Virus record (IMG/VR): IMGVR_UViG_3300040801_002079
Coordinates: 159,837-223,836 of that record
Length of the DNA stretch: 64,000 nucleotides
Strand: one strand, 5' to 3'
Source of the DNA: a virus
In this document: positions 1 to 64,000 of the stretch, piece by piece
Layout of the letters: each line of letters starts with the position of its first letter
Position numbering within the stretch: position 1 is the stretch's first letter
Notes under the pieces: generated by a model
The model's database searches: none
What the model was told of the DNA's origin: nothing
What the model saw: only the letters and a program-made list of their open reading frames with translations
Made by a program: the position numbers and the translations under genes

Positions 1-7
1 GAACAAT

Positions 8-580
8 ATGGATTTACATGAATTTAATAAAAATGCAATAAAAACAGAGTCTTTAGTCGATACTGTAATTACAGATAGAGCTATTTTAATGGAATCTTTG
101 GTTGCCTTTGAGCAGGTATCAGAATTATTGGATGCATTAAAAAAGAGTGCTTTTTATAATAAACCAATAGATGTTGAGAAGCTTATGGGTTCAGCCGATT
201 CAATCAATAAAATTGGATATGTACTCTCAAATGAAGACATATGGGAAATAGGGGCGACAAAAAATGACGATATTAACCCTCGTTTATTCCATGCCATAAT
301 TGGAATTTTAACTGAAGCGGGTGAACTTGCAACAATATTGATAAATCACTTGCAGGGCGAAGAATTGGATACAGTCAACATGCTAGAAGAATTTGGCGAC
401 ATTGCATGGTATCAAGCAATCGCATATGATGAATTGAATGTTGATCCATACCATCCACTGGTAGCAGTGATTAACAAACTAAGGGCTAGATACCCAAACA
501 AGTTTACTTCAGATGATGCTATAAATCGTGATGTAGACAGTGAGCGGGCTATACTTGAGGATTCCTTAAAGGGTGAATAA
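8..580 (+). CDS. MazG-like nucleotide pyrophosphohydrolase
   Basis: A 190-residue protein whose second half has the all-alpha NTP pyrophosphohydrolase signature: EAGEL at residues 103-107 (ExxE) followed by EEFGD at 127-131 (ExxD), the acidic residues that bind Mg in MazG and PRA-PH enzymes. The tail (RYPNKFT...AINRD, about 161-174) is typical of phage members. Such enzymes hydrolyse NTPs or dNTPs, and phage versions are thought to adjust nucleotide or alarmone pools. The ATG at 8 lies at the window edge, so a start further upstream cannot be excluded. It begins a same-strand run of nucleotide-related genes. The family call is firm; the substrate is unknown. Confidence 0.75.
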   Translation: MDLHEFNKNAIKTESLVDTVITDRAILMESLVAFEQVSELLDALKKSAFYNKPIDVEKLMGSADSINKIGYVLSNEDIWEIGATKNDDINPRLFHAIIGILTEAGELATILINHLQGEELDTVNMLEEFGDIAWYQAIAYDELNVDPYHPLVAVINKLRARYPNKFTSDDAINRDVDSERAILEDSLKGE

Positions 581-581
581 A

Positions 582-1208
582 ATGAGACCAGTATGTTTAG
601 TAGATTTAGATGACACATTGGGTGATTTAAAAAATCCAATGATGAAAGCTCTTAATCGATCAACCGGAAAGGACATTCATTGGTCGGAGTGGTACACATA
701 CAATGTTCCAACATTATATGATATATCCGATGATGCATTTATGGACATATTGATTAATGAGCATGTTATTGAGAATTTAGAGATACATCAATCAAGTTAT
801 AAATTTCTGAATGATTTGCACTTATTGGGGTATTATACAGTATTGATAACCGCAAGAGGGTGGCACCCAAGAGGAAAAGAAATAACCGAAGAATGGGTCA
901 GTGATTATAATTTGGATATTGATGAACTTATCGTGGTTGAACATGATCAAAGTAAAACGGATGTAATTTCCGGGTTTAATAATATTGTATTTTCGATTGA
1001 TGATAGAATAAAACATTGTCGAGAATACATGAGAACTGGGCGCATTCAACATGTTTTGGTATATGATGCCCCATGGAATACACATATGACGAAACACAAC
1101 CCATTCGTGGGCGGGGATGATTATCATCAAAGAATTTTTGATCTACATGAAATTATAGAGCACGTTGAATGGTGCGATAATAAAAGGAGAGTTTCAAATG
1201 TTTGCTAA
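582..1208 (+). CDS. HAD-family 5'(3')-deoxyribonucleotidase-like protein
   Basis: The N-terminus carries the HAD catalytic motif DLDDTL (DxDxT), with the aspartates as nucleophile and acid/base. A motif II-like LITARG (about residues 89-94) and a late acidic segment, SIDDR, complete a HAD phosphatase core. Length (208 aa) fits the NT5C-type nucleotidases common in phages, which dephosphorylate nucleoside monophosphates. I chose the ATG at 582, which has AAAGGGTG upstream and follows the previous stop by one base; a GTG at 573 would overlap the previous gene. The end overlaps the next gene by 11 nt, indicating coupled translation. Confidence 0.7.
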   Translation: MRPVCLVDLDDTLGDLKNPMMKALNRSTGKDIHWSEWYTYNVPTLYDISDDAFMDILINEHVIENLEIHQSSYKFLNDLHLLGYYTVLITARGWHPRGKEITEEWVSDYNLDIDELIVVEHDQSKTDVISGFNNIVFSIDDRIKHCREYMRTGRIQHVLVYDAPWNTHMTKHNPFVGGDDYHQRIFDLHEIIEHVEWCDNKRRVSNVC

Positions 1209-1491
1209 GTTTGCAGATAAAACAAAAGTTGAAAAGTTATTGGAAAAAGATGCTACATTGGTAGATATGAGGTCTCCCGTTGCGTTTAGGAACGGATCAA
1301 TTGAGGGATCAGTTAACCTGCCCCTCAAGAATTTTTTAAATCGTCTTCCCGGACTTGACAAGAATAAGGGATTGATCTTATTCAGTGACGCAAAGAACCA
1401 CCCCGATGTGACTTCAGCAATTAATTATGCTGCGCAGCTTGGGTTTTCCAATATTTTTGTTTCTGAATATAATACGTTAAAGGACAAATAA
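1198..1491 (+). CDS. Rhodanese-like domain protein lacking the catalytic cysteine
   Basis: This 97-residue protein is a single rhodanese fold: LVDMRSPVAF (the R of the conserved D-x-R), then GSIEGSVNLPL matching the usual G-H-I-x-G-A-x-N-x-P segment, then a beta-strand LILFSD. In active rhodaneses that strand is followed by the Cys loop (CxxGxR). Here the loop is SDAKNHPD with no cysteine, so sulfur transfer is unlikely and a binding or regulatory role is more plausible. The ATG at 1198 follows AGGAGAG by 6 nt. It overlaps the previous gene by 11 nt and the next by 1 nt (TAATG). Confidence 0.65.
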   Translation: MFAKFADKTKVEKLLEKDATLVDMRSPVAFRNGSIEGSVNLPLKNFLNRLPGLDKNKGLILFSDAKNHPDVTSAINYAAQLGFSNIFVSEYNTLKDK

Positions 1492-2075
1492 TGACTCTAG
1501 GTGAACCTGATCAGTGCATTTGTGGTAGAACCGTTTCAGGGTTCAGTACGTGCCCTGTTCACGGTGATAAATGGTTTGGGACGGGTACCCCAAATGAAAA
1601 CAATGATAATAAGCCATTTCCAGCGTTATACTATTTAATCCCCGAAGGGGACTATTGTTATAGACGGACAGGTAGAGTTGTTATAGATAACCGTGTATGG
1701 GATGATGATGAATACAAATATGTTTCATACTATTTTAAGCCTGAAACAAAACTCTGCTCATTCTGGAAATCCATAGGTGATGGGAATGCTCTTTGCACTT
1801 ACATGAATGAAATAAGCTATCAGAGTGAATGCAATAATCTGGTATGGGATCAAGTAAAGGAATGTGGGGTTCGTGTGGCAGACTACAGTTTAGACGAACT
1901 TGAGCACATGAGGGACAATGATCCAGATTGGTACAAGGCCACAAAACGCCAAAAGAAATTTCCACAATTTATGGAAAGTCTTGTTACTATCCTAATGGAC
2001 TCAGAAACAAATGAACTGACTTATGATGGAATTACTTACACCCTAAGTCAGCACATTTATGATAGTGGCAATTAA
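1491..2075 (+). CDS. Hypothetical protein with an N-terminal CxC/CPxH cluster
   Basis: I do not recognise this 194-residue protein. The N-terminus has C9-x-C11 and C21-P-V-H24, which could bind one zinc ion; the rest is soluble and rich in Asp, Tyr and Trp. Its ATG overlaps the stop of the rhodanese-like gene (TAATG), so the two are translationally coupled. It converges with phoH, the 3' ends overlapping by 4 nt. Confidence 0.6.
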   Translation: MTLGEPDQCICGRTVSGFSTCPVHGDKWFGTGTPNENNDNKPFPALYYLIPEGDYCYRRTGRVVIDNRVWDDDEYKYVSYYFKPETKLCSFWKSIGDGNALCTYMNEISYQSECNNLVWDQVKECGVRVADYSLDELEHMRDNDPDWYKATKRQKKFPQFMESLVTILMDSETNELTYDGITYTLSQHIYDSGN

Positions 2076-2824
2076 GCTGTTACTCCCGCTTCTTCCAGTG
2101 CACAAATCCAAGATTTAACAAAGGCGCTTCTAACAATGTCATCGGGCCTGAACGTAACTTGGTCAAACCCTTCCATACGTTCAACAACATTTAGAAACTC
2201 TCTCATACCAGACTGATCATTCTTTTTACGATAAAGATCGGTCTGAATCTGATCACCAATTATGATTAACTTGGAATTTGCACCAACTCTGGTTATGACT
2301 GAGTTAATTTCATAGAAAGTCATATTTTGAACTTCGTCAATTATTATAACAGCGTCATCCCATGTTAGACCTCTTACAAATGATGTAGGAACAAACTTGA
2401 CAATTTTTTGTTTCTTCATTTTTTCGTATGCGGTTGGTCTGCCGAATAGGTCAGAGAATATGTCATTATATGGGGTCTCGTAGACCTCCATTTTTTCAGC
2501 GTCATCACCGGGGAGGAATCCTATGTCCCTAGAGGCTACTGCGCTTCGGACAATTATCATGTTGTCCTGTTTTGATTTCTTTGATAGGACATCTGTTAAT
2601 CCCAGATAAATTGCTGCGTAGGTTTTTCCTGTTCCTGCTGAGCCGTTTGCTAAAATGTTATTACCGTAAAAGTAAGATTCAAACATTTGGTGTTGAGGGG
2701 TGTTTATTGGTTTTATTGATTTTAAATCATTTATTGTTAGGCGTTTTGATTCTTTGAAATCTTGAAGTGCCTGTACGTCATTTTCTATAACTTTCATAGT
2801 GCATCGCTTTGACTTTCTACTCAT
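2072..2824 (-). CDS. phoH: PhoH-like P-loop ATPase
   Basis: A 250-residue PhoH-domain protein. Walker A is GSAGTGKT (residues 61-68) and Walker B is VIIIDEVQNM (D163, E164), followed by the family's IGDxxQ segment (IGDQIQTDL). PhoH proteins are predicted RNA-helicase-like ATPases tied to phosphate starvation in bacteria and are widespread in marine phages; their role in infection is unresolved. The ATG at 2824 has AAAGGAAA upstream. A long leader contains a TATAAATA element at 3030-3037 and an imperfect inverted repeat at 2926-3001. It is the only minus-strand gene in the first 10 kb. Confidence 0.85.
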   Translation of the reverse strand: MSRKSKRCTMKVIENDVQALQDFKESKRLTINDLKSIKPINTPQHQMFESYFYGNNILANGSAGTGKTYAAIYLGLTDVLSKKSKQDNMIIVRSAVASRDIGFLPGDDAEKMEVYETPYNDIFSDLFGRPTAYEKMKKQKIVKFVPTSFVRGLTWDDAVIIIDEVQNMTFYEINSVITRVGANSKLIIIGDQIQTDLYRKKNDQSGMREFLNVVERMEGFDQVTFRPDDIVRSAFVKSWICALEEAGVTA

Positions 2825-2925
2825 GTTTAAGTATTTCCTTTAGTAGTTGGTTTAAAAATAAAAGTGCTTAAAGTGTTACTTTGGACTAAACATGTTTCGA
2901 TATCCTACCTCCTTTAGATAAAAAA

Positions 2926-3001
2926 ATGGGATGAGTCATGTACGGCATCATTCTAAACTAAATATGTTGTAAATGATTTTGTAATGTTGACTACATCCCA
3001 T
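2926..3001 (-). other. Imperfect inverted repeat / possible structured leader RNA
   Basis: ATGGGATG-A-GTCA at 2926-2938 pairs with TGAC-TA-CATCCCAT at 2988-3001: 12 pairs with a small internal bulge. Inside the roughly 49-nt loop, ATCATT (2947-2952) can pair with AATGAT (2972-2977). It lies in the 238-bp divergent region between phoH (minus) and an unknown gene (plus). Transcription of phoH from the TATAAATA at 3030-3037 would place it in the mRNA leader. The function is not known. Confidence 0.4.
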
Positions 3002-3029
3002 CGGTTGTTTTTGTTCATATCTTATGATA

Positions 3030-3037
3030 TATTTATA
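3030..3037 (-). promoter_or_regulatory. T4-type late promoter element TATAAATA
   Basis: An exact TATAAATA on the minus strand, about 205 nt upstream of phoH. It matches the -10-like T4 late promoter consensus. The long distance to the gene makes it less certain than the other copies. Confidence 0.4.
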
Positions 3038-3062
3038 GTTAACTTTGGAGTAATTTTAAAAA

Positions 3063-3266
3063 ATGACACAAGTATATGTTTATAATGGAAAAGAAGTTTT
3101 TTTAACGGGAAGAACTGCTAAAAAGAGTAGCAGAAGAGGCGACAAAGTATTGCATGAGATTCTTCCTAAGAGGTATATGAACAAAGAAATTGACTCATTT
3201 ATTGAATCCGATTGGGTGTTTTTAAAGGACCTCTATGCTATAGTCGAAAATTCAGAAGATAAATAA
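3063..3266 (+). CDS. Hypothetical small protein
   Basis: A 67-residue protein, not recognised, with a basic stretch near residues 17-28 (RTAKKSSRRGDK). The ATG at 3063 has GGAG about 14 nt upstream, rather far. It is the first gene of a plus-strand run leading to the Acb1 homologue. Confidence 0.55.
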   Translation: MTQVYVYNGKEVFLTGRTAKKSSRRGDKVLHEILPKRYMNKEIDSFIESDWVFLKDLYAIVENSEDK

Positions 3267-3286
3267 GCTTAAACGAGGTTAATATA

Positions 3287-3619
3287 ATGAAAACAATAAA
3301 CGAAAGAGCCGATATTATATCAAACACTTTTCAGAATAAAGCACTTAGCTTTCTTAAAGGAATGGAAGAACGAATGGGGAATGATTTGATTTATTCTCTA
3401 GCTCTTGAAGCTGGAAATGTTTTTCTCTGCGTTGCTGCACACCCATCAATGACACCAAAACGCTGGGACACAGAGCGGGAACGTATTCTGTTCTTAATTG
3501 ATGAAGAGGAATATGGAATGGATCAAGATGAACTTATTGAGGTTCTCTCTGAGCGCCTAGAAGATCATATGTATTATGTCACTGCGGGACCCGAAGAAAA
3601 TGAAACTGAGACATCTTAA
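3287..3619 (+). CDS. Hypothetical protein
   Basis: A 110-residue mainly helical, acidic protein that I cannot assign. The start at 3287 has CGAGGTT about 8 nt upstream. Its last 20 nt overlap the start region of the Acb1-like gene in another frame, implying co-translation with an anti-defence gene. Confidence 0.6.
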   Translation: MKTINERADIISNTFQNKALSFLKGMEERMGNDLIYSLALEAGNVFLCVAAHPSMTPKRWDTERERILFLIDEEEYGMDQDELIEVLSERLEDHMYYVTAGPEENETETS

Positions 3620-4193
3620 GCCCGTACCACAAACCGACTATGATCCGCGTGATCCAATTGGAACAGTGTATACATTTAGACATCCCGATGGTATGCGTGG
3701 CACCGTAACTGTATTAGAAAAAATTGAAGATGAAGCCTCAGGGGTATTTGTCGGAGTGAAGTTTTCCGAGGAAACCAATGATGCCATAATGAATTTTATT
3801 GAATCTCAGGATATCCCAAATCCTGTAACAAAAGATAAACTACATTGTACTGTTATGTACACATATAGTGATGCCCCTGATTTAATTGAAGAAAGTAGAC
3901 CCCCTCTTATCCCCGCATGGAATGCTACACCGGATAAATTTGAAATATTTGAAACACAGGATGATAATAATTGCTTGGTTTTAAGAATAAAATGTGATGA
4001 ACTAACCGAAAGGCATGAGAAAATCATAGCGGATTACGGAGTTGTTTATACGCACGAGGAATACAAGCCACATATAACATTATCATATGATTGTGGAGAT
4101 TTCGATATTTCAACGTTGGACAAAGATGCGTTACCTGATGAAATCCTTATAACAGAGGAGTATGCATCATCGATTGATCCAGACTGGGTATAG
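3600..4193 (+). CDS. acb1: Acb1-like anti-CBASS 2H phosphoesterase
   Basis: The protein contains both HxT motifs of the 2H phosphoesterase fold: HCT at residues 82-84 (KLHCTVMYT) and HIT at 158-160 (YKPHITLSYD). The surrounding pattern (GVKF..., IPNPVTKDKLH, PHITLSYD, then a C-terminal EEY...DW) matches T4 gp57B/Acb1, which cleaves the cyclic oligonucleotide signals of CBASS immunity. A roughly 45-residue N-terminal extension (GTVYTFRHPDG...) precedes the catalytic domain and is not part of T4 Acb1 as I remember it. The start is uncertain: ATG 3600 is chosen, but an in-frame ATG at 3576 also exists. A 2',5' RNA ligase-type activity is the alternative reading. Confidence 0.75.
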   Translation: MKLRHLKPVPQTDYDPRDPIGTVYTFRHPDGMRGTVTVLEKIEDEASGVFVGVKFSEETNDAIMNFIESQDIPNPVTKDKLHCTVMYTYSDAPDLIEESRPPLIPAWNATPDKFEIFETQDDNNCLVLRIKCDELTERHEKIIADYGVVYTHEEYKPHITLSYDCGDFDISTLDKDALPDEILITEEYASSIDPDWV

Positions 4194-4204
4194 TGATAAA
4201 TAAG

Positions 4205-4494
4205 TATAACATTGTACGATCCATTTAAGGATTTATTGTGGACGGCGGTTCGATTCCGCCCATTTCCACCAAAAGCATACCTAATGGGTATATTTTATGA
4301 TGGGAATGCACTGGTTTCGACATGGTAAGTTGGTAAATGAGGACAATGCGGCAACCGTGAAAGTCGTTAGGGTAAAACCAAAGAAGCAAAAAACTAAATG
4401 CAAACGATAGCATATATGATCAGGCCCTTGCCGCTTGATCGTGGGTTTAGCCAACCTTGAACCAGAACGGGTTAGGGGGGAGTAATCCCCCCGA
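4205..4494 (+). ncRNA. ssrA: Circularly permuted two-piece tmRNA (tag ANDSIYDQALAA)
   Basis: The acceptor piece comes first. Its T arm is GGCGG-TTCGATT-CCGCC (4244-4260), followed by acceptor strand CATTTCC (4261-4267), A and an encoded CCA (4269-4271). After a spacer of about 30 nt the coding piece starts with GGGAATG (4302-4308), which pairs with CATTTCC and includes the G3-U70 pair that specifies alanine. A second helix joins ATTTATTGTG (4231-4240) with CATGGTAAGT (4321-4330). The reading frame 4400-4438 encodes ANDSIYDQALAA-stop, a normal ssrA tag ending ALAA. Stems near 4453-4473 and a G6/C6 hairpin at 4475-4492 close it. tmRNA rescues stalled ribosomes and tags their products for proteolysis. 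A GATAAATA element lies at 4195-4202. Confidence 0.93.
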
Positions 4495-4515
4495 ATTTTA
4501 TCAAAAGGGACTTCT

Positions 4516-5271
4516 ATGAATCACGCAAAAAATGATGAGACTTACAACGATAACAATAATAACAATGAACAGCCTCTTTTTCCATTTTTACCTAACAGGG
4601 AACAAATAAGGTCCTTTAAAAGAACCATCCCAGTAGCGGTCTATGACTTCTACATTACTGATGAAATAAAAGAACCAGATGTGTACATGGAGTTAATTCA
4701 AACTCTTAAAAGTGCTGATCCTCAGGATACAATTTTCATCTATTTAAATACTCCGGGCGGGAGCCTCTATACTACCATTCAGATAATGTCGGCAATCACT
4801 AGCTCACAGGCAAAGGTCATAACATGCCTTGAAGGGCAGGCATGTTCTGCTGGAACATTCATTTTCTTAGCGGGAGACACTAAAATAGTTAATCCCCACT
4901 GTACGTTCATGGTTCATAATTATAGCCAAGGAGCAAGTGGTAAGGGTAACGAAATTGTATCCCATGTTAATTACATGGATCGATATTTTAAAAGACTAGC
5001 TGAAGATGTATACACTGAGTTTTTAACCAAAACTGAGTTGGAATCCGTTATTAAGGGTGATGACATGTGGATGGATTCACACGAACTGGTGAAAAGATTA
5101 GATGCCAACAACCATGACTACATCTACACGGGCCAAGATTTGGATGAAATATTAGGCAGAGACCCTGATGAGATTTCAGATGAAATGGAAGATGCTTCTA
5201 AGCCCAAACAAAGGGCAAAAAAGAAAGTAACTAAGAAAAAAGCTTCGAGGAAAAAAACCGCGTCTGATTAA
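4516..5271 (+). CDS. clpP: ClpP-like serine protease with Lys-rich tail
   Basis: The 251-residue protein has the ClpP core: oxyanion segment NTPGGS (78-83), nucleophile S111 in QACSAGTF, H134 in FMVHNY, and a candidate third residue D187 (DMWMDSHE). The first 28 residues are an Asn-rich extension. The last 25 are an H1-like basic tail with repeated K-K-x-x-K, which ordinary ClpP lacks. ClpP forms a barrel protease working with an unfoldase. Immediately downstream of the tmRNA, it could degrade tagged proteins. ClpP-type enzymes can also serve as prohead proteases, but the head genes are 40 kb away. AAAAGGGA precedes the ATG. Confidence 0.85.
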   Translation: MNHAKNDETYNDNNNNNEQPLFPFLPNREQIRSFKRTIPVAVYDFYITDEIKEPDVYMELIQTLKSADPQDTIFIYLNTPGGSLYTTIQIMSAITSSQAKVITCLEGQACSAGTFIFLAGDTKIVNPHCTFMVHNYSQGASGKGNEIVSHVNYMDRYFKRLAEDVYTEFLTKTELESVIKGDDMWMDSHELVKRLDANNHDYIYTGQDLDEILGRDPDEISDEMEDASKPKQRAKKKVTKKKASRKKTASD

Positions 5272-5273
5272 TA

Positions 5274-5303
5274 TTGACCCACCCATCTTCAATGTGATAT
5301 AAT
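5274..5303 (+). promoter_or_regulatory. Sigma70-type promoter for primase, nearly leaderless
   Basis: TTGACC (5274-5279), an 18-nt spacer and TATAAT (5298-5303). The expected start of transcription about 7 nt downstream coincides with the ATG at 5310, and no Shine-Dalgarno sequence lies between, so the transcript would be leaderless. Confidence 0.55.
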
Positions 5304-5309
5304 TTCAAA

Positions 5310-6320
5310 ATGAATTATGAGTGCATTGAAGATGTAGTCAGAGAGCATGTTGCATTTAAAAATGTGTCAGCATCTGGCTGGAACCAAGCATATTGTGAAT
5401 ATTGTGGCGATGGCGGGAGAACCAAGGGTCCCCGTGGTAATTGGCTATTTGATGGTGATATGCTATTCTTCAATTGCTATAATTGTGGAACCAAAGCAAA
5501 TTTTGATCCTCACAGGGAGATACCATTTAGTAAGCACATGCATGGTGTCTTCAAGGCTCACGGAATCCCATTAAAGTTCTGTTATGCGTTAATCCCCAAA
5601 GATGCTAATGCCGAAACTAGGGAAGTTAAGCCTCAAAAACTTAAATTTGATTCATTTGAATTACCGGATCATTTTTATAAACTATCAAGTGCAGCAATGG
5701 ATGACAAAAAAGCAATCATTGCTCGTGAACATTTAATAAACAAACGTAAAATTGATCCGGACGATTTCCCGTTTTATCTATCAAGCGGAGTTACACAATC
5801 ATCTAGCCCTAAAGATATAAGTTTGGCTAAGACATTTCAGCAAAGACTTATAATTCCATCATATGTCAATGATACATTAATTGGGTATGAGGGAATGGCC
5901 CTATATCCAAATAAAAACAAATATATAACAATTGGTTCTAATTTGGTACACGGCTATTCTAATATTTTCAGGGAAGAGGGGCATGTGCCACTGTTTGTAA
6001 CTGAAGGATTTTTTGATTCATATCATGTAAATGGAGTCGCATTGTGTACAAACTCCTTAAGTAATAAGCATATAGAGCTTCTGGAAAAGACATCTAGGCC
6101 CAAGGTTGTTATACCGGATAGGAAGAATACACATAACGCTTTAGCTGAAGAGGCACTTAATCTTGGATGGGGCGTGTCGCTACCCGAAATAAAGCCATAT
6201 AAGGATATTTCAGAGGCAATTGAGCACTATGGTGTATTTTTCGTATTAAATTCGGTTATGAAATCCATAAAATACGGGGATAGTGGAAAAATTTATTTAA
6301 AAATATATAATGTTGCATAA
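5310..6320 (+). CDS. 61: DNA primase (T4 gp61-like)
   Basis: A 336-residue primase. A zinc ribbon with C29, C32, C56 and C59 lies at the N-terminus and would read template DNA. A TOPRIM core follows, with the conserved acidic segment FVTEGFFDSYH (about 229-239) and the metal-binding VVIPD (266-270). The length matches T4 gp61, which makes RNA primers for lagging-strand synthesis with the gp41 helicase, also encoded in this window (36437-37834). It sits apart from the other replication genes, directly after clpP, with its own sigma70-like promoter. Confidence 0.85.
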   Translation: MNYECIEDVVREHVAFKNVSASGWNQAYCEYCGDGGRTKGPRGNWLFDGDMLFFNCYNCGTKANFDPHREIPFSKHMHGVFKAHGIPLKFCYALIPKDANAETREVKPQKLKFDSFELPDHFYKLSSAAMDDKKAIIAREHLINKRKIDPDDFPFYLSSGVTQSSSPKDISLAKTFQQRLIIPSYVNDTLIGYEGMALYPNKNKYITIGSNLVHGYSNIFREEGHVPLFVTEGFFDSYHVNGVALCTNSLSNKHIELLEKTSRPKVVIPDRKNTHNALAEEALNLGWGVSLPEIKPYKDISEAIEHYGVFFVLNSVMKSIKYGDSGKIYLKIYNVA

Positions 6321-6357
6321 ATAAGTTTGTAAATCTCATTTTTTTATGGAGTATAAT

Positions 6358-6537
6358 ATGGATCACATGGAAGTTGTTGACACCCAAGAAAAAGCAATCG
6401 AAGCTGCTGCTAGAGAGCTTTTTAAACTGACCATTTTAGCCGAAGAAGAGCGTATCTCTAAAATTGAGATTAATAACAGCGCTGATTTTTCATTTAGACG
6501 CGAATATTTTCAAAAGGCTATACAAAATTTGTTATAA
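6358..6537 (+). CDS. Hypothetical small protein
   Basis: A 59-residue helical protein with no recognised family. The ATG at 6358 is preferred over the one at 6346 because the GGAG inside the first codons (6348-6351) is well spaced for it. It abuts the next small gene. Confidence 0.55.
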   Translation: MDHMEVVDTQEKAIEAAARELFKLTILAEEERISKIEINNSADFSFRREYFQKAIQNLL

Positions 6538-6732
6538 ATGCACTCGAAGGCGTACAAGTTTTCAAAAAAATCTTCTGTTGACTTTATAGTTGAGTTCCGC
6601 ACATCGGATAATCCCCATAATTTTTTTCGCAAATACAACATTGTTTATAATAATGATGGGTCAGTATACGATTTGGACTTGAAACAATCATTCAAATGCA
6701 TATATAATTGGGCTGAAGCTATAGCTGTATAA
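6538..6732 (+). CDS. Hypothetical small protein
   Basis: A 64-residue protein, not recognised, starting directly after the preceding TAA with no intergenic base. It probably depends on translational coupling, since no clear Shine-Dalgarno sequence is present. Confidence 0.5.
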   Translation: MHSKAYKFSKKSSVDFIVEFRTSDNPHNFFRKYNIVYNNDGSVYDLDLKQSFKCIYNWAEAIAV

Positions 6733-6744
6733 TTGTGAGGAACA

Positions 6745-7077
6745 ATGAAAAAAGAAAACGCATTAGAAAGTGTATCTATCGACAAGCCCTATATAAATGG
6801 GTTGATTGAAATATATGGGGTTATCGGCGCAATTCATGCAATGAGAGAAAGGTTTACCGGGGATATGAATGAAAAAATACCCGATAGATTTTTAAGAATA
6901 ATGGTATGGCAATTAACACACTCCATTGAGGGGCTTGAGGAAGAGGCTAATATGACCTTTGAAAGTATTGCAGATATTGCTCACTTTGGTCAAGTCACTG
7001 AAATCTATACGTTGCGCACAATGTGCAACCATATTTTGGGTGGAGCCGACAATCTAAAAGAATATGTGAAATCTTAG
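6745..7077 (+). CDS. Hypothetical protein
   Basis: A 110-residue mostly helical protein without recognised motifs. TGAGGAA lies 3-9 nt before the ATG. The last gene before the adhesin region; an AATAAATACC element follows at about 7089. Confidence 0.55.
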   Translation: MKKENALESVSIDKPYINGLIEIYGVIGAIHAMRERFTGDMNEKIPDRFLRIMVWQLTHSIEGLEEEANMTFESIADIAHFGQVTEIYTLRTMCNHILGGADNLKEYVKS

Positions 7078-7121
7078 TTTAAAGTTCTAATAAATACCTA
7101 AAACAAAGGTCACATATTTAA

Positions 7122-8711
7122 ATGAAATTAGAATTTAGACAGGGCTTAGTCCAAATACAATCTACACCACCATTTATAACTACATCGGGCGGCAGTGTAA
7201 GTCTAAATTCGTCTGTAACCGATAATATTGTAACATTTGCACACGGTGAAGATAATTACCTTTTTATAGAATCTAATGATCTTCCCGGTGCATGGACGGG
7301 TCCATTCGGGGCTGGAACAACGTGGCTCTATTGGAATCTGGATATAGAGACTGGAGTAAGAACCTTCGGAAGTACCACTCTTGACCCAACTGGATATGGA
7401 GATGATATGCCATCCAGTCCAGTAATGGGTGAAATGTTCTTTTCAACATTAGAAAATAAAATGAAGGAATGGAATGGTTATAAATGGGTAACCGTTCTGC
7501 GTGTACTTGCAGGGGAAATAACTGGGGGAACATTAACGCCATATAGCGAAGGATCACAAATCTCAGATGATTTTCAAGCATATGCAGGATATTTGCTTTT
7601 TGATGAAAATGGAAATCCATTTAAAGAATCTGATCCATTTAATCGTGGTCATTTTGTACATACTGAGACAAGGCTTAAAGCACAAAATACACCACTCAAT
7701 CAATACGAGCAAAGAAATACCGAATATTCATATACATCGGATACATCAATACCTGAGGGTTATTGTGTAGCACTGATAGAAGACAAAACTCTAACCGTTG
7801 CATCATATAGAAAGCCTGAAAGACCATGTATTGGAATATCATTAATGGACTTATATGCTGGTGATATGGGCAGGTATGTGACGGAGGGGGTGCTGACCTT
7901 TGAGGGCTGGAATTTTGATTCCGTACCTAATACCCCTGTTTGGGTTGGACCAAATGGAGAAGTTACCACCACTGTACCAACCGAAACTTCAATTCAGAGG
8001 TTAGGGTTTGTGGTTTCAAAAAACAGTATACTATTGGATATAAGAGAGCCGGTTTTACTAGACCCATCTTATAAGGACTGCTTTGTTCCATCACCAACTC
8101 CAACTCCAACTCCAACTGTTACACCAACCATTACTGCAACCGTTACACCCACGGCGACAGTTACACCAACTGTTACAGCTACGGCATCTGTTACACCAAC
8201 TGTTACCCCAACTACTACAGTTGATCCAACAGTAACACCAACTGTTACAGCCGCTATTACACCAACACCAACAGTAACACCAACAGTTACCCCAACTATG
8301 ACGGTAACGCCTGAAGTTAGCCCATCACCAACAACAACTCCTGCTCCATCTGCTGAGGCCACACCAACCCCAACTGTTACTTCAGGATTAACTCCAACTG
8401 TTACTCCAACTTCTACAGTTACACCAACAATTACTTCAACTGCGGAAGTAACACCAACCCCAACAGCTACGACTGGTCTAACACCAACAGTTACACCAGA
8501 GGTTACACCAACGAATACGGTAACACCTCCCGTTACACCAACAGTTACTCCATCTTTATCTGTTGGGGCATCCCCCACACCTACTCCAACGGTTACACCA
8601 ACGAACACGGCAACAACTACACCTACCCCAACAGTTACGCCGACAATGACAGTAACCCCAACTCCTTCCCCATTAAGCGGATTGAAGACACTCTTTATTG
8701 ACTGGACATAA
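7122..8711 (+). CDS. Fibre-like virion protein with long Pro/Thr repeat tail
   Basis: The 529-residue protein has a beta-rich N-terminal part (about 1-320). It includes MGEMFFSTLENKMKEWNGYKW, the (label)-(W/F)-x-G-x-W pattern of fibre proteins, and a distal segment of the type seen before the ends of tail proteins (SIQRLGFVVSKNSILLDI, about 288-305). From about residue 323 to 515 it is an almost uninterrupted PTPTVTPT-type low-complexity tract, then a short hydrophobic end. The tract is probably an extended rod or linker and is a candidate for O-glycosylation. The same tract type occurs in the adjacent protease and in four fibre genes on the other strand. Confidence 0.6.
   Translation: MKLEFRQGLVQIQSTPPFITTSGGSVSLNSSVTDNIVTFAHGEDNYLFIESNDLPGAWTGPFGAGTTWLYWNLDIETGVRTFGSTTLDPTGYGDDMPSSPVMGEMFFSTLENKMKEWNGYKWVTVLRVLAGEITGGTLTPYSEGSQISDDFQAYAGYLLFDENGNPFKESDPFNRGHFVHTETRLKAQNTPLNQYEQRNTEYSYTSDTSIPEGYCVALIEDKTLTVASYRKPERPCIGISLMDLYAGDMGRYVTEGVLTFEGWNFDSVPNTPVWVGPNGEVTTTVPTETSIQRLGFVVSKNSILLDIREPVLLDPSYKDCFVPSPTPTPTPTVTPTITATVTPTATVTPTVTATASVTPTVTPTTTVDPTVTPTVTAAITPTPTVTPTVTPTMTVTPEVSPSPTTTPAPSAEATPTPTVTSGLTPTVTPTSTVTPTITSTAEVTPTPTATTGLTPTVTPEVTPTNTVTPPVTPTVTPSLSVGASPTPTPTVTPTNTATTTPTPTVTPTMTVTPTPSPLSGLKTLFIDWT
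8088..8676 (+). repeat. Low-complexity Pro/Thr codon repeat
   Basis: Degenerate repeats of CCAACAGTTACACC-like units encode the PTPTVTPT tract. Related tracts lie on the minus strand at about 13795-13945, 15175-15350, 16680-16830 and 18060-18425. Such shared DNA could allow recombination between fibre genes. Antisense reading gives long spurious Val/Gly frames. Confidence 0.8.
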
Positions 8712-8714
8712 GAC

Positions 8715-10097
8715 ATGGAAATTACTAGCAATATTAAAAACAAAATAGAAGAAATTTATAAAGATTCTAATTATAATGTTAGAACCGTTAGCTTAGGACG
8801 CAAAAAGGTTGGAGATGAAAAAACGGATGAAATTGCCATTGTCATTCGAGTAGAAAAGAAAAAACCTTTAAGTGAATTGAGCGCAGACGAAATTGTTCCA
8901 AAAACAATAACTATAGATGGACAAGATTTTAAGACTGATGTTATCGAAGACCCTAGTGAAATTACAGCAATAGCCTGCTTTACTTCAACTGATCCTGACG
9001 TTTTAAAGTTGCAGGGTGACCCAGCGCTTCTTACTCCTCTTAAGGGTGGACAAGAACTTACACAATTCCCAACAGGGTGGACAGACTTTGGTGGCGGAAG
9101 CTATGGATTCACTGTGGGAACATTGGGATTCATCGGAGTAGATGACATTGATGGAAAAATTGTCGGTGTGACCAATAATCATGTAGTAATTGGGAACGGA
9201 GATATAAATGGAGACAGGGATATACCGACAGAGGTTGCATCCCCATATAATATTATTGAACCTATAGAATGGGTGGTTGATAGCTCATCGTATGCTCCCG
9301 GAGCATTACTACGTGATGAAAGTGCCCCCGGAACATTTGTAGATGGCGCACCAAATATCAAGAGATATATTCCATTTGATGTAGATGGAACAAACTATGT
9401 GGATGTTGCGCTTCTGATTATGGACCCAACGAAGGTTGACAACACATCATATCAAATACACCAACCAACAGGGGAGACAGCATATACGGATTATTTGCCA
9501 TTTGCAAGCACCGCAGAGATCGATAGTTTACTAGCTACTCCCAGAACAATATACAGTACAGGAAGAACTACGGGACCAAAGGGGTGGGGAGTAAGTGCTT
9601 CATGTACATTAGAAATAACAGCATTAGCTGAAACCATTAGTGTTAGTGGGTTATCCGATACAAACTTAACCTTTTCAGATGTTGTGCGATTTGAGTTTAC
9701 TGATGGCAGTAATTATCCAATCGATAGTGGAGATTCTGGATCAGCCGTTGTTGCAGATTTTGATGGAACTAGAAAAATAGTAGGGTTAGCATTTGCAGGA
9801 AGCCTAACAGCAGGATTCTTCTGTAGAATTGATCGAATAGCTGATGCTATAAAAATACGCCAGTGGGATGAGCACTATGTTTACGATGATACTGTTCCAG
9901 CAGGGGCCACACTTAAAGCTGCACCCATTGAGGATTCATCAGCGGATAGTGTAACTGTTACTCCTGAATGTAAATATCTATTCCAAGCTGGAACATCAAT
10001 GACAGATACATATGATGATCTATTAGCTATAACTCCACTAGCGTGTTCAGTTACGCCAACTGTTACACCCGAAGTAACACCAACCCCATCTGGTTAG
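8715..10097 (+). CDS. Trypsin-like serine protease with Pro/Thr tail
   Basis: The 460-residue protein has a full chymotrypsin-type triad: H156 in GVTNNHVV, D230 in YVDVALL and S341 in DSGDSGSAV. The N-terminal segment (VEKKKPLSEL, then TPLKGGQ and GTLGFIG) resembles a family of bacterial S1-like proteases that I recognise only by pattern. It ends [15 protein letters not shown], the same Pro/Thr unit as the fibre gene 3 nt upstream, suggesting it is a virion or fibre-associated enzyme. Possible roles are processing of fibres or digestion of host surface proteins. Complete trypsin-like proteases are unusual in T4-like phages. No signal peptide is seen. Confidence 0.8.
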   Translation: MEITSNIKNKIEEIYKDSNYNVRTVSLGRKKVGDEKTDEIAIVIRVEKKKPLSELSADEIVPKTITIDGQDFKTDVIEDPSEITAIACFTSTDPDVLKLQGDPALLTPLKGGQELTQFPTGWTDFGGGSYGFTVGTLGFIGVDDIDGKIVGVTNNHVVIGNGDINGDRDIPTEVASPYNIIEPIEWVVDSSSYAPGALLRDESAPGTFVDGAPNIKRYIPFDVDGTNYVDVALLIMDPTKVDNTSYQIHQPTGETAYTDYLPFASTAEIDSLLATPRTIYSTGRTTGPKGWGVSASCTLEITALAETISVSGLSDTNLTFSDVVRFEFTDGSNYPIDSGDSGSAVVADFDGTRKIVGLAFAGSLTAGFFCRIDRIADAIKIRQWDEHYVYDDTVPAGATLKAAPIEDSSADSVTVTPECKYLFQAGTSMTDTYDDLLAITPLACSVTPTVTPEVTPTPSG

Positions 10098-10123
10098 GTG
10101 TTGACATAACTAAAAATATTTTT

Positions 10124-10131
10124 TATAAATA
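10124..10131 (+). promoter_or_regulatory. T4-type late promoter element TATAAATA
   Basis: Exact TATAAATA ending 8 nt before the ATG at 10140. With T4 spacing the transcript would start at or next to the start codon, and no Shine-Dalgarno sequence is present. Confidence 0.55.
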
Positions 10132-10139
10132 ATAGCATA

Positions 10140-10583
10140 ATGAAAAAAATAAGTAAAAAATATCCCTTAATTGTTGAATCACACCCCGATGATTATAATG
10201 GATACGAGTTCATAACTCTAATTCGCTATAATGATATCAACCATTTGACCATTGTTGATAATACGGATAAGAAATTCATTAACTGCTATGTGCTGGACCT
10301 GTGTAAAACGGTTAATCTAGAAGAAGAAAGAATAATAGATGTTACTCAAGAATGGTACAACACATCTAAAGATGCATATCCAATATCAATAGAGTTCTCC
10401 AAGCTTGGAATGACAGATGATGTGTCTAAGATTTTAAGAAGCTTCTCCATCGATTTTGTTACACGAGTTATCGGACCTCTTCCACATTTCAGTATGAAAG
10501 GTGTAACTAAAGTTAGAAAGAGAAAGCGTAAAGATGTGCCTGAGGGAATTCGTATTGTACAAAAGAAGCTTAAAGATTATTAA
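10140..10583 (+). CDS. Conserved phage hypothetical protein
   Basis: A 147-residue protein resembling, from memory, unassigned proteins in marine T4-like phages (pattern ESHPDDY-GYEFITLIRYND, IVDN, YPISIEFS). The C-terminus is basic (TKVRKRKRKD). TATAAATA sits immediately upstream, suggesting late expression. It converges with the minus-strand fibre operon, overlapping by 14 nt. Confidence 0.55.
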   Translation: MKKISKKYPLIVESHPDDYNGYEFITLIRYNDINHLTIVDNTDKKFINCYVLDLCKTVNLEEERIIDVTQEWYNTSKDAYPISIEFSKLGMTDDVSKILRSFSIDFVTRVIGPLPHFSMKGVTKVRKRKRKDVPEGIRIVQKKLKDY

Positions 10584-10944
10584 GCTTTGATAAAAGTCTG
10601 AAGGATTCTTTTACATCCTGATTATTAAACGTCTGAGCAACCCGCTTGGATGCTTCCAGAACTTCATTTCCCTCTTCCGAAAGCTCTCCTGTTTCATCAA
10701 CCAAATTATGGTACTCAAGCATCTCCTTACCTCGTGTAGTTAATTCTAAGGCGTTTTCGGTTGATCTTAGGGCACCAAGCTTCAATAATGTGTTTCTGGC
10801 AACAGAGAGGTTCTCGGAGGCCACAGTGTTCTCATATGCAACCTCTGGTGTGGGAGATACCTGAACTATGACCAACACCGCTTTCTGTGTATCATTTAAT
10901 ATAGCAGTGTTAGGATTAATTAATTCTTTAAGTAGTGTTTTCAT
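10570..10944 (-). CDS. Hypothetical protein with winged-helix-like pattern
   Basis: The 124-residue sequence has the helix-helix-wing pattern of a small transcription-factor fold: LSVARNTLLKLGALRSTENALELTTRGKEML reads like recognition helix plus wing, though I cannot assign a family. The ATG at 10944 lies within the last codons of the upstream gene (17-nt overlap); an in-frame TTG lies at 10956. It is the last gene of the minus-strand fibre operon. Confidence 0.5.
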   Translation of the reverse strand: MKTLLKELINPNTAILNDTQKAVLVIVQVSPTPEVAYENTVASENLSVARNTLLKLGALRSTENALELTTRGKEMLEYHNLVDETGELSEEGNEVLEASKRVAQTFNNQDVKESFRLLSKLNNL

Positions 10945-11503
10945 TCTGTTGCCCAATCAAGTGTAACTGTAGAACAATAAGTAATGAGTAAGGTATCGTA
11001 TGAGACTTACGCATATCACTATTTATCCGCTTAGTGTATAATTCTGGGCGAATAGCTTCCGGGTTCTCTAAATATTTTTCCAGCAGGCCAATCTTTCCGG
11101 GCCTAATTAATGCTAGAATGTCTGATAATTGCTGAACACTTCGGGGCTTCACTTTCTCCACAATGTCAAAATGTTTACCAATATGGAATAACCCGCTAAC
11201 AATTTTTTCACTTTCAAGTAGTGTCCAATCCGGCTCTTGCTTCAAAAGTGCCCGCATTTGAGCCTTACTCTTAAACTCTTTCAAGAGATTAAGATGTAGT
11301 AAATCAATCTTCAAGAAACCAACATCCTCAGCCTCTTTATAGGGTATGGCAGATAATTTAGTTTCGGGGTCTACAGGAATTTGCTGAAAATAAACACCAG
11401 CAGGGTGTTTTCTCAGTTTACCATCTTCGTTCATTGAGGCATAAACTAAATCAAAAACATCACTGGGATTAAAATCCGGGCGTAGATCGATATCAATGTC
11501 CAT
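10928..11503 (-). CDS. PolIII-alpha (DnaE)-like protein, C-terminal half of split pair
   Basis: The 191-residue protein opens with MDIDIDLRPD, equivalent to the catalytic PDxDxDF strand of bacterial C-family polymerases. It continues in the DnaE order: KHPAGVYFQ (the K-H-A-G-G-V segment), GFLKIDLLHLNLL (G-x-x-K-x-D-F-L-G-L), LFHIGKHFDIVEKVKPRSVQQL (F-Q-L-E-S...L-x-P), LALIRPG (A-L-x-R-P-G) and KSHTIPYSLLIVLQ (K-S-H-A-x-A-Y). It lacks PHP, OB and tau-binding domains. The matching N-terminal half is encoded at 23221-23805. Whether the pair polymerises DNA is unknown. It overlaps the chaperone gene by 11 nt. Confidence 0.75.
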   Translation of the reverse strand: MDIDIDLRPDFNPSDVFDLVYASMNEDGKLRKHPAGVYFQQIPVDPETKLSAIPYKEAEDVGFLKIDLLHLNLLKEFKSKAQMRALLKQEPDWTLLESEKIVSGLFHIGKHFDIVEKVKPRSVQQLSDILALIRPGKIGLLEKYLENPEAIRPELYTKRINSDMRKSHTIPYSLLIVLQLHLIGQQNENTT

Positions 11504-12233
11504 AATTCATTTCTATTTCTCGTTTTGTAACTATTAAATCTTCAACGCTTTCACAAAAGTTTATCTTACTTTCATAATGTAGCATATTATACTCTTCCTG
11601 TAAAGCGAAGTTGTATTGCTGATCCTTCATGTCAAGTAAGTAAATAATAGTGTCATTGATGTTAAAGTTTTTTAACCTCATAGTCAATTCGAAAAATGGA
11701 AATTTAGAAATATCTATATCTGTTATAGGATTAAGAGATGATATCAATCCTCTCAATTGATTCATATTCATGTCTTCGATATAAAAATCATCATCTAATC
11801 TGCTTAGCGTGATCGCTATAATGTCCAAAGCCTCTTGATATTTTTCTTCCAGATTTGGAGAAAATCTAAAACTTATTCTTTCATTGTAATACTCGACAAG
11901 CTTTTGATGTAAGAATTGTTTTCCTGATTCAACATCCTTTAAAGACATATTAGATGAATAGTCTATTAATATAAGACCACGTTCTTCTTCTAATTTATTA
12001 AGCTTTTCCTTATATTCTGAAATATTCTCAACAGAAAATCTATCAAGATTGCGCAAAGACTCTCTCCAATTGACCCATTGATTGCGAGATTGTGATGTAA
12101 GAGGGACATCCTGTAGTTGTGTCCAGTCACTTTCCAATAGGAGTCTGTTGCGTCTAGCAATAAGGCTGACCCATTTTATTTCTTCTTGATTTTTTGACTG
12201 CGAATATTTTAAATTCTTTATCTTTTTTATCAT
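11493..12233 (-). CDS. Tail-fibre assembly chaperone-like protein
   Basis: The first 70 residues hold the pattern of phage tail-fibre assembly proteins: RNRLLLESDWTQLQDVPLT followed by NQWVNWRESLRNL (about 28-62). The remaining two thirds are helical with no assigned family. It lies directly downstream of four fibre genes in the same operon, the usual position of such chaperones. No strong Shine-Dalgarno sequence is seen before the ATG at 12233. Confidence 0.6.
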   Translation of the reverse strand: MIKKIKNLKYSQSKNQEEIKWVSLIARRNRLLLESDWTQLQDVPLTSQSRNQWVNWRESLRNLDRFSVENISEYKEKLNKLEEERGLILIDYSSNMSLKDVESGKQFLHQKLVEYYNERISFRFSPNLEEKYQEALDIIAITLSRLDDDFYIEDMNMNQLRGLISSLNPITDIDISKFPFFELTMRLKNFNINDTIIYLLDMKDQQYNFALQEEYNMLHYESKINFCESVEDLIVTKREIEMNYGH

Positions 12234-12246
12234 GTCAAGGTCTACA

Positions 12247-14547
12247 TTATGCTGGCTTAAAGAAGAAATATACCGTGGCCCGTGTTAGGGTTGCATCGTA
12301 TGTTGTCCAAACCGCAGGGAATGAAAGATTTGATGATCCGTAACTAGTCACTATACTCTGATTTATATAGTTAGTGTTCTCAGCTTCATTATAATAAACC
12401 CTATAAAATGTTCGCAAATAATTGACCACATATCCATCAGGAACATTTATATCAAATCCAGTTACATCTCCGTCATTGCCATCAATATCACTCGTTATAG
12501 ATAAAGAGAACTTTTCACCGTCAACGAAGGTCGTGGTCCTACTTCCAAACGAACTGGTTCCTCCGGTTTGTCTAATATCTGCACTTAACGTAAATGATCT
12601 TTCTGGAGTCGGCGTTGGGGAAGGGCCATCTGGTGGTGGGGTTCCATCTATGTTCCAACAGAATTGATTTAAATAATTACATATGTTTTTGCCTTCCATC
12701 CATCTAGTAGCAAAATCACCTGAAAATGAATCATTATGTATTATCTGAACCGCGCCATCTGGTAACAACGCCGCACTATCGAATGTTACATCATTCATAC
12801 TGAAGGTTCTAGTTCCCAAATTACAATTTCCGCTTCCATCAGAAACTCCTATATTTGTATACCCCATTGGTTGAGTTGAAGACTCACCAATCATTGCTAA
12901 TAACTGATTTCCTGTAATTCCCACGGGTTCAAATATAAAGAGCCATTTTCTTCCGGGTCCACCAATTTCTTGTAGATATAACCCAGCTTTACATATAGCA
13001 TATTCCGATGTAGTTCTAGACATAGAACCAAAATTATCATTATAATTATTATATCCAACTACTCTTGTCGCGTTAGAGAAAATTTGCCCAGCCGGAACGG
13101 TGTCGCCTTCGGCTGGTGTTATAACGGAGCAACTTCCTGTAACAGGAGCATCATCTACTCCATCATGATCCCAGCTTGAGTACCAATATGTCAATGTTCC
13201 GGGCGATGAAGGGAATGGCCCCTCAGTCCCCGGATTTGTTAAGTTTGTTCCACCCGCAGCACATCCACCAACATATCCAACCGAACTAATATCAGATGAT
13301 CCGGGTATCCACCATTGTCGGGTATTGCCAACACTATCAGTGAGAATAACTCTACCGTGGAATCTTACGGTCATGCTATAATTATTTTCAGTATTAAATT
13401 CCGCGCTATCAAATTTCAAACGAATATATGGTATTTCTCCGGGGGATATATTTGTACGCAATGATCCAGTTCCGTCTCCACCGAAATAACTCTTTAAGAC
13501 TGTGCTGAGGGGATATGCCGACCCCTGATAGTACGTGCCTCCACTTCCAACCTCAACTAAGCCAGAGGGATCACTTGTGGGAGATTGAATAGTGGCGAAT
13601 ACATTTTGGAAATCAACAGTGTAAGGTGGGACCCCACCACTAATGTTTTGTAATGAAAAATATGTACTCTGATCATATGCACTTTTTGCAACATTACCCT
13701 CAGTATCGATGTGTGATGTGTTCGTTCCGCCTCCGGGTCCGGGAGTTCCGGGATCACATGGTGCGGGAGATACATAGAGTCGCGTATCGACTCCTAATGG
13801 CTCTACTGGCTCGGGAGTATCGGTTGGAGTCGGTGATACCGGAGGTGAGGGGGGAGGCGTTCCTGCGGGGCTGCTAGTTGGTGTGACTGTAATTCCCACT
13901 GGAGGGGTTGGGGTTGGAGTAACCTCTGGTAAATCTGGGGGAGTAACCTGTTGCCCCAGATTGTTATTGCCGCGTATTCCTATAATTAAATAGTTTACGT
14001 AAGATTCAATAGTAGTGGTATCTCCTAACACCTTATAGTGCATGGTTACTCTTGCTTCAGAGTCAGTACCACAAGTCATTCCAGAAAATCCGGAATTATA
14101 TGCTGCGGGTGCTACTGACCATATACATTCAGAGTATTCAAACTCTCGGCCCGTTACAGGGCTAATGGGTTTAGGCAATTGCTGACCATGATATACTGTT
14201 CCCCAGTTTGCTGCAACATCATCGTAACTTGATATTGGAATCCAATATGTTCCATCCCAAAAATATAGCACACCAGATGTTGAGTTATACCAAAACTGTC
14301 CATGGGTTGGGTTAACAAGCAAATTCTCATGACTTTGCGATGTGTCGGGTGTTCCGGGAACAGATGGGTTTTCAGGGCAAGCAAAATTTTCTAGCAAGTG
14401 TAATAGATTTTCATTAAGATATTCACCATATTCTAGATTTATTCTTCCAAACATAGCAACATCAACAGAGGTTCTATTAACATCACCCTGTTTAACTTCT
14501 ATTGGACTAGCACTAACTTGTGTAAAATCTATTTTATATGTTGACAT
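12247..14547 (-). CDS. Tail-fibre/adhesin paralogue 1
   Basis: The 766-residue protein starts with a domain shared by all four tandem paralogues: an (A/L)FGR-x-x-x-YGE segment, NENLLHLLENFACP, then GQFWYNSTSG-x-LY-x-WDGT-x-W and a C-rich stretch (about 1-200). A Pro/Thr/Ser linker follows (about 205-250). Next is an Ig/SprB-like domain with GGVPPYTVDF (about 305-430), shared with paralogues 2 and 3, and then unique C-terminal beta domains. The N-terminal domain probably attaches to the virion and the variable end contacts the receptor. It is the longest of the four and follows a GATAAATA element at about 14570. Confidence 0.7.
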   Translation of the reverse strand: MSTYKIDFTQVSASPIEVKQGDVNRTSVDVAMFGRINLEYGEYLNENLLHLLENFACPENPSVPGTPDTSQSHENLLVNPTHGQFWYNSTSGVLYFWDGTYWIPISSYDDVAANWGTVYHGQQLPKPISPVTGREFEYSECIWSVAPAAYNSGFSGMTCGTDSEARVTMHYKVLGDTTTIESYVNYLIIGIRGNNNLGQQVTPPDLPEVTPTPTPPVGITVTPTSSPAGTPPPSPPVSPTPTDTPEPVEPLGVDTRLYVSPAPCDPGTPGPGGGTNTSHIDTEGNVAKSAYDQSTYFSLQNISGGVPPYTVDFQNVFATIQSPTSDPSGLVEVGSGGTYYQGSAYPLSTVLKSYFGGDGTGSLRTNISPGEIPYIRLKFDSAEFNTENNYSMTVRFHGRVILTDSVGNTRQWWIPGSSDISSVGYVGGCAAGGTNLTNPGTEGPFPSSPGTLTYWYSSWDHDGVDDAPVTGSCSVITPAEGDTVPAGQIFSNATRVVGYNNYNDNFGSMSRTTSEYAICKAGLYLQEIGGPGRKWLFIFEPVGITGNQLLAMIGESSTQPMGYTNIGVSDGSGNCNLGTRTFSMNDVTFDSAALLPDGAVQIIHNDSFSGDFATRWMEGKNICNYLNQFCWNIDGTPPPDGPSPTPTPERSFTLSADIRQTGGTSSFGSRTTTFVDGEKFSLSITSDIDGNDGDVTGFDINVPDGYVVNYLRTFYRVYYNEAENTNYINQSIVTSYGSSNLSFPAVWTTYDATLTRATVYFFFKPA

Positions 14548-14577
14548 CTATTATTCCCAATTATCTGTATTTATCCA

Positions 14578-15948
14578 TTAAAGACAATCCGGACATTCAT
14601 CACAATGTTCATAATGTCCATAGCTAATAGGAAGCTCCCAGTCAGTCGGCGTTCGATTATTTGAACCCCCAACAGGTGTTGGCTCTCTTGGTATATACCA
14701 ATTAACACTATTGCCTTCAGCATCTATTAGAATAACCCACCCTGACAATGTGTAGTTTATTCGATATGTGTAAGTTGGATCGAAATTATCAGGGTTATCA
14801 AACTTAGGAGTAAACTTAACATATGGTAGAGATGTTGTATTTAGATTTGTGCGCAACCACGATGTATCCGACCCCACTCCTCCATAATATCTTATATCCA
14901 TTGTCATTGGGGGCAGCGCATATTGTCGAGTCTGACTTTCCCCTGTTAAACTATACCACCCTGTTATCGGGCTAACGACTATCCATCTAAAGATTACTTG
15001 ATACGGTCCATTGCCTCCTGATAAATCCTGTAAGGACACATAATATGGTTGCTCAACTTGATTTATTTGTATTGATGGGCCACATGTGTTGTATAGTCTT
15101 ATTCCGGTTCCTCCGGGTCCGGGCGCTCCGGGGTCTCCGGGAGATGGTGCAGTATATAATCTGGTATTAATGCCCAGAGGTTGAGGAGACGGAGTTGGTG
15201 TAACTTCGGCTGTAACTGTTGGGGTTACTGTGCTTGTTGGAGTTACAGTTGGTGTAAAATCAGGGGTGCTCGTCACGGTAGGAGTAACTGTTGGGGTTAA
15301 TCCATATGTTGGGGTTGGGGTTGGAGTTATACCAGATGGAAGCGGTGGTGGAACTAAGCTTCCTTTGTTTTGATTCCCCTTTATTCCTATGATTAAGTAA
15401 TTCGCTGTTCCGGGAAGTAGATCGGGTGGGGTGCCGTATTCCATTGTAACAATGGCATTGTTGTCTGTTGCGCAATTTACAACACTAAACCCCGTATCAT
15501 ATGTCGCAGGAGCCACACACCATATACATTCGTTATATTCAAACTCTTGACCACTTGTTGGGCTTACAGGTTTAGGTATCTGCTCTCCATGAAATATTGA
15601 TCCCCAATTGGCAGCTACATCATCCATACTGCTAATTGGGGTCCACGCAGATTCTGTATAAACATATAATGTGCCTTTTGTTGTGTTATACCAGAATTGT
15701 CCATTTATTGAATTATCAAATATATTATCAAATGATAAATTGGTGTCTGGGTTTCCGGGATTTAAAGGGTCTTCGGGGCAGGCAAAGTTTTCCAATAGAT
15801 GAACAAGGTTTTCCTGAAGAGCGTCACCGTATTTTAATCGAATATATCCAAATAATGATATATCCGTAGATGTAGTATCAACAGATTGCTCATTAACCTT
15901 TATTGGAGCTAGGTTGATGTTTGTATATTGAACGGTATAAGTGGTCAT
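14578..15948 (-). CDS. Tail-fibre/adhesin paralogue 2
   Basis: The 456-residue protein repeats the common N-terminal domain (YGDALQENLVHLLENFACPEDP, cut here to the diagnostic part), then a Pro/Thr linker (about 205-255) and the Ig/SprB-like domain with LSGGNGPYQV. It ends soon after in CDECPDC, a Cys-rich tail that may bind metal or form disulfides. GGTGAGGA precedes the start at 15948. Confidence 0.7.
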   Translation of the reverse strand: MTTYTVQYTNINLAPIKVNEQSVDTTSTDISLFGYIRLKYGDALQENLVHLLENFACPEDPLNPGNPDTNLSFDNIFDNSINGQFWYNTTKGTLYVYTESAWTPISSMDDVAANWGSIFHGEQIPKPVSPTSGQEFEYNECIWCVAPATYDTGFSVVNCATDNNAIVTMEYGTPPDLLPGTANYLIIGIKGNQNKGSLVPPPLPSGITPTPTPTYGLTPTVTPTVTSTPDFTPTVTPTSTVTPTVTAEVTPTPSPQPLGINTRLYTAPSPGDPGAPGPGGTGIRLYNTCGPSIQINQVEQPYYVSLQDLSGGNGPYQVIFRWIVVSPITGWYSLTGESQTRQYALPPMTMDIRYYGGVGSDTSWLRTNLNTTSLPYVKFTPKFDNPDNFDPTYTYRINYTLSGWVILIDAEGNSVNWYIPREPTPVGGSNNRTPTDWELPISYGHYEHCDECPDCL

Positions 15949-15966
15949 TCGATCCTCACCTTATAC

Positions 15967-17517
15967 CTAGTCGTAACCAAGTATTCTTAACTCTGTCAGA
16001 CATGAACCCGGACATATACTGCAATCATAATAGTGATTCCAAGTGCTATTAAATTTATATGTCGATCCGGGGTTAACTCGTTGATTCGATCCTCCGGTTT
16101 GAGTTGCATCCTCGGTTAACCACCATGTAATAGATGTACCAACCGAATCTGTCGCTCTAATATATCCCCATACTTCAGTCCAGAATCCAAGATAGCTTGC
16201 TTTATCTAAATCGTACCAAAGATCATCATTACCTGTATAGGTGTCAACCCTAGTATAACATGCCTCTCCGGGATCAACATTAATTCTAATTTCATTAACC
16301 CCGCTTGATTGTCGCGTTCCGCCACCATAATAAACTCTCAGTTCAGGCTCGACTGGAAGTGGATATGGATTAGGATCGGTAGGCCACATCATGTATCCAG
16401 TAGTATTATCAGTTCCAGCAGAATAGATATTACTCATATCAACAGTGTAAGGTGGAACGCCGCCAGATAACCCAACTAGATATACACTAACTGTTCTCTC
16501 AAGAGCATAAGAAAAATATAAATGTCTAAACGCTGCAACCGTTGCTGGGTCCTGATCGGGCCACACAAGATCGCCACACGAGTTTTTATGGTAAGTTGGT
16601 GAGCCACTACTAACGTCATTTGTGTATCCCGGTGAAGGGTACACATATAATCTAGCATCTCTGCCAAACGGCTCAACACTATTGGGTGGGGTTGATGCGG
16701 GTGTGCTCGTTGGCGTTGGCGCAAGAGGTGACGGTGATGGTGTAACAGAATTTGTGGGGGTAACTGTTGGGGTTGCGCCAAATGTTGGTGTAGGGGTAGC
16801 AGTCGGTGCTGGTGTTTGGGTCGGGGTTATAACTGGGGGATTAATGTTATTAATTCCTCTGTTAACATTTCCACGTATGCCAATAATCATGTAATTGGCA
16901 ATACCGTTTATCAGCGTTGAGTCTCCCGTAACCCTGTATTGCATTGTGACCCGCGCATCATCATCATCCGTTGAGCATACCATGAAGTCAATTTCATCAT
17001 CATAATGATATGGACCCACCATCCAAGAACATTCTTCATATGTAAAGGTTGCACCCGTGCTTGACACTGGAAGGGGAATCTGTTCCCCGTGTGCAATGGT
17101 TCCATAGTTTGCGGCTATTTCAGAAAATAAACTGAGGGGTACCCAAGTGCCAACATCATTAATCATTTTATAAACAAAAAGATGCCCTTCGGTTGATGAT
17201 GTAAGACCACTGCTTGCAGGAAATCCGGAATTGTACCAAAGCTGTCCTTCAATTGCATTTTCTAATGTGTGTCGAATAGCTCCCTCTGTTTCAAGGGTTT
17301 CAGATTCAGAGCTAATAAAGGGGTTACCCGCATTCTGAGGGTCTTCGGGACAAGCAAAGTTTTCCAATAAATGAAGAAGGTTTTCATTCATTAATTCTCC
17401 ATATTCCAATCTCTCCCTGCCAAATAAAGCAATAGCCAAGTCTTGGTTTATGGTTTTTTCATCCACATTAGTGGATGGTTTACTTTTATCTGTTCTGTTA
17501 ATTACATAAGTAACCAT
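15967..17517 (-). CDS. Tail-fibre/adhesin paralogue 3
   Basis: The 516-residue protein has the same plan as paralogue 2: common N-terminal domain with an insertion near residues 65-95, Pro/Thr linker (about 235-285), then the Ig/SprB-like domain (LSGGVPPYTVDM) and a Cys-containing end (CSICPGSC). Its ATG overlaps the stop of the small gene upstream (TAATG), so translation is coupled. Confidence 0.7.
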   Translation of the reverse strand: MVTYVINRTDKSKPSTNVDEKTINQDLAIALFGRERLEYGELMNENLLHLLENFACPEDPQNAGNPFISSESETLETEGAIRHTLENAIEGQLWYNSGFPASSGLTSSTEGHLFVYKMINDVGTWVPLSLFSEIAANYGTIAHGEQIPLPVSSTGATFTYEECSWMVGPYHYDDEIDFMVCSTDDDDARVTMQYRVTGDSTLINGIANYMIIGIRGNVNRGINNINPPVITPTQTPAPTATPTPTFGATPTVTPTNSVTPSPSPLAPTPTSTPASTPPNSVEPFGRDARLYVYPSPGYTNDVSSGSPTYHKNSCGDLVWPDQDPATVAAFRHLYFSYALERTVSVYLVGLSGGVPPYTVDMSNIYSAGTDNTTGYMMWPTDPNPYPLPVEPELRVYYGGGTRQSSGVNEIRINVDPGEACYTRVDTYTGNDDLWYDLDKASYLGFWTEVWGYIRATDSVGTSITWWLTEDATQTGGSNQRVNPGSTYKFNSTWNHYYDCSICPGSCLTELRILGYD

Positions 17518-17690
17518 TATACTTCCTCATAACTGTCAATCTTTGAATGTATCATGTCGGATTTAAATTCGCCGTCTGATATCTCAAAGACTTCAATTCC
17601 CGAATCTGCTGAATTTTGCGCCGATACCCGCTTTTGTGCAGTTCCTATAATAACTTGTTCTCCATCGATTTCTTTAACCAATAAAAACAT
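17517..17690 (-). CDS. Small coupled protein between fibre genes
   Basis: An open frame of 57 codons starting [13 protein letters not shown] and ending DSYEEV. Both ends are TAATG overlaps: its ATG overlaps the stop of paralogue 4, and its stop overlaps the ATG of paralogue 3. The tight coupling on both sides supports a real gene. Acidic, with no recognised family. Confidence 0.6.
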   Translation of the reverse strand: MFLLVKEIDGEQVIIGTAQKRVSAQNSADSGIEVFEISDGEFKSDMIHSKIDSYEEV

Positions 17691-19057
17691 TATAGTATTT
17701 CCCCGCTCCCCTCGACTGTTAATGCAAGCCTAATATCATCAGAGTCGCCTTTTGGTCCAGTTATTGTTACAACTATAACCTGAGTCCATTCACTTCCTGA
17801 TGTTGGTGGACCTAAACACCACGATTTAGTTGTGCCCAGATTACCCGATGTTGGCCCGGATGCTACAGGATATGGAAATTCTTGGGTGGCGGTAAATGTA
17901 TAATCTGATCCATCTTCTCCATCTCTAAATCCATTAACTACCCACTCACCATAAACTCCACATGATGCTGCAACGACAGTTCCGTTGGAGTTTATGCTTA
18001 TACATGCGGTTGAAGCCGTCTTAAGACAAGCATAAAAGCCGCCCTTAACATCGCCAGTTGGATCAACTGATAGAGATGGTGTAACCTCTGGTGTAACAGT
18101 TGGATCAGGCGTATTTGATGGTGTAACTGGAGGCGTTGGCAATGGAGTCTCCGTGGGGTCAGGCGTACTTGACTGCGTTGGTCCGGGAGTTCCTGCGGGC
18201 GTATTTGATGGAGTAACTGGGGGCGTTGGCTCTGGAGTATTTGTTGGTGTAGCAGTAACTCCGGGTGCGGGTGTATTTGATGGCGTAACAGTATTGGTCG
18301 GTGTAACTGTTGGTGTATTTGTTGGGGTTGGCTGTGGAGAGCTTCCGGGAGTCACCGTTGGGGTTGCGGTAACAACCGGTGTTCCAGTTTGAGTTGGCGT
18401 TGGTGTAGGAGTTGCCGCCTCTGGTAAACTTGGAACAGGGCCGATTGCTCCCAGATTTGCATTATCCCTTATGCCAACAATCTGATAATTAACTAACCCA
18501 GTAGTTAAATCGGAACCAACGGGACGATACTGCATATTAACTGTTGCCTGATCATCAGTAGAACAAACCATGTAGTTAATATCATCAGGGTAATTAAACG
18601 GGGAAACTATCCACGAACATTCTTCATATTGAAATACATATCCTGTTGTGGGACATACGGGCTGTGGCAATTGCTCACCGTGTGCAATCACTCCATAGTT
18701 GCCAGCAACATCACACCCTGTACCAAGTGCCGTCCATTCTGTTCCATTATATCGATAAGGTCTTTTATCCGTTGTGTTATACCAAATCTGTCCCTCAATA
18801 GGGTTTTCAAGAAGTGCGCCAAATGCATTGGCTAAATCTGGATTTCCGGGATTACCAGCATCTTCGGGACAGGCAAAGTGTTCTAATAAATGTAAAACAT
18901 TTTCATTAAATATTTCACCATAATCTCGTTTTGTTTTACCAACGAACGCGATGTCGGCTTTATTTGTAATCAATTCACCCTTGGAAACAAAGATTGCATC
19001 TTTGCTGGCATCGGTAAAGTTTATTGTATAAAGATTTTGTGAGCAGTTAGTTGCCAT
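17690..19057 (-). CDS. Tail-fibre/adhesin paralogue 4
   Basis: The 455-residue protein has the common N-terminal domain ([37 protein letters not shown]) and the longest Pro/Thr linker of the four (about 215-335). It lacks the Ig/SprB-like domain and ends in a short, different beta domain (about 345-455). It is first in the minus-strand fibre operon. GGGAT and an AATAAATA element lie upstream. Confidence 0.7.
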
Positions 19058-19114
19058 AGTTTATCCCAAATATAATATTTCCCTAGTATTTATTATTTAT
19101 GCGATTCAGGATAA

Positions 19115-19783
19115 CTATAAATCTAACTGAGACAAGTAATTTTTGACCTCATTAATTGATCCTTTATTAACATCAAGTATTAATTGCCACTTATCTAAGT
19201 TTATAACAGACTCTATTAATTTCTGCTCTTCATAGTTGGTTTCATTCCTAACATATTCGTGAAATTTTTTACTCAATAATAATGCCCAAGGGGATAAGTT
19301 TCTAGACTGTATCAGTTTTATCAAATCCTGTGGCTTCAAATGAGAATAAACCTCAGATATTTTACACCCAAATGCAGAAGATAACCTCTCCATTGTTGTC
19401 AATGTTATGCGCAGATGAACCTTAGCGTCATTCTCTTTATCAAACTGGTTTATAAAGTATGAGTAGATATCATCATTGTACCAATGCTGTGGGAGTATTG
19501 AATCCTTTGCCATTAGTTCAATATACAACGACACATCCGGAATTCCCATTTTTAGTGCGTAGTCTGTAAATGTATAAAATACCTTATAATACTTTGACCC
19601 TATGAAGATTTCTTGAGAAGGATTAGGGAGGTTGCGCTTCTTAAACCATGTTTGGTAGTTTTTATATGCCATCTTTCCACGAGGTGTCTTGAGTTCCCCA
19701 ATACGAGTCTCCTCATCACACTTATGCTTGGTGTAATTTTCTTCTTTAATAAACTTAGTTTTACAATATTCACATTCAAACAT
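19115..19783 (-). CDS. Conserved phage protein with N-terminal C2H2 zinc finger
   Basis: The 222-residue protein begins CEYCKTKF...HKC (C4, C7, H20, C22), a zinc-finger-like motif. The rest (YQTWFKKRNLPNP, LSPWALLLSKKF) matches, from memory, a conserved unassigned family encoded near the clamp-loader genes of marine T4-like phages. A nucleic-acid-binding role is plausible. The start overlaps the upstream gene by 8 nt. Confidence 0.6.
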   Translation of the reverse strand: MFECEYCKTKFIKEENYTKHKCDEETRIGELKTPRGKMAYKNYQTWFKKRNLPNPSQEIFIGSKYYKVFYTFTDYALKMGIPDVSLYIELMAKDSILPQHWYNDDIYSYFINQFDKENDAKVHLRITLTTMERLSSAFGCKISEVYSHLKPQDLIKLIQSRNLSPWALLLSKKFHEYVRNETNYEEQKLIESVINLDKWQLILDVNKGSINEVKNYLSQLDL

Positions 19784-20231
19784 TTTTATATTCTTTCTTA
19801 ATGGCTTCGATTTGATCCCACTCGCCTAATTCATCAATTATAGCTAACATGCTTTCCAGATTCATCAACTCACTGTCTGCTTTAGCCTCGGCTGTTCCTA
19901 TTTTATAATACTTTTTCAAAAGATCAACCGTTATTGGCCTCTTGGTTGGTTTAGATTTTTGTTTTTTCCATTTATAAAATTCAGGTTTATTATTCCCCGA
20001 AGAGCACAATAGGTTATAACAAAGTTCTGGATATCGATGAAGTTTAAATATATTTTGGTTTGCGGATGCTGCAAGCATCAATAGTTTTTCTTTGTCGTTC
20101 GTAAACGCCATCCACCTTAAGATAATATAAGGTGAAATTGTTTTTCTCTCTGCATCAGTTAGGGACTGTATATAATTATAGTCCCCAACATCGACATGTT
20201 TTAAGACTTCAAATATGTCAATCTTGCTCAT
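19776..20231 (-). CDS. 62: Probable clamp-loader small subunit (gp62-like)
   Basis: The 151-residue protein lies two genes downstream of gp44. It contains a segment (LTDAERKTISPYIILRWM, about 24-41) and HRYPELCYNLLC that I associate with gp62-type subunits of divergent T4-like phages. In T4, gp62 joins four gp44 subunits to load the sliding clamp. It has no ATPase motif, as expected. Sequence support is limited, so the call rests partly on position. Confidence 0.45.
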   Translation of the reverse strand: MSKIDIFEVLKHVDVGDYNYIQSLTDAERKTISPYIILRWMAFTNDKEKLLMLAASANQNIFKLHRYPELCYNLLCSSGNNKPEFYKWKKQKSKPTKRPITVDLLKKYYKIGTAEAKADSELMNLESMLAIIDELGEWDQIEAIKKEYKNV

Positions 20232-20514
20232 TAACTGTTAGCCGTTTATTGCAGAACTTACACAGAACATAGTCTCCACGATTTACTAAAAACTCCCGTG
20301 GATGTACACATTCTTTTGCAAGAAGATCACGTAATGCAATAAGTTCGTCAAGATGGACCTGTCGCTCCATTGTCAATTCGAGAATCTTTTCTTCTATCGG
20401 TTGAATATTCTCTTCAATCATGGTGGTCATCTTTTTATGCTTTCGTTTCCATGCAATACGTTCATTCTTTGTAGCATGGTTTACAATTTTGGTAAATAAT
20501 TCTTTGTCCGTCAC
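20218..20514 (-). CDS. Hypothetical protein with possible zinc-binding end
   Basis: The 98-residue protein consists of a long charged helix and a C-terminal CVHP...CKFC cluster that could bind zinc. I place the start at GTG 20514 because AAGGAG lies 6 nt before it, right after the gp44 stop; another GTG at 20535 has no such signal. It lies between gp44 and the probable gp62. Confidence 0.55.
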   Translation of the reverse strand: MTDKELFTKIVNHATKNERIAWKRKHKKMTTMIEENIQPIEEKILELTMERQVHLDELIALRDLLAKECVHPREFLVNRGDYVLCKFCNKRLTVNEQD

Positions 20515-20524
20515 GGCAATCTCC

Positions 20525-21472
20525 TTATATGTCACAAATTTTAGCTAGACACGCTGATAAGTTAAGTTCAGGTATGGCGCTGGTATCATGTATGGCAGCA
20601 TAATGCGCCAATGTTATTACAGCCTTTCGCATATTCGATTCGTTGTTTGAGCATTTTTCAATTTCTTTCAGATTGTTATTTAAAAACCGATATACATTAC
20701 CAATATCATCAGGTGAAAGTTCTTGGTAAATTAAATCGCGTATTGAAATCCAATCATTTTCATCAATTAACATTAGTATCTTAACAAACACTTCAATATT
20801 TTCAACCGATGGTGGATGTAAAACTTTACCATCATATGCTTGCTCAATACTCGTAATAAATTTTCGTAGGTCAGGAAATGCCAATTCCAAATGTGAATCC
20901 AAAATGGCAATCAGTTCACCAGAATCTACACTACTTAAATCCATACCCTGTGTATTGAGTATTTCTAGCACAATTCGTTTCATCTCTTGTTTACTCATAC
21001 TTGTAAACATATATTCCGTACAGCGTGAACGAATCTCGGGGATAATTTTATGAGGCTTATTGCATGTAAGAATGAACCGTGCATTCATATCCTCATCTTC
21101 CATCATTGATTTTAACGCTTCCTGTGCTTGTACGGTTAGCGCATCGGCCTCATCCAAAAAGACTAACCTGAACTTGCTCATGCTCATGGTGCTTATAAAC
21201 GGTTTAACTTTATGTCGTATATCGTCAACCGAATTATCATCGCTTGCATTAAGAACAAGAACATCAATTTCAGGGATGCCGATTTCATTCTGAAGAATAT
21301 AGCGAAGCGTTGTTTTGCCCGTACCGCGATGTCCTGCTAACAGAAGGTCAGGGAAATCTTTTTGATCTATATATTTCCTGAAATTTCGCTCAGTTGCTTC
21401 ATCTTGAAATACGTATTCATCAATGGACTTTGGGCGATAAAGTTTATACCACCCTGTAGTTATTTTGCTCAT
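20525..21472 (-). CDS. 44: Sliding-clamp loader large subunit (gp44-like)
   Basis: An AAA+ ATPase of 315 residues: Walker A GHRGTGKTT (47-55), Walker B VFLDEADA (104-111) and the clamp-loader SRC motif (149-151, with the arginine finger). Clear relative of T4 gp44 and RFC small subunits, which load the processivity clamp using ATP. A sigma70-type promoter lies just upstream (21494-21522), and TAGGAG precedes the ATG, consistent with early expression. Confidence 0.9.
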   Translation of the reverse strand: MSKITTGWYKLYRPKSIDEYVFQDEATERNFRKYIDQKDFPDLLLAGHRGTGKTTLRYILQNEIGIPEIDVLVLNASDDNSVDDIRHKVKPFISTMSMSKFRLVFLDEADALTVQAQEALKSMMEDEDMNARFILTCNKPHKIIPEIRSRCTEYMFTSMSKQEMKRIVLEILNTQGMDLSSVDSGELIAILDSHLELAFPDLRKFITSIEQAYDGKVLHPPSVENIEVFVKILMLIDENDWISIRDLIYQELSPDDIGNVYRFLNNNLKEIEKCSNNESNMRKAVITLAHYAAIHDTSAIPELNLSACLAKICDI

Positions 21473-21493
21473 ATGAACTCCTATAATTCTAAT

Positions 21494-21522
21494 ATTTTAT
21501 AAGAGTCTATTAGATATGTCAA
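21494..21522 (-). promoter_or_regulatory. Sigma70-type promoter for the clamp-loader operon
   Basis: On the minus strand TTGACA (21522-21517), a 17-nt spacer and TAAAAT (21499-21494). It lies 22 nt before the ATG of gene 44, with TAGGAG in between. Confidence 0.7.
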
Positions 21523-21525
21523 GAA

Positions 21526-22557
21526 CTATGATCGGTTTATTTTTCCAAGATTTTCTCGAACAGAAGACCGCTTTATCTCATTTTCAATGCGAGTAACAGT
21601 ATCAGCCAATGATTCGATTGCATCCGTGTTCTGTGAGTTCATTATAAGCTTTTTAAGATCATTTAAATCATCAGAACTAATGGATGGTTCAGAGGAAGAT
21701 TGCGTCTCTTCAGGGACTTCTTCAGGGACTTCTTCAGGGACTTCTTCAGTATCCCCCATATGACTCACCGCATTATCAATACTATCCACTGTGTGCACTC
21801 CTGCATCATCTATAACGTGCTTTGCTTCTTCAACAATATCATCTATAGCCTTAGCAGCCGTTGCATTGGCCTTTTCTTCCTCTCGCTTTCTCAGGGCTAT
21901 ATTCGCAGCCAGTGTTAAACTAACCGCCAATGGATCGAAAACACCAATTATTATAAGAACAAACCAGAATGTAGCTTTATCGGGATTCTCACCCAACACC
22001 TCTGCTACATATATAATAGGTCCAATTTTCGCCTCTGTTGTTAACACATTGCCCTTTAGCTCTAAAAGCTTAGCATCCGTGTCTTCCAGTTTCTGGATAA
22101 TGTCCTGCTTTTCTTCCTCATATGTGCGGATAAGTTCCATTCGCTTAGTGATATAATCATCACCGGTTCTAGCAATGTCAGAGTTTATTCCATCTAATCT
22201 TTCTTGATATGATTGTCGCTGCTGCTCATAGATTACAATTTGTTCTTGTTGCTGCTTTAAACCGATAGAGTCTGTCTGGTATGCGGCAGTTAGGAATCCA
22301 AAAATGCCCAACGATGTAACAACCATAAGAGTGAATACAGCAATAAATAAGTAAGTCTTAAGCAGTCTAGGTGTAGATGACCAATATCTATAGAGATAAG
22401 AGGCAGCAACAAGTTTTCCTACCTCAAGTGCACCACCCATGATTATAACAGGTATAAAAGAGGCTGAGAATATTTGCGCCAAACCGTAGACACTAAAAAA
22501 CGCGGCAGACGATGCTACCGCGAATGCGCTTAGTATTAATAGTAAAATAAAACCCAT
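21526..22557 (-). CDS. Conserved membrane protein with coiled coil
   Basis: The 343-residue protein starts with three or four hydrophobic segments (about 2-22, 31-50, 67-92), then a charged coiled coil (about 100-170), another membrane segment (about 188-218) and a charged cytoplasmic tail. The tail holds EVPEEVPEEVPEE, encoded by a 12-bp tandem repeat. It resembles a membrane protein (ALEVGKLVAASYLYRYW) conserved in marine T4-like phages, with unknown role. GATAAATA lies only 8 nt before the ATG, without a Shine-Dalgarno sequence. Confidence 0.6.
   Translation of the reverse strand: MGFILLLILSAFAVASSAAFFSVYGLAQIFSASFIPVIIMGGALEVGKLVAASYLYRYWSSTPRLLKTYLFIAVFTLMVVTSLGIFGFLTAAYQTDSIGLKQQQEQIVIYEQQRQSYQERLDGINSDIARTGDDYITKRMELIRTYEEEKQDIIQKLEDTDAKLLELKGNVLTTEAKIGPIIYVAEVLGENPDKATFWFVLIIIGVFDPLAVSLTLAANIALRKREEEKANATAAKAIDDIVEEAKHVIDDAGVHTVDSIDNAVSHMGDTEEVPEEVPEEVPEETQSSSEPSISSDDLNDLKKLIMNSQNTDAIESLADTVTRIENEIKRSSVRENLGKINRS
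21709..21744. repeat. 12-bp tandem repeat, three copies
   Basis: TTCAGGGACTTC is repeated three times exactly with a partial fourth copy, coding for the EVPE repeats of the membrane protein. Copy number may vary by slippage. Confidence 0.85.
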
Positions 22558-22575
22558 GAGGGTATTTATCTATTT

Positions 22576-22911
22576 TTAGGATGCTACTGGATTTTCCTCA
22601 GTAACACATACAACCTTTTCAAAGTCAGTAAACCAAAACTTTTCGGCATCATGAGCATCAGTCAGCGTCATAGCATTAGTCCAACCAAGAGCTTCGATAA
22701 GAATATACTCACCCTCTTGAATTAAACTCGTGTCCACATCTGGACCCAGCTTTAAAACCTTACCCCAACGGTCTTGATTAACCTGATTACTTCTATCTTC
22801 AATCAGGTGAATCCCGCCAGCAGACTTACTATGAAAAGCACTGTTTTCAATATCTTCTACAAACTGAAATAAAATTTTTGTGTTAATCGGCTTTATTGTT
22901 TCTAAACTCAT
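22576..22911 (-). CDS. 31: Co-chaperonin GroES / gp31-like protein
   Basis: At 111 residues it equals the length of T4 gp31. The order is GroES-like: PINTKILFQF (the P-x-x-D-R-x-x-x-x strand), a mobile-loop region with GGIHL, WGKVLKLGPDVD (matching G-x-V-x-A-V-G-x-G) and YILIEAL. T4 gp31 replaces GroES so that GroEL can fold gp23, which is also encoded here. Identity is by fold pattern rather than strong motif. AGAGG precedes the ATG. Confidence 0.6.
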   Translation of the reverse strand: MSLETIKPINTKILFQFVEDIENSAFHSKSAGGIHLIEDRSNQVNQDRWGKVLKLGPDVDTSLIQEGEYILIEALGWTNAMTLTDAHDAEKFWFTDFEKVVCVTEENPVAS

Positions 22912-22912
22912 G

Positions 22913-23188
22913 TTATCCTCTTTTTTTAATTATTTTGCGTTTTTGATTTTTCATTGCTTCAGGCTTTTCTTCAGGCTCAGGTTTCGCCGCTTTAGTTTCA
23001 ACCGGCTTATCCGTCTTGTCAAGCATTTTCTGAACTGCCCTCTTAGAGCCGCGCTTCCGTTTAGAGTACACAAAGTCTTCTCTATTTTTCACATCAGCGG
23101 AAACAGGCTTGTCGCCTATTTTTCTTTTAAGTTCCAGTAAATCAAAATCAACTACTTCGCCTTTTATACTTGTAGCTTTTCGTGCCAT
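22913..23188 (-). CDS. Hypothetical basic protein
   Basis: The 91-residue protein is Lys-rich with a disordered end (KPEPEEKPEAM) and the segment GEVVDFDLLELKRK. No assigned function. GGGAG precedes the ATG, and the stop lies 1 nt before the gp31-like gene, so the two are probably co-translated. Confidence 0.5.
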   Translation of the reverse strand: MARKATSIKGEVVDFDLLELKRKIGDKPVSADVKNREDFVYSKRKRGSKRAVQKMLDKTDKPVETKAAKPEPEEKPEAMKNQKRKIIKKRG

Positions 23189-23220
23189 CGTTATAAACTC
23201 CCAATATCTCTTTTATATAT

Positions 23221-23805
23221 TTATGCTCTAAAAAAATCTGCGATATCAAGCTCATAGTAGATGCTATCAACATCATGAACTCCTATCAAATAAAGTACAT
23301 ATGAACAGCACGAGCTTCCCCTGCCTGTCCCCCATATTATTCCATTTTCCATAAAGGTGTCAACAATGTACATAAGAGATTTTAATAAATCTGATAGCCC
23401 CCGTTCTTCCCATAGCTTCAGTTCCATGTTAACGCGGTCAACTCGCTCCATTATCTCAGTTTCGGTAAATGTATTACTGCGTAACTCGGATTCTAAACTA
23501 TTGAATACAACATTATTTATCGATAACTCTTTGTATTCATTAGGGATATTCCAGTTAAACATTTCATCACTGAAATTAAGACTGGTTTTATTTTTTATCC
23601 TTTTCCCATCTTCCGTTAAATCATTAAAACGTTTAACAGAAAAATCTTCGGGATCAATGATAAAGCTATCAATCCAGTCATCCTCACCTGATAATATCTT
23701 ATCAGCAAGCCCCTTTACGGTATATGATGAATCACCATCAAACCATAATATTCTTTTATCAAGAATAGTGTATGGGTTAGATAAAGCTTGATTCGTAGTT
23801 TCCAT
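23221..23805 (-). CDS. PolIII-alpha (DnaE)-like protein, N-terminal half of split pair
   Basis: The 194-residue protein ends with WGTGRGSSCCSYVLYLIGVHDVDSIY-type sequence, the G-x-G-R-G-S-x-x-x-S-x-x-x-x-x-L-x-I-x-x-x-D-P motif that precedes the catalytic aspartates in DnaE. It stops at DIADFFRA, exactly where the F-E-R-F-L-N-P-E segment of DnaE would continue into P-D-x-D-x-D. The missing part, beginning DIDID, is encoded at 10928-11503. No intein-like sequence is seen at either edge. The start is uncertain: ATG 23805 or TTG 23817. It overlaps the upstream gene by about 29 nt. Confidence 0.75.
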   Translation of the reverse strand: METTNQALSNPYTILDKRILWFDGDSSYTVKGLADKILSGEDDWIDSFIIDPEDFSVKRFNDLTEDGKRIKNKTSLNFSDEMFNWNIPNEYKELSINNVVFNSLESELRSNTFTETEIMERVDRVNMELKLWEERGLSDLLKSLMYIVDTFMENGIIWGTGRGSSCCSYVLYLIGVHDVDSIYYELDIADFFRA

Positions 23806-24223
23806 CACTTGTGTCAATCTCTCCCATCTTATGCACCGTACCTGTATCTATAACCTTTCGTCCATTACCAGAATCTACCACTTTTGGATCGCTGGTCTTC
23901 TGTGTATGTACATGACGTTTCCTCTGGATTGGTTTATCAGGCAGCTTCACTGTTTCATCCATGTCCAAATTTGTTAAAGGACCCTCGGGTCTAGGCTTCT
24001 TCTGTGCTACCGGTTGCTGATTAGGATTAGCTCGTGGTTGTTGTTGGGCTGGTGCGGCAGGAGCAGGTTGTCTTTCAACAACCGTGTCTTCCAATTGATC
24101 AATTTTATTTTTAATTTTTTCCCATTGTTCGGCATTTGGACTCCATCCCTCGGGTTGGAAATCCAGCACACCATCTAACCAATTTTTAAACTCATTAACC
24201 GAAACTGTTGTTTTTTCACTCAT
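23777..24223 (-). CDS. Hypothetical protein with disordered Pro/Gln middle
   Basis: The 148-residue protein has a short helical N-terminus (FKNWLDGVLDF...EQWEKIKNKID), a Pro/Gln/Ala-rich disordered centre and a polar end. From memory it resembles unassigned marine T4-like proteins. A TATAAATA element lies 29 nt upstream, followed by TGGAG. Confidence 0.5.
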   Translation of the reverse strand: MSEKTTVSVNEFKNWLDGVLDFQPEGWSPNAEQWEKIKNKIDQLEDTVVERQPAPAAPAQQQPRANPNQQPVAQKKPRPEGPLTNLDMDETVKLPDKPIQRKRHVHTQKTSDPKVVDSGNGRKVIDTGTVHKMGEIDTSDGNYESSFI

Positions 24224-24252
24224 AATAATAAATCTCCATAGCGTGACAATTT

Positions 24253-24260
24253 TATTTATA
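24253..24260 (-). promoter_or_regulatory. T4-type late promoter element TATAAATA
   Basis: Exact TATAAATA upstream of the gene starting at 24223, with a GGAG ribosome site between them. Confidence 0.6.
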
Positions 24261-24749
24261 CTAAATTAAATCGCCTATAACCATGTCCTTTAAATACTTA
24301 TTATAGCTATCTGTGGGAGCAATGCAAGCCCACATATCACATCCTAGTGGATGACACAGCATCGTATTCTTAATAAGTGATGGCGTTTGCACGTTAGTAT
24401 ACGGATCATAGTTTATAACTCGCACAACATTTGGAACCAATTTTTCGGTTTTATGGTTATACACAAATGCGGAAAACGTATGTTTTGTTAAATCTGAAAA
24501 TTCAACCACATCAAGTTCTGATGTTTCAGGTGAGTATATTAATATATTCCAATCTGCTGGGGCCTCAATTGAATATCCATGTATGGATATGCGCAGAGTT
24601 TTAGCGCCTTCAAGTTCTTCATTGAGAACCAATTCTCTAAGAGTGAAGTCCATTATCTCAAGGTCTAATGCCCAGAAGTGACTGACCGGAAATGGTATAT
24701 CAATATTATCAAGTATGATGGGGTCGTTATGCTCGTCAAGTAGAATCAT
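24261..24749 (-). CDS. Conserved phage hypothetical protein
   Basis: The 162-residue protein resembles an unassigned family found near uvsW in marine T4-like phages (SHFWALDLE, ADWNILIYSPET, PSLIKNTMLCHPLG, DSYNKYLK). A beta-rich fold is likely. Its start overlaps the end of uvsW by 14 nt. Confidence 0.55.
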   Translation of the reverse strand: MILLDEHNDPIILDNIDIPFPVSHFWALDLEIMDFTLRELVLNEELEGAKTLRISIHGYSIEAPADWNILIYSPETSELDVVEFSDLTKHTFSAFVYNHKTEKLVPNVVRVINYDPYTNVQTPSLIKNTMLCHPLGCDMWACIAPTDSYNKYLKDMVIGDLI

Positions 24750-26256
24750 CTGAAATGCCTTTATATTTTATTATATGTTTATGGTCTATAGTATGCCCTT
24801 CTTCTTTATAAAATGCAATACGTTCTCGTATATGTTTTTCCGAATAATATAAGTTGGAATAAATGTCATAAACATTTACCACATCCTTATCATCTGCCTT
24901 CCTCAATCCACGCCCAAGTGTTTGAATAACTCGAACAAAACTCTTTCCAGCATCGACCATAAAAATATTGAAAATTCTTTTAATATTTAATCCAACTGCT
25001 GCCAAACCATATGTTGTAATCATGATCACATCATCTCTTTCGGCAAACATGTTGAATTGTTCTTTTCTAACTTTTGTATTTTTGTCACCGTATATAAAAA
25101 CAGAACCCGGAATCATTTCTTCCAACAGGGTTCCTTGTTTCTTAGTGTTAACTAAGATCACAGAGTTCCCGGATTGTTCAGTTTTTGCTTTAACAAATTC
25201 AGAAATAAACAAATTTCTCTCATAATTTTTGGATAAGTATCCTCGCTCATTAGCAAATTCAGGATACAATGCTTTCTTATATTCAGAAAATGTTAGAGGC
25301 TTAGGGAATTTTTTACTAGGTTTAAAATTCTCCAAATATATATCATAATCCGGACGCAAATCTTCATCCAGTCCAAGTACGGTTAACACCATCGTGGATA
25401 ACCATCCTTGATCAATTAATTCCTTAGCGGGAATCTCATAAAGTATTTGCCCCAATGAGCAACGCAAAGTGCGAAGATCACATGGATGTGGAGGAAATGT
25501 TCCGGTCATGCCCGTCTTCACATAACAATTGCTTCCATATTCATTTAGAATTTTATTAGCTTGTGATATGAAATTTTTACCACCATGACATTCATCCATT
25601 ATTATATGCTTATACTTGCGAACAAAGTCTTCTTGATTCATTAGAGTTTGCCATGTACTGACAACCACAGGATGATCTATATCTTTTTTAGAATCTCCCC
25701 AGAGACCAACATCTTTACTGAATTCATTAAACTCAAGAACAGTCTGGTAAATCAAATCTGTCGTGGGAACAATTATCAATGTTTCAAGTCCACAATGTGT
25801 ATAGTACAGATCATGCAGAACCCAACAGCATACCGTCTTACCGGCACCTGTTCCACCTTTAATCATTCCACCATTGTTCTGAGTTAATGCGTTTATTGCA
25901 TTTACCTGATGATCGCCCAGTGTCCATCCAAAATCAGCAAGATAATGTTTATCAATTTTAGGCACATTGAGTGAGATTTTATCTCTGGTATCTATAATTG
26001 ATATTTCATATCCGAAATCCTTTATTATGGGAATAATATCAGGTAAGAGGTTGATGCAGACTTTACCATTTTTCGTAAAGAATCGGTGATAACCATCCCA
26101 TATCTTAGCTTTATATTTCGGGTTAAAAAAGTAGTTAGGTGTTTGCAGTTTAAAAGCGTCACATATAGCAGCATATTCACCGGGACCTAGCCCGATGACA
26201 ACTGCGTCTACTTCATTTAATAATTTTATCTTTGCTTCTTTTTTTATTGTCTGCAT
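24736..26256 (-). CDS. uvsW: UvsW-like SF2 helicase
   Basis: The 506-residue protein carries superfamily 2 motifs: Walker A GGTGAGKT (134-141), DECH (221-224), a TGTFPP segment after it (motif III-like), and late motifs around TLGRGLRK (motif VI). T4 UvsW unwinds R-loops and branched DNA and switches replication from origin to recombination mode. It lies next to UvsY and near UvsX, forming a recombination block. The ATG is 2 nt after the UvsY stop. Confidence 0.85.
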   Translation of the reverse strand: MQTIKKEAKIKLLNEVDAVVIGLGPGEYAAICDAFKLQTPNYFFNPKYKAKIWDGYHRFFTKNGKVCINLLPDIIPIIKDFGYEISIIDTRDKISLNVPKIDKHYLADFGWTLGDHQVNAINALTQNNGGMIKGGTGAGKTVCCWVLHDLYYTHCGLETLIIVPTTDLIYQTVLEFNEFSKDVGLWGDSKKDIDHPVVVSTWQTLMNQEDFVRKYKHIIMDECHGGKNFISQANKILNEYGSNCYVKTGMTGTFPPHPCDLRTLRCSLGQILYEIPAKELIDQGWLSTMVLTVLGLDEDLRPDYDIYLENFKPSKKFPKPLTFSEYKKALYPEFANERGYLSKNYERNLFISEFVKAKTEQSGNSVILVNTKKQGTLLEEMIPGSVFIYGDKNTKVRKEQFNMFAERDDVIMITTYGLAAVGLNIKRIFNIFMVDAGKSFVRVIQTLGRGLRKADDKDVVNVYDIYSNLYYSEKHIRERIAFYKEEGHTIDHKHIIKYKGISDDST

Positions 26257-26257
26257 A

Positions 26258-26737
26258 TTATATGCTCATGATAATATCTTGAGCTTCGAGTTCTATCATT
26301 TTCAAATAATTGTTTAATGTGTAGGAACGCTGACGGAATTGCTTACCAACAACATCAGCCCTCTCTCTCAATTCCGATATCTCTAATCGTAAGCGCCTTA
26401 ACTCTATGTATTTCTTATTGCCCGATATTAGACGCTTTATCGCTGTTTCCGAATGATTGTAACCAGACTGCTGCTTAATAGACGTATAGATTTCTTCTTC
26501 TCGTTCATCCAGTTTAATATCGAAATATGTTAACAGTGTGTCCAGATCAACGCGGATTTGATCATAGTATGCGGCCCATGAGTCCTGCTCAATTAATGCA
26601 TTTGCAATGTTCTTTCCATCTATCTTTAAAGTATCTTCCCATCCCTTTAGCTTATTTTCGTATTTAATCAAAAAGTCACCCAAGGCTTTGTAATCAATGT
26701 CGCCATTATCATGGGTTATCATGTTAACAGTACTCAT
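26258..26737 (-). CDS. uvsY: UvsY-like recombination mediator
   Basis: The 159-residue helical protein shows the UvsY plan: WEDTLKIDGKNIANALIEQ, then a Y-x-x-Y region, SGNKKYIELRRL and a C-terminal helix ending before EAQDI. T4 UvsY loads UvsX onto gp32-coated DNA. The position between UvsX and UvsW supports this. The start shares an ATGA overlap with the gene upstream, preceded by AGAGGGGA. Confidence 0.65.
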   Translation of the reverse strand: MSTVNMITHDNGDIDYKALGDFLIKYENKLKGWEDTLKIDGKNIANALIEQDSWAAYYDQIRVDLDTLLTYFDIKLDEREEEIYTSIKQQSGYNHSETAIKRLISGNKKYIELRRLRLEISELRERADVVGKQFRQRSYTLNNYLKMIELEAQDIIMSI

Positions 26738-27324
26738 GATTTCCCCTCTGGTCTTAATAACATGAGTTGCTTTATCTGATCTTCATCTAAATCCATGTCA
26801 GTTAAATCAAAACCCTCATATTCAATTTTCTTAGGCTGATTCTCCTTTGGCGTAGATTTAGGGGTTGGGATTTTAACCCCATCTTTAAAGCATTCAAAAT
26901 ATTTCTTTAGAAATGCATCATCTGCAACCATTAGGTCCATCTCTTCTTGACTAGAAGAAAGAACAAGATCACTATATTCTTTAACAAATTTTACCAAGCC
27001 ATCAAAATCAGCGTCATCAACCAGCATTAACGGTAGAATTACCCTCATGTGTGTGACATAATTGTTTACATTGCTTGCGTCAATGTAAACAACGTCTTCG
27101 TTTTCTCCACGCATGATGGTGCCTTCCCTATACTTTGCTGCACCAATTAAGTCTATAAGTGCGTTATTGTTCCTATGGAAGTCAACGTTAATCCACTCTG
27201 CCGTCATCTCATCATGACACATATCCTTGAAAACTTCATCGAACACAACCGAATAGTCCGATAATATATTAACGGTTTCATCGATTGCGTGTTGATTGCG
27301 TTTAGCAATTTTGGCAGCTAATGA
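26734..27324 (-). CDS. Hypothetical protein between uvsX and uvsY
   Basis: The 196-residue protein is not recognised. The middle is hydrophobic (VILPLMLVDDADFDGLVKFV) and the end acidic (DLTDMDLDEDQIKQL). I chose ATG 27324, 4 nt after the uvsX stop, over a longer frame beginning at 27378 inside uvsX. Its place suggests a recombination or replication role such as an accessory or head-assembly chaperone, but nothing in the sequence proves this. Confidence 0.5.
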   Translation of the reverse strand, partial: SLAAKIAKRNQHAIDETVNILSDYSVVFDEVFKDMCHDEMTAEWINVDFHRNNNALIDLIGAAKYREGTIMRGENEDVVYIDASNVNNYVTHMRVILPLMLVDDADFDGLVKFVKEYSDLVLSSSQEEMDLMVADDAFLKKYFECFKDGVKIPTPKSTPKENQPKKIEYEGFDLTDMDLDEDQIKQLMLLRPEGKS

Positions 27325-27328
27325 CATA

Positions 27329-28366
27329 TTAATCGGATTTATCCAAGTCTTCGGTTGGGATTTCATATTCCAGAACATCGTCTATTGCCTTAACTTCTTT
27401 AAAGATAGCATCCTTATACTCATCAAGATTTTTTCTCTGAAATTTATTTTCACCGAATGTATACCACGCTCCACTTCTCGTAACAACGCCTAGTGCTTCC
27501 GCAGCTTCAAGTATACCAGAATACCAATCCATTCCCGTTTCATACGGAACTTCAATGATACACTTTTGAAACGGCTTAGTAAGCCTAGTTTTTGCCCCAA
27601 ACGCTTCCAGAATAATACCTTCGAATTTGTTTGTCATATTATCCTTTAGCAGACGGTTCGTTAGCATTACAATCTGCGTATATGCGAATTTCAACGAGTG
27701 GGTTATTTTTTCAGGCTCACGCTTATTCGTATAAGAATCCTGATTCTGATATGTTTGCTTGGTTGCCACAACCCCCATGCGATGCTTTCTAATGCGATGC
27801 ATGATTATTGACTGGAAACTCTTAAGCTGCTTAGCCTGTTGTCCCATATCAGCGGGGTTTTCTCCCTTTTTCCCTTTCTCAGCTTGTGTATCGGTTTTTA
27901 ATTCATCAAGAGAATCGATGCATATGAGGTATGGAATCTGTTCACTCTTTGGTGCCTTTTCATATTCATTAAAGAATGTAGCCAAAACTTTAGTTGCTGT
28001 GGCAATAGAATCAACGCCGTTATACGAGTAGTATGGATTGTCAACATCCACGCCAATCTTGCGCATATATTCATTATCCAGTGCATGTTCGGAATCAATA
28101 ATGAAAACGCCATAACCTTTTTTCAAAACTTCCCTAGCGGCATTTCCAATTAGGAAACTTTTTCCAGTACCGGACCCACCGCCAATCATGGTCATTCGCT
28201 GTTCAGGATATCCCCCATCATACTTGCCAGATATAATTCTGTTAAGAATGCAACTTCCAGTATCAAAGAAATATTCGGGTGGATTAAGTGCATCTGAAAC
28301 GTCATCCATTTTATCTGTTTGCTTTTTAACCTTCTGCAAAAAAGAAGGTATCTTTTTATCAGTCAT
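27329..28366 (-). CDS. uvsX: UvsX recombinase (RecA-like)
   Basis: The 345-residue RecA-family protein has Walker A GGGSGTGKS (62-70), a Walker B-like strand ICIDSLDEL, FIIDSEHAL, and an L2-like region before VVATKQTYQNQ. T4 UvsX forms filaments on ssDNA for strand exchange and replication restart. GGAG lies before the ATG, and a rho-independent terminator separates it from gp32. Confidence 0.9.
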   Translation of the reverse strand: MTDKKIPSFLQKVKKQTDKMDDVSDALNPPEYFFDTGSCILNRIISGKYDGGYPEQRMTMIGGGSGTGKSFLIGNAAREVLKKGYGVFIIDSEHALDNEYMRKIGVDVDNPYYSYNGVDSIATATKVLATFFNEYEKAPKSEQIPYLICIDSLDELKTDTQAEKGKKGENPADMGQQAKQLKSFQSIIMHRIRKHRMGVVATKQTYQNQDSYTNKREPEKITHSLKFAYTQIVMLTNRLLKDNMTNKFEGIILEAFGAKTRLTKPFQKCIIEVPYETGMDWYSGILEAAEALGVVTRSGAWYTFGENKFQRKNLDEYKDAIFKEVKAIDDVLEYEIPTEDLDKSD

Positions 28367-28389
28367 CTATATTACACTCCATGTTAAAA

Positions 28390-28441
28390 ATGAAAGGGCG
28401 GGAAGGAGAGCAACATGAACCATAAAACCTCCCCGCCCCTT
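28390..28441 (-). terminator. Rho-independent terminator after gene 32
   Basis: On the minus strand a G/C-rich arm GGGCGGGGAGG and its complement CTCCTTCCCGCCC flank a loop of about 20 nt and are followed by TTTCATTTTT. It would separate abundant gp32 mRNA from uvsX. Confidence 0.8.
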
Positions 28442-28454
28442 CTTAGAGGCGGAT

Positions 28455-29456
28455 TTAGCCTCTATTTCTATTCAAAATTCCAGCAATTAAATCTTCATCT
28501 GGAACCGAATCAGAGCTTTCTGGCTCTGCTTTAGGCGCAGGAGCTTCAGCCTGAGGTGCCGCAGCTTCCTCTACAGGAGCAGGGGCTGGGGCTTCAGTGG
28601 TTGAAGCTGCCTTTGCTGCCTGTATCGCATCTGCTGCCGATGTAGCTGTGGTTTCTGCATCAGTGGTTGAAGCAGCGTTTGACCCCTGCTGAGGGCCATA
28701 CTTGAATTCAGCAACACCAAGATGTGCATCAAGATAGTTTTGAACCTTTTCAAGTGGTGGACGCTCTGGGAGCAATTCACTCAAATCCATTAATTCCAAA
28801 TTCTCTGCGTATTCAGCAGGGATATCAGATGGACCCGAAGTAATTCGACTAAAAGCATAGCTACTATAGGTCTTATCACCATCTCCTGCCATTTTGCGCT
28901 TCTTGATTGTAAATTCAAATGCGCAAATGGGCTTCAATGAATCTTCAGCAGGAAGTTCAGCAAGACTTTCATCAAGTGCATCCTGAAGTTGCTTGCCAAA
29001 CGTGGTAGTGCAAACCCGTCCAGTAAAGTCAACATCGTTGCCGTCTTCATCCTTAACGTTAAGAGGATCACTAATAACCAAAACCTTTACAAACGAGGTC
29101 TTGTTTCTCCAGTAATACCGGCCCTTATCCTTATCGTTATCACGATAATAGCGCTGAGATAAATCACAAATGGGACAATCTTCTGCATTCCCAAAAGTCT
29201 TGGGACAGGTAACTCTGCGTTCCTCACCATCAATCATGAGGCGATGGTACATGCTGTTAACCATGTAAGTCAGGGGATTATCATAATTTGCATCAGGTAA
29301 AATGCGAACAACTGCCTGTGCGCCATCATCCATTTCCCAGAAAGGGAAGAAATTCTTATCGACTGTTCTTTTATAACTTTCTTGAGCCTGTTTCTGCTCA
29401 GCCATTCGACGCTTGATATCAGCAACCGAAGGGACTTTATCCATATTAAATGTCAT
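28455..29456 (-). CDS. 32: Single-stranded DNA-binding protein (gp32-like)
   Basis: The 333-residue protein contains the gp32 zinc site H71, C84, C94, C97 (CPKTFGNAEDCPIC) inside the OB-fold core. A disordered Ala/Pro-rich linker and acidic C-terminal tail (SDSVPDEDL) follow, the part that recruits replication partners in T4. It coats ssDNA and organises replication and recombination. It has its own sigma70-type promoter, an AT-rich leader with repeated TAGTTA, AGGAGA before the ATG and a strong terminator, consistent with high, separately regulated expression. Confidence 0.92.
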   Translation of the reverse strand: MTFNMDKVPSVADIKRRMAEQKQAQESYKRTVDKNFFPFWEMDDGAQAVVRILPDANYDNPLTYMVNSMYHRLMIDGEERRVTCPKTFGNAEDCPICDLSQRYYRDNDKDKGRYYWRNKTSFVKVLVISDPLNVKDEDGNDVDFTGRVCTTTFGKQLQDALDESLAELPAEDSLKPICAFEFTIKKRKMAGDGDKTYSSYAFSRITSGPSDIPAEYAENLELMDLSELLPERPPLEKVQNYLDAHLGVAEFKYGPQQGSNAASTTDAETTATSAADAIQAAKAASTTEAPAPAPVEEAAAPQAEAPAPKAEPESSDSVPDEDLIAGILNRNRG

Positions 29457-29535
29457 AATCTTGTCTCCTTGTAACTATTATAACTATTTCTAGCTAAAAC
29501 TAACTATATGTAAGTATCATTAATACTATGAAATG

Positions 29536-29563
29536 AGTATACCCATCCATAGAACATTGTCAA
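29536..29563 (-). promoter_or_regulatory. Sigma70-type promoter for gene 32
   Basis: On the minus strand TTGACA (29563-29558), a 16-nt spacer and TATACT (29541-29536). The leader of about 75 nt is AT-rich, with AGTAT-taatg-ATACT and several TAGTTA repeats; T4 gp32 represses its own mRNA at an AU-rich leader, so a similar control is possible. Confidence 0.7.
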
Positions 29564-29569
29564 GCACTT

Positions 29570-30121
29570 TTATCGGAAAATTTTACGTTTTATTTTCTGG
29601 AACCAACCAGCGGAAAAAACATTATCTTTTTCCAATTCATCCACCATACGAATCAAGTGCTTACAGACTCCTGATATTTCAGATGGATTAACGGGTGCTC
29701 TATCCGTTTTCTTCACATATGGCTTCGGTGGATCAGATGCTAGAGCATTATCACGTTGATTAAATGCAGCAAATCTATAATAGAAATCCAAGCATGTGCA
29801 ACTCACTTTTACATCAGATCGATTTTTATTTATCGGCTTAAAGTAATATTCTGTTCCGTCCGGAGAAATAATCTTAGACATGCCATTATCCCCCTCGTCT
29901 TTGAATACCACATTTTCAAAAACTATTCTGGTAATGTACTTACCATTTTTAGTTCTTGCTTCCGATTCAACCTCAAGATAATTATCATTAACGTAAGGTA
30001 TAAAAACCGTATTAGTAAGAGTAACGTCAGATGCCCTGTCACTTCGTCCCGGCATTTTACTGTCGGTAGATCGTAACAGTTTATTGTACGAAATCTCTAA
30101 TAATACATCATCCTTTGCCAT
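29570..30121 (-). CDS. SWIM-type zinc finger protein
   Basis: The 183-residue protein has CTC (C109-x-C111) followed about 40 residues later by CKH, a CxC...CxH SWIM-like zinc site, set in the pattern SCTCLDFYYRFAAFNQ...PYVKKT...NP...GVCKH. I recall similar unassigned phage proteins. A binding role with DNA or protein is likely. TATAAATA ends 6 nt before the ATG, without a Shine-Dalgarno sequence. Confidence 0.6.
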   Translation of the reverse strand: MAKDDVLLEISYNKLLRSTDSKMPGRSDRASDVTLTNTVFIPYVNDNYLEVESEARTKNGKYITRIVFENVVFKDEGDNGMSKIISPDGTEYYFKPINKNRSDVKVSCTCLDFYYRFAAFNQRDNALASDPPKPYVKKTDRAPVNPSEISGVCKHLIRMVDELEKDNVFSAGWFQKIKRKIFR

Positions 30122-30127
30122 ATAATC

Positions 30128-30135
30128 TATTTATA
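30128..30135 (-). promoter_or_regulatory. T4-type late promoter element TATAAATA
   Basis: Exact match overlapping the last codons of gene 17 and ending 6 nt before the ATG at 30121; transcription from it would be leaderless or nearly so. Confidence 0.5.
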
Positions 30136-31717
30136 CAATAAAGGGTAAACTGTCATCCGCATCTTCGACCATTTCAATGTCATCAACCGACCAGTCATCA
30201 GTGTCATCAACAGCTAAGGCATATAGCTTTTCATATGCCTGCTCATCATATTCCGCTAAATCATCAAGCACTCTTAGTATAATAAGGTATGCGGATATAC
30301 AGTCATCCGTTGAACCACTCTTTGCATTGTATGTTTTACCAGAACGGGCGAAGTTTTTCAACTCTTTTAGTAGCGTCATTGAATGTATTTTTAACTGTTT
30401 AGCCTCTATCAACATTTTCAGTTTATTGGCATACTTCAGCTTAACCGTATCAGTAGTGGTAAAACCAAATCGTGTTTTACCCTCTTCGTGAATCATCTCT
30501 GCTCGTTCCGGGAATTCTTCGTCAACACTATAGAGTGATATTATACCTTCACCAACGCCATTATTTTCAACGGAGAATAATATTTCACAATCGTTAGTGA
30601 TGAAGAATTGAATAATTTTTTTCATCAATGTGTATATTTCAGGTGAGCTAGTGTTGTTACTTCTAAATTCCATAACTTGCTCAAGAGATGGAAACTCTAC
30701 AATTTCAATAGTAGTGAAGTCCTTTCCTGTACCAGTTGAGGGGTCAACACCCATAAGGTATGTGCCACCAGCTTTTATCTGTGTAAAGAATGGGATTTCA
30801 TGAAGCTTAAATAGAACATTTGATGTACCCGCGTCAAGTATTTCCTTTTCACGCTCAATGACTATACGGTTGTCAAGTAGTGTTCCCTCGCCACCCAAGA
30901 ATTCACACTCATATTCTTGCAGCCATTTACGCTCACCAAGCAACGACATTTGACCCTGCTTAAACGCTTCATCTCTTCCGGGAGGCATATCCCATTTAAT
31001 CCACTTGGGAACAAACTTAAGCATTGTTTCTTGTGACCCCTGCATTGAATCTCCAAGCTCAGCCGTTCTCCATAGCTCTGCGAACTTATCAGAATCTCCA
31101 TTCGGCGTAGATGATATAATGCAGTCACCACCAGTTGACAGAGTGGGCAAGATAGCTGACCAGAACTCTTCCTGTACGTGCTGGGGAACGAAGGCAAACT
31201 CATCACAGTACAAGAGGGAGATTGATTTACCTCGTCCTGAGCTTTCTGAGGTCGTTTCAGCGGTTATAACACTCTTGTTTTCAAACCCACAAGTATGCTT
31301 ATTCCAATTCTTATCATCTATTCCGGGCTTGAGCCACTGGGGAAGCTCCTCATATGCGTTTTGAATCTTAGCAATAATTTCTTTAGCGTTAGCAGATTTG
31401 TTTGATGCAATTAGAATATTCTTATTAGGATAAAAAATTGCTTGATGCAAAATGAATGCGCCCGTAGTTTCTGTCTTTCCAGTCTGACGGGCACTTAATA
31501 AAATATTAAATCGGTTGTTTACATAGTTATCAAGAATTTCTTCTTGGTAATCATAGAGCTTAAAAAGTATTTGTCCATCAACGGGGTGCTTGATATAAAC
31601 ATAGTTTCTACAGAAATATTTTACATCCCTTTTACACTTGGCAATTTCAATTAGCATTTCAGGCGTATACTCGGTTTGAGTAAACGCCTTCTTCAATTTT
31701 GTATTTGACCTAGCCAT
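30131..31717 (-). CDS. 17: Terminase large subunit (gp17-like)
   Basis: The 528-residue packaging motor has an ATPase with Walker A SARQTGKT (75-82) and Walker B LLYCDEFAF (D172, E173). Its RNase H-like nuclease domain starts at GVDPSTGTGKD and includes VENNGVGEG and a late acidic DD (STDDCIS). It pumps DNA into proheads and cuts the concatemer. AAGGGAG precedes the ATG, with CATAAATA further up (31745-31752). The small subunit candidate is about 4 kb away, at 35476. Confidence 0.93.
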   Translation of the reverse strand: MARSNTKLKKAFTQTEYTPEMLIEIAKCKRDVKYFCRNYVYIKHPVDGQILFKLYDYQEEILDNYVNNRFNILLSARQTGKTETTGAFILHQAIFYPNKNILIASNKSANAKEIIAKIQNAYEELPQWLKPGIDDKNWNKHTCGFENKSVITAETTSESSGRGKSISLLYCDEFAFVPQHVQEEFWSAILPTLSTGGDCIISSTPNGDSDKFAELWRTAELGDSMQGSQETMLKFVPKWIKWDMPPGRDEAFKQGQMSLLGERKWLQEYECEFLGGEGTLLDNRIVIEREKEILDAGTSNVLFKLHEIPFFTQIKAGGTYLMGVDPSTGTGKDFTTIEIVEFPSLEQVMEFRSNNTSSPEIYTLMKKIIQFFITNDCEILFSVENNGVGEGIISLYSVDEEFPERAEMIHEEGKTRFGFTTTDTVKLKYANKLKMLIEAKQLKIHSMTLLKELKNFARSGKTYNAKSGSTDDCISAYLIILRVLDDLAEYDEQAYEKLYALAVDDTDDWSVDDIEMVEDADDSLPFIV

Positions 31718-31776
31718 CCTTGGCTCCCTTTTTAACCATAATTATATTTATGGCTGTAAAATTAGGGTGTTACGGT

Positions 31777-33480
31777 CTAAAAATCTCCCCTGAATTCCCC
31801 ATCAACAATATGAATGAGGGTTCTTGAACCATCTTCATAAATGATACAATGGGTGTGCATCCAACTACTTGGACCCTTAGCGTACTCAAGGTCACGCTTA
31901 GCACTAAGTCCAAGCTGATATGCACCTTCCTTAATTCCCGGAGTATGGGAGTGTCCAATTACAACTTTAGGTCCAATCTTAGAGAAAGATGTAATGGTGC
32001 CTTTGCCACCGGCAGTTCCATGATCACCATGATATCCAACTTCAATATCTTTAATCATGAAACTCTCATCTCTCTTTAAGAACCTAACGTTGTCTCGGTT
32101 GCTAAGACCCCGTTCACTTTCTGGATTGAAGCACCACCAAGCAAATGCATCAAATGTTTCAAACCCTGTTTCAGTCATTCTAACATTATCAAGTTGATGA
32201 TACTTCATATAGTAATAGAACTTTGAATTCTCTGGGTCGATCTTGGGATCACATTCCTTCAGCCATCGATCAAATGCTTCATCATGGTTAGAGCGAACAA
32301 TGATGGTCTGAGTCTCGGGAGAAACATGTCGATCAATATAATCTGCCGTTACTTGTAGCCCCCTCTCAACATTGTTTCTACCAAAGTGATGCTTACCATA
32401 GGCCAAGACATCATCACCCCTATGGTGGTGATTGCGTCGATAGAAATCATCAACATCATGCTTAACCTGATATTTTGGTCGCAAGAGTCCCATCATTGAA
32501 TTTTCACCAACATATGTTGCTCTTTCAACGTCCTCACAAATAAACTCGGCGTGTGAGTCACCCGTAATTAACGCTTCGACTCTCACCCCTGTTCGGTGAG
32601 AAGCTATGCCATAAAACGAATCTAAATCATAAAATCCACGCAACTTATGATTCCAATGTATATGGCGCATATGATGATGCCCATTACCATCAACTTCAAC
32701 TATAAGGGCAGCAAAACTATGATGAAACGCACCCTTATGACCAGCTTTAGAATCTGTGAAATTGGGGTGGGTTATGCTTCCCGTTGTTGACAGCAGTTTT
32801 GGTAACTTCTGACTGGGTGTTGCAATGCTTCGAAGTTCAATTTTGGGATGCCCAAACACACCCGATGATAGCCCAGTATAACTCTCAAATCCAACCAGTG
32901 GATTAATGGCAGTGGGCTGAATTTTAATGTGTCCCATATATTCAAAGGACTTAGCTAACTTCCTTGAATAATTGTGCAGGTATGGTTGCACACTGGGGTG
33001 CCACCATTCATCCTCTTGATTCTTGCTTGTCCATATGGATGTTGGGTTCCTATATCTCGTAGGGATAACCAGAAGTTCTGCGTCCATTATATTGCAATAA
33101 TTTAATATAGCTTTAAGGAAGTTTTCCTCAACAGGGGTCGCATTTTGCGCTGAAGTTATAATGTATCGCTTGTTAACTTCATATTCAGTAATTCTCTCGG
33201 GTATTCGCTTCTCCTGAAGAAGTTCAATTGTTTCCTCAAACTCATCCATTACATCGGCTGGAATATCAGACTCTCCTGATAATTCAAGAGCGTCTAGTAG
33301 AAGCCCCGTCCTATCAGAAATCTTGAGTCGCTTTCGCATAAGCGAATCGGGCTGCATTCCCAAATAACTTGCCAACTGTTCCCTACTAAGGCCAGCTTTA
33401 ATAGCTGCCTTATAGGTCGTTATAAATTTTAAGTTTGGGTCTAAATCGAACTTTTCCAATTCTAGTTGTAAATAATCCAT
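31777..33480 (-). CDS. Calcineurin-like metallophosphoesterase, T5 A1-like, with HTH
   Basis: The 567-residue protein has a helix-turn-helix near its N-terminus (TYKAAIKAGLSREQLASYLG). Its metallophosphoesterase motifs come in order: GDSH, SNHDE, GYHGDHG and GHSHTPG. The pattern resembles the A1 pre-early protein of phage T5, needed for host DNA breakdown and DNA transfer; this similarity is from memory. The ATG at 33480 has AAGGAG 7 nt upstream and is preferred to a start at 33516. A sigma70-type promoter at 33507-33534 suggests early expression, which fits a host takeover role. Alternatively a DNA repair nuclease. Confidence 0.6.
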   Translation of the reverse strand: MDYLQLELEKFDLDPNLKFITTYKAAIKAGLSREQLASYLGMQPDSLMRKRLKISDRTGLLLDALELSGESDIPADVMDEFEETIELLQEKRIPERITEYEVNKRYIITSAQNATPVEENFLKAILNYCNIMDAELLVIPTRYRNPTSIWTSKNQEDEWWHPSVQPYLHNYSRKLAKSFEYMGHIKIQPTAINPLVGFESYTGLSSGVFGHPKIELRSIATPSQKLPKLLSTTGSITHPNFTDSKAGHKGAFHHSFAALIVEVDGNGHHHMRHIHWNHKLRGFYDLDSFYGIASHRTGVRVEALITGDSHAEFICEDVERATYVGENSMMGLLRPKYQVKHDVDDFYRRNHHHRGDDVLAYGKHHFGRNNVERGLQVTADYIDRHVSPETQTIIVRSNHDEAFDRWLKECDPKIDPENSKFYYYMKYHQLDNVRMTETGFETFDAFAWWCFNPESERGLSNRDNVRFLKRDESFMIKDIEVGYHGDHGTAGGKGTITSFSKIGPKVVIGHSHTPGIKEGAYQLGLSAKRDLEYAKGPSSWMHTHCIIYEDGSRTLIHIVDGEFRGDF

Positions 33481-33506
33481 TGAGTTATACTCCTTGCATT
33501 TTGTGC

Positions 33507-33534
33507 ATAATAACACGCATTTATATTATGTCAA
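33507..33534 (-). promoter_or_regulatory. Sigma70-type promoter for the metallophosphoesterase
   Basis: On the minus strand TTGACA (33534-33529), a 16-nt spacer and TATTAT (33512-33507), about 27 nt before the ATG at 33480. A TATAAATG within the spacer resembles the late element. Confidence 0.6.
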
Positions 33535-33537
33535 GGA

Positions 33538-35445
33538 TTATAATTCACAACCCTGACCAGAAGAACATGCCAATTCCTGACTACCAATTGTGTGATCCTC
33601 TGCTTCAGTATAATCAGAAAAATCAACACCTTTAGGCATATTCTTCAGCAATTCACTATACTCCTCATAAGTAATTTCCTGATAAGGAGCTTGTCTGTAT
33701 GTACCACCATCATATGGCAAGAATGAGATGCCTGAAATCCACTTGAAGTTGTCATACACCCATGCCCCAACTTTCATCCATTCATCTTCTCGGACATATA
33801 CTGTAATACTTGGCTTGTGCTCACACCAGTGTTTGGCTACAAACTTCCAGTGTTCAAGCTGATCCATTGCACTCATGTCGTTTCTGAATACAGAATCCTT
33901 TGGACCCTTAACAGGGAAAGAAAATACATAATTTGTTGGCGGATTTCCATCAAACCTTAATTCATCTTCATAGGGGAACCCATTTTCAATCATCCACTTA
34001 CCAAGGGGGTCCTTTTTGTCCTGACGAACCGTTCTAATATAATATTGTGAAAAGCGAGGATGTAAACCAGATGCTGAATTAACAAGCTGAGATACTGTGC
34101 CACTAGGCTTAACACATGTAATAGCTGCTGAAACGGGGATTCCAAGTAACTCTGAAAACTCTTCGTTTGTCTCAATAGAAACCTGCTTCATTTGCTTCAA
34201 CCATGACTCCGCATGTCCGGTAGTCTTGGATAATGTTGCATGATCCATCATACCAGTCAAACTCACGCCCAATAACCGCTCCTCTTTGGTATTACGTTCC
34301 CATGTCTTACTGAGGAATCTAAAATCAGTGAGGGTGGACTGAAGAGTTCCAAGAATAGTAGCTAGGCGAACCTTTTGCTTAAGACTATCAAGGGTGTCCC
34401 CATTACGAACAACAACTTCGGATAGGTTGCAAAACTGCTTTGACCTTAGAATAATCTCTGAACATGGATTTGTTCCAAACTCATGTTCGGGATCGCGGCG
34501 TTCAGGAATAAGTTCCTTACATGCCTTCCGACTAAAGATTCCTCTTTCTCCCGATTTAGATTCGTACAGTGCCTGCCATTCTCTCATAAAGATTCCCATA
34601 TCAGGCATCTCGGTGTAGCAAACAGAATTATTAGCTAGCGCCCTCTGTGGATTGGTCATCCACCAATCTCCATGCTTAGCCTTCTGCATACGCTCATCCG
34701 TAAGATTAGAAAGGCTGATAAGTGCTGATCGTCTTACACCACCACATACCACGATATCAGCGGTTTTACATACGATATCATGACATTCAACGGAATTTAA
34801 TTTGCGTCCTAACCCCTTGATTGGATTACCATTTTTTCTTCCGGGGTTAAATCTATCAGCAATAAAATTAAAAAGGTCTTCAAGTGGTTCAGGTCCACTC
34901 GCTCTACCGCCAAAGGTTTTTAATCTTGCACCAGCGGGGCGAACTTTTGACATGTCCCACTGGGGCAGCATACCAGAATATAGCATGGCAATTAATTGCT
35001 TTAGTGCTATGGCCCAACCCATTTTAGAATCACGAACAACAATTGTTGTATCGGTTGGATGAATTTCATCTGGAACTTCAGGTAACTCATTAATAAACTG
35101 ACGCTCAACAGAAAAGCCAACGCCCGTTCCACACATCAAGATATACATAATCTCAGCAAACACAACGGGATGGTCCACGGCAACATACGAACAATTGTAC
35201 CCCGCGACATTATCACGGTCCAGAGCTTTGCCTGCCGTCATCATAGCTCTCATGGAAGGCATAACCTCCATGTTGTAAATACCTTCTCGCAACTCATCCC
35301 ATGGAATCCCATCTCTATCCTTGTTGCGCTCTTTGAAAAAATTAATATATCTATCGACAGTTTCATCCCATGTTTCACGGCGTTGTTCTTCCGGGATAAA
35401 TCTTGCGTAGCGTGATGCGTGTATATAGCGTCTATAACTATCCAT
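33538..35445 (-). CDS. nrdJ: Adenosylcobalamin-dependent (class II) ribonucleotide reductase
   Basis: The 635-residue monomeric enzyme has C85 (GYNCSYV), the thiyl-radical cysteine C328 in NPCSE with E330, and C339 (QFCNLSE). The 11-residue gap between the last two equals that in the Lactobacillus enzyme. The C-terminal ACSSGQGC supplies the cysteine pair that re-reduces the active site. It converts ribonucleotides to deoxyribonucleotides for phage DNA, using B12 and no oxygen. AGGAG precedes the ATG. It lies between the metallophosphoesterase and the small terminase gene. Confidence 0.9.
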   Translation of the reverse strand: MDSYRRYIHASRYARFIPEEQRRETWDETVDRYINFFKERNKDRDGIPWDELREGIYNMEVMPSMRAMMTAGKALDRDNVAGYNCSYVAVDHPVVFAEIMYILMCGTGVGFSVERQFINELPEVPDEIHPTDTTIVVRDSKMGWAIALKQLIAMLYSGMLPQWDMSKVRPAGARLKTFGGRASGPEPLEDLFNFIADRFNPGRKNGNPIKGLGRKLNSVECHDIVCKTADIVVCGGVRRSALISLSNLTDERMQKAKHGDWWMTNPQRALANNSVCYTEMPDMGIFMREWQALYESKSGERGIFSRKACKELIPERRDPEHEFGTNPCSEIILRSKQFCNLSEVVVRNGDTLDSLKQKVRLATILGTLQSTLTDFRFLSKTWERNTKEERLLGVSLTGMMDHATLSKTTGHAESWLKQMKQVSIETNEEFSELLGIPVSAAITCVKPSGTVSQLVNSASGLHPRFSQYYIRTVRQDKKDPLGKWMIENGFPYEDELRFDGNPPTNYVFSFPVKGPKDSVFRNDMSAMDQLEHWKFVAKHWCEHKPSITVYVREDEWMKVGAWVYDNFKWISGISFLPYDGGTYRQAPYQEITYEEYSELLKNMPKGVDFSDYTEAEDHTIGSQELACSSGQGCEL

Positions 35446-35475
35446 TCCAGTCTCCTAATTCTAAAAATAGTTTAT

Positions 35476-35976
35476 TTAATCGGTTTCTTTATGTTCTAGA
35501 ACCCTATCATCAGTGGGTTCTTCATCTTGATCAAAGGCAAGACCTTTCTCTATCAGCTTTAACACATCATCGTGTGTGCCAATAATAAGGTTGTTTGTTT
35601 GCTTTCCACCCTTGCCCAAAGCTTTCTCTTTTTGCTTAAGGGTGTCGATGTGCTGTTTTAGTACACGGCGCTTTTCAGATGCGGATAGCGCGGTATTTAA
35701 TATTTGACCAGCAACCTCTGCGAGGCGTGATCGTTTGCTTGGATCAGCGTCATCAATTTCATCGACCAGATACTCGTATAGTTCCATTGCCTTATCATGA
35801 ACATTAAGGAAATCATCTTCAATTTCGATATCCTTTTCATCATAATCATCATGGTCTTTCGGTTCACTTACTACACGAGTTTTTTCAATTTCAGTGGTCC
35901 CGGACGGGACACCAAGAATATTTTCAAACGAATGCTCAATAGTCTCGGTAACCTTTTCAACTTTTCGCTCAGTCAT
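35476..35976 (-). CDS. 16: Probable terminase small subunit (gp16-like)
   Basis: The 166-residue protein (T4 gp16 is 164) has an acidic N-terminal part, a central helical hairpin or coiled coil (about 58-118) and a tail TNNLIIGTHDDVLKLIEKG, a pattern I recognise from gp16 of marine T4-like phages. gp16 recognises DNA and stimulates gp17. CATAAATA lies just before the ATG without a Shine-Dalgarno sequence. It is separated from gene 17 by two enzymes. Confidence 0.65.
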   Translation of the reverse strand: MTERKVEKVTETIEHSFENILGVPSGTTEIEKTRVVSEPKDHDDYDEKDIEIEDDFLNVHDKAMELYEYLVDEIDDADPSKRSRLAEVAGQILNTALSASEKRRVLKQHIDTLKQKEKALGKGGKQTNNLIIGTHDDVLKLIEKGLAFDQDEEPTDDRVLEHKETD

Positions 35977-35981
35977 GGAAT

Positions 35982-36158
35982 CTATTTATGCTCTGGTTTA
36001 GAAACTAAATTAAATTTTATTTCCGGACTAACTGAAATATTTTGAGGACTTTCACCAAATTGATGCTGGCACCAAGTATCAAAATCAAAGCTATTATTTA
36101 ACACATTGTTTTGAATATATTTTTTATATTCTTCGATTATTTCTATATAATTATTCAT
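35982..36158 (-). CDS. Hypothetical small protein
   Basis: A 58-residue protein starting MNNYIEIIEEYKK, not recognised. The ATG at 36158 lies 1 nt after the preceding stop (36160); longer frames run into that gene. Confidence 0.5.
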   Translation of the reverse strand: MNNYIEIIEEYKKYIQNNVLNNSFDFDTWCQHQFGESPQNISVSPEIKFNLVSKPEHK

Positions 36159-36159
36159 G

Positions 36160-36444
36160 TCATTCACCGCCATCATTTGATGCATCCGGTGTTTCACTGT
36201 CCACCTCTGTGGATTGAACATTTTCTGCTGGACCAACAACTTTCATAACGTCAGCCATGATTGAAGCTCGTGCCGCCTGTGCTGCAACAGCTAATGTATC
36301 TCGCTTAAATGTTGCCTCTGTTAATTCATAATTAACACGATCAAAAAATCGGATGGCTTGACGCAACTCATATGGTAGTGCATCCACTGGCACAGTTCTA
36401 CCATCCTCTAAATCAATTTTTTCAGTCTTTGCCATTTCACTCAT
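36160..36444 (-). CDS. Hypothetical small helical protein
   Basis: The 94-residue protein contains two helices (LPYELRQAIRFFDRVNYELTE and an Ala-rich one) and a polar tail. The start may be 36444 or the Met at 36432. It overlaps the end of the helicase gene by 8 nt, so it is co-translated with it. Confidence 0.5.
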   Translation of the reverse strand: MSEMAKTEKIDLEDGRTVPVDALPYELRQAIRFFDRVNYELTEATFKRDTLAVAAQAARASIMADVMKVVGPAENVQSTEVDSETPDASNDGGE

Positions 36445-37834
36445 TGTTTAATTCCTCCATAAAATTTAATAAACTACTTTTAGTTTCTTTGGGCTGATGA
36501 GTCTCTTCAATTTCACCTTCGGGACTATTGAATTCTATCCCCGGCAATTTCTTGGACAATTCATCCATATAATTTCTTTGCTTACTTTCAATATCGAATA
36601 TTCGTGGACCTGAAGTTCTACCCTGAGGATCACAAATCCTAAGGTTTGAAGTGTCAAAATAAAGCTCAGTCTGTTTACCAACACCATCCGAACTTCTGGT
36701 TTTCAAAAAGGTTGCAATCATTTCTCCACGCAACCTCATTTCCTCACTCATATATAATGATATAACGTTATCAACCGTGTTAATTTTTGTCAAGCCCCCA
36801 GCGATAACATCTTGCTTTGGTGACATATTGCCAATAGCTTCCCTATTTTGCTGAGATGCCGTGGCACAAAAGACATCATAATCAAAGACTAATTCCGCCA
36901 ATTCTTCTGATTTCTGCTTATCCTGTTCTGATATACCCAAACGAGATACTCCACCATTCGGAGTCATCTTATCTAGGTAATCAACGAATATAGCATCAGG
37001 CTTTCTACCCAGTTCCAACTCATAATGTTTTAAATAGGAGCGTATATCATTGGTGCAGGCATCACCCCTAATTCTCTCCATTATGAGTGATCCGGTGGTA
37101 GCATGTCTTAATTTTTCTATTGTTGCAGCAGCGTCTTCTTTATGTTCTTTAAGGGTTTGAATATGTAAACCTGATGTTATAGCTGTTGTTCTGGTAAATA
37201 TCATTTCTCTAGGAAGCTCAAGAGAAAGTAGTACAACATGAAATCCGGTCATAGCGTAATTGTGCGCCAAATTGTTAAGCATGATTGATTTACCGGCACC
37301 AGAGTTCGCAGTAAAGATTGTAACCTGCTTTCGAGACAAGCCCCCTGCTAGGTGCTTATCCAAGCCATCAATGCCCGTAGACGTTGTTTGCTGCCCAGCT
37401 AATGCTTCTTCCAACTTTTGTGCAAACCCATCTCCGAAGAAATCCCACCCAAGTTCTTTTTTAAGTGAAACAGTGACGGCTTCCTGCATTCTTTGTAGAA
37501 TGATTCCGGTGTTACCTTTTGCCAAGTCTTCAGTAGATTCCATCATGGCAACGGCTACCGCAGTTTCACGACAATACTTTTCTATTTCATCACAGGCATA
37601 ACCTATCATATCTGTCGTAATGTTTTGTTGGGCAACCGCAACCCCCGTCTCAGATTCAACGGTTTCAAGTTTAGGAACGGCATTATATTTCTCAAAATAT
37701 TCTAATGTAAAGCGAACCGTCCTTCGTAGGTCGCCATCAAAATATTCAGGTTTTAATATCGAAACACATCTTGAAAACACATCGTCAGAAGACAGCAAAA
37801 TGCCAAGAAGATGCTCTTGCTTTTTTATATCCAA
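36437..37834 (-). CDS. 41: Replicative DNA helicase (gp41, DnaB-like)
   Basis: The 465-residue protein has a DnaB-type N-terminal helical domain and a RecA-like motor with Walker A NSGAGKS (177-183) and Walker B AIFVDYLDKM. It unwinds DNA at the fork and works with the gp61 primase (5310-6320). The start is TTG at 37834, set by GGAG 8 nt upstream; no nearby ATG fits. A weaker TTGATT-N17-TACTAT promoter lies upstream. Confidence 0.9.
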   Translation of the reverse strand: MDIKKQEHLLGILLSSDDVFSRCVSILKPEYFDGDLRRTVRFTLEYFEKYNAVPKLETVESETGVAVAQQNITTDMIGYACDEIEKYCRETAVAVAMMESTEDLAKGNTGIILQRMQEAVTVSLKKELGWDFFGDGFAQKLEEALAGQQTTSTGIDGLDKHLAGGLSRKQVTIFTANSGAGKSIMLNNLAHNYAMTGFHVVLLSLELPREMIFTRTTAITSGLHIQTLKEHKEDAAATIEKLRHATTGSLIMERIRGDACTNDIRSYLKHYELELGRKPDAIFVDYLDKMTPNGGVSRLGISEQDKQKSEELAELVFDYDVFCATASQQNREAIGNMSPKQDVIAGGLTKINTVDNVISLYMSEEMRLRGEMIATFLKTRSSDGVGKQTELYFDTSNLRICDPQGRTSGPRIFDIESKQRNYMDELSKKLPGIEFNSPEGEIEETHQPKETKSSLLNFMEELNNE

Positions 37835-37859
37835 TATAAAATCTCCAATTGCAGAAGCA

Positions 37860-37888
37860 ATAGTAAATCACAATTAAAAGAAAATCAA
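37860..37888 (-). promoter_or_regulatory. Possible sigma70-type promoter for gene 41
   Basis: Minus strand TTGATT, 17-nt spacer, TACTAT, ending 25 nt before the TTG start; matches are moderate. Confidence 0.35.
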
Positions 37889-37897
37889 GACCAGATT

Positions 37898-39601
37898 TTA
37901 ATCTTTTTTAAATTCTTCGTCTATCTCATCTGGACGAGTCACCGTTGATGATTCTGTATCAGAAAATTCTTGCAACCTTCTGCGTATAACAGATTCATAT
38001 GCTCGTCGGTCAGTTTCCATGAATATCCACGTACCCTTACTTTCCGAATATCGATATAAGCGGGGTGGTATCCCTTGTCGTATCTTGGTATACGTTAATC
38101 GGTGATAATCTCTATCCTTTGGATTATCCGGGAATTCATCTCCTGTAGTAAAAGGCTCACCGTTTGGTGGCATACCATCTTGTGCCCAAAAGTTTCTAGC
38201 CCGATCATACTTTTGCATTTTAGCATCATTGTTTTCTTCTGACCACTCATAGACCTCATCCGAAAACTTCGTCACGTTAGCAGTATCTTCGCCCCTTTCA
38301 GGAACTGCGGTGTCTGCTTCCGCCTGTATGGTATGATCTACATCAAATATATCCTGATACTTCTTATTATTAACACCATCTCCCGTATCAGCTACGCCCA
38401 TTTCATCGTAGTCTTGTGTCATCTTACCAAATATATCTTGAGTTTCAGGAGATGCGTATGCTGGAGTTGCTATAATTCTAACCATTAGTGGTATCCATTG
38501 AGCAGAGTAACCATTCGGACTCCAATCAATATCTGCAACTTCAAGATATTTCAGTACTGGCGTTAAAGATGCAGTATACTGTTTTTCGCTCGGCAATTCA
38601 ATAATATCACCGATAACAATGGGACGGCCTAACGCTTTTATAACCGCAGACCAGCTAAGCTCTATAAAATACTGTTCACCGCCAATACCAGAAGATGACC
38701 CCCACTTGGCAAAAAACGATTGGCTATCAAAAGGACTATAACTGCCCTTTAACTTTTCTGGAAATTCAGAGTAATCTCTATCACGATTCTCCATAAAGAT
38801 TTTATCTTGTATATTATCAAGAGCAGTTGCTTCATATTCGATTAGTTGCAGTGCCTGAACTGACCAGTAATCAGTATCGGAGCCATTAAATGTTACGGGC
38901 CTAATTCTCCAAAATCTTGAAGGGACAGATGCTGGAAAATCTAATGTAACTATTCCATCACAGTCTGCTACATCTCGTATCCCAACACCAAACCATCGCT
39001 CTCCATCATGTGATCGCTCCAATCTTACTTTTGTAGCCCGATTAATGGAATCGCAACCCTGTGCAATTCTTATTCTGGAAATGTTATGTTTTTTAAATGT
39101 CTCAACACCGTATCTATTACGACCATTATCTAGTTTTATTTCACCAAAATCATAACCAATATACGCAGACTTAACTACGTCCTGACCAATTTGCACAGAA
39201 CGCCATTCAGTTTTAAATAAATCAAATGAGTTTATCGCTGGAAAGTTTGGATGTGCACCGCCCGATATAGGGGTTCCATCTCCGGTTAAGTCTACTAGTT
39301 TGCCCTGTTCATGAATTCCAAGTAGCTTGTATACATTAACATCCGCTCCACCAATGTTAAGCTGCTCTGTTATGTATGAGTCGGTGAGACATGCCTCTGA
39401 TGTATTTTCTGTTAACTCCCATGGGCTTCTGAAGTTATCTACAGGACATAACACACCATCTCTTACTTCAACGCATGTTCCGTCAAAGCAAGTGTTATCT
39501 CCACTGCCATTCCCATTTTGGGAATCATTCCCATTTTGGGAACCATCATTCCCACACTCCTCAAATGGCTCATTATAAATTATGCATGTAGACTTAGCCA
39601 T
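37898..39601 (-). CDS. Virion structural protein with discoidin-like domain
   Basis: The 567-residue protein has a Gly/Asn-rich N-terminal repeat (QNGND...QNGNG). A domain at about 115-275 resembles discoidin/F5-8 C carbohydrate-binding folds (YIGYDFG, RIRIAQG, VRLERSHDG, RFWRIRP). A segment about 320-405 (PIVIGDIIELPS...PVLKYLEVADIDW...ETQDIFG) I recall from structural proteins next to neck genes in T4-like phages. It lies 1 nt downstream of the large neck-like protein. Probable surface-exposed virion component. Confidence 0.55.
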   Translation of the reverse strand: MAKSTCIIYNEPFEECGNDGSQNGNDSQNGNGSGDNTCFDGTCVEVRDGVLCPVDNFRSPWELTENTSEACLTDSYITEQLNIGGADVNVYKLLGIHEQGKLVDLTGDGTPISGGAHPNFPAINSFDLFKTEWRSVQIGQDVVKSAYIGYDFGEIKLDNGRNRYGVETFKKHNISRIRIAQGCDSINRATKVRLERSHDGERWFGVGIRDVADCDGIVTLDFPASVPSRFWRIRPVTFNGSDTDYWSVQALQLIEYEATALDNIQDKIFMENRDRDYSEFPEKLKGSYSPFDSQSFFAKWGSSSGIGGEQYFIELSWSAVIKALGRPIVIGDIIELPSEKQYTASLTPVLKYLEVADIDWSPNGYSAQWIPLMVRIIATPAYASPETQDIFGKMTQDYDEMGVADTGDGVNNKKYQDIFDVDHTIQAEADTAVPERGEDTANVTKFSDEVYEWSEENNDAKMQKYDRARNFWAQDGMPPNGEPFTTGDEFPDNPKDRDYHRLTYTKIRQGIPPRLYRYSESKGTWIFMETDRRAYESVIRRRLQEFSDTESSTVTRPDEIDEEFKKD

Positions 39602-39602
39602 A

Positions 39603-42533
39603 TTATCCCATTATAAACGTAGCACCTTGTCCAGCCTCTTCTAGATTTTGCATAGATTTATCTTCTATTTCAACCAAGAGTTCAGCCTTTTCGGTTTCAG
39701 CTTGTGTGATAAGCTCTTGTGAGTTTAGGGTTGTGCTTCCGTTGGGTCCGGGTAGGGTCTGGAATTTACCTCGAATCTGGGATAGCATCATTTTAGATTC
39801 AGCAACAGCCCAGCGTTTAATCCATTCTCTGGTTTCCCTGCTTGTTAATAAATCCTGCTCAGTCCTTTCAATGTAGGCATCTAATAAAACTCTTTCATGA
39901 TCATACACTGTATGGAATATACTCAACTCTCTTGTATTTTCATGCCAATTAAAGGTTATATGATCTGCGAACAATATCTGCATGTCTTCAATATATGATG
40001 ATACCAAATGATAGCTTAGCATATCAAACGTACCGGTCCTATAAAGATGTAGCAGTGCTGCATAACCATAAACATCGTATGAACCTCGTGACAGCCCCGT
40101 GAGGAACCCAGAGCGCATACGATATAAGTAATTAATCCCCACTATTTTATTAAAGCCTACACATCTATTGGTTAGAATGTATTTTTGCTGATTGGGCTTC
40201 AGGTCTAGGAAAAAGAAATTTCTATGGTATCCAAATCCTGAGAACTTTCTAATCATACCTAGAGCCGCATTTATAGCCTCATCAATTTGATCGTCAGTTA
40301 ATTCAACCTTCTGACTTGGATGTCCAAGTCTTCTACGAATGATGGTGTGCATTTCACGCCGTTCATCCGGGCTTCCATCATCCCCAATGTGTAAAGCGTT
40401 CCATGTTGGTCCATGCTCTAGTCTAGAATTTCCATCAATTGGATCATAATAAATGACACTGGTGCTCAACGCAGTAAATAAGTTACCGGCTTCAATTACA
40501 ATGTTAAGACTCTGAGTACATCCAACCTCATAAGTAAAGAAGCATAAGCGATTTTTCTCAGTTGGTTTATTAGGGTTTATCAATATTACGCCAGCAATTG
40601 GATTAGCGGGAACCCATGTAGTTCCATCCCATTTATAAAGCAATTCATCTACATCATTTAAGACAAGCTCTCCTATTTCAGGATAGACCATACTATCAAT
40701 AAATGAAATTTCAACCCATTGTGCTCCATCCCATTTATACAGCTTATCGTTTATAGAATCAAACCAGTGTGTTCCAATTTCTATCACGTAAGGATCGTTT
40801 GCAGAATTTAATGGATCAATTACAGTCCATCCACCTAAACCATCCGATAATCTAAACACTCCATCGGAATCCAACCAACCATATCCATACCCAAGTTGCG
40901 TAGGATCAGTGGCTGTATCAATATATTCAACATCTTTGAATTCACATGCTGGAGTAATTAGCATCTGCATCTTCCCTGTTTCAGGATTTAACCAAATGCT
41001 ATTTTCTTCTAACTCTGGTGGCAATGACGGATCAACCGCACTCTGCACGAATGTCCCAGCTAAGCTCCAAACACTATTCTGCTCATCCCAAAGATACAAA
41101 TCATCAACAGATGGACTTGAATTCCACCATATATCACAACTCTTCCTATCGGTAGGATCAGAAATAGCCAACGTATATTCAAGATCAATCCATGCTGTAT
41201 TAGATGTGTTTCTCTTATAAAATAGCTGTTCAGAAGGCACAAACCAGTATGCTCCAGCAGCGGGATTATCTAGCTCACCCGCTTCATTTCTTTCTTCATA
41301 CCGTATATTAACCAAGTTGCCCCACGTATCTCCAGCCTCTCTGATCATCATAACGTCATCAGTGGAGTTATACCAATAGTCTCCGGGGGCTATGGTGTTG
41401 GGGTCATCAGATGCATAGATTGCATCAACGGTGTCCCAACCATTTATATCGGGCTTCCATTGTTTTAATTCATACTCAGATTCATCATACCAATAATCGT
41501 TACATGACATGACAGGAGGTAGAAGTGGGTTACGGGTTTGGATATATGTATAAAGCTTGCACCATTTGCTTTCTTGCCAAATCCAAGCATCAATACCGTC
41601 AAACCATACAGTGCCACATTCTGGTTGTGTTGGATCAAATGATAGTTTGAATAGTGGTATCTCAACCCATCCGGAACTTTCATATACAAAAAGACTTTCC
41701 CCGTCATACCAATAAGTTCCAAGTATTGGGGTACGAGGATCGTTATCATTTACTAAAACGGGATATTCGACATATTTGTCGTATTCCCATTTATATAATT
41801 TTTCATTCTCGGCATCAAAATAAAATTGACCGCAAGTTTCAAGATTACGCCTTTCAGCATCAGTTAATAAAATAAACTGTTTATTAATAGCGTCTACAAG
41901 GTCTGGGTATGTTGGAGCATCATGTCCCTCAATATTTACTTCGTATTCCTCACCATTAATGTTAATCTTAAACGCATAATCAACACCGGACTCTAGACCG
42001 GTTAGAGTTCCGTTACTGATAACATCAATGTCCAAACCTATATCCTGCTGTGCAGGAGTGTCGCCGTTTTCATTGTATTCCAAATAACCAGTGGGTAATG
42101 AATACGCATGAACGCCTTCACGATGATATCTGCCAACGGAATCTACGGCATATGCGGATACATAATACGGAGTTTTTTCTTTAACATCCTGTACAATCAG
42201 GGTCTTGGTTGTTTTGTCATGATAGAATGCGCCCAGTACTCGGGCATCATCAATCTTATCTCCAGCGTGTAGATCAGGATCAACAGTTGGATCACCCTCA
42301 TAATATGTCCCATCTTTGGGTGATGATTCTATGTAGTTCGCAGGTTTATCAGATACAATAATGACAATTCCGTCATATGCCTGATCTTCAACTGAACACC
42401 CTGCAACAGGCGGAGGTATGTTCCATTTAACCGTGCCTGTACCATCACCGTTGCGTATGAACGTTACATCTATGTTTTGACCTTCTGATCTTATTTGATT
42501 CGGTGTGTCACTGAACCCGTCATAAACTCCCAT
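39603..42533 (-). CDS. Large multi-module virion protein with C-terminal neck (gp13-like) domain
   Basis: At 976 residues it has three parts. The first is a fibronectin III-like N-terminus (about 20-150: GTVKWNIPPP...YYVSAYAVDS). About nine or ten repeats of roughly 50 residues follow (about 235-660), each with GTYWYDGESLFVYESSGWVE-like sequence (Y/W-D...L-Y-x-W-D...W). The C-terminal domain (about 725-976: IIRRRLGHPSQKVELTDDQ, NRCVGFNKIVGI, RGKFQTLPGPNGSTTLN) resembles neck proteins. T4 gp13 has about 309 residues, so most of this protein would be a fused adhesin-like array. A late element (42557-42564) and GGAG lie upstream. Confidence 0.6.
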   Translation of the reverse strand: MGVYDGFSDTPNQIRSEGQNIDVTFIRNGDGTGTVKWNIPPPVAGCSVEDQAYDGIVIIVSDKPANYIESSPKDGTYYEGDPTVDPDLHAGDKIDDARVLGAFYHDKTTKTLIVQDVKEKTPYYVSAYAVDSVGRYHREGVHAYSLPTGYLEYNENGDTPAQQDIGLDIDVISNGTLTGLESGVDYAFKININGEEYEVNIEGHDAPTYPDLVDAINKQFILLTDAERRNLETCGQFYFDAENEKLYKWEYDKYVEYPVLVNDNDPRTPILGTYWYDGESLFVYESSGWVEIPLFKLSFDPTQPECGTVWFDGIDAWIWQESKWCKLYTYIQTRNPLLPPVMSCNDYWYDESEYELKQWKPDINGWDTVDAIYASDDPNTIAPGDYWYNSTDDVMMIREAGDTWGNLVNIRYEERNEAGELDNPAAGAYWFVPSEQLFYKRNTSNTAWIDLEYTLAISDPTDRKSCDIWWNSSPSVDDLYLWDEQNSVWSLAGTFVQSAVDPSLPPELEENSIWLNPETGKMQMLITPACEFKDVEYIDTATDPTQLGYGYGWLDSDGVFRLSDGLGGWTVIDPLNSANDPYVIEIGTHWFDSINDKLYKWDGAQWVEISFIDSMVYPEIGELVLNDVDELLYKWDGTTWVPANPIAGVILINPNKPTEKNRLCFFTYEVGCTQSLNIVIEAGNLFTALSTSVIYYDPIDGNSRLEHGPTWNALHIGDDGSPDERREMHTIIRRRLGHPSQKVELTDDQIDEAINAALGMIRKFSGFGYHRNFFFLDLKPNQQKYILTNRCVGFNKIVGINYLYRMRSGFLTGLSRGSYDVYGYAALLHLYRTGTFDMLSYHLVSSYIEDMQILFADHITFNWHENTRELSIFHTVYDHERVLLDAYIERTEQDLLTSRETREWIKRWAVAESKMMLSQIRGKFQTLPGPNGSTTLNSQELITQAETEKAELLVEIEDKSMQNLEEAGQGATFIMG

Positions 42534-42556
42534 ACTAAATCTCCATATTACTAAGG

Positions 42557-42564
42557 TATTTATA
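42557..42564 (-). promoter_or_regulatory. T4-type late promoter element TATAAATA
   Basis: Exact match 23 nt before the ATG of the large neck-like gene, with a GGAG ribosome site between. Confidence 0.65.
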
Positions 42565-42581
42565 AAGAATTTATGTATTTA

Positions 42582-43280
42582 CTAATTATATAAATGGGTT
42601 CCCCTATAATCAATGCCCTCAAATTCATCAGTTTCCTCATTAGCTAGTTTATCAAGGTCACCGATCATAACAACAATCATTAGATTCATGATTAGAAGGA
42701 ATACATGCATACGCAGATAACTGGCATCGCCGTACATCGTGGCACTGGCTAATTGTTCAATATGCGTATTTAATAATGTTGTATATGGTTTCAACCATTT
42801 TGAATATTTGCTTACCGCAACATGGGGTACACCAAAATCTTCCGCCTTATTTCGGAAGCTGTTAATCATACTCTGTAATTCACATTTAACGATATTTTCC
42901 CATTCGGCTCCACTCATTGTAGAGGTATCATGTGTCTCTATAAGTCGCTTGCATCCATAGTAATATGATTCAACATTTAGATATATTAGGTCCCGATACA
43001 CTTGTGTAAGGGCTTCGTTGTTTGGATTTAATTCAAGGGATGGGATATCAAATCTCATTTTAAATTTGGCGTTTGTAAAAAACCAATTATCATGCAGTGA
43101 TGAGTCTAATGCATTTGAGGCTCCACTAATTCTCTTCTGTCGCCGTTTCCATATGCTCATAAAGGATAGTTTTGATACAATATTGACAAACCCTGCCAAC
43201 GCAATAAGGGCTATAATGAGAAGTATCAATCCCCATATCCCATATGTTTCCAGCGTTGCAGTTATGATATCACCCGACAT
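42582..43280 (-). CDS. Membrane protein, unknown (possible lysis role)
   Basis: The 232-residue protein has a strong N-terminal membrane segment (about 13-37, WGLILLIIALIALAGFV) followed by a basic stretch, then a soluble helical region and a second hydrophobic segment (about 190-207). One or two membrane passes with a large domain do not fit a classical small holin but could fit a T4-type holin. It shares a strand and cluster with a DUF5675-like gene. GATAAATA (43300-43307) and AGAGGA precede the ATG. Confidence 0.55.
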   Translation of the reverse strand: MSGDIITATLETYGIWGLILLIIALIALAGFVNIVSKLSFMSIWKRRQKRISGASNALDSSLHDNWFFTNAKFKMRFDIPSLELNPNNEALTQVYRDLIYLNVESYYYGCKRLIETHDTSTMSGAEWENIVKCELQSMINSFRNKAEDFGVPHVAVSKYSKWLKPYTTLLNTHIEQLASATMYGDASYLRMHVFLLIMNLMIVVMIGDLDKLANEETDEFEGIDYRGTHLYN

Positions 43281-43337
43281 CGTGTTGTCCTCTTTACTAT
43301 ATTTATCTGTTAGCCAACTTAGGCTAAAGTTTATAAA

Positions 43338-43655
43338 CTAAATTTCTTCAGTGTTGCTTACAACCCAATTAAACATCTTTCCACTACTCCACACTGGGAA
43401 AAATGTCTCTCCGCTTTCAACAACCCTGATGTATCTAACAGTCGGGTTTTCGGGAGTATCGTACTCCCAAAGAATTTCTACTTGGTCATCCGGTTTCAAA
43501 GAAAAGTAAATCTTTTCAGAAGAGTCTACCCTCTCGTGCACCGGAACTTTACAATATTTCATTAATTTATATTGTAAAACAACTCGTGGACAAGCTTCCG
43601 CAGCTTCCAGCAATTTCATCTTTGATTCATAATACTGTTTAAAGCCTAGCTTCAT
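43338..43655 (-). CDS. Hypothetical protein
   Basis: A 105-residue protein, not recognised; basic N-terminus (KQYYESKMKLLEAAEAC) and a beta-rich rest. Overlaps the stop of the gene upstream by 1 nt (coupled). Confidence 0.5.
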   Translation of the reverse strand: MKLGFKQYYESKMKLLEAAEACPRVVLQYKLMKYCKVPVHERVDSSEKIYFSLKPDDQVEILWEYDTPENPTVRYIRVVESGETFFPVWSSGKMFNWVVSNTEEI

Positions 43656-44089
43656 TAGAAGTTCTCACTGTAAGTAATTCTAAGGTCGTAAACCTCATCA
43701 ATATTTATGAGTTTTAGAAACTCTGCAACAGTTTTTCTACTATTAGTAACTGCGGCTCTATTGTTCAATACTGTCATAGTTTCTCCAAGTCCTATACACC
43801 CAGTAACATCCGATGACCAATTGGCTGGATGTATCAGGATACCATATCGTTCAAAGTTTCCATCTGGAAATTTTGATACCGTTCCACCATGTATTATGCA
43901 GCTAGGTCCAAACTTGGGAGAATCATAGTATTCTAAAAAATAATCCCCCGGTGGTATACAACTCATATACCGAACATTATTTACCCACGGCTTTTCAACA
44001 GTGTAGCAAAAGAAATTATTAAAGGTCAAGGTCCCAAATGTTCCCTCATCTGGTTTCCCATAATCAACAAATCTGTTGATGTGAATCAT
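43655..44089 (-). CDS. DUF5675-like protein (possible cell-wall role)
   Basis: The 144-residue protein shows the DUF5675 pattern: GTFGTLTFNN, TVEKPWVNN, SCIPPGDYFLEYYDSPKFG, YGILIHPAN and TGCIGLG. The last two resemble the H...GC(I/L) signature of L,D-transpeptidase-like folds, here with H96 and a Cys about 13 residues later. Function is unproven; its phage context often is near lysis genes, and a membrane protein lies two genes downstream. Confidence 0.6.
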   Translation of the reverse strand: MIHINRFVDYGKPDEGTFGTLTFNNFFCYTVEKPWVNNVRYMSCIPPGDYFLEYYDSPKFGPSCIIHGGTVSKFPDGNFERYGILIHPANWSSDVTGCIGLGETMTVLNNRAAVTNSRKTVAEFLKLINIDEVYDLRITYSENF

Positions 44090-44090
44090 G

Positions 44091-44543
44091 TTACCGCCTC
44101 ATTGATCGACGGGTCATAATGCGACTTTTATCTGTCTGATCTGCCCAAAAATCCGTTTCTTCGGGGTGTGCTCCTTCCGGGGCTATTACTCTACTTCGTT
44201 TAAGAGCTTGCAGTTGTTGATTGGTAAAACTTATTTGCAATTTGATTTGGTCACTTGTTGGGTTCTTTTGCAGCTCTTTCCAATTAGCATTTATTATTTC
44301 ACCTATTTTAGAATCATCCTTTTTATGATAAACCATGTCACCGAAACGCTGACTAAAAAAGTTTTCAACCTTCTTGGCAAACTTCTGTGCTTTTGGGTTA
44401 TTTGAAAACGGAGCCTCATATCTTAAAAAATGAAGTATACCGTCCAGCCACACGAGATTAACTGGAATAAATGTATCATGGTACCCACTACTTCTCTTTG
44501 CATCAGCTAGCGATTCACCTAAAAGTTCTTTTAATAATTCCAT
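44091..44543 (-). CDS. Hypothetical protein
   Basis: A 150-residue protein with a helical middle and basic end (SRIMTRRSMRR), not recognised. The ATG at 44543 has AGAGGTG 7 nt upstream; an in-frame GTG at 44552 overlaps that site. A GATAAATA element at 44561-44568 suggests late expression. Confidence 0.5.
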   Translation of the reverse strand: MELLKELLGESLADAKRSSGYHDTFIPVNLVWLDGILHFLRYEAPFSNNPKAQKFAKKVENFFSQRFGDMVYHKKDDSKIGEIINANWKELQKNPTSDQIKLQISFTNQQLQALKRSRVIAPEGAHPEETDFWADQTDKSRIMTRRSMRR

Positions 44544-44575
44544 AATATACACCTCTTTTATATTTATCCACCAGA

Positions 44576-44604
44576 CAAAAAGAAACCCCGCAAATGCGGG
44601 GCTT
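44576..44604 (-). terminator. Rho-independent terminator after gene 23
   Basis: Minus strand CCCCGC-atttg-CGGGG hairpin (arms at 44586-44591 and 44596-44601) followed by TTTCTTTTT, directly downstream of the capsid gene. Confidence 0.85.
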
Positions 44605-44629
44605 CTCTTGAACTGCTTAAGAATTTATC

Positions 44630-46057
44630 TTAAACAAATTCTAGGTTGACAACGTTGATCTTACCGTAGTAATCAGCGGAGTTGCCTAGAGAGATCGTTG
44701 GATCAGTTAGTGCAACCTTGCCGTAACGTGTCATTAGGGAGATCATTGGCTGTGTGGTAACAGGGTTCATGATCACACCAGTGCTCATTAGAGGAACATA
44801 TGGTGCATAGAAGTAACCTGCGTCACTTTCGCCGTTTCCGCCTTTGTAACCAACTAGGATGGTTGAATCACCAGCAGGAGAGGTTGTTCCGGGTGTTTCA
44901 GCATTCCATAGGTAGCTGTAGACTTTGATCTTACCGTTTAGCGTACCAACTAGCTTGGTGTCATTTGGACCTTCGAAGGAACCTTCGATTGCTGGTGCAA
45001 AGACTGCCTTAGCTGCTGTCTGTAGAACAGAAACCATCATTGGGCTAACAACGATCCAGTTACCGGTTCCGCGACGAGTCTTACGACCAATCTCATTTGC
45101 AACTTCGTTGATTGTACCCTGAAGGTTAGCGAAACGATCACCAACAAATGCAGGCGCATAAGTTGGGCCAGCAGTTGCGCTGTGATCATACGCACGAACC
45201 GTACCAGCAAGTGCTAATAGGTCAGAGATGATTTCAGCGTCAATTTCCTGAACGATGTGAGCAGACATAGCTTTCGTCATTTCACTTTCAAGATCAAGAC
45301 CGTGCTGGTTATCTAGGTCCTGCATAGCCTCAAGTGTCCATCCAGCCTGTAGCTTACGTGCTCCAGCCTGAACTGCCTGACTCAAGACTTCTAGACCCAT
45401 CTTACGTCCACCGGAACCTTCGATGAAGGAGTTAGAACCACCCAATAGTGTACCCGCAATGTTTACACTGTTGTTTAGGTCCATGGTACCGTCTGTACCA
45501 CCAGTTGCGTAATCAGAACCTGCGCTTGAACCCCAAGCATCGCCATCAGCGGTTGCTGCGTCGATATCTGCTGGTGCAGAAGTACCGTCAGCGCCTGCTG
45601 CATCCATACCAGAAGCACCGGGGTCCTGAGCCGCACCAGTGTTACCAGAATAGAAAGCGCGTAGAAGCTTGGTGTTACCGAATGCCTCATCACCAGCAGC
45701 TAGATCATATCCACCGAATGGCGATTTAGCTGGATCGTGAGTCATAGCTTCTTCGTAGGTGTAACGTAGCGAATAAACAAGACCAACAGGTCCGGTCATT
45801 GGCTGTACACCAACTAGCTCTGTACCGATTGTTCCGGGAATTACACGGCGTACAATTGGTAATAGAGACTGTCTGAAGTTAGCGATATCGTGCGCCTGAA
45901 CTGAGCCAGCAGCAGCGGTTTCCGCTAGTAGTTGTTTCCTTTGGTTTTCTAACAGTGGAGCGACGATCTTACGCTTTGCGCTATCAAGACCTTCTAGAAG
46001 CACATCCTTAGCTTCTCCCCAATTCTCTGTTAAAACTTTTGTATCCATTTTACTCAT
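44630..46057 (-). CDS. 23: Major capsid protein (gp23-like)
   Basis: The 475-residue protein matches gp23 throughout: RRVIPGTIGTELVGVQPMTGP (about 70-90), WTLEAMQDL, KTRRGTGNWIVVSP and APYVPLMSTGV. A Gly/Ala/Asp-rich low-complexity insert sits at about 140-200. A gp21-type cleavage site is plausible at LAE (44-46) before TAAAG. It builds the capsid shell. AAGGAGC precedes the ATG; the scaffold gene is directly upstream and a strong terminator downstream. A divergent paralogue is at 56900. Confidence 0.95.
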   Translation of the reverse strand: MSKMDTKVLTENWGEAKDVLLEGLDSAKRKIVAPLLENQRKQLLAETAAAGSVQAHDIANFRQSLLPIVRRVIPGTIGTELVGVQPMTGPVGLVYSLRYTYEEAMTHDPAKSPFGGYDLAAGDEAFGNTKLLRAFYSGNTGAAQDPGASGMDAAGADGTSAPADIDAATADGDAWGSSAGSDYATGGTDGTMDLNNSVNIAGTLLGGSNSFIEGSGGRKMGLEVLSQAVQAGARKLQAGWTLEAMQDLDNQHGLDLESEMTKAMSAHIVQEIDAEIISDLLALAGTVRAYDHSATAGPTYAPAFVGDRFANLQGTINEVANEIGRKTRRGTGNWIVVSPMMVSVLQTAAKAVFAPAIEGSFEGPNDTKLVGTLNGKIKVYSYLWNAETPGTTSPAGDSTILVGYKGGNGESDAGYFYAPYVPLMSTGVIMNPVTTQPMISLMTRYGKVALTDPTISLGNSADYYGKINVVNLEFV

Positions 46058-46102
46058 GTCAATTTGCTCCTTAAAGTAGTTTAGATAAATGGTTTAACTT
46101 GA

Positions 46103-47047
46103 TTAGTCAAGCTGACCAGTTAATTCACGTAGACGTTCAACTTCTTCCTTGGTCAAACGGTGTTCACCGCCTGCTTCTTCAACGCCTTCAACGACAACTT
46201 CCGGTTCGTCGCCTGTAACTTTAACTGTCTCAGTTAACTGCTCTTCTTGGGTGTTCGAATCTTCGGCTAGTACTTCAGTTTCCTTCTCCTCGTCTTCTTC
46301 TACCACATTCTCGTTTAATACACGACCAATGAACTGCTCATAGACCTTCTGGATTTTATCCGTTGGGGTCTTATCTAAAATCGCAGCCATTACTTCGCGT
46401 GGTCTGCCTTCCAATACACTCAATGTTTCAGATAGAACCTGCTCACGCTTAGTAGCGCTAAGCTCTTCTTTCATCTCATTAAGCTCTTTTCGGGCTGCTT
46501 CCAATTCAGCTTCAACTGTTTTCGCTTTAGCATCCATTTCGTCTTTGTTAAAGTATGTCTTAGCAAAGGTGTCTTTGAATGATTCGAAAATTGCCTCACC
46601 GAATCGTAGTTGCTTAACCTGATCAATATCTTCTTTCAATTCTGAGAACTCTGCTTCCACACGTTCTTCTAGGAATTCATTTAGTATATTAACAAGTTGA
46701 GCAAAATCCTTTTTAGCAGTTTCAGATAATTTCTTCTTCATGTTTACGACTTTTTCAGCGTATTCTGCTTCCAAATCTCTGAATGCTTCTACATCTTCCT
46801 TGAGTTCCGTTAGTTCGGATTCTAAGAACTGTTGAGCCTTAGTATCCAGTGCTTCCACCAAAGCTTCTTTATCAGTAACAAACTGCTCTGCCAATTCAGC
46901 ACGAACGTTAGTTTCTGTTTCGGCTTTAGCTTCCTGTACTGCTGCTTCCACGGCCTCTGAAATCTGGGACTGAATAGCTTCTTCAAGCTCAGTTTTAGTC
47001 TCTTCATTCAAAATTTCGTTTTCCAGCAAATTTTGAAGTATTTCCAT
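46103..47047 (-). CDS. 22: Prohead core scaffolding protein (gp22-like)
   Basis: The 314-residue, very acidic, coiled-coil protein lies directly upstream of gp23, as in T4. The segments RFGEAIFESFKDTFAKTYF, LEGRPREVMAAIL and KIQKVYEQFIGRVL are gp22-like. It forms the internal core around which gp23 assembles and is later degraded. In T4 the protease gene 21 lies upstream of 22; here a tRNA-rich region follows instead. AAGGAGC precedes the ATG. Confidence 0.85.
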   Translation of the reverse strand: MEILQNLLENEILNEETKTELEEAIQSQISEAVEAAVQEAKAETETNVRAELAEQFVTDKEALVEALDTKAQQFLESELTELKEDVEAFRDLEAEYAEKVVNMKKKLSETAKKDFAQLVNILNEFLEERVEAEFSELKEDIDQVKQLRFGEAIFESFKDTFAKTYFNKDEMDAKAKTVEAELEAARKELNEMKEELSATKREQVLSETLSVLEGRPREVMAAILDKTPTDKIQKVYEQFIGRVLNENVVEEDEEKETEVLAEDSNTQEEQLTETVKVTGDEPEVVVEGVEEAGGEHRLTKEEVERLRELTGQLD

Positions 47048-47291
47048 TTTAAGCTCCTTAAATTAATTTAAAGTAAATCATAAACTTAACAATATTTATT
47101 ATATGGGCACTAATCTTATAAAAATAAGTTTTTTTTAAACGTAAGTTATTGATTTTATTAGAAAGGAGTTTTTAGAAAAATTTGAAAAATATTTTAAGGT
47201 GTGAATATTAGGTGAAGATTATGTGCATAGAAAACAAGAACTGTTCTCAAAACTGGGAAGGATTTTGTATATGAAATAATAAGTGTATAAT

Positions 47292-47323
47292 AATAAAAGG
47301 GATTGTGAAAAATCCCTTTTATT
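47292..47323. terminator. Bidirectional rho-independent terminator
   Basis: AATAAAAGGGATT and AATCCCTTTTATT are perfect 13-bp arms around a 6-nt loop. The rest of the 47048-47339 gap holds only AT-rich leader for gp22 with an AATAAATA-like element near 47096. Confidence 0.8.
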
Positions 47324-47339
47324 CTTACTGTTCACTAAA

Positions 47340-47415
47340 TGGTGGTGGAGGGCAGAATCGAACTGCCGTCTTCGGCCTTATGAGGACCGCGCTTTACCAA
47401 TTAAGCTACTCCACC
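47340..47415 (-). tRNA. tRNA with CAT anticodon (Met or Ile2)
   Basis: The cloverleaf has acceptor GGTGGAG/CTCCACC, anticodon loop CTCATAA, T arm GGCAG-TTCGATT-CTGCC and an encoded CCA. The G1-C72 pair argues against an initiator tRNA. Elongator Met and lysidine-modified Ile2 cannot be separated by eye. Confidence 0.9.
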
Positions 47416-47417
47416 TT

Positions 47418-47594
47418 TTAAGAAACTTCTTTCAGAAGATCAATTCGGTGACTATGCTCTTGACAGAATTCACACAATGATTGCTCTTCAATTTCTGGAC
47501 TTGGTTCTGGTTGTTTTTTCTGTGGCGACAGGAGACGGATGCCCCTGAACTGGAGACGGATACGCTTTTTTAATTTTGACCTTCTAGGTAACAT
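47418..47594 (-). CDS. Small basic protein with Cys/His end
   Basis: An open frame of 58 codons beginning MLPRRSKLKK, with a C-terminal CEFCQEHSH that could bind zinc. Its ATG overlaps the last codons of the gene upstream by 11 nt. It fills the gap before tRNA-Met. No strong ribosome site beyond coupling. Confidence 0.45.
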   Translation of the reverse strand: MLPRRSKLKKRIRLQFRGIRLLSPQKKQPEPSPEIEEQSLCEFCQEHSHRIDLLKEVS

Positions 47595-47871
47595 TGGTGT
47601 TCAGCACCAACTTTTTAACTACGTTATGATTTTTCATGTATTCCTCGTTTAAATACTCTTCACACTGTTCTAAATCTTTTCTTATAACAAGAGGAGTTCC
47701 CCTGCGATCTGTTATGCAAAATCCATCAGATACTTCATATATGATGTTGTTTAATGTTTTGTAGGTCAGCTTAGCCGTTTCATTTGTTGAATCGACAACC
47801 TTCAAAAATATTAAAAACTTCTGGGATTTGCTACTTTCATTTTCTATTATATCATAGTCAACAATGTCCAT
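47584..47871 (-). CDS. Hypothetical protein
   Basis: A 95-residue protein, not recognised, with an acidic N-terminus and a beta-rich middle. AATAAATA (47877-47884) lies about 6 nt before the ATG without a Shine-Dalgarno sequence, the leaderless-type arrangement seen elsewhere here. Confidence 0.5.
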   Translation of the reverse strand: MDIVDYDIIENESSKSQKFLIFLKVVDSTNETAKLTYKTLNNIIYEVSDGFCITDRRGTPLVIRKDLEQCEEYLNEEYMKNHNVVKKLVLNTNVT

Positions 47872-47910
47872 GCAACTATTTATTAGTTATGTAAAAGTAG
47901 TAAAAATGAC

Positions 47911-48008
47911 TGGCGGTGGGTGTGGGATTTGAACCCACGAGCCACCCTTTTAAAGGTGACTACTTCCTTAGCAGGGAAGCGCGATCAACCAGACTCTGCC
48001 AACCCACC
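47911..48008 (-). tRNA. tRNA-Ser (GCT)
   Basis: A 98-nt class II tRNA with a long variable arm, anticodon loop CTGCTAA between CTTCC and GGAAG, acceptor GGTGGGT/ACCCACC and an encoded CCA after discriminator G. Confidence 0.93.
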
Positions 48009-48149
48009 TTAATTAAATACATTCTTGCATTTACATTTTACACTGTGACAAACCTGACATGTATAAATCCACGCGGGTCCAGCATAAAATTTAACTGTAT
48101 CGATAACCATAGCTAAAGCGGCTACCTCTGTTGGACAAATATGAATCAT
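48009..48149 (-). CDS. Small Cys-rich protein
   Basis: An open frame of 46 codons: MIHICPTEVAALAMVIDTV at the start and a C-terminal TCQVCHSVKCKCK cluster. GGAG lies about 10 nt before the ATG, which overlaps the stop of a tiny frame upstream (ATGA). It resembles, from memory, tiny CP-x-E proteins of marine phages. It ends flush with tRNA-Ser. Confidence 0.55.
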   Translation of the reverse strand: MIHICPTEVAALAMVIDTVKFYAGPAWIYTCQVCHSVKCKCKNVFN

Positions 48150-48232
48150 TTACGAAGTCTCCATTTAATACCATAGGAGCACCCGAGCGAATCGCCCAAG
48201 CGCATAATCATTCTTTTCAAGAACTCTAACAT
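48146..48232 (-). CDS. Very small basic peptide
   Basis: A 28-codon frame (MLEFLKRMIMRLGDSLG...) starting 3 nt after the upstream stop and overlapping the next start by ATGA. Only coupling supports it. Confidence 0.3.
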   Translation of the reverse strand: MLEFLKRMIMRLGDSLGCSYGIKWRLRK

Positions 48233-48235
48233 TTA

Positions 48236-48556
48236 TCATTCTCTATATAAATTATTCTTGGTGGCGTAATCATCATACTTCTGTAAAAACTGAAGTAAAT
48301 CTCTTACATCATGTGGTGATATCATCGTATCACTGAACACATTACTATATGGATGCAGCCTGAAAATATACTTTATGCCATTCCATAAACGATTAAAAAA
48401 AGGACGGTCAGCGTTTAGCATCTGATGAATATAGAATTCGGGACAAGCAATATCACTCTCGTCTTCCCAATATTCAAACCTTATGACATGTTCTATATCA
48501 TAACAATCGCAATCGATTGTCAAGCGTCTTACGTCCTTTTCATATGCGTTTTTCAT
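48236..48556 (-). CDS. Conserved phage hypothetical protein
   Basis: A 106-residue soluble protein (IDCDCYDIEHVIRFEYWED, then KYIFRLHPYSN) similar, as I recall, to unassigned small proteins in phages of aquatic bacteria. Likely a beta-strand-rich N-terminus. First of a small operon ending at tRNA-Ser. Confidence 0.5.
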   Translation of the reverse strand: MKNAYEKDVRRLTIDCDCYDIEHVIRFEYWEDESDIACPEFYIHQMLNADRPFFNRLWNGIKYIFRLHPYSNVFSDTMISPHDVRDLLQFLQKYDDYATKNNLYRE

Positions 48557-48603
48557 ATACTACCTCAATTCAAAATCCAAAGAATGTAAAACTGTTTCAA
48601 AAG

Positions 48604-48680
48604 TGGTCGGACCAGCAAGATTCGAACTTGCGACCTCTCGGACCCAAACCGAGTGCTCTACCAGACTGAGCTATGATCCG
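48604..48680 (-). tRNA. tRNA-Pro (TGG)
   Basis: Anticodon loop TTTGGGT between CTCGG and CCGAG, acceptor CGGATCA/TGGTCCG, T arm GCAAG-TTCGAAT-CTTGC and an encoded CCA. Confidence 0.93.
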
Positions 48681-48740
48681 TCATTTTCAAAATATTATAA
48701 CACACTAAATATGTATAAACAACCATAAGGAACAATATTT

Positions 48741-49160
48741 ATGAATAAAGATAATGTAATTGATTTTGATTTGCAGTGCATTTATCATCCTGCCCACGAA
48801 AACAGATTTATGTTAAGGTTTGTTGCAGAAAGTAACGCCTTAAAAAATTTATCAAAGCAAGCCATTAGCTATTCATATGACCTAGTTGAAAAAAATATTA
48901 AGGTTATATTTGAAATAGCTGGCAGCGCAAATGTGGTGGAAGAAGAATTATTAGATTTCTGTTCCGGTTCAAAAAAGTTAGCGGGACATGGAAATTTTAT
49001 TGTCATTGAATTTTTATCCTCAACGGGCCTTACTCCGGAAAAGAGTATACACTGCATTGTAGACAACGTAATATCATGTAAAATGAAAGGAGATTATGCT
49101 GGAAGTGGTACATGTAAAGCAGAACTAATCTGCAATATTAGCAACTTTAAATTTTCTTAA
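48741..49160 (+). CDS. Hypothetical protein
   Basis: A 139-residue beta-rich protein without known motifs, on the opposite strand from its neighbours. AAGGAAC lies 8 nt before the ATG. The 3' end overlaps the methyltransferase gene by 14 nt (convergent). Confidence 0.55.
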   Translation: MNKDNVIDFDLQCIYHPAHENRFMLRFVAESNALKNLSKQAISYSYDLVEKNIKVIFEIAGSANVVEEELLDFCSGSKKLAGHGNFIVIEFLSSTGLTPEKSIHCIVDNVISCKMKGDYAGSGTCKAELICNISNFKFS

Positions 49161-49821
49161 AGATAAAAAGTAAAAATTGACCTCTCGTATACCGATGTTT
49201 CATTTTCATCATGTTATCAGGTAAGTAGCCAGCCACAAAACCGTTACTCATTATATATGTGTCCTGTCCATAAAATGTTTTCAACTGCATATCATTATTG
49301 GTGCACATCTTAACAAAATCCATATAAGAAAAATGGCGATAATGAAATTTGTTTGGATTTTTTTCCAGCGAAAGAATATCAGCATTTGGAACTGACGCAA
49401 CTAAATACCCTCCGGGCTTTAACGATTTCTCTAATTCAGCCACTAACGATGAGGCATCCTCTACATGTTCAATAGATTCAATGCTCGTTATAAAATCATA
49501 ACGTTTGTGTGGTAAACTAAATGGAAAATAATTTTCTTCAAATGAAGTGTTATTAGTTTTATAATGAACTCCTGCTTGCTGTATGGCAGGCCCGGATGCG
49601 TCAATTCCATGTACACTACAATTTAATTTATCAGCCATTAAATATGTACCGTACCCATTGCCACAAAAACAATCAAGCCCATTCAATTCATCTGTGCTTG
49701 GTCCTAATAAGTTCTTAATATGATGTGAAGCTAAATGATATCGGGCCAAGTGGTCGGCTCTAATTGCTGCCAACCGTGTCCCGGTTTGTCGTTCACCGCT
49801 ATGAAGTTGAAAATCGCTCAC
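49147..49821 (-). CDS. SAM-dependent methyltransferase
   Basis: The 224-residue class I methyltransferase has motif I LDCFCGNGYG (49-58), an acidic residue ending strand 2 (GIDASG, D74), and LKPGGYLVASVPN. It resembles small-molecule or sugar methylases rather than DNA methylases (no NPPY/DPPY motif). The GTG at 49821 has AGGGGAT about 7 nt upstream, and TATAAATA lies at 49845. It may belong functionally with the glycosylation cluster. Confidence 0.7.
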   Translation of the reverse strand: MSDFQLHSGERQTGTRLAAIRADHLARYHLASHHIKNLLGPSTDELNGLDCFCGNGYGTYLMADKLNCSVHGIDASGPAIQQAGVHYKTNNTSFEENYFPFSLPHKRYDFITSIESIEHVEDASSLVAELEKSLKPGGYLVASVPNADILSLEKNPNKFHYRHFSYMDFVKMCTNNDMQLKTFYGQDTYIMSNGFVAGYLPDNMMKMKHRYTRGQFLLFIFKKI

Positions 49822-49844
49822 ACATTATCCCCTATTAGTATTCA

Positions 49845-49852
49845 TATTTATA
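49845..49852 (-). promoter_or_regulatory. T4-type late promoter element TATAAATA
   Basis: Exact match 23 nt before the GTG start at 49821. Confidence 0.6.
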
Positions 49853-49856
49853 TGGT

Positions 49857-49890
49857 AATAAAAAGGGGGTTCAGAAGAACCCCCTCTATT
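49857..49890 (-). terminator. Rho-independent terminator
   Basis: Minus strand GGGGGTTC-ttct-GAACCCCC followed by TTTTTA, ending the transcript of the 432-residue protein. Confidence 0.88.
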
Positions 49891-49910
49891 TTTAACAGTT
49901 TGTAACTGTC

Positions 49911-51209
49911 TTACCAGCGGCTATACTGTTTTGGTGTGCCGTCCCTCTCCAACTCAGAGCCAGCCACAAACATTGGTCTAGTTTTGGAATAAGCTGCTGT
50001 GTTTTCACCGTTAGCCTCATCCCAAATTTTAGAATCACGACCAAGATCATTTCTAGCACCCATTAACTGGTTAACACTCTTATCAACTGGTGCAATTTCC
50101 TCGCGTGGCACATAGCCCGGAACAGGTGCTGCATGACCATAATCAATTCGATTGGCCTTATAGCACATTGTTCTCCATAAGTTATACTTAAATTGAGAAG
50201 TATTATATGTTAATATAGCACGAGGCATTATCCACCATGGATGATTAATAACCCACCACATACGATGATAGTTTGGTGAAGCTACTTGAATTCCTTTAAC
50301 GGATTTTTTACCATTAACATATGGTGCTTCAACAACTTCTCGCGGGTTAACATTTACAGCAATTTGGTGACTCTTTGCTCCAGCAATTGCCGCACCAAAT
50401 CCGCCATTTTGTGCCCATAAACCATGATACTTCCAGAACTCCATTTCTTCTTCAGTAAATGGAACTTCTGGATCAAGAGCGAAGTGACCAACACCTTCTT
50501 TTCCACGAACACGCTTTTCGTTTGCTCCATAAAAATCATACATGGGTAACATATAGCTCCATTGGTCCAGAGCATGGCCCATCATAGCTATAATTCTAGT
50601 AGTAGTACCAGTCTTACGTGCAGCCTCCTCTGTATGACTTAAGAAATAGTTTGCAGTCTCACGTTGATTACGAATAACAAAACATCCATTGGATCGTGAT
50701 CTTGACAATCCAAGAGTTTCTTTCTTAAATGCTATTTCGTTTCGAAAGCCTGCGTTTTTAATTTCTTTAACCATTGAACGGGGTAAGTTACCAACTTCAC
50801 CCATTGGTGCTTCCCACCAACCATCAAGCTCTACTGCTTCTGGTGGAGATATCTGGTGAAGAACAACTTCCCTTTCCGGTAGCTTATTATCAATTCTATT
50901 GCCGTTGGCATCAAAATTATCACCATCTGCAAATTTCTTTAATTTTTCAATTCTATCTAGAAGCCATAGATTAAAGCCATTTTTAGCTTGCTCCTCAAGA
51001 GTTGTAATCAACTGCTCAAGTTCCTCTAAATCGCTCAATTCATCTTCTGTATTATCTTCGATAGGGCCAACAATAAAGTTATCATCGGTATTCTCCTCAG
51101 TGGTTTCACCAAGGTTTTCCAAGATCGTCTGTACAACCTCGGACTCTTCGGGGCCAACGCCTCGTTCACATACTGGACATTCTTTCAAGTCGCGTTTATT
51201 ACTCATCAT
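49911..51209 (-). CDS. Uncharacterised late protein
   Basis: The 432-residue protein has an N-terminal CPVC pair, an acidic helical region (about 50-110) and a large aromatic-rich C-terminal domain (HRMWWVINHPWWIM, ELDGWWEAPMG). I do not recognise it. It has an exact late element (51237-51244), a strong AGGAGGT ribosome site and its own terminator. That cassette suggests an abundant late, probably virion, protein. The start may be either of two adjacent ATG codons. Confidence 0.6.
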   Translation of the reverse strand: MMSNKRDLKECPVCERGVGPEESEVVQTILENLGETTEENTDDNFIVGPIEDNTEDELSDLEELEQLITTLEEQAKNGFNLWLLDRIEKLKKFADGDNFDANGNRIDNKLPEREVVLHQISPPEAVELDGWWEAPMGEVGNLPRSMVKEIKNAGFRNEIAFKKETLGLSRSRSNGCFVIRNQRETANYFLSHTEEAARKTGTTTRIIAMMGHALDQWSYMLPMYDFYGANEKRVRGKEGVGHFALDPEVPFTEEEMEFWKYHGLWAQNGGFGAAIAGAKSHQIAVNVNPREVVEAPYVNGKKSVKGIQVASPNYHRMWWVINHPWWIMPRAILTYNTSQFKYNLWRTMCYKANRIDYGHAAPVPGYVPREEIAPVDKSVNQLMGARNDLGRDSKIWDEANGENTAAYSKTRPMFVAGSELERDGTPKQYSRW

Positions 51210-51236
51210 TACCTCCTAATTTGGCCTGACTACCAG

Positions 51237-51244
51237 TATTTATA
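51237..51244 (-). promoter_or_regulatory. T4-type late promoter element TATAAATA
   Basis: Exact match 27 nt before the ATG at 51209, followed by AGGAGGT. Confidence 0.7.
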
Positions 51245-51250
51245 CGGAGA

Positions 51251-52438
51251 TTAATTTAGATCAGCTAATAAATCATCTTTTCCTAATGTAAAGCCAGATT
51301 CAGTCCATTTAGATTTAAGAGAATTTAATATTCGCCCAAGTTCTGGTCCCGGCGATATGCCTAATCTCTTTAAATCTTCACCATTGACTGGAAAAGTAGG
51401 GGCATCCCAATTTTGAAACTTATTCGCAGCCCCATTTTTATTCTTATACACAAGCAGAGCGTGAACAAGATTTTTCTTTATTCTCAGCATGATATGCATT
51501 TTCTTAGCTAGAGTTAAATTGATGTCCTTATCACGATGCTGTAATATGGTTTTCATCATTTCATATTCTGGGTTACTGAATTTCCACCGTGACCTTACAT
51601 CATTCAACTCATCGACTGAACTTAATAACGATGCCATTAATAGGTTTGGGTCCTTTGTATTATTGTAAACTCGACTGAACTCCTTGAGGTTTGGATTGGG
51701 TAATCCAATATTATTCATAACCCCAGACTCTTTCATCTTGGACAATATTAAAGGGGCATGATTGCCTGAAAGGATTTTTGCCATTTCCATCCATATCCTT
51801 TCACCGCTTATTCTTTTCAAGCCTTCTGCATTTTTTGCAATCTTGGATAGGGTGTCCTTATCAAAGTTAGGAGACTCGGTTCGACCCTGAAATCTAAAAT
51901 ATCTAAGAATTCTTAAAAAATCTTCCTGCATTCTGGAATCAGCATCCCCAACAAATCTCGCTGTACCAGATTTCAAATCCTCATGACCCCCATGATAATC
52001 ATATAGATTACCATCAAAGTCCATGCTCATAGCGTTAAAAGTGAGGTCCCTTCTTTCCGCATCCTGTTCCCAATCTTTGGTATACTCAACTTCAGCATGT
52101 CTGCCATCAGTTTCAACATCTATGCGAAGCGTTGTTATTTCGTAATCCTCGCCATCAATGTGAGCAACCACTGTGCCGTGCTGTAGCCCCGTTTCAATCA
52201 CTCTTATATCATTGGCCTTAAGTAACTCCATACTCTCGTTAGGAGTCGCATCTGTGGCTAAATCAATGTCCTTAGGCTCCTTATCCATAAGTATGTCACG
52301 CACAGCGCCACCAACAATTCGAAGTTCGTGTCCGTTTTGCTTATAAAGCTGATTAAGGCGTAACAAATTCTTATCCAACAATCTGTTAAGAGTTTGCTTC
52401 TTATTTGTTACTTGCTCTAAGAGAATACTAAGTTTCAT
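51251..52438 (-). CDS. cca: CCA-adding tRNA nucleotidyltransferase
   Basis: The 395-residue class II enzyme has GGAVRD (43-48), the catalytic DID (D57, D59), an RRDLTFNAM segment and the poly(A)/CCA head-domain pattern FLRILRYFRFQGR. It adds or repairs the 3' CCA of tRNAs. It sits directly next to tRNA-Thr(GGT) within the tRNA-rich region, and at least one tRNA here (Thr TGT) lacks an encoded CCA. TATAAATA ends 5 nt before the ATG without a Shine-Dalgarno sequence. Confidence 0.85.
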   Translation of the reverse strand: MKLSILLEQVTNKKQTLNRLLDKNLLRLNQLYKQNGHELRIVGGAVRDILMDKEPKDIDLATDATPNESMELLKANDIRVIETGLQHGTVVAHIDGEDYEITTLRIDVETDGRHAEVEYTKDWEQDAERRDLTFNAMSMDFDGNLYDYHGGHEDLKSGTARFVGDADSRMQEDFLRILRYFRFQGRTESPNFDKDTLSKIAKNAEGLKRISGERIWMEMAKILSGNHAPLILSKMKESGVMNNIGLPNPNLKEFSRVYNNTKDPNLLMASLLSSVDELNDVRSRWKFSNPEYEMMKTILQHRDKDINLTLAKKMHIMLRIKKNLVHALLVYKNKNGAANKFQNWDAPTFPVNGEDLKRLGISPGPELGRILNSLKSKWTESGFTLGKDDLLADLN

Positions 52439-52443
52439 AGTGA

Positions 52444-52451
52444 TATTTATA
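52444..52451 (-). promoter_or_regulatory. T4-type late promoter element TATAAATA
   Basis: Exact match between tRNA-Thr and the CCA-adding enzyme gene, 5 nt before its ATG. Confidence 0.5.
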
Positions 52452-52454
52452 AAC

Positions 52455-52530
52455 TGGTGCCCGCAGACGGAATTGAACCATCGCCTTCGTTCTTACCAAG
52501 AACGTGCTCTACCTGCTAAGCTATACGGGC
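52455..52530 (-). tRNA. tRNA-Thr (GGT)
   Basis: Anticodon loop TTGGTAA between CGTTC and GAACG, acceptor GCCCGTA/TGCGGGC, encoded CCA. Its first 15 nt are also the last codons and stop of the gene upstream. Confidence 0.93.
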
Positions 52531-53448
52531 TAAAATGTTATTCAAATGGGACCGCTTCACGGCTTCAACATTTTTAAGATCATCCCACTTCATTTGCCGA
52601 CGATACATTTCACCAATGAACGCTCTTCGCTCATCATCGTTTGAGAAATGTCTAGATGCTATGCCACACCCATACGTTGTTATTCGTGAATGATAAATTA
52701 ATGTCTCAACCATAACCGTACTATTCAGACCAAACACCATATCAGCGTATGGCAAATAGTGATGGACATCATCGGTAACTTCAACCAAACGGGGGTCTTT
52801 TAATGTTATTGGGGCTGGAGCCAGAGGATGTCTCTTATATAGAATCTTTCTATCGTCAAACCTGAAAATGTTAAACACCTGTTCTAAAAATTCATTCATT
52901 GTTTTGAACGGAGAATATTGTGTAATCTGCGTGTCAGTCTCATCTTGCATTGGAACAAAAATAAATGGCTCATTGACTAGACGGGGCTTCTTATATTCCT
53001 GCTCTAGAGCCTCGCATATCAATTTGTCCTCATACGAGAAATCTTTTGTATGCTTAACACCTATGATGCTATGCTGAGTGTTAACACCGCATCTATCGAA
53101 ATAGCATGTTTTATCATAATGCCCAAAGAATCCAAGTTCACCAAAAATCATCTTATCTCTTCCAACATGGCTAATGAACTCTCGGTCACCATCGCTGTTC
53201 CCATTCCATGTAATACATACATCAGGGTTTATTTCTTTAATGAAGCCGCTATCAACAACTGGAGTTACCCGAACATTAAGCGGGTCTCCATTTTCGCGTG
53301 GCACCTGTGCTTGCGTGTGAACCATCATTGATACATCATGACCCATCTCAGTTAATGATTTACCCAAGTCTGTAAATAATCTATTAATAGTGGTCCAACG
53401 GTTTGGTCTATCAGTATTACCCGCGCCACAGTGAAACATTATCTTCAT
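52516..53448 (-). CDS. Glycosyltransferase-like protein (capsule synthesis type)
   Basis: The 310-residue protein resembles GT-B capsule-type transferases of the KpsC/KpsS kind. The C-terminal half has KILYKRHPLA, then YLPYADMVFGLNSTVMVETL, the S-T-x-x-x-E segment that binds the nucleotide sugar in this group. The gene ends inside tRNA-Thr, whose 5' part supplies codons ARIA and the stop TAG. It starts with an ATGA overlap with the next gene upstream. Part of the sugar-modification operon. Confidence 0.6.
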   Translation of the reverse strand: MKIMFHCGAGNTDRPNRWTTINRLFTDLGKSLTEMGHDVSMMVHTQAQVPRENGDPLNVRVTPVVDSGFIKEINPDVCITWNGNSDGDREFISHVGRDKMIFGELGFFGHYDKTCYFDRCGVNTQHSIIGVKHTKDFSYEDKLICEALEQEYKKPRLVNEPFIFVPMQDETDTQITQYSPFKTMNEFLEQVFNIFRFDDRKILYKRHPLAPAPITLKDPRLVEVTDDVHHYLPYADMVFGLNSTVMVETLIYHSRITTYGCGIASRHFSNDDERRAFIGEMYRRQMKWDDLKNVEAVKRSHLNNILARIA

Positions 53449-53909
53449 GGCTTTTCCTTTATAATTTTAGCAGGACTCCCCGCAACAATCATGTTGGGCG
53501 GCACATCCTTATTAACAAAACTGTTTGCCCCAATTACTGAATTTTCCCATACTGTAATACCACAATTGAATGTAACATTAGCACCGGACCAAACATTATC
53601 TTTTATGTATAAGTGACTTCGTATTAGCTTCTTTTGAATATTGGGATTGGATGACATCTCATGATATGATGCCAGTAGTGTGCAGTGGGGTCCAATCATG
53701 GTTTCCTTACCTATAACAACTTCTCCCGTTGCCTGTACCATGGTAAAGAAACCCAGCACCGAATTGGCACCAATCTTTAACATTCCGTCAGCCATTTCTA
53801 TAATGCTGTTATGTCGTATCTGCGCCCCATTATCAATTATTACCGTTCCCGATCCCAGAAATTTAACGGTCTCATGCACTCGTCCATTGTTGATTACTTT
53901 AACTGCCAT
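53445..53909 (-). CDS. Hexapeptide-repeat acyltransferase
   Basis: The 154-residue left-handed beta-helix protein has repeating I-G-x-x-x-x units (GTVIIDNGAQI, LKIGANSVLG, VVIGKETMIGP) and the ending VIGANSFVNKDVPPNMIVAGSPAKII typical of sugar O-acetyltransferases. A histidine (SYHEM) may be catalytic. It would acylate a sugar made by the neighbouring glycosyltransferases. Confidence 0.8.
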   Translation of the reverse strand: MAVKVINNGRVHETVKFLGSGTVIIDNGAQIRHNSIIEMADGMLKIGANSVLGFFTMVQATGEVVIGKETMIGPHCTLLASYHEMSSNPNIQKKLIRSHLYIKDNVWSGANVTFNCGITVWENSVIGANSFVNKDVPPNMIVAGSPAKIIKEKP

Positions 53910-53911
53910 TT

Positions 53912-54664
53912 TTATTCCTCAATAAAATCCACCGGACTCTGGGTGAAATCAACTATGGTATAGTCCTCCGGTGGAACCATATGATGTACATAACCTAAAC
54001 TTCTGTAATTTGCAATATCTTTCTTTGGGTTCCTTTCCGGAAGCTCAAGATTATATTTGGACTTACGGGTCTGTCCCAAATAGTGCACAATGGGTGAACT
54101 TATAGCCACAGCATAATCATATCCCTTCTTGTACATATTTTCAAATACAAAATCATCTCCACAATATATTGTCAAAAATTGTGGTATCGGAGTCCATGCT
54201 TCCTTTCTAATACAGATATCCCATCCTTGCCGATATTTACCCCTCTCAAGAATCTCATACTTCAACTCTGGTAACATCTTCTTATAGCTGGGATGATTAG
54301 TGGGATGCATTATGGCCCCAACCGTTGGCTCCTTTTCAAAAATGTCAACGACATCTTGTAGAAAATTAGGAGGGATTCTGATGTCATTGTTCAATAAACA
54401 AACATATGGTTTTACTGATAATGAAACATATGAATTCCAAACTGTATTAAGTGGAATGTTTTTATTATGCTTGCGTACAATTATGTCCAACTCGGATGTG
54501 TCACGGAGATGCTCAAGATATTCAAGTGTACCCTCTTCTATTGAATCTTGGTCCAATACGGTTAACGTAAAATTTCTATACGTTTGACGGTGCAAATCGT
54601 GTACTAAATTTTTTGTATGCTCCAAGCAATTTAAATTAATAACAACAACATCTATCATATTCAT
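53912..54664 (-). CDS. Family 2-like glycosyltransferase
   Basis: The 250-residue GT-A protein has VVVINLNCLEHTKNLV, VLDQDS and CLLNNDIRIPP, the N-N-D replacing the usual D-x-D for nucleotide-sugar binding, and later CGDDFVFENMY. It is a paralogue of the N-terminal third of the next gene upstream. ATGA overlap and TGGAG couple them. Confidence 0.75.
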   Translation of the reverse strand: MNMIDVVVINLNCLEHTKNLVHDLHRQTYRNFTLTVLDQDSIEEGTLEYLEHLRDTSELDIIVRKHNKNIPLNTVWNSYVSLSVKPYVCLLNNDIRIPPNFLQDVVDIFEKEPTVGAIMHPTNHPSYKKMLPELKYEILERGKYRQGWDICIRKEAWTPIPQFLTIYCGDDFVFENMYKKGYDYAVAISSPIVHYLGQTRKSKYNLELPERNPKKDIANYRSLGYVHHMVPPEDYTIVDFTQSPVDFIEE

Positions 54665-56682
54665 CTCCAGTGCTGTTGTATTATTGGATCATATTCCAAG
54701 TCTGCCATTTTGGGCTTACTGTGAAAGCAAACCACAGAAGACTTATCAGGCAGGGTAACGGAATGGGTTTCTGAATTATAGCAATCATATTTAAAAGCAG
54801 CCATTTTATTTGGAAACACATCCTGAACCCACTGAACATCAAGCTCTAAGAAATGTTCGATGGCTTGCTGGTCTCCCCCAATAAACTGCTGTAAGCTTAT
54901 ATCTCCTGCAATCAACTCTCTCATAAATTTATAAAATATATGATGGCCCTTAAGTGACTGCCAGCTTAGTACACCGCTACCCATATTAAGGAGGGTGTTA
55001 AAATCTCTAAGGGCTAAAAAGTCTCCTCCATAATTTGCAAAATCATCAATGGGGTTAACAATTAATGTGTCCAGATCAAAATATAAAACCTGAGCATCCC
55101 CTAAAATTTCTGGGCGAAATAGCTCTAATTTGCTCCACCATCCGGGCAACCCATATTCAAGTGGTATAACCTCATCCACTAAATTTAAGTCTATATTTCC
55201 CTCGGTTGAATCTGTCAGACAAACAAATCTATAGTCCATATTTAAATGTCTGCTGACAGCGGATGCCAGCCTATTGACATAACTTTCATCATATATGCCG
55301 CCAGTCTTCAGAACAGAGGCGACAACCAGTGGTTTAGTGCGTTTATTATAATCAACACCAGTGGTAAACTTTTTAACAACCAAGTATGTATCCCTAACGC
55401 CCTTTATGGTCTGCATACGTGAATGAAGGATGTCATCCTGTTTATTCTTGAAAAACTCATTTATGATTTCTTCACATTCTGTACATGTATCATAATGGTA
55501 ATAAGGGAAAAACAACGAGCCACCAATTGATAAGTTATCCCATAGTTTGGGTAATATAGCTCTAAGCTTCACAGGATTAAATATACCAATAAACGCGAAG
55601 CTTATGTCTTCTTCCATTTCATTAATGCTAGATAAGAAACCATCACTTCTAATTTCAAAGTGTTCAGTCTTGGTCTGGGCTAAACTGTTATTTTTAATTC
55701 TCTGAGAAGGTCTATTCTTAGACACATTGGAAACAATATCCGTATTAAGATTTTCCACTGAGTCTATGCCTATCAGTTTTTTATTCTGTTCCATTGCCCC
55801 ATCCAATAGCAGATCAAACGTCATTATATCGGATACTCCAACATCCAAAATAACGCCATTAATATTTGATATGTCTGCTAAGTGCGGAACAAGTCTGCTT
55901 TTATATTCATTAACCTTGCAGAGATTTTGCTCGGTGCTAACTTCAGTTATTTGCTTCAGTTCTTGTTCAATTCTTGAATGCTTGGTGAGATTATTCCACT
56001 TATGGGGGAACCCAAGCTTCTTGTAATTCTCTATGTCAAGTAACGCCTGCTTTTTTATCTTTGTTGTAAAATCTTCACCCATAGCTTCACGGGTCTTACT
56101 TAATTTGTGAATAACAGGGGATGATGTTATAACCCCAACTTTCTTGCCCGATGCATACTGCTTATGGAAAATATAATCATCACCGCAATAAAATTTTAAA
56201 ATTGCAGGGATATCATTCCACTCTGATGTCCGAAGCATGAACTCCCATCCCTGTTTAACTTCTGTATTTTCCATAACATGACGGGTGGGAGAAGTTGCTG
56301 TACTATAATCTCTATTATTGGTTGCGTGAATAGCTATACCAATACGCTCACTCTTAGAAAGAACATTATAACTGTCCTGAAGGTAATTAGATGTAATCCG
56401 AATATCGTTATTCAAAAAACAAATATAATCTGCTCCATGCGGGGCTTTAGCGAATTCATTCCAGATGTGATTGAGTGGTTTATTCTCTCCATTTTGAATA
56501 ACAGTGTAATTTGATCTTTTATTTAAATGATTGAAAAAAGTCTCGGTGCCATACTCTGTTGAATTTTGATCGTAAACATAAACAACGTAGTCTGCAAATG
56601 TTTGCCTATCCAGATCGGAAATAAGATTTTTTGTATGTTCAAGACAATTTAAGTTTACAATTGATACTGCTATTTTTGCCAC
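54661..56682 (-). CDS. Three-domain glycosyltransferase/methyltransferase-like protein
   Basis: The 673-residue protein appears to be a fusion. Residues 1-240 are a GT2-like domain (VSIVNLNCLEHTKNL, CFLNNDIRI, CGDDYIFHKQY) close to the neighbouring gene. Residues about 265-430 are methyltransferase-like (GVILDVGVSDIMTF, KLIGIDS, LSIGGSLFFPYYH). Residues about 445-673 are another transferase with GWWSKLELFRPE and YFDLDTLIV (a D-x-D in a GT8-like setting). It could build and decorate a short glycan alone. TATAAATA (56713-56720) and TGGAG precede it. Confidence 0.65.
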   Translation of the reverse strand: MAKIAVSIVNLNCLEHTKNLISDLDRQTFADYVVYVYDQNSTEYGTETFFNHLNKRSNYTVIQNGENKPLNHIWNEFAKAPHGADYICFLNNDIRITSNYLQDSYNVLSKSERIGIAIHATNNRDYSTATSPTRHVMENTEVKQGWEFMLRTSEWNDIPAILKFYCGDDYIFHKQYASGKKVGVITSSPVIHKLSKTREAMGEDFTTKIKKQALLDIENYKKLGFPHKWNNLTKHSRIEQELKQITEVSTEQNLCKVNEYKSRLVPHLADISNINGVILDVGVSDIMTFDLLLDGAMEQNKKLIGIDSVENLNTDIVSNVSKNRPSQRIKNNSLAQTKTEHFEIRSDGFLSSINEMEEDISFAFIGIFNPVKLRAILPKLWDNLSIGGSLFFPYYHYDTCTECEEIINEFFKNKQDDILHSRMQTIKGVRDTYLVVKKFTTGVDYNKRTKPLVVASVLKTGGIYDESYVNRLASAVSRHLNMDYRFVCLTDSTEGNIDLNLVDEVIPLEYGLPGWWSKLELFRPEILGDAQVLYFDLDTLIVNPIDDFANYGGDFLALRDFNTLLNMGSGVLSWQSLKGHHIFYKFMRELIAGDISLQQFIGGDQQAIEHFLELDVQWVQDVFPNKMAAFKYDCYNSETHSVTLPDKSSVVCFHSKPKMADLEYDPIIQQHWR

Positions 56683-56712
56683 GCTTATTATTCTCCATAT
56701 AAGTGGTACATT

Positions 56713-56720
56713 TATTTATA
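56713..56720 (-). promoter_or_regulatory. T4-type late promoter element TATAAATA
   Basis: Exact match 30 nt before the glycosylation operon, followed by ATGGAG. Confidence 0.65.
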
Positions 56721-56742
56721 TGGAAAATAAAAGAGGGCGAAT

Positions 56743-56817
56743 TGGTGGGAGATGGTGGAATCGAACCACCGACATCTAGTGTGTAAAACTAGTGCTCTAC
56801 CCCTGAGCTAATCTCCC
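56743..56817 (-). tRNA. tRNA-Val (TAC)
   Basis: Anticodon loop TTTACAC between CTAGT and ACTAG, acceptor GGGAGAT/ATCTCCC, encoded CCA. Confidence 0.93.
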
Positions 56818-56868
56818 CTATAATACTTGACTTTTAATTATTTAGTATATACACTGAAAATTATAACA

Positions 56869-56876
56869 TATAAATA
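56869..56876 (+). promoter_or_regulatory. T4-type late promoter element TATAAATA
   Basis: Exact match on the plus strand 23 nt before the capsid paralogue, with AAGGAG in between. Confidence 0.65.
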
Positions 56877-56899
56877 TCATACAAGTCAAGGAGTTAGCT

Positions 56900-58009
56900 A
56901 TGAAATTATATTTTTACAATACACTACTGAACATTATGAAAATGTTTATCCAATGTGATAGACCACTAAGCCATAAGAACTATAAAAAGATATACAAAAA
57001 GAAACTATACTTTGAATTAAAGCAAAAACATGATTTTAAAGAATTTGATTTATGGTTTAATCGTACATGGAAGTATGCGATTTTAGACAATACCAATAGT
57101 GACACATTTGTTGGCTCAGTTATAGAATCTACTATCCTATTAATGAAGCAGTTTAGCCTCAGACATGTGTGTGGAATTCAACCACTTAACGGTCCAGTTG
57201 GGTCGGCATATACACTATCAATTACCCGCAATGACACCAATCCATCCAAAATGTGTTTAGAAGTCATAGCAAACAGTGTACAAGCGGAAGCCAAGCGGCT
57301 GAATACCCAATATACCCTTGAGGCTGCACAGGATTTAAAGACGCATCATAATATTGATTTACATCAAGACTTGAATGAGATGATATCTCAATCCATTGAC
57401 GCAGAATTTATGGAAGAATTTATATCCGAAGTAAAAGAAAAGTCCCCCATTAAAGAAACTTTCACTATGGACACCATAAATGCAAATACCATGGAACTGC
57501 TGCACGGTCAAATTAATATCATAGCTAGTAAAATTGCAATGATAACACGCCGGGGTGCGGGCAATGTCATCTTCACATCCCCCTATATTGCTGCCCTACT
57601 TGAAGAATATGGACACATCAAACCGAATAGTTATAATTCAGACCTAGATAGTTTAAACCTTCGACACGTTGGGCTTCTCAACCAGAAAAGAGACATTCAG
57701 GTATATTCATATAATGGTGCAGAACCTGAATTTCTAATGATGGGATATAAGGGGTTGAACGAAACCGATGCGGGTCTAATTTTCTGCCCGTATATACCAA
57801 TACTGTCCACTGGAGTTGTTATGGATAAGGAAACGTTTAACCCCACTGTTACATTTATGACTCGCTATGGAAGGCAGGCAGTTAATGATACCACCGAATC
57901 ATGGGAAATGGAAAACAACAATCGCTTCATCTATTATGGTATATTGGATTTGAAATTACCGGAAGCATATGAGGGTGACGCTCAGTTACTGATGGAAAAC
58001 GCTGCATAA
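56900..58009 (+). CDS. Divergent gp23-type capsid paralogue (vertex protein candidate)
   Basis: From about residue 65 the 369-residue protein follows gp23 of this phage: CGIQPLNGPVGSAYTLS, YTLEAAQDLKTHHNIDL, ITRRGAGNVIFTSP, MMGYKGLNETDAG and CPYIPILSTGVVMD. The N-terminal 60 residues are basic and replace the gp23 N-terminus, with no obvious cleavage site. It lacks the Gly/Ala insert. T4 gp24 is also a gp23 paralogue and forms the vertices, so this is a fair candidate. It is alone on the plus strand between tRNA genes with its own late element and terminator. Confidence 0.7.
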   Translation: MKLYFYNTLLNIMKMFIQCDRPLSHKNYKKIYKKKLYFELKQKHDFKEFDLWFNRTWKYAILDNTNSDTFVGSVIESTILLMKQFSLRHVCGIQPLNGPVGSAYTLSITRNDTNPSKMCLEVIANSVQAEAKRLNTQYTLEAAQDLKTHHNIDLHQDLNEMISQSIDAEFMEEFISEVKEKSPIKETFTMDTINANTMELLHGQINIIASKIAMITRRGAGNVIFTSPYIAALLEEYGHIKPNSYNSDLDSLNLRHVGLLNQKRDIQVYSYNGAEPEFLMMGYKGLNETDAGLIFCPYIPILSTGVVMDKETFNPTVTFMTRYGRQAVNDTTESWEMENNNRFIYYGILDLKLPEAYEGDAQLLMENAA

Positions 58010-58013
58010 AACG

Positions 58014-58038
58014 AAGGCCCGGAGTTCCGGGCCTTTTT
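58014..58038 (+). terminator. Rho-independent terminator after the capsid paralogue
   Basis: AAGGCCCGGA and TCCGGGCCTT form a 10-bp stem with a tiny loop, followed by TTTTT. Confidence 0.9.
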
Positions 58039-58041
58039 CGT

Positions 58042-58118
58042 TGGTCAGCCTAGCAGGACTTGAACCTGCGACCTTTTCTCCCCCAGAGAAACGCTCTCCC
58101 AGACTGAGCTATAGGCTG
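58042..58118 (-). tRNA. tRNA-Pro (GGG)
   Basis: Anticodon loop CTGGGGG between TTTCT and AGAAA, acceptor CAGCCTA/TAGGCTG, encoded CCA. A second proline isoacceptor besides TGG. Confidence 0.88.
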
Positions 58119-58127
58119 TTTTTTTAT

Positions 58128-58562
58128 TTATACCTCTGACAAGTATGCATATGAACGATGATACTTTTCAAGGCGGTCAAAATCTTTCTTGCGAAGTCCC
58201 TTCATTCGCATGATATCAGAATTATGACGAAGGTCAGCAAGTTTAACCCTACGAGCATCCTTGTTGGTTGCAATGCCCTGAATGTATCGATCATATTCAA
58301 CATCAGGATCATGTGTTAACAACATCAGTGCTCGAATGACTCGCTCGGAATATCCCCTCTCATAAAGGTCATCAAACGTTACATCGGTATCCTCAATAAG
58401 ATCATGCATTACTGCGATCATTCGCAATTCAGGATCATTTGCTGGCATCTGGAGCATAACATGCATACAATGTAATGCATATGGCTGTCCTGCTTTGTCA
58501 ATTTTATCCTTGAATTCAGTAGATACCCACGCAATGGTGTGTGCAAGTAACTTATACGACAT
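58128..58562 (-). CDS. RSH-type HD hydrolase-like protein
   Basis: The 144-residue HD-domain protein carries the alarmone-hydrolase signature: AGQPYALHCMHV, MHDLIEDTD (H53, D54, E57, D58) and KLADLRHN (D110, N114). These match the (p)ppGpp hydrolase half of SpoT and small alarmone hydrolases such as Mesh1. No synthetase domain is present. It could lower ppGpp during infection; other nucleotide substrates are possible. GAGGGT precedes the ATG. Confidence 0.75.
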   Translation of the reverse strand: MSYKLLAHTIAWVSTEFKDKIDKAGQPYALHCMHVMLQMPANDPELRMIAVMHDLIEDTDVTFDDLYERGYSERVIRALMLLTHDPDVEYDRYIQGIATNKDARRVKLADLRHNSDIMRMKGLRKKDFDRLEKYHRSYAYLSEV

Positions 58563-58661
58563 AATTCAAACCCTCACTATAATTGATTTACTAACATCAT
58601 AACATAAAAATTCAAATAAATCAAAATTAAAAAATCCAATTATATCAATATCCTAAGCTGG

Positions 58662-58683
58662 GTGTTATACTGATGTATAACAC
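58662..58683. promoter_or_regulatory. Perfect 9-bp inverted repeat, operator-like
   Basis: GTGTTATAC and GTATAACAC flank TGAT in the 161-bp gap between the divergent hydrolase and membrane-protein genes. It could be an operator for a dimeric regulator or a hairpin. Nothing else coding is seen in the gap. Confidence 0.5.
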
Positions 58684-58723
58684 TATATGACCCTGCTGCT
58701 AAATACTTATAAGGAGAACGGTT

Positions 58724-58939
58724 ATGAAATTTTTAGAAATCTTAGGTTTAATATTCTTGATATTAATTGGCCTTATGCTTGTTCCACTTGCATTGGGAAT
58801 CACCATAAAGATTTTAGAGGTTGTATTTGGCTTAATTATAGCTGGAATAGTCTTACTAACAGTGCTGGGAACATTATTGTTACCATTGGCGCTGCTGGCT
58901 ATTTTCTTTAAATGGGCGTATAGAAAGCTTAAAGAATAA
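58724..58939 (+). CDS. Small membrane protein
   Basis: The 71-residue protein is almost entirely hydrophobic: two or three membrane segments (about 5-28, 32-52, 50-63) and a basic end (KWAYRKLKE). AAGGAG lies before the ATG. Size and topology would allow a holin or a superinfection-exclusion protein, but the sequence gives no specific clue. Confidence 0.6.
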   Translation: MKFLEILGLIFLILIGLMLVPLALGITIKILEVVFGLIIAGIVLLTVLGTLLLPLALLAIFFKWAYRKLKE

Positions 58940-58941
58940 AG

Positions 58942-59017
58942 TGGTGGACCGAGAGAGGATCGAACTCTCGACCTCTGCCGTGCAAAGGCAGCGCTCTCCC
59001 ATCTGAGCTACCGGCCC
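58942..59017 (-). tRNA. tRNA-Ala (TGC)
   Basis: Anticodon loop TTTGCAC between CTGCC and GGCAG, acceptor GGGCCGG/TCGGTCC with the G3-U70 alanine identity pair, encoded CCA. Confidence 0.93.
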
Positions 59018-59019
59018 AC

Positions 59020-59379
59020 TTATATCCAGTTTAGAAAATCTGGACTTGCTTCAACCATTTTAATAATTTCAGGGGCATCCTCTTTATTCACAACAACGTT
59101 ATCATATATATAAACAATATCCCTTTCTAAATCATATCTACGCTGAGCAATCTTTTTTGCGTATTCAGATGCAGCAGAAATAAAATCTTCAGTCGATTTA
59201 TGTCCCCTCATATAATAGGGAAGCATCATGGGATCACGATCCCACAATGTTAGCCAATGATCAATTGTGTCATCATAATATTCTTCAACTGTTTCATATT
59301 TTGGAGCATCGGGTTTCCGTAAATAATAGAGATATCCGTACTTGTGTCCAAATTTTTCTAATTGTGATTCTACTGACAT
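59020..59379 (-). CDS. Hypothetical protein
   Basis: A 119-residue helical protein, not recognised. It shares the MS-x-x-SQLE start and an E-T-(V/L)-(D/E)-E-Y-Y segment with the gene upstream, so the two may be distant paralogues. It ends 2 nt from tRNA-Ala. Confidence 0.5.
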   Translation of the reverse strand: MSVESQLEKFGHKYGYLYYLRKPDAPKYETVEEYYDDTIDHWLTLWDRDPMMLPYYMRGHKSTEDFISAASEYAKKIAQRRYDLERDIVYIYDNVVVNKEDAPEIIKMVEASPDFLNWI

Positions 59380-59380
59380 A

Positions 59381-59713
59381 TCAATCCCACGCTATGAAAT
59401 CATCTTTATCTTCAATTCTTTTACAGCGAAGATATACAGATTCCATGTCATCAACATAAACCCGTAATGTCATAGGAACGGGGGTTTCATCACGATCAGC
59501 ATCATAATTTTCTTGGGCGCGAGTCATGGCTAGGTCTTCCAAGTCTGCACCCCCATAAAAATCAGGATCAAAGTATGCCGTGGTAGAAACAATGACATAT
59601 TCGTTTTCATAATACTCATCAAGTGTTTCAAACTCGGGAGTTATATAGACAGTGTATGTCAGGATTAGGGGTTCTCCGGGAACCCCAGCTTCAAGTTGAC
59701 TCTGTAAAGACAT
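59381..59713 (-). CDS. Hypothetical protein
   Basis: A 110-residue acidic protein, possible distant paralogue of its downstream neighbour (MSLQSQLE, ETLDEYYENEY). Its ATG overlaps the upstream stop (TAATG). Confidence 0.5.
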   Translation of the reverse strand: MSLQSQLEAGVPGEPLILTYTVYITPEFETLDEYYENEYVIVSTTAYFDPDFYGGADLEDLAMTRAQENYDADRDETPVPMTLRVYVDDMESVYLRCKRIEDKDDFIAWD

Positions 59714-60048
59714 TATGCTTGTTCGATTAATGCACCCAACGCATTCTTCTTAACAGAGCGGATACCAAACCAGCGGCTCACCTTCCAGTTATATGCTTCA
59801 CTGGTTCCGATGACCTTGTTGTTTCCCGCACGAAGATTGAAATAATATTTTCCATCCGCGCCAACAAACTTCTGGTATGCGTCTGGATTCGTTGAGTTCT
59901 TTCGAACTGATGCAATTCCATTCATCATACCCTGTCTGGATTCATAATCCTCGGACACAAGAATTACTTCCCCATTACCTGCTAATAATACAAAGTAATC
60001 TTTGCCTGACACTGTTTTACGTAATTCGTATCTTGCTTCACCCATCAT
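59713..60048 (-). CDS. Tandem YegP-like (DUF1508) domain protein
   Basis: The 111-residue protein consists of two copies of the YegP fold: YFVLLAGNGEVILVSEDY...GIASVRKNS and YYFNLRAGNNKVIGTSEAY...GIRSVKKNA. Bacterial YegP proteins have the same tandem layout; their function is unclear. AGGAG lies before two adjacent ATG codons, and the second (60045) is better spaced. Confidence 0.8.
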   Translation of the reverse strand: MMGEARYELRKTVSGKDYFVLLAGNGEVILVSEDYESRQGMMNGIASVRKNSTNPDAYQKFVGADGKYYFNLRAGNNKVIGTSEAYNWKVSRWFGIRSVKKNALGALIEQA

Positions 60049-60069
60049 TTTCTCCTAATAAAATCTATT

Positions 60070-60849
60070 TTAACTATTACGCCGCCGCAATATCTTAATA
60101 TTACGATCTTTCAACTTCTTTGACAAATACGCTGATCCCACTCTATCCTGTCCCTTGGATATATTAAAATGTCTTAAGGTTTTACTAACAGACCCATTAG
60201 TATTAAAAACCTCAATAATTTGGTCCATATTGTCATCAATCCATTTATAATGTGGTGCCCTATAATACATCCTGCATTTTTTACTACAAAACCTATGCTT
60301 GCCATAAGTAGTAAAAGATTCACCACAAAACTGACAATCTTTAGTTACAGCACACTTTTCCTTTTTATAGGTTATCTCCCTTATAGCATTATTAAAACTA
60401 GCGGAACAACTTGCATTACAAAATTGATTCAATCTTTTCTCATATGGTAACTCACTATTGCACTGGGTGCACCGCTTCGGGTTATTTTCATATTCCTCTC
60501 GTATGAGTTTAGCCTTTGCATAAGCCCCGTTGCGTCCTCGTTGAGCGTAGTCATCACTGGACGTTAAATCATTTACATGATCCCATCCACCACTTCCTCC
60601 GTTCTTAATATTATATGAATCTGGATCACCGGGATCAACCAATTCAAATTCCATTAAAAACATGTCTTCCGGGTTATCAAACACAGCTAAAATTTCTTTC
60701 TCAAAATTCTCAATTCCGTATTTTTTAATGGCTCTTTTTAAAACCTTACCTGAACCCATATACCCATCATCTAAATTAACGGTCTTATGGCAACCTATAT
60801 AAAACCTGCCGTTAACTTTATTCATTATCTTGTAAACTATAAAATGCAT
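60070..60849 (-). CDS. GIY-YIG homing endonuclease with zinc clusters
   Basis: The 259-residue protein begins with the GIY-YIG core ([16 protein letters not shown] at 16-23, [22 protein letters not shown]). Two zinc-finger-like clusters follow (CTQC...CNASC and CQFC...CSKKC), then a DNA-binding end. It resembles free-standing Seg-type mobile endonucleases of T4-like phages. The ATG at 60849 follows CATAAATA (60855-60862) by 5 nt. It probably spreads by gene conversion. Confidence 0.8.
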
Positions 60850-60913
60850 AATAGTATTTATGCATTTTGTAAACGCAAGATAACGTTTCGACTGACATGA
60901 CATCAGTCCAATG

Positions 60914-60987
60914 TGCCGGTAGACGGACTCGAACCGCCAACATCCTGATTACAAAACAGGCGCTCTACCAATTGGAGCTACACCGGC
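60914..60987 (-). tRNA. tRNA-Thr (TGT), no encoded CCA
   Basis: Anticodon loop TTTGTAA, stem CCTG(T)/(T)CAGG with one U-U mismatch, acceptor GCCGGTG/TACCGGC and discriminator A followed by CAT rather than CCA. Confidence 0.9.
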
Positions 60988-60994
60988 TTATTCC

Positions 60995-61444
60995 CTATAA
61001 TTTTCTCACTAAACTTGCCACATCAATATCGATATTAAACTCTTCAGATAATTGCGTCAAGTCATCATATAAAAGAGAAGTTAATTCTCTAGTCTTGAAC
61101 GGAACAATTGCATCTTTAATCTCATGAAATTGTTTCAGTCCTTCATATTCCTTATTTAGCTGTTCTAGAAGAGTGCGTAACATCACATATTCGCCCACCA
61201 ATGGATTAACAACTCGCTCATTACAGCCAAGAATATGTGACACCTCAATGTCCCGAACAATGGACAATGCCATCAACTGCAAATCAAACAGGTCTAATGA
61301 CGAATCCCATTTGGTAGGTTTATCACATGCTTCTCGAATTGCATTTTCACGCTTGGGTTTCATTGTATCCGGAAGAATGCTTGGGGGATACACTAATAGA
61401 CGGGCCTTTAGGCTCTCAAAATACTCTGCGCTTTTATATTTCAT
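60995..61444 (-). CDS. Hypothetical protein
   Basis: A 149-residue helical cytoplasmic protein, not recognised. The ATGA overlap with the gene upstream makes it the last member of the Tat-signal operon. Confidence 0.55.
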   Translation of the reverse strand: MKYKSAEYFESLKARLLVYPPSILPDTMKPKRENAIREACDKPTKWDSSLDLFDLQLMALSIVRDIEVSHILGCNERVVNPLVGEYVMLRTLLEQLNKEYEGLKQFHEIKDAIVPFKTRELTSLLYDDLTQLSEEFNIDIDVASLVRKL

Positions 61445-61707
61445 AACACACGCTTTAAGTCATACACCCATTTAATTTCATCGCCAGATAAACTTCGATC
61501 CCATATAGCAACCTCATCGATATGAAGGTTGTATTTCTTAGCAATATATTTTGCATCTTCATAATTGTCAACGGGGCACATAGGAGTTCCATGAGGATAC
61601 TCCAATTCTTTAACAGTATTACGAGCTAAAAGACTTGGCGCTGCTGCAACACCAACTGCACCCACTACTGCACCCGGAACTAATTTCAAAAAGTTTCTAC
61701 GTTTCAT
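61441..61707 (-). CDS. Tat-signal protein with LamG-like end
   Basis: The 88-residue protein has a textbook twin-arginine signal: KRRNFLK, a mild hydrophobic core (VVGAVGVAAA) and a probable cleavage site after SLLA (residue 28). The short mature part ends IDEVAIWDRSLSGDEI, the terminal strand pattern of LamG/concanavalin-like domains, suggesting a remnant or a minimal domain. Tat signals export folded proteins to the periplasm. It is coupled on both sides by ATGA overlaps. Confidence 0.7.
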   Translation of the reverse strand: MKRRNFLKLVPGAVVGAVGVAAAPSLLARNTVKELEYPHGTPMCPVDNYEDAKYIAKKYNLHIDEVAIWDRSLSGDEIKWVYDLKRVL

Positions 61708-62078
61708 AACTTAAATTCCTGAATAAAATCCATTTCACCAACAAAATCGCCTATCGTGGTAAACGTCTGCCATGTCTCCTTTCTACCATGTATATCGTTT
61801 TGTACGATAGCCCCGTCCTTTAATTTCTCAGCCGCATCACCAGTAATTCTCCAGCCATGCCCGAACTCAATCAATTCATCGGAATGTGCTGATACTTCGG
61901 CTTCATTCTTCATAAAGTCATAAAGTTCTTTAACCGTATAATGTTCACCTTCACCAATATAATGAATGTTACCGTTACTATCTACCCAGAACGGGTTGTT
62001 CTGTGTAGCCATAGCTACTAGTGGTGACGCACCAATTGCTCCTGCCGTTAGTGTTATTACAAATTCTCTGCGTTTCAT
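61704..62078 (-). CDS. Tat-signal protein, unknown
   Basis: The 124-residue protein starts MKRREFVITLTAGAIG with cleavage likely after LVAMA (about residue 24). The mature part (YTVKELYDFMKNEAE, GHGWRITGDAAEKLKDGAIV) shares a loose pattern with the next gene upstream. ATG 62078 makes the signal normal; ATG 62087 would add three residues. Confidence 0.65.
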   Translation of the reverse strand: MKRREFVITLTAGAIGASPLVAMATQNNPFWVDSNGNIHYIGEGEHYTVKELYDFMKNEAEVSAHSDELIEFGHGWRITGDAAEKLKDGAIVQNDIHGRKETWQTFTTIGDFVGEMDFIQEFKL

Positions 62079-62111
62079 ACGGAACATTATACCACGCTAT
62101 AACGTGTAAGT

Positions 62112-62795
62112 CTAGCCAGTTTCATAAATGGGTGCGTAGAATACGCCGGGAGAATGGACATTCATATGATATCTTTGCTCAACCCATACGTTACGTTTAG
62201 GATTCAAATCATCCGGATCAACATATAAACTTCTGTAACCATAATATTTTAAAGTTAAATCATACACCCCAGTGCGATTTACCACATTAATCACGCCCTT
62301 ATATTCATAAAATTTATCACCGACATCATTTACTACATGTAGTTTATGCACCAATTTGGGGTCCATAGCCCCCAATAATTGAACGGATGATAGGTAGATA
62401 TCATCTTCGTCCACAATCAACCCACCGTATAAATGCTCCATGGTGGATGATGTTACCGTCCATCCATTTCTTAGTGATATAATTGTATCCGTGTGTCGAT
62501 CTGAGGGGTTATCAAAAAACTCCCCAGTATAGATTGCGTCATCAGCCCAGTCTTGAAGATAGCGGTGTAACGCCACAACAGCCAAATAAGGTTTATCAGA
62601 ATTAAGCGGGTATAAATCAATCACCCTGTTGGTCACATTCATTCCAAACTCTGAAATATCTGAAGAAACTGGGTCATATGTTCCCAATACATCCTGTCCA
62701 ATTATAAGTTCATCATCTTGTGAGAATACTTCCCCAACCTTAATAGTTAAGGGTGATGAATATAGTAAACCCTTTAATAGCGTTCTGCGTTTCAC
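62112..62795 (-). CDS. Probable Tat-signal protein, unknown
   Basis: The 227-residue protein begins MKRRTLLKGLLYSS, a twin-arginine motif with a short hydrophobic core. The mature part has ALHRYLQDWADD, SLRNGWTVTSS, HLYGGLI and YDLTLKYYGYRSLYV, similar in plan to the 124-residue neighbour. The start is GTG overlapping the upstream stop (GTGA). Confidence 0.6.
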   Translation of the reverse strand: MKRRTLLKGLLYSSPLTIKVGEVFSQDDELIIGQDVLGTYDPVSSDISEFGMNVTNRVIDLYPLNSDKPYLAVVALHRYLQDWADDAIYTGEFFDNPSDRHTDTIISLRNGWTVTSSTMEHLYGGLIVDEDDIYLSSVQLLGAMDPKLVHKLHVVNDVGDKFYEYKGVINVVNRTGVYDLTLKYYGYRSLYVDPDDLNPKRNVWVEQRYHMNVHSPGVFYAPIYETG

Positions 62796-63298
62796 TTCTT
62801 CTTACTAACCTTCTTCTTAGTGGTTTTCTTCTTGGCTTTCTTTTTAGTGGCCTTCTTTTTTGCGACTTTCTTTTTAGATGTCTCAGTGGTCGGTTCTTCA
62901 TCTACTAACTCACCTTCTGATAACACCTCAGCGGTTTTCTCCAGAGCCGACTCCATTGCTCGTTTGACTTCTTCAGGCAACTCGGCCTGTTCCGTCTCTG
63001 TGTTCTCAGGCTTAACTGGGGGGCGAATACGGCAAGGGTTCTGCTGAGTATGAATGTTAACGGCTGCAACAATATTAAGATCATCCATTGTTGCATCACG
63101 CTGTGCCATTCTGCACAAATCAATATAATACATAATATGATCAATTGTCACTTCGTCAGTCCATGCCTCAAAATCTTCGGGATATCCCCTGCGGGCACGT
63201 TTGGTATATTCGACTGCGTGGACTAACCACTTATAGTCGCGGCGAGGCACTAAGTCATAAATTCGTTTCTGTAATTCATCTGAAAAGTATAGTTCCAT
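62792..63298 (-). CDS. Protein with H1-like Lys-rich tail
   Basis: The 168-residue protein has a helical domain (about 1-95) followed by an acidic linker and a C-terminal run of K-K-K-x-x-K-K repeats (about 142-168), histone H1-like. The same kind of tail ends the ClpP-like protease. It may bind nucleic acid. AGGAAAA precedes the ATG. It couples by GTGA to the Tat genes. Confidence 0.6.
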   Translation of the reverse strand: MELYFSDELQKRIYDLVPRRDYKWLVHAVEYTKRARRGYPEDFEAWTDEVTIDHIMYYIDLCRMAQRDATMDDLNIVAAVNIHTQQNPCRIRPPVKPENTETEQAELPEEVKRAMESALEKTAEVLSEGELVDEEPTTETSKKKVAKKKATKKKAKKKTTKKKVSKKK

Positions 63299-63309
63299 AA
63301 TTTTTCCTC

Positions 63310-63804
63310 TTATACGTATGGGCTTCTGTATGATGGTAAATGTCTTGATCTAGAGTCAAAATCCAATGTTACAACGGCGGGGGTTCGATATGCCGGAACC
63401 ACCATATCTACGCCATGCATATGCAATGTATGTCTGCACCTAACTCTAAAATTAACATGACTTGGACATGAATGATAAAATTTAACATATCCATCAGTGT
63501 CTGTTACATCATTAACGAAAAGATCACGTTCTTCCACAGTTTTAATCCCCTCTTGAGACTTTGAATTATCCCAAACCGCTACACGGGCATTGGGGACAGG
63601 CACTCCGTCTATATCCAGCACTAGAACCCGAAACCATTGTCCAATCTCACTATCGTGTGGTGGAGCAATATCCTCGTAGTTAATGGTTTTAACATTGGAG
63701 GTTGGCTCCATTGCTTGATCTTGATTTTGTTTAAGCGGAGCAATCCTCGTCTTTGACGGTTTTGCAACACGAGTTGAAGTTATTAATGATTTTCTATTAT
63801 TCAT
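63310..63804 (-). CDS. Hypothetical protein with Ig-like/CNA-B-type domain
   Basis: The 164-residue protein has a basic N-terminus and a beta-sandwich pattern (VLDIDGVPVPNARVAVWD, then DTDGYVKFYHS), as in carboxypeptidase-regulatory or Big-type domains and transthyretin-like folds. No signal peptide. Likely first gene of the operon that includes the Tat proteins. Confidence 0.5.
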   Translation of the reverse strand: MNNRKSLITSTRVAKPSKTRIAPLKQNQDQAMEPTSNVKTINYEDIAPPHDSEIGQWFRVLVLDIDGVPVPNARVAVWDNSKSQEGIKTVEERDLFVNDVTDTDGYVKFYHSCPSHVNFRVRCRHTLHMHGVDMVVPAYRTPAVVTLDFDSRSRHLPSYRSPYV

Positions 63805-63870
63805 GACTTTACCATATTATTATAGTATGAAATCATAAAACTAAAGGCATGTCAACACCCTTTTAAAAAT

Positions 63871-63946
63871 TGGTGGGCCGTGCAGGACTCGAACCTGCAA
63901 CCAATAGATTAAAAGTCTACTGCTCTACCAATTGAGCTAACGGCCC
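63871..63946 (-). tRNA. tRNA-Lys (TTT)
   Basis: Anticodon loop CTTTTAA between GTAGA and TCTAT, acceptor GGGCCGT/ACGGCCC, encoded CCA. The last 54 nt of the window show no feature I can support. Confidence 0.93.
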
Positions 63947-64000
63947 AAATAAGTTGCAACATATTACGAGTTGTCCCCTCGTAGGGGGTGTAATTCGCAA

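Follow-up and report, generated by a model that had tools for sequence, protein, structure and literature searches.

The Acb1 enzyme of phage T4 (gp57B) acts on the cyclic di- and trinucleotides of CBASS. In the proteins of T4 and Erwinia phage FBB1, the tetrad formed by two HxT motifs needs no metal and cuts 3′ of adenosine (PMC9117128). Four aromatic residues of T4 Acb1, Y12, W74, F107 and W147, stack on the bases (the role of F107 is given in PMC9117128), and E141 contacts N6 of adenine (PMC9117128). Both T4 gp57B and the protein family PHROG 755 are named 'RNA ligase' in public records. The T4 gene has 57A, ipI and a tRNA cluster as neighbours. Phage-borne tmRNA genes, which also concern us here, were reported in 2021 in about 2% of phage genomes, among them two-piece (permuted) tmRNAs in Melnitz and other marine phages (PMC9004378).

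The locus presented here lies in a 64,000-nucleotide stretch of viral DNA (the window), which is part of a 316.8-kb jumbo-phage record. Its acb1 gene shares with T4 the family, the catalytic tetrad and a probable CBASS-blocking role, at about 30% protein identity, whereas its neighbours are different: a PhoH-like ATPase and an orphan open reading frame (ORF) upstream, and a tmRNA, a ClpP-type protease and a primase downstream (Table 1). The closest gene order is found in the jumbo phages RAS14 and XacN1 and in the IMG/VR contigs L002/L034 and L010: each has an oppositely oriented PhoH gene, then the genes for a small 'YxYxG' protein and Acb1. The window primase is closest to those of XacN1 and the Stenotrophomonas phages RAS14/CM1, and a megablast search of window positions 1–20000 against a phage collection returned no match.

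Table 1. Features of the acb1 locus, in window coordinates.
Feature	Position	Strand	Basis
PhoH-like ATPase, conserved upstream neighbour	2072–2824	−	phrog_170, E 1.3e-77; likewise placed in L002, L010, RAS14 and XacN1
67-aa conserved small protein, syntenic block	3063–3266	+	relatives in RAS14, L019, L020 and L023
110-aa orphan ORF, in the DHFR slot of relatives	3287–3619	+	coding score; Shine-Dalgarno; DHFR position in L002, RAS14 and XacN1
acb1, Acb1-family 2H phosphoesterase	3600–4193	+	197 aa from ATG 3600; PF23474, phrog_755, PDB 7t26
Probable N-terminal extension, 31 aa beyond the start of jumbo-phage relatives	3600–3692	+	family N-termini, codon usage, Shine-Dalgarno, pLDDT
First HxT motif, H82-C-T84 (T4 H44/T46)	3843–3851	+	alignment; H and T in 44/44 relatives
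H152, replacing T4 F107 (base-stacking aromatic)	4053–4055	+	alignment with 44 relatives
Second HxT motif, H158-I-T160 (T4 H113/T115)	4071–4079	+	alignment
C-terminal lid, S190 (T4 E141), W196 kept (T4 W147)	4167–4193	+	alignment
Permuted tmRNA gene core	4210–4438	+	ARAGORN span 4179–4529; Rfam RF04321, 123.3 bits
ClpP-type protease	4516–5271	+	phrog_1827, E 4.3e-59
DNA primase, jumbo myovirus type	5310–6320	+	phrog_47, E 6.3e-22; XacN1 primase, E 3e-71

Profile, structure and catalytic residues all speak strongly for placing the acb1 product in the Acb1 family. The Pfam Acb1 profile PF23474 scores 116.4 bits (E 1.1e-33; profile positions 2–141 of 144), far over its curated cut-off of 27 bits, PHROG 755 is matched at E 1.1e-37, and the best sequence match among solved structures is FBB1 Acb1 (PDB 7t26; E 1.2e-21). 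The original prediction of an Acb1-type enzyme with both HxT motifs in this reading frame is thereby borne out, and so is the closeness in structure that it proposed to examine. The Acb1 domain runs from about residue 47 to the C terminus. An AlphaFold model built from a 45-sequence alignment (mean pLDDT 87, core mostly 88–98) superposes on 7t26 over 137/137 residues (Z 19.8, r.m.s.d. 1.5 Å, TMt 0.88), with 36% identity over the structurally aligned residues. The second-best fold match is the phosphodiesterase of Burkholderia phage BCSR5 (PDB 9q2g and 9q2y, deposited as anti-CBASS protein Acb1; Z 16.5), with only 16–19% identity. No 2H protein of the RNA-ligase or tRNA-splicing type fitted the model better: the best non-Acb1 2H proteins reach Z 12.4, at 3.5–4.4 Å. 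Among bacterial genome contigs, no Acb1 relative was confirmed.

The name of PHROG 755 raises the question of whether this is instead a general 2H enzyme, of the type of LigT or RNA 2′,3′-cyclic phosphodiesterases, whose substrates would be the ends of RNAs or tRNAs rather than CBASS signals. The shared 2H fold (LigT itself gives Z 12.4 at 3.5 Å), the nearby tmRNA gene and the tRNA genes close to acb1 in T4-like relatives would all fit such an enzyme. However, the T4 57B protein that bears the same public annotation is Acb1 itself, and the model is far nearer to Acb1 than to LigT. Moreover, the product scores 22.1 bits against the LigT-type family TIGR02258, where the cut-off is 65.7, and its match to the general 2′-5′ RNA ligase family of Pfam (9e-4) falls under the cut-off of that family. 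We therefore regard a LigT-type function as very improbable.

The protein is thus most likely, with a probability of roughly 85%, a jumbo-phage 2H phosphoesterase of the Acb1 family that cleaves CBASS cyclic di- and trinucleotides as T4 Acb1 does. Family, fold, tetrad and location in a phage come directly from the comparisons made here; cyclic-nucleotide cleavage and an anti-CBASS effect are what we infer for this protein. By the mechanism described for T4 and FBB1 Acb1 (PMC9117128), it would bind the small cyclic di- and trinucleotides that the CBASS cyclases of the host produce. Its two HxT motifs would, with no metal, drive the 2′-OH onto the scissile phosphate, giving a 2′,3′-cyclic phosphate and then a linear product, and CBASS effectors would stay off.

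The catalytic tetrad is intact, as all four of its residues align with those of T4 Acb1. The 2H fold, both HxT motifs, the stacking Phe at position 74 and the lid Trp are features shared with FBB1 Acb1 (PDB 7t26 and 7t27), and three of the four base-stacking positions are still aromatic (F50, F117 and W196). The fourth is not: at the position of T4 F107 (FBB1 Tyr 108), all 44 aligned relatives have F or Y and the window protein alone has His. This absence from the relatives is not explained by the first scan that retrieved them, because its pattern permitted His; the pattern of a later scan would miss it. The pocket is altered elsewhere too. The adenine-contacting Glu (T4 E141, FBB1 Glu 142) is replaced by Ser and T4 D106 by T151. 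The chain stops one residue past the lid Trp, three residues shorter than FBB1 Acb1 at this end, which leaves the lid with a shorter tip than those of T4 and FBB1. Around both H152 and S190 the alignment is ungapped between its anchors. Glu occupies the E141 position in 37 of the 44 relatives and other residues in 7 (Ser in 2 of the 44), so that, judged from the alignment, Glu there appears to be accessory to the family and not what defines it, common without being universal.

With both the Glu that contacts adenine and one of the stacking aromatics replaced, the base preference of the enzyme may be looser or shifted. The changes at F107, E141 and D106, together with the shorter lid and a long terminal branch, mean that its substrate range could have drifted. 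In the Acb1 tree, T4-like proteins form a supported group without the window protein, which is nearest by path mainly to tmRNA-bearing IMG/VR loci, its exact placement not being fixed, and whose end branch is over twice the median (1.06 versus 0.45). The window acb1 is thus a somewhat divergent, fast-evolving new member of a known family. It is conceivable, though unlikely, that the enzyme has a changed preference, in which adenine is not needed or other bases are preferred, and deals with CBASS or related signals on which T4 Acb1 works poorly; this would refine the Acb1 assignment and is compatible with it. The substitutions fall at base-contact positions (roles in PMC9117128), the branch is long, and the His is one that no aligned relative shares even though a scan admitted it. 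Against this, every catalytic residue and three of the four stacking aromatics are kept, and the family tolerates the E141 change alone, since the same Glu is replaced in 7 of 44 relatives.

The acb1 reading frame from ATG 3600 places 47 residues before the conserved Gly48, compared with 9 in T4 and FBB1 and mostly 8–21 in the relatives (a further upstream start, ATG 3576, would give 205 aa). The surplus is about 38 residues relative to T4 and FBB1 Acb1 and about 31 relative to the nearer jumbo-phage proteins, where mostly 10–21 residues come before this Gly. The roughly 45 extra residues originally predicted are therefore about right if ATG 3600 is used and T4 or FBB1 is the reference, and too many by the standard of the jumbo-phage relatives. 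Within the extension, 24 codons (3621–3692) lie outside the overlap with the upstream ORF, and their in-frame codon usage scores 0.387 bits per codon (gene median 0.27; off-frame medians near −0.1). This is at the 80th percentile of true in-frame windows and above at least 99.6% of off-frame windows, and none of 2,000 shuffles scored as high. ATG 3600 is preceded by a modest Shine-Dalgarno sequence (CGGGAC, −4.0, spacer 9). In the model, residues 1–11 are disordered and residues 23–27 and 33–37 form a hairpin of moderate confidence that reaches into the N terminus of the core; as modelled, the extension is a tail and not a recognisable domain.

The extension might instead reflect a mis-called start, with translation from ATG 3693 yielding a 166-aa protein with the usual family N terminus. 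M32 would then sit 16 residues ahead of the conserved Gly, exactly as the start of the L010 protein does and typically for relatives. The extension, moreover, has no homologue: a tblastn search of 50,697 phage records returned nothing better than E 2, and neither the PDB nor the rest of the 316.8-kb record, possibly a fragment, held a relative. One candidate, an L010 match extending to residue 17 of the window protein, was rejected because it crosses a stop codon and lies outside the L010 gene. On the other hand, 3621–3692 is coding-like in the acb1 frame only, no Shine-Dalgarno sequence was found before ATG 3693, and a start there would leave a 73-nt gap where RAS14, L002 and L010 have about 1–31 nt. 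We consider the shorter protein unlikely. Because ATG 3693 has no ribosome site, ATG 3600 has a modest one and 3621–3692 is coding-like, the extension is probably translated, as a lineage-specific tail with a hairpin. RAS14, XacN1, L002/L034 and L010 lack an extension of this type.

The 110-aa ORF ahead of acb1 shares 20 nt with it, confirming the overlap noted in the original prediction. With a strong Shine-Dalgarno sequence (−7.1) and coding-like codon usage (0.337 bits per codon), it looks like a real gene. It gave no significant match to Pfam (best E 0.14), PHROGs, NCBIfam, PADLOC, the PDB (0.27), phages (best E 0.4) or IMG/VR viral contigs, and it has no paralogue. The Pycsar effector PycTM was considered as a relative and rejected, its Pfam E of 0.14 being below threshold; a single-sequence model (pLDDT 50.5) was too poor for use. 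In RAS14, XacN1, L002/L034 and several contigs, though not in L010, the slot before acb1 is held by DHFR, a nucleotide-metabolism gene, and a search of the rest of the 316.8-kb record, which may be a fragment, turned up no DHFR.

It had been suggested that this ORF is a further anti-defence gene. Neither the absence of significant matches in the searched collections nor the DHFR in the slot of relatives bears this out. A pair in which acb1 is coupled to a new counter-defence factor would accord with the 20-nt overlap, which suggests translational coupling, and with an ORF that looks translated. But in compact phage genomes such overlaps are commonplace, and DHFR occupies the slot in several relatives. 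An ORF without relatives anywhere searched shows no recurrence with acb1 or with other anti-defence genes, and the surrounding genes are PhoH, tmRNA, ClpP and primase. An anti-defence pair is, on this evidence, extremely improbable; the gene order around acb1 is a conserved core block and not an anti-defence island.

Downstream of acb1, the permuted tmRNA, ClpP and primase genes follow in that order. The tmRNA scores far above the RF04321 gathering threshold of 47 bits and also matches the beta-proteobacterial tmRNA model. Its 3′ piece comes first, ending in CCA at 4271, and its 5′ piece begins with GGGAATG at 4302; the acceptor arms GGGAATG and CATTTCC pair, and the tag ANDSIYDQALAA is encoded at 4400–4438. 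Like the tmRNA of Melnitz it is phage-borne and permuted; unlike the Melnitz type, it sits next to acb1 and ClpP and fits the beta-proteobacterial model, and Rfam found no riboswitch in the window. The linkage recurs in another 11 distinct phage contigs (L011, L012, L016, L019, L020, L022, L023, L027, L069, L092 and L093), where acb1 is followed, within about 2 kb and in the same orientation, by a permuted tmRNA, and several of these show the complete order DHFR, acb1, tmRNA, ClpP and primase. This linkage is most simply read as common descent of a single block. No tmRNA was found in the searched stretches of RAS14, XacN1, L002/L034 and L010.

Where the tmRNA is absent, tRNA genes often follow acb1, as in T4-like loci (L025, L043, L067, L068 and others) and in L094 (3795–3945), so that acb1 is repeatedly found directly upstream of translation-RNA genes, either tmRNA or tRNA. 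Searches of this record, which may be a fragment, found neither SmpB nor a member of the AAA_2 family (the Clp ATPase partner of ClpP), and the phage tmRNA and ClpP would therefore probably have to use host partners.

A more far-reaching proposal combines the two themes. In it, a rebuilt pocket (His at F107, Ser at E141, Thr at D106, a short lid and the N-terminal hairpin) would cut cyclic nucleotides beyond the range of T4 Acb1, or independently of adenine, and in this group of jumbo phages acb1, tmRNA and ClpP would be a retained unit that jointly counters translation-stalling or nucleotide-signalling defences. We hold this conjunction to be improbable.

Several other features of the window were noted. 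In the block upstream of PhoH, a probable rhodanese-like protein and a HAD/polynucleotide-kinase-like protein are encoded at 1165–1491 and 573–1208, respectively; XacN1 carries 'phage shock protein E' where the window has the probable rhodanese-like protein. Two adjacent genes at 7122–8711 and 8715–10097 encode proteins with T/P/V repeat runs (TPTVTPT...), the 529-aa protein carrying a long internal run and the 460-aa protein a short run at its C terminus; both resemble surface proteins of the virion or adhesion proteins. A minus-strand frame at 8069–8743 is probably open only because of the repeat. Finally, nine tRNA genes are spread over 17 kb of the minus strand (47340–63946).

The Acb1 described here extends the phages that carry this enzyme to a divergent jumbo-phage lineage. 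It differs naturally at two positions that are believed to determine which base is chosen, so that the adenine rule of Acb1 could be tested with a sequence found in nature. The recurring order of acb1, permuted tmRNA, ClpP and primase offers, in turn, a way into the question of why lytic phages should carry a tmRNA at all, and one that can be tested.

Follow-up and report, generated by a model that had tools for sequence, protein, structure and literature searches.

The window, the whole stretch of 64,000 nucleotides that was analysed, comprises bases 159837-223836 of a 316,801-base (316.8 kb) IMG/VR virus record (G000) and carries capsid, terminase, clamp loader, UvsX and helicase genes of phage type. 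Near its start lies a permuted, or two-piece, tmRNA gene followed on the same strand by a gene for a ClpP-like protease. The original prediction joined the two in one unit at 4205-5271, which proved real but slightly too narrow because a late-promoter-like box lies just upstream. The features discussed below are:

3576..4193, plus strand: 2H-phosphoesterase of the Acb1 (anti-CBASS) family, 5' neighbour of the tmRNA (Pfam PF23474 1e-33, PHROG 755)
4195..4202, plus strand: T4-type late-promoter box GATAAATA, one mismatch to TATAAATA (motif match)
4210..4271, plus strand: tmRNA acceptor (tRNA-like 3') piece (RF04321, RF01850, ARAGORN, pairing check)
4272..4301, plus strand: spacer, predicted to be excised from the precursor (30 nt from CCA to G1)
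4302..4492, plus strand: tmRNA coding piece (Rfam, ARAGORN, covariation)
4400..4438, plus strand: tag reading frame ANDSIYDQALAA plus TGA (ARAGORN)
4475..4492, plus strand: GC-rich terminal hairpin GGGGGGAGTAATCCCCCC then GAATTTTAT, terminator-like end of the tmRNA gene (Rfam; relatives)
4516..5271, plus strand: clpP, S14-type ClpP-like protease, 251 aa (Pfam PF00574, PHROG 1827)
5310..6320, plus strand: DNA primase-like gene, constant neighbour 3' of clpP (PHROG 47)
51251..52438, minus strand: phage tRNA nucleotidyltransferase, CCA-adding type (PHROG 2244 3e-64)

The tmRNA occupies 4210-4492 on the plus strand. A scan with the permuted-tmRNA models of Rfam, proposed together with the original prediction, gave 123.3 bits over the whole of RF04321 (E 1e-23, cut-off 47) and 98.6 bits with beta_tmRNA (RF01850, cut-off 84), and ARAGORN called a permuted tmRNA at 4179-4529 with the same tag, ANDSIYDQALAA, that had been predicted. 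The acceptor piece precedes the coding piece and P2 pairing joins both. The acceptor piece contains strands of the inter-piece helices, the T arm GGCGG(TTCGATT)CCGCC, the strand CATTTCC (4261-4267), A73 and an encoded CCA at 4269-4271. The coding piece consists of the acceptor 5' strand GGGAATG (4302-4308), the D-arm-like TGGTTTCGAC, P2 strands at 4334-4339 and 4343-4348, the tag frame and the 3' hairpin. The acceptor stem, the CCA and the P2-type helix were all described correctly in the original prediction: GGGAATG and CATTTCC pair at 7/7 positions, G3-U70 included, and two inter-piece helices pair perfectly, the outer one being CATTGT 4210-4215 with ACAATG 4343-4348 and the second CATTTA 4222-4227 with TAAATG 4334-4339. 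By eye, a candidate pseudoknot can be placed 5' of the resume codon at about 4349-4380. The tag itself has a resume codon, a short frame and a hydrophobic-AA end followed by a stop. The terminal hairpin is followed by a T-rich run, the two together spanning 4475-4500, and most relatives have an equivalent hairpin plus T-run.

The spacer ranges from 12 to about 580 nt in relatives, several of which have no encoded CCA or have a T loop of 6 nt. The phage CCA-adding enzyme could maintain the CCA end of the tmRNA. The record also holds more than 35 tRNAs, with a large array at 47340-63946 and in L011. Apart from the tmRNA, the tRNAs and one group I intron (RF00028, 62 bits, minus strand, L005:11850-12320), no Rfam families were found in the record.

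Relatives were gathered via ClpP and capsid. Searching viral contigs with one ClpP protein, or phage DNA with the G000 tmRNA, gave no match; the relatives were found by an alignment-based ClpP search. The nearest cultured relative is the Xanthomonas phage XacN1 (AP018399; capsid 64%, terminase 51%, ClpP 43%), and the Stenotrophomonas phages RAS14 and CM1 reach 59% in capsid and 49% in terminase. The clade is one of XacN1-like, T4-related jumbo phages. When 50 related IMG/VR records were searched with RF04321, 20 were over the cut-off. So was XacN1, where the tmRNA is absent from the annotated features of its stretch of the record. RAS14, CM1 and G002, which are large or complete genomes, have clpP and neither a two-piece nor a one-piece tmRNA over cut-off, so the tmRNA is dispensable. 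The tags diverge widely across relatives (ANDAFYGEMRLAA, ANDESYTEDFEEEFALAA, ASNDAFYGETALAA and others), and nearly all begin with Ala, have Asn among the first residues and finish with a hydrophobic residue followed by AA, mostly LAA.

Pairing was compared in 18 non-redundant phage tmRNAs including that of G000; those of G012, G024 and G036, in which placement of the outer helix is uncertain, were omitted. The outer inter-piece helix, whose strands in a few sequences were positioned at the homologous site partly because they were complementary, has 108/108 standard pairs and 33 double-change cells. Corresponding values are 90/90 and 22 for the T stem and 125/126 and 17 for the acceptor. The best of 2000 shuffled runs reached 86, 71 and 113 pairs for the outer helix, T stem and acceptor respectively, so the pairing in all three helices is far beyond chance. 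G3-U70 is invariant (18/18), and G1-C72 and G2-C71 likewise never vary. Three helices that covary while these pairs stay invariant indicate a maintained function and not a relic, and the combination reads as the signature of an RNA kept alanylatable and able to join its pieces. Cofolding of the two G000 pieces compared with shuffles gave z about -1.9, a weak thermodynamic test for which covariation is the better substitute.

The box GATAAATA stands about 8-15 nt 5' of the tRNA-like piece in G000. Of 21 non-redundant phage loci, 10 have a perfect TATAAATA upstream of the tmRNA and 14 have it with at most one mismatch, in most cases at a constant spacing to the T stem; among random 60-mers the corresponding shares are 0.8% and 7.1%. 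The window contains TATAAATA 11 times, of which 9 are just 5' of an ORF, and a gp55-like late sigma factor gene is present at 252628-253107 of the record (PHROG 234, 3e-24). The G000 tmRNA is apparently switched on late in infection. Most relatives have a hairpin resembling a terminator between tmRNA and clpP, and often another late box as well. Because only 23 bases separate the hairpin from the start of clpP in G000, transcription from the tmRNA promoter may continue into this gene.

The position of the tmRNA next to a ClpP-like gene, noted originally in this one sequence, turned out to be a conserved and not an accidental neighbourhood. In 14 of the 19 non-redundant records that have both genes, these share a strand and are no more than 0.6 kb apart, with the tmRNA upstream of clpP in 13 and downstream in one (G012). 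Distances in the other five are 0.9 kb (G033), 2.8 kb (G024), 12 kb (G036), 49 kb (XacN1) and 86 kb (G013). A tree of clpP and primase divides into two clades (bootstrap 100 at the deepest split), and since both hold adjacent members the adjacency is probably ancestral. Downstream, clpP directly precedes the primase gene in 22/22 non-redundant loci. Upstream, the tmRNA is kept in 13-14 of the 22 loci, whereas the best-kept protein family, that of the Acb1-like genes, is found within 1.5 kb of clpP in 9; DHFR-like genes also recur there. As no upstream protein gene is kept as often, the tmRNA-clpP arrangement is a real and conserved one. Outside the clade, ARAGORN found one plausible tmRNA (L088:11534-11904, tag ANDNFAPSDYALAA, about 3 kb from clpP) and made one unconvincing call among other ClpP-bearing viral contigs (L042-L106), and the idea of a link beyond the clade was abandoned.

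The clpP product matches Pfam CLP_protease (2e-21) and PHROG 1827 (4e-59), and its AlphaFold core, with pLDDT about 90, gives TM values of 0.69-0.80 to the target when compared with solved ClpP structures. The Ser/His pair described in the original prediction belongs to a full triad, Ser111/His134/Asp183, and Ser-His-Asp is invariant in 22/22 aligned ClpPs, the relatives being only 29-45% identical to G000. The Lys-rich tail, which had been called odd, exists but is a feature of the whole clade. Compared with cellular ClpP from E. coli (1TYF/1YG6) and Thermus (6HWM), the phage protein has the same fold and triad but is only about 20% identical, has a disordered basic tail and does not conserve the docking pocket. 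The pocket was compared by sequence alignment to E. coli ClpP, with 1TYF verified as reference. We take L48, F82, M92 and L114 to be the residues of E. coli ClpP that form the pocket for the ClpX/ClpA loops. M92 is replaced by E or D in 22/22 and L114 by N or H in 20/22 ClpPs of the clade, while in most of them F82 is polar and L48 is Q, N or H. Judging from this alignment, polar or acidic residues have taken the place of the hydrophobic ClpX-docking pocket throughout the clade, and it looks unlikely that the phage protease uses the usual ClpX partner.

Neither SmpB (PF01668; control genomes positive) nor a ClpX/ClpA-type unfoldase (PF07724) was found over cut-off in G000 and 22 relatives (23 records, several incomplete), so SmpB and an unfoldase would be needed from the host. 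The locus probably encodes a functional, late-expressed two-piece ribosome-rescue RNA that uses host SmpB and AlaRS, beside a clpP whose partner is non-canonical or lacking. Gene anatomy, covariation, late-promoter context and gene linkage can be read from the compared sequences themselves; for transcription, processing, charging, rescue and the fate of tagged chains we infer the following course. RNA polymerase with the phage gp55-like late sigma factor would start just 5' of 4210. Enzymes of tRNA processing would then cut the spacer 4272-4301 out of the precursor, leaving an acceptor piece and a coding piece that stay joined through the P2 helices. Host AlaRS would read G3-U70 and charge the tmRNA, which host EF-Tu and SmpB would bring to ribosomes that have stalled on an mRNA that is broken or lacks a stop codon. 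Addition of the tag would follow, with release of the ribosome, and the tagged chain would go mainly to host ClpXP/ClpAP via its LAA end. The adjoining clpP would be the second late gene of a conserved neighbourhood, probably working with a non-canonical partner or alone. Most simply, the tmRNA would be served by SmpB and ClpXP of the host, and the phage ClpP would have a different partner or substrate.

The original prediction went further and saw a trans-translation and disposal module. The structurally complete trans-translation RNA and the conserved clpP neighbourhood agree with this, but the disposal half is weakened by the lack of SmpB and unfoldase matches in the 23 records, the polar pocket and the separability of the genes. 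We consider it unlikely that the phage ClpP, placed on a host unfoldase, is a dedicated destroyer of tmRNA-tagged proteins, and the purposes that would go with it, amino acid recycling or clearance of truncated proteins, are likewise improbable. Adjacency and shared orientation kept in most relatives, late-promoter boxes before both genes in several, the intact triad in a ClpP fold and the LAA-type end of most tags would fit such a role, as would the tmRNA of G012 on the opposite side of clpP. A host unfoldase is a possible partner. However, the pocket for the ClpX loop is polar or acidic at F82, M92 and L114, no phage unfoldase exceeds the cut-off, both genes are kept unlinked in XacN1, G013 and G036, and RAS14/CM1 and G002 have clpP without tmRNA. 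It seems quite unlikely that tagging feeds the phage ClpP in a late quality-control unit that bypasses host ClpXP, the docking surface of this ClpP having been remodelled to suit a partner that is unusual or encoded by the phage. There is somewhat less than an even chance that a single event in the clade's ancestor placed the tmRNA beside clpP and that it has been inherited there since, the two genes having unrelated functions. The constant clpP-primase pair, the recurrence of Acb1-like and DHFR-like genes, the drifting apart in three lineages and the usual hairpin and frequent separate late box between the two genes all suit this explanation. It accounts less well for a tmRNA kept close upstream of clpP more often than any protein family, and retained at ClpP identities that have fallen so low. 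Passive inheritance is compatible with late ribosome rescue because it concerns the gene link only.

The link would be fortuitous if the clpP product were a capsid-maturation protease. PHROG head-maturation families match it too (1.5e-28), clpP is apparently expressed late in the clade, and the ORFs tested in the structural region, only some of those present, included no gp21-like prohead protease. On the other hand, families of ATP-dependent proteases match best by far (4e-59), and clpP stands beside primase with the capsid genes about 40 kb off on the other strand; there is thus little likelihood of a capsid role. As for the tmRNA itself, phages acquire ssrA fragments via imprecise excision (PMC9004378), and the gene is absent from many relatives, as would be expected of a captured host relic without function. 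Covariation already contradicts this explanation, and the invariant G3-U70, the late-promoter boxes at the tmRNA loci, the 20 positive records and the low similarity to bacterial genes make it highly improbable. The best similarity of the G000 tmRNA to the bacterial and other phage tmRNAs compared is 78% over 94 nt, which speaks against recent capture from a host.

Phage tmRNAs are known from 402 of 18,146 phages, with 53 two-piece gene structures, mostly aquatic (PMC9004378), and huge phages with tmRNA and SmpB have been described (PMC7162821); RF04321 is a merged model of permuted tmRNA (PMC11915505). Since two-piece tmRNAs in phages are already known, the tmRNA alone is not new. No published description of a phage tmRNA-clpP pair was found in the part of the literature covered, and the pairing appears unreported. 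The new points are this conserved pairing, the late-promoter context and the altered ClpP pocket. Compared with bacterial permuted tmRNA of the beta type (RF01850), the gene in G000 has the same order, G3-U70 acceptor, T arm, spacer, P2, AND...ALAA tag and terminal hairpin, but it is phage-borne in a record without smpB, with a late-promoter box, a longer tag, low sequence identity and clpP as neighbour. The Methylophilales phage Melnitz is also a lytic T4-related phage with a complete permuted tmRNA, in that case of alpha type with an early promoter and a glutamine riboswitch (PMC9004378). In contrast, the G000 tmRNA is beta-like, has a late-promoter box and clpP beside it, and no riboswitch matched in Rfam. 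XacN1 shares the permuted tmRNA (tag ANANTFDYALAA) and the clpP-primase order, but its tmRNA lies about 49 kb from clpP, in a section that the record contains twice, and has two CTA tRNAs and a GOLLD RNA as neighbours. Phage tmRNAs have been listed for years and their use only guessed at. A covarying, late-promoted RNA adjoining a protease, together with natural variants in which one gene is missing or separated, makes it a testable question why a phage should need ribosome rescue of its own in late infection, and whether ClpP takes part.

The type of tmRNA was originally thought to point to the host group. This does not hold because XacN1 infects Xanthomonas, which is outside the alpha, beta and cyano lineages with two-piece tmRNA, and Melnitz is a second case of mismatch between tmRNA and host (PMC9004378). 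From a permuted tmRNA one cannot tell which host a phage infects.

Homing endonuclease genes have struck the tmRNA locus repeatedly (G009, G033 and G002). In G009 (L036:7080-7852) an HNH-type endonuclease ORF (PHROG 3322, 1e-18) lies inside a spacer of about 580 nt, between an acceptor piece at about 7080-7142 of L036 and a coding piece from 7724, and the acceptor GGGGATG/CATCTCC and the late box are intact. In G033 (L243:9106-9891) a homing endonuclease (PHROG 314) is located between tmRNA and clpP. At the place of the tmRNA, G002 (L239:6950-8358) has a related endonuclease gene along with a terminal hairpin like that of a tmRNA, suggesting that the tmRNA was lost through the endonuclease. 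Such genes may be well tolerated in the spacer of a two-piece tmRNA because this segment would be removed from the product.

A tRNA with a CTA (amber) anticodon was found at 140922-140999 of the G000 record (L009) and at 36047-36205 of XacN1, both with an odd C31-A39 mismatch. Exact matches to the CTA anticodon arm were limited to these two among 18 records tested, so a link between an amber-suppressor tRNA and the tmRNA is not general; in G000, TAG serves as a normal stop codon, ending 62 of about 380 ORFs. The GOLLD RNA (RF02032, 227 bits) is situated at L024:2840-3253, about 1 kb 3' of the XacN1 tmRNA. Elsewhere in the window, an ORF at 7122-8711 has a long PTxTPT low-complexity tail and is followed by a protease-like ORF at 8715-10097 (PHROG 20754). 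Four paralogous large ORFs on the minus strand at 12247-19057 have a common N-terminal domain (PHROG 15511) and are possibly tail-fibre-like.

Follow-up and report, generated by a model that had tools for sequence, protein, structure and literature searches.

Phage DNA polymerases that are divided between genes include the family B polymerase of phage Aeh1, which is split in two. For the alpha subunit of DNA polymerase III (Pol III), a split minimal form was reported in 2021 from the "group 2.2" jumbo phages, where it occurs beside a family B polymerase (PMC7824862). The authors propose that the two pieces together restore an enzyme, which could work alongside the family B polymerase in the synthesis of one strand or in repair (Iyer et al. 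2021, PMC7824862). No biochemical study of the split pair was found in the literature searched. The pair described here is encoded by IMG/VR record IMGVR_UViG_3300040801_002079 (316.8 kb), and set against the available text on the group 2.2 form it shows no difference of kind (PMC7824862). Both have two distant genes (phrog_11127 and phrog_11778), an N-terminal part with the NTP-binding motif, a C-terminal part with the metal- and template-binding parts, a family B polymerase and a T4-like clamp loader, and both lack other Pol III domains. The present member is uncultivated, and tail-fibre-like genes lie between its halves. The split mini polymerase is therefore not new in kind and is already in print (PMC7824862). 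What we add is the fixed break point, the persistence of the GRGS motif and of three aspartates, the presence of the pair in 11 of 11 named phages, and the linkages to neighboring genes. The available text of the 2021 report does not remark on the linkage to the clamp loader, the linkage to phrog_11637 or a case below jumbo size (PMC7824862), although these may not be new.

We analyzed a window of 64,000 nucleotides from this record (Table 1). The first-pass annotation, made from the sequence alone, had proposed a C-family polymerase-like protein split at its active site into two genes of the same orientation. Both open reading frames are present, and the orientation is indeed shared; the strand, which had been left unstated, is minus for both. 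On the open reading frame reading, the plus strand is rich in stops at both gene positions. Read along the minus strand, the N-half precedes the C-half by about 11.7 kb. An alternative TTG start of the N-half at 23817, 12 bases upstream, would give 198 aa. The N-half ends in EFF-R(A), just ahead of the position of the DnaE catalytic strand and about 33 residues past the start of GRGS, and the C-half stops right behind the last fingers helix. The split at the active site thus stands with a correction: the GRGS helix and the DIDID strand lie on either side of the break, which leaves the catalytic aspartates all in one half. The three later DnaE motifs named by the annotation (KHPAGV, LIRPG and KSHTIPYS) were all found, all in the C-half, and against its estimate of about 390 residues for the miniature unit the two chains have about 385.

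Table 1. The two polymerase genes and their neighbors in the 64,000-nucleotide window
Feature	Position	Strand	Content or basis
phrog_11637 protein	10140..10583	(+)	E 2.3e-24; convergent, downstream of the C-half
C-half	10928-11503	(-)	191 aa, begins M-DIDID; catalytic strand DIDID (D2, D4, D6), KHPAGV, K65-x-D67, fingers with LIRPG and KSHTIPYS
Four tail-fibre-like genes	12247..19057	(-)	separate the clamp-loader operon from the C-half
Zinc-finger-like protein	19115..19783	(-)	phrog_11058 E 1.9e-40; N-terminal CxxC...H motif from sequence
Clamp loader small subunit, gp62-like	19776..20231	(-)	phrog_225 "clamp loader of DNA polymerase" E 2.4e-8
Clamp loader large subunit gp44	20525..21472	(-)	phrog_168 E 3.4e-60
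Membrane/coiled-coil-like protein	21526..22557	(-)	translation; weak family matches only
GroES-like (gp31-like) co-chaperonin	22576..22911	(-)	phrog_931 E 2.4e-7, phrog_3188 "co-chaperonin GroES" E 8.5e-4
N-half	23221-23805	(-)	194 aa from ATG; upstream palm segment, R124/E128, GRGS at 161-164

The C-family identity is borne out by PHROGs, Pfam, structure prediction with AlphaFold2 and Foldseek, and alignment. In PHROGs, the N-half matched phrog_11127 "DNA polymerase" (E 6.3e-40) and phrog_405 (E 9.3e-11), and the C-half matched phrog_11778 "DNA polymerase" (E 3.3e-59), well beyond what chance would give. Among Pfam models, the DnaE palm (PF07733) matched the N-half above the cut-off (E 4.9e-9) and the DnaE fingers (PF17657) matched the C-half just under it (E 4.2e-4). 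We searched the PDB with profiles built from 63 aligned C-halves and 73 aligned N-halves; near-identical rows had been removed before both alignments, and locus L104 was also left out of one of them. With matches admitted up to E 10, the C-half profile retrieved nine Pol III alpha chains and nothing else (E 0.001-0.004). The same nine chains were the top nine matches of the N-half profile (E 3.8e-5 to 0.0023), with unrelated proteins beginning at E 0.03. The HMM-HMM check against DnaE that the annotation had suggested gave a clear result for one half: in hhalign, the family of N-halves aligned with E. coli DnaE over 155 columns (E 7e-8), whereas a C-half family of 12 rows gave a weak alignment when E. 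coli DnaE was the only target (probability 4%, E 0.01). A phmmer search of the PDB with the single C-half sequence found no match up to E 1. The assignment of the C-half rests on the 63-row profile, PHROGs and the predicted fold.

The predicted fold of each chain matches Pol III alpha, contrary to the unrelated fold by which the annotation had proposed its reading could fail. AlphaFold2 modeled the C-half with a pLDDT of 95.7 and a pTM of 0.87 and the N-half with a pLDDT of 88.8 and a pTM of 0.71. In Foldseek searches of the PDB, the C-half model had Pol III alpha in every one of its top 14 rows (E 5.4e-5 to 0.052); for the N-half model, rows 1-11 and 13-14 were Pol III alpha or polymerases of the PolC type (best E 0.0064). 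On realignment, C-half residues 3-189 superposed on residues 402-781 of E. coli DnaE (2hnh; Z 10.4, rmsd 3.9, 180 aligned), and the next unrelated row had a Z of 3.2. N-half residues 85-194 superposed on DnaE residues 278-394 (4jom; Z 13.6, rmsd 2.3, 107 aligned), and residues 83-194 on 5lew (Z 13.7, rmsd 2.4, 105 aligned), the next unrelated structure having a Z of 4.4. Structural scores against PolC were about equal to those against DnaE for both halves. Because the halves map to adjacent, non-overlapping stretches of DnaE, the two chains cover one polymerase core, with an identity to E. coli DnaE of about 21% over the aligned core. The structural alignment of the N-half covers residues 83-194 only; part of residues 1-84 was aligned by hhalign, within the 155-column match, to the region of DnaE that follows the PHP domain, which is no more than suggestive.

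Like E. coli DnaE1, the pair has the palm/fingers fold and, in the same order, GRGS, the aspartates, the H511-region motif, the RP motif and the KSH helix. The C-half residues D2, D4 and D67 align with the metal ligands of the C-family enzyme, which in E. coli are D401, D403 and D555 (PMC3919608). We assessed the conservation of these residues in viral-contig loci. Among the best 80 of 588 C-half loci, DxDxD and the later K-x-D were present in 78 of 78 full-length C-halves; 77 were recognized by pattern and the 78th, L104, reads K-I-D-M-F, while L087, whose frame stops after 81 residues, and L089, which runs off its contig, were left out. GRGS was present in 80/80 N-halves from the best 80 of 572 loci. 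This strict retention argues against a role in which the halves act on the host, as non-catalytic mimics of DnaE pieces that disturb the host replisome. Separate genes and missing domains would fit such a role, but the conserved place beside gp44 would be unexpected for it, and we regard it as very improbable.

The pair differs from E. coli DnaE1 in having two chains instead of one and in the domains that it lacks. The spacing from DxDxD to H is 29-33 residues in 90 mini copies, compared with 108-134 in the full-length enzymes measured (110 in E. coli DnaE, from D401 to H511), so that the thumb is essentially gone. The first-pass description of a palm/fingers unit without PHP, OB or tau domains is right as far as it goes, and the thumb has to be added to the missing parts. 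No PHP match was found in either half or in the 316.8-kb record, and we therefore filed the pair as a member of the split mini family and a C-family core homologue, not as a regular Pol III alpha. The C-half ends near E. coli residue 781, and the two chains contain no (HhH)2, clamp-binding motif, OB domain or C-terminal domain. No second DnaE palm was found: the 316.8-kb record, which may be incomplete, has one PF07733 match. Full-length DnaE-like polymerases such as those of Pseudomonas phage KPP22M1 and Mycobacterium phage BigMama are likewise phage-encoded C-family enzymes, but they are single chains of 931-1305 residues (n=8) with a full-length DxDxD-to-H spacing. Position K137 (RPxK) is invariant in the minis (63/63), whereas DnaE mostly has RPGP there. 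This mini-specific lysine, and a shortened DxDxD-to-H segment in proteins that keep all their catalytic residues, would suit an active nucleotidyltransferase other than a usual DNA polymerase (primer-making, template-independent or nucleotide-modifying), in which processive binding of DNA was lost with the thumb. The retained fingers motifs speak against this reading and linkage to a clamp-loader gene points to the replication fork; we consider it improbable.

The annotation had also called for a survey of fused and split forms. We detected the split form only: no fused form occurred among the best 80 of 588 C-half and the best 80 of 572 N-half viral-contig loci, a sample that more distant fused forms may have escaped. 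In 80/80 loci (best 80 of 572), the distance from the start of GRGS to the end of the N-chain is 33-37 residues, and C frames have at most 37 residues ahead of DxDxD in 80/80 loci (best 80 of 588). A DxDxD string does occur in six of the 80 N frames (best 80 of 572); five of these strings precede GRGS, and the sixth (DLDVD) belongs to a variable tail at the very end of its frame. The break point is thus fixed across the loci sampled (best 80 of 588 C-half, best 80 of 572 N-half). The absence of fused forms from this sample, together with the grouping of all minis in one clade, points to one old split. We considered whether the halves could be joined after transcription or translation into one protein by a split intein or a trans-splicing intron. 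Split inteins are known from cyanobacterial DnaE (PMC3919608), and phage MIJ3 has one in its family B polymerase (PMC6892783). The MIJ3 enzyme resembles the present one in being carried by two genes, but it belongs to another polymerase family and its halves carry intein parts, whereas the present halves carry none (PMC6892783). The chain ends leave no space for intein halves (80/80 N-half loci, the best 80 of 572, and 80/80 C-half loci, the best 80 of 588), and an Rfam search of the window returned only tRNA and tmRNA. With neither space nor trace, joining by an intron or intein is without support, and we give it almost no weight.

The first-pass annotation noted that the window has no B-family gp43, which we confirm, and left it undecided whether the mini enzyme assists or replaces another polymerase. 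A family B polymerase match lies at 291006-292049(+) of the same 316.8-kb record, 67 kb outside the window; the protein has 804-872 aa with DNA_pol_B and DNA_pol_B_exo1 domains and is apparently intact. Because the same genome carries both, the question is mostly answered: the mini enzyme accompanies a family B polymerase. A family B polymerase was found in 30 of the 33 whole records examined, nearly all of them with the split pair. The present genome also has two DnaQ-like exonuclease matches elsewhere, a T4-like clamp loader (phrog_168, phrog_225) and a UvsW-type helicase (phrog_16 DNA helicase). In XacN1, a gene annotated as epsilon-like follows the C-half by about 2.3 kb, and the paper on Atu_ph07 lists alpha and epsilon subunits by annotation (PMC6102473).

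We compared gene order across the whole records. The resulting counts are not independent, as the records are related and two of them, G005 and G015, seem to come from one phage. In all 31 records with both the N-half and gp44, gp44 lies 0.7-8.5 kb downstream on the same strand. The two halves share a strand in 31/31 records with both and are 3.7 to 224 kb apart. A convergent phrog_11637 gene follows the C-half in 31/32 records (31/31 where phrog_11637 matches), at distances from touching to 6.5 kb, and phrog_11637 was found in 0/14 control genomes. In contig G012, the N-half, GroES, membrane-like, gp44, gp62-like and zinc-finger-like genes and the C-half follow one another within 4.8 kb; phrog_11637 comes after the C-half, and tail-fibre-like genes are absent from the interval. 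This order recurs in the window with two additional genes, of 91 aa and 105 aa, and between its zinc-finger-like gene and the C-half are the four tail-fibre-like genes (that at 17690-19057 matches phrog_15511, E 1.2e-109) and a tail-assembly-chaperone-like gene. The 12-kb gap therefore consists mainly of tail genes. The GroES-like gene between the N-half and gp44 is annotated likewise in several named phages. The membrane/coiled-coil-like gene lies between GroES and gp44 in the same order in G012 and G011, and the counterpart of the zinc-finger-like gene is immediately ahead of the C-half in both. In RaK2, GAP32 and MIJ3, the C-half is instead near primase and helicase or RadA-annotated genes.

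Taken with the neighborhood, we consider it likely that the products of the two genes are the chains of a minimal C-family core that forms an accessory polymerase beside the family B replicase. The N-chain would supply the palm part with the GRGS triphosphate-binding loop, and the C-chain the metal-binding aspartates D2, D4 and D67 and the fingers. We infer that the chains associate non-covalently and rebuild one active site, giving an accessory polymerase of low processivity. The lack of a PHP nuclease, the near-absence of a thumb and the lack of a helix-hairpin-helix, OB or tau-binding part would make for poor processivity alone and hence for an accessory role, which could be gap filling, repair, lagging-strand patching or bypass. 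The enzyme probably uses the clamp and clamp loader of the phage itself; the N-chain gene is a neighbor of the loader gene. Against this model, without a thumb the grip on DNA is doubtful, and in 7/31 records the halves are >80 kb apart, unlike subunits made from one message. It is conceivable, though rather unlikely, that a thumbless two-chain enzyme assembled in trans is completed by a third phage protein that provides the DNA grip or the clamp contact. Candidates would be the phrog_11637 product or a protein of the clamp-loader operon (GroES-like, membrane or zinc-finger-like). Were this so, no C-family polymerase known would be smaller or more divided, and subunit assembly would act as its built-in on/off switch. 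If the accessory core polymerase that we favor is active, it is a naturally split, minimal version of the bacterial chromosome-copying enzyme, with about 385 residues in two chains in place of the 1160 of the single E. coli chain. Such an enzyme would show which Pol III parts catalysis by itself requires, offer a two-part polymerase that could be activated by combining its chains, and account for the retention of two unrelated polymerases by large T4-like phages.

Relatives of the C-half were detected by tblastn in 63 phage records, including RaK2, 121Q, GAP32, PA5oct, XacN1 and Atu_ph07, and relatives of the N-half in 78 records, some of them outside this group (e.g. Listeria and Mycobacterium phages). 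The 33 whole records comprise the present record, 11 named phages and 21 viral contigs. Each half was found in 32/33 records and in 20/21 viral contigs, and both halves and the family B polymerase occur together in 11/11 named phages. In the record that lacks the N-half (G001), the C-half is at the contig end. The record without the C-half (G013) and those without the family B polymerase (G005, G009 and G012) are contigs of 147-200 kb and may be fragments. Alishewanella phage Slicko01, at 141 kb, carries both halves, and the pair is thus not confined to jumbo genomes. Single-protein scans of viral contigs returned 1 and 0 loci. A profile scan of cellular genome contigs with the C-half family returned 11 loci. 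All of them lie in metagenome-assembled genomes, spread over unrelated phyla, and are presumably misbinned phage contigs.

We placed the minis in a tree of 27 sequences and 275 columns, built without a PolC outgroup. All minis form one clade (support 100) with a long stem (branch 1.67). This topology would suit the proposal that the split mini survives as a relic from an ancestral Pol III module and is not a reduced DnaE (Iyer et al. 2021). On the other side, the PDB profile searches reached DnaE and no PolC chain, which fits descent from the DnaE side, and the minis group with divergent phage DnaEs (SPbeta-like; support 86 and 94). We do not trust that position, which may reflect long-branch attraction in a tree without an outgroup. 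A relic origin appears to us a minority prospect at best, and these data bear on, but neither confirm nor exclude, the published view that forms of this kind are like the first enzymes of replication. Within the clade, the present pair is placed in the XacN1/RAS14 branch with a support of 100.

In all 31 records with a match to phrog_11637, which are related to one another so that the counts are not independent, this gene lies 3' of the split-polymerase C-half and converges on it. Its product is a candidate partner of the split polymerase; alternatively, the gene may be a conserved transcription boundary. Inside the clamp-loader/C-half block of the window lie four tail-fibre-like genes, which are probably paralogues. 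Eleven C-half loci (L190-L200) were found within metagenome-assembled genomes labelled Pelagibacter, Verrucomicrobia, archaea and others, and these are probably misbinned phage contigs.

The family B polymerase occupies two reading frames in several related phages (NC_042013.1, LR588166.1, OQ508956.1 and the viral contigs G011 and G020). For the MIJ3 family B polymerase, a published account describes a split intein (PMC6892783). A two-frame family B enzyme alongside the split C-family pair amounts to two split polymerases in one phage.

PhoH-like and ClpP-like genes are near the primase-family gene. The window tmRNA matched the permuted tmRNA model of Rfam at 123 bits, and ARAGORN gave its tag as ANDSIYDQALAA.

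Features of the window with positions, strand and supporting match
Feature	Position	Strand	Match or source
Acb1-like anti-CBASS protein	3576-4193	+	Pfam PF23474, E 1.2e-33
Phage-encoded tmRNA	4160-4529	+	ARAGORN; Rfam
Match to phage DNA primase family	5310-6320	+	phrog_47, E 6.3e-22
phrog_11637 protein	10140-10583	+	
Four related tail-fibre-like genes in tandem, Pro/Thr-rich stretches	12247-19057	-

Follow-up and report, generated by a model that had tools for sequence, protein, structure and literature searches.

A gp13-type neck protein with a fused N-terminal repeat array in a jumbo myophage lineage: a proposed built-in collar

Neck genes of the window

The window, the whole 64,000-nucleotide stretch of viral DNA analyzed here, encodes on its minus strand a 976-aa protein (39603..42533) whose open reading frame begins with an ATG at 42533 and continues in one frame, without internal stop, to 39603. 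By homology, the gene specifies a gp13/Ad2-type neck protein with an N-terminal appendage. From the N terminus, the predicted architecture comprises a fibronectin III-like (FN3) domain, a small domain split in two by an array of tryptophan-rich repeats, and a gp13-type domain. A ribosome site of the GGAG type lies 5' of the ATG in the window gene and in several relatives. In hmmscan, the PHROG family phrog_211 (head-tail adaptor Ad2) covered the entire length of the protein (E 3e-267). Within the phage collection, ordinary relatives align solely with its last ~260 residues, and the phrog_211 profile was therefore probably shaped by an array-bearing protein. Production of a separate short gp13 was rejected, as a search for in-frame internal starts turned up none with a Shine-Dalgarno sequence. 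A stop or frameshift artefact was also rejected, given that the window ORF and the relatives examined have no internal stop, as was a fusion unique to one assembly, since about 20 contigs and three isolates carry the gp13-array fusion.

The next gene (37898..39601, minus strand) encodes a 567-aa protein that, from adjacency and homology, is a probable gp14-type head-closure protein (Hc2) with an N-terminal discoidin-type domain. This gene adjoins gp13 in the relatives examined. The C-terminal part of its product is common to virion structural proteins of PA5oct and Atu_ph07; the PA5oct homologue has mass-spectrometry evidence in its record, and the Atu_ph07 homologue is encoded next to gp13. 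Comparison with a nine-member gp14 profile gave a marginal match (hhalign E 0.0074, probability 5%) with a colinear GDLIxxP region, while T4 gp14 alone gave E 0.33. The F5/8 type C (discoidin, galactose-binding-like) region spans about residues 75-255 (38837..39379, minus strand). PF00754 matched the window protein with E 4e-4 and 20.9 bits, below the cut-off of 28.2, and matched 17 of the 24 alignment members of this family at E<=1 (best 5.5e-6); against discoidin chains in the PDB, E values ranged from 0.002 to 0.16. For short homologues encoded beside bare gp13 genes the alignment starts after the discoidin-type domain, i.e. the domain is missing. In one relative (L032:8956-11919) the probable gp14 is longer, with two added parts: a PT-rich linker and a leucine-rich domain of the BspA-like (DUF285) type (PF03382, E 1e-56). 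Together, the BspA-like and discoidin-type modules suggest that neck genes of the array lineage acquire adhesin-like modules.

Domain architecture of the gp13-type protein

Residues 718-976 (39606..40382, minus strand) are a T4 gp13-type neck adaptor according to sequence, profile and predicted fold. These C-terminal ~259 residues matched T4 gp13 (PDB chains 9mkb and 9lu4) as a single-protein phmmer query (E 3e-9), and a family profile of the domain improved the match to E 5e-16. Furthermore, hhalign aligned residues 722-957 with T4 gp13 at 98.7% (E 2e-16). The predicted fold of the domain placed T4 gp13 first (Foldseek E 4e-10; VIA Z 13.7, rmsd 4.8, 119 aligned), followed by the P1 connector and head-tail proteins of VP1, GP4, SU10 and DEV. 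A preliminary description made from the DNA alone had recognized a gp13-like neck domain here and had named a tail-fibre fold as the finding that would overturn it. The matches to T4 gp13 bear out the neck assignment, and with T4 gp13 as the top fold match the tail-fibre fold was rejected.

The N-terminal domain (about residues 9-149; 42087..42509, minus strand) is fibronectin III-like, as the preliminary description had proposed. In the predicted model, residues 9-145 adopt an FN3 fold with VIA Z values of 8-8.9 against many FN3 chains, and, leaving aside the first 10 residues and the last 5, pLDDT by 10-residue block is about 65-91. A Pfam search returned no FN3 sequence match for the window protein.

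The array (about residues 227-652; 40578..41855, minus strand) comprises W-rich beta repeats of about 34-45 aa each, averaging about 38 aa, with a consensus resembling DPxxPxxGxxWxNxxxxxLxxWDGxxWxxxxxI. The preliminary description had counted about ten W-D-G-type repeats; the array stands, and the count is eleven. A repeat profile, trained partly on the window repeats themselves, gives each of them 12-47 bits; the best of 200 shuffled versions of the segment reached 6.4 bits. AlphaFold2 predicted two to four short strands per repeat, mostly three or four, with array pLDDT of about 76-91 (mostly in the 80s); the whole-protein pTM of 0.38 leaves domain packing and array shape uncertain. Pfam matches to the array were all sub-threshold, with none to a carbohydrate-binding family above cut-off, and a search of the array sequence against the PDB gave no relevant match to a solved structure. 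Beta-propeller matches (ROS1, Sevenless, BT4663) were set aside, given TM-scores of 0.05-0.14 and rmsd above 35 A.

The array is flanked by residues 150-226 (41856..42086, minus strand), which are weakly Flagellin_IN-like (E 0.048, under cut-off), and by residues 653-717, which include a linker (40383..40577, minus strand). Together these flanks resemble a single small domain cut in two. A joined-flank profile was built from residues 172-224 plus 648-693, leaving relative L044 out. In L044 this profile found both the split halves flanking the array and a separate, uninterrupted copy at residues 554-640, which scored 40.9 bits; the best of 100 shuffles scored 3.9. As this relative has an unsplit copy, the array is inserted inside one small domain, and its start and end must therefore lie at nearly one point. 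In two relatives with two repeats each (L049 and L051), both halves of the split domain are absent together.

Conservation and distribution of the array

Approximately 20 full-length homologues were recovered from IMG/VR and isolate genomes, 28-73% identical to the window protein in the best segment, each encoding the array within a single continuous ORF. Most contain ten or eleven repeats by profile, aligned in register; in L034, L042 and L044 a few repeat positions were weak or missed by the profile, and L044 has an extra domain within the array. The best match of a window repeat was the same-position repeat in 162 of 220 comparisons, with mean scores of 75 for same-position and 35 for different-position pairs. 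Across 21 full-length sequences, mean pairwise identity was highest in the FN3 domain (56%), followed by the gp13 domain (51%), the array (36%) and each flank (32%). The array on gp13 is thus, as judged from these sequences, a fixed trait of a lineage.

The preliminary description had suggested comparison with neck proteins of relatives lacking the array; bare gp13 proteins (~261 aa) do occur among the relatives, as do the two-repeat forms, both of which are divergent. Other jumbo relatives have a bare gp13, and the gp13 domain of the window protein is colinear with these short proteins. Genomes of the RaK2, PBECO4 and XbC2 types (345-368 kb) match or encode bare gp13 only, of about 261 aa. 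In a gp13-domain tree the array-bearing proteins cluster, the two-repeat forms among them, with a support of 93/97 that is not starred and with long branches present. An upstream-ORF repeat had been suspected in XbC2 and Hallingskeid, since the alignment began before gp13, and was rejected when no such repeat was seen by eye. Among 50,697 records, isolates with the array were restricted to XacN1, CM1 and RAS14. The homologues in Xanthomonas phage XacN1 (ORF268) and Stenotrophomonas phages RAS14 and CM1 are full-length, 44-47% identical and of the same architecture, differing in sequence only. Their annotation is "hypothetical protein" in XacN1 and RAS14, and the record of CM1 has none. These cultured phages make the array-bearing gp13 a named target for testing, and the two-repeat and bare relatives provide natural controls on what neck collars do.

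Repeats shared with fibre genes

Four paralogous fibre genes (12247-19057) have a common N-terminal base. The array repeat occurs once per base in three of the four (19-30 bits), and in a degenerate form in the fourth. The single copies lie on the minus strand at 14230..14313 (30.2 bits) in gene 12247-14547, at 15634..15705 (24.0 bits) in gene 14578-15948, and at 18728..18805 (19.4 bits) in gene 17690-19057. A fibre-base query, independent of the repeat profile, matched the XacN1 gp13 array (E 4e-5). The earlier remark that the gp13 repeats echo a segment of the fibre genes is thereby confirmed. The hairpin common to fibres and gp13 may simply be a widespread phage module. The window genome has four fibre-base genes; strong matches gave six each in XacN1 and RAS14, and three in each of two large contigs. 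The XacN1 paper reports neither tail-fibre homologues nor visible fibres (PMC5852040); despite this, the six strong fibre-base relatives in that phage are located at about 124885-133080 of AP018399.1.

Another linker-rich protein (7122-8711) has a single array repeat on the plus strand (7410..7496; 14.7 bits). It adjoins a protease-like protein (8715-10097, plus strand; phrog_20754).

Comparison with known neck appendages

Descriptions of neck appendages in tailed phages have treated them as separate proteins that attach to the neck. The window protein resembles T4 gp13 (Ad2, phrog_211) in the sequence and fold of residues 718-976 and in being followed by a probable gp14 gene; T4 gp13 differs in having neither FN3 domain nor repeat array, the T4 whiskers being a separate protein. 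T4 gp13 forms a dodecamer, and twelve fibritin fibres are bound by its domain III (PMC12270204). The T4 fibritin (Wac) whiskers would correspond to the array in proposed place and role on the gp13 ring, and correspond in encoded position relative to gp13, with wac directly upstream of gene 13 in the T4 genome. In contrast, fibritin is bound to the ring and the window array is covalently fused to it. Homology of the array to T4 fibritin was rejected, as no sequence relation was found (hhalign E 0.36). A search that was positive for T4, the control, found no Fibritin_C domain in the window genome, in XacN1 or RAS14, or in two large relatives; Fibritin_C is a short domain, and array-bearing phages may encode other whisker proteins.

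The collar of Milano and 7-7-1, the neck fibres of A-1(L) and the lactococcal neck passage structures likewise place extra protein around a phage neck, but judging from their descriptions they are products of separate genes. Ralstonia phage RsoM2USA, grouped with XacN1 by its authors (PMC8504454), has a neck protein (ORF401) whose 494 aa would suit the two-repeat form in a comparison by size alone. No description of an array-bearing gp13 was found in the literature within scope, which took in only a minority of subscription papers. The array-bearing gp13, comparable in kind to known neck whiskers and collars, is present in deposited genomes as a hypothetical protein or unannotated.

A proposed built-in collar

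The preliminary description's central proposal, the fusion of a neck-type protein to a long repeat array, is well supported by a single ORF and by the gp13 identity from both sequence and fold, as is a neck appendage in the array-bearing phages. We infer the outward position, collar form and function of the array. Our preferred reading, to which we assign a probability of roughly 60%, is that this jumbo myophage builds a gp13-type neck ring with a covalent appendage that serves as a mainly structural, built-in collar. By analogy with T4, twelve copies would presumably form a ring on the underside of the portal, between the portal and gp14, each copy bearing an FN3 domain and the small domain. 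Out of the small domain the eleven-repeat beta array would loop, its two ends leaving and returning at about the same place, and these arms would form the collar where T4 binds separate fibritin whiskers to gp13. The most likely work of such a collar would be to brace the neck and to organize the fibres whose bases bear the same hairpin repeat; contact with glycans through the discoidin-bearing neighbour would be a possible addition. The appendage amounts to ~80 kDa on each gp13 chain, and twelve copies, if so present, would add roughly 0.9 MDa around the neck. More speculatively, the ring could act as a fibre platform of its own, twelve loop-out arms docking about four to six interchangeable adhesive fibres through the shared hairpin and replacing fibritin altogether; we regard this extended version as unlikely.

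The collar had originally been proposed to be adhesive. The neck appendage in that description holds; it may be adhesive, but a built-in structural collar suits the evidence at least equally. In an adhesive collar, the repeats and the neighbouring discoidin-type domain would bind surface polysaccharide and hold the particle before the tail fibres engage. The repeats are aromatic-rich, the adjacent neck protein has a discoidin-type domain in array-bearing phages and not in bare-gp13 relatives, one relative adds the PT-rich linker and BspA-like leucine-rich domain to that neighbour, and lactococcal neck passage structures can bear carbohydrate-binding domains (PMC10684548). However, the repeats gave no above-cut-off match to a carbohydrate-binding family, and the A-1(L) neck fibre bears a distal carbohydrate-binding module that fails to bind the host (PMC10966104), which cautions against reading adhesion from a domain name. 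Moreover, a register that stays fixed at 28-73% identity and an FN3 domain whose conservation equals or exceeds that of the gp13 domain (56% versus 51%) are unlike a fast-evolving host-range adhesin. The fixed register and number of the repeats and the conserved FN3 domain thus favour a structural role over a variable adhesin, and an adhesive collar is possible but does not appear probable.

The same constancy of register and FN3 domain would also suit purely mechanical reinforcement, in which the array, touching neither host nor fibres, would pack on the capsid vertex or the sheath top and reinforce the junction of a very large head; covalent collars give robustness in phage Milano, a phage that lacks neck fibres (PMC10491603). 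Against this, phages of the RaK2, PBECO4 and XbC2 types manage similar genome sizes with a bare gp13, and two-repeat forms exist; we consider reinforcement of this kind doubtful as the whole explanation. The long N-terminal part could instead be a precursor segment removed by the prohead protease, or could act in assembly only, leaving a short gp13 in the mature neck. The gp13 domain is indeed colinear with short gp13 proteins, and myophages of this type process several head proteins. T4 neck proteins, on the other hand, join after packaging (PMC12270204), and the conservation of the FN3 domain suggests a lasting role, making a precursor very improbable.

Other features of the window

A phage tmRNA, apparently permuted (two-piece), is encoded at 4160-4529 on the plus strand, with the ARAGORN tag ANDSIYDQALAA. 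It matched the Rfam families tmRNA_permuted (123 bits) and beta_tmRNA (98.6 bits), and its betaproteobacterial type may point to the host. A protein encoded at 31777-33516 (minus strand) is a relative of the DNA transfer protein family phrog_1745; its XacN1 homologue is annotated as T5 A1-like, which is unusual in a myophage. A second gp23-like capsid paralogue, perhaps a vertex protein, is encoded at 56900-58009 on the plus strand, opposite to the major capsid gene. The region 47340-63946 contains nine tRNA genes together with genes for a CCA nucleotidyltransferase (51251-52438) and a tRNA methyltransferase relative (49147-49821).
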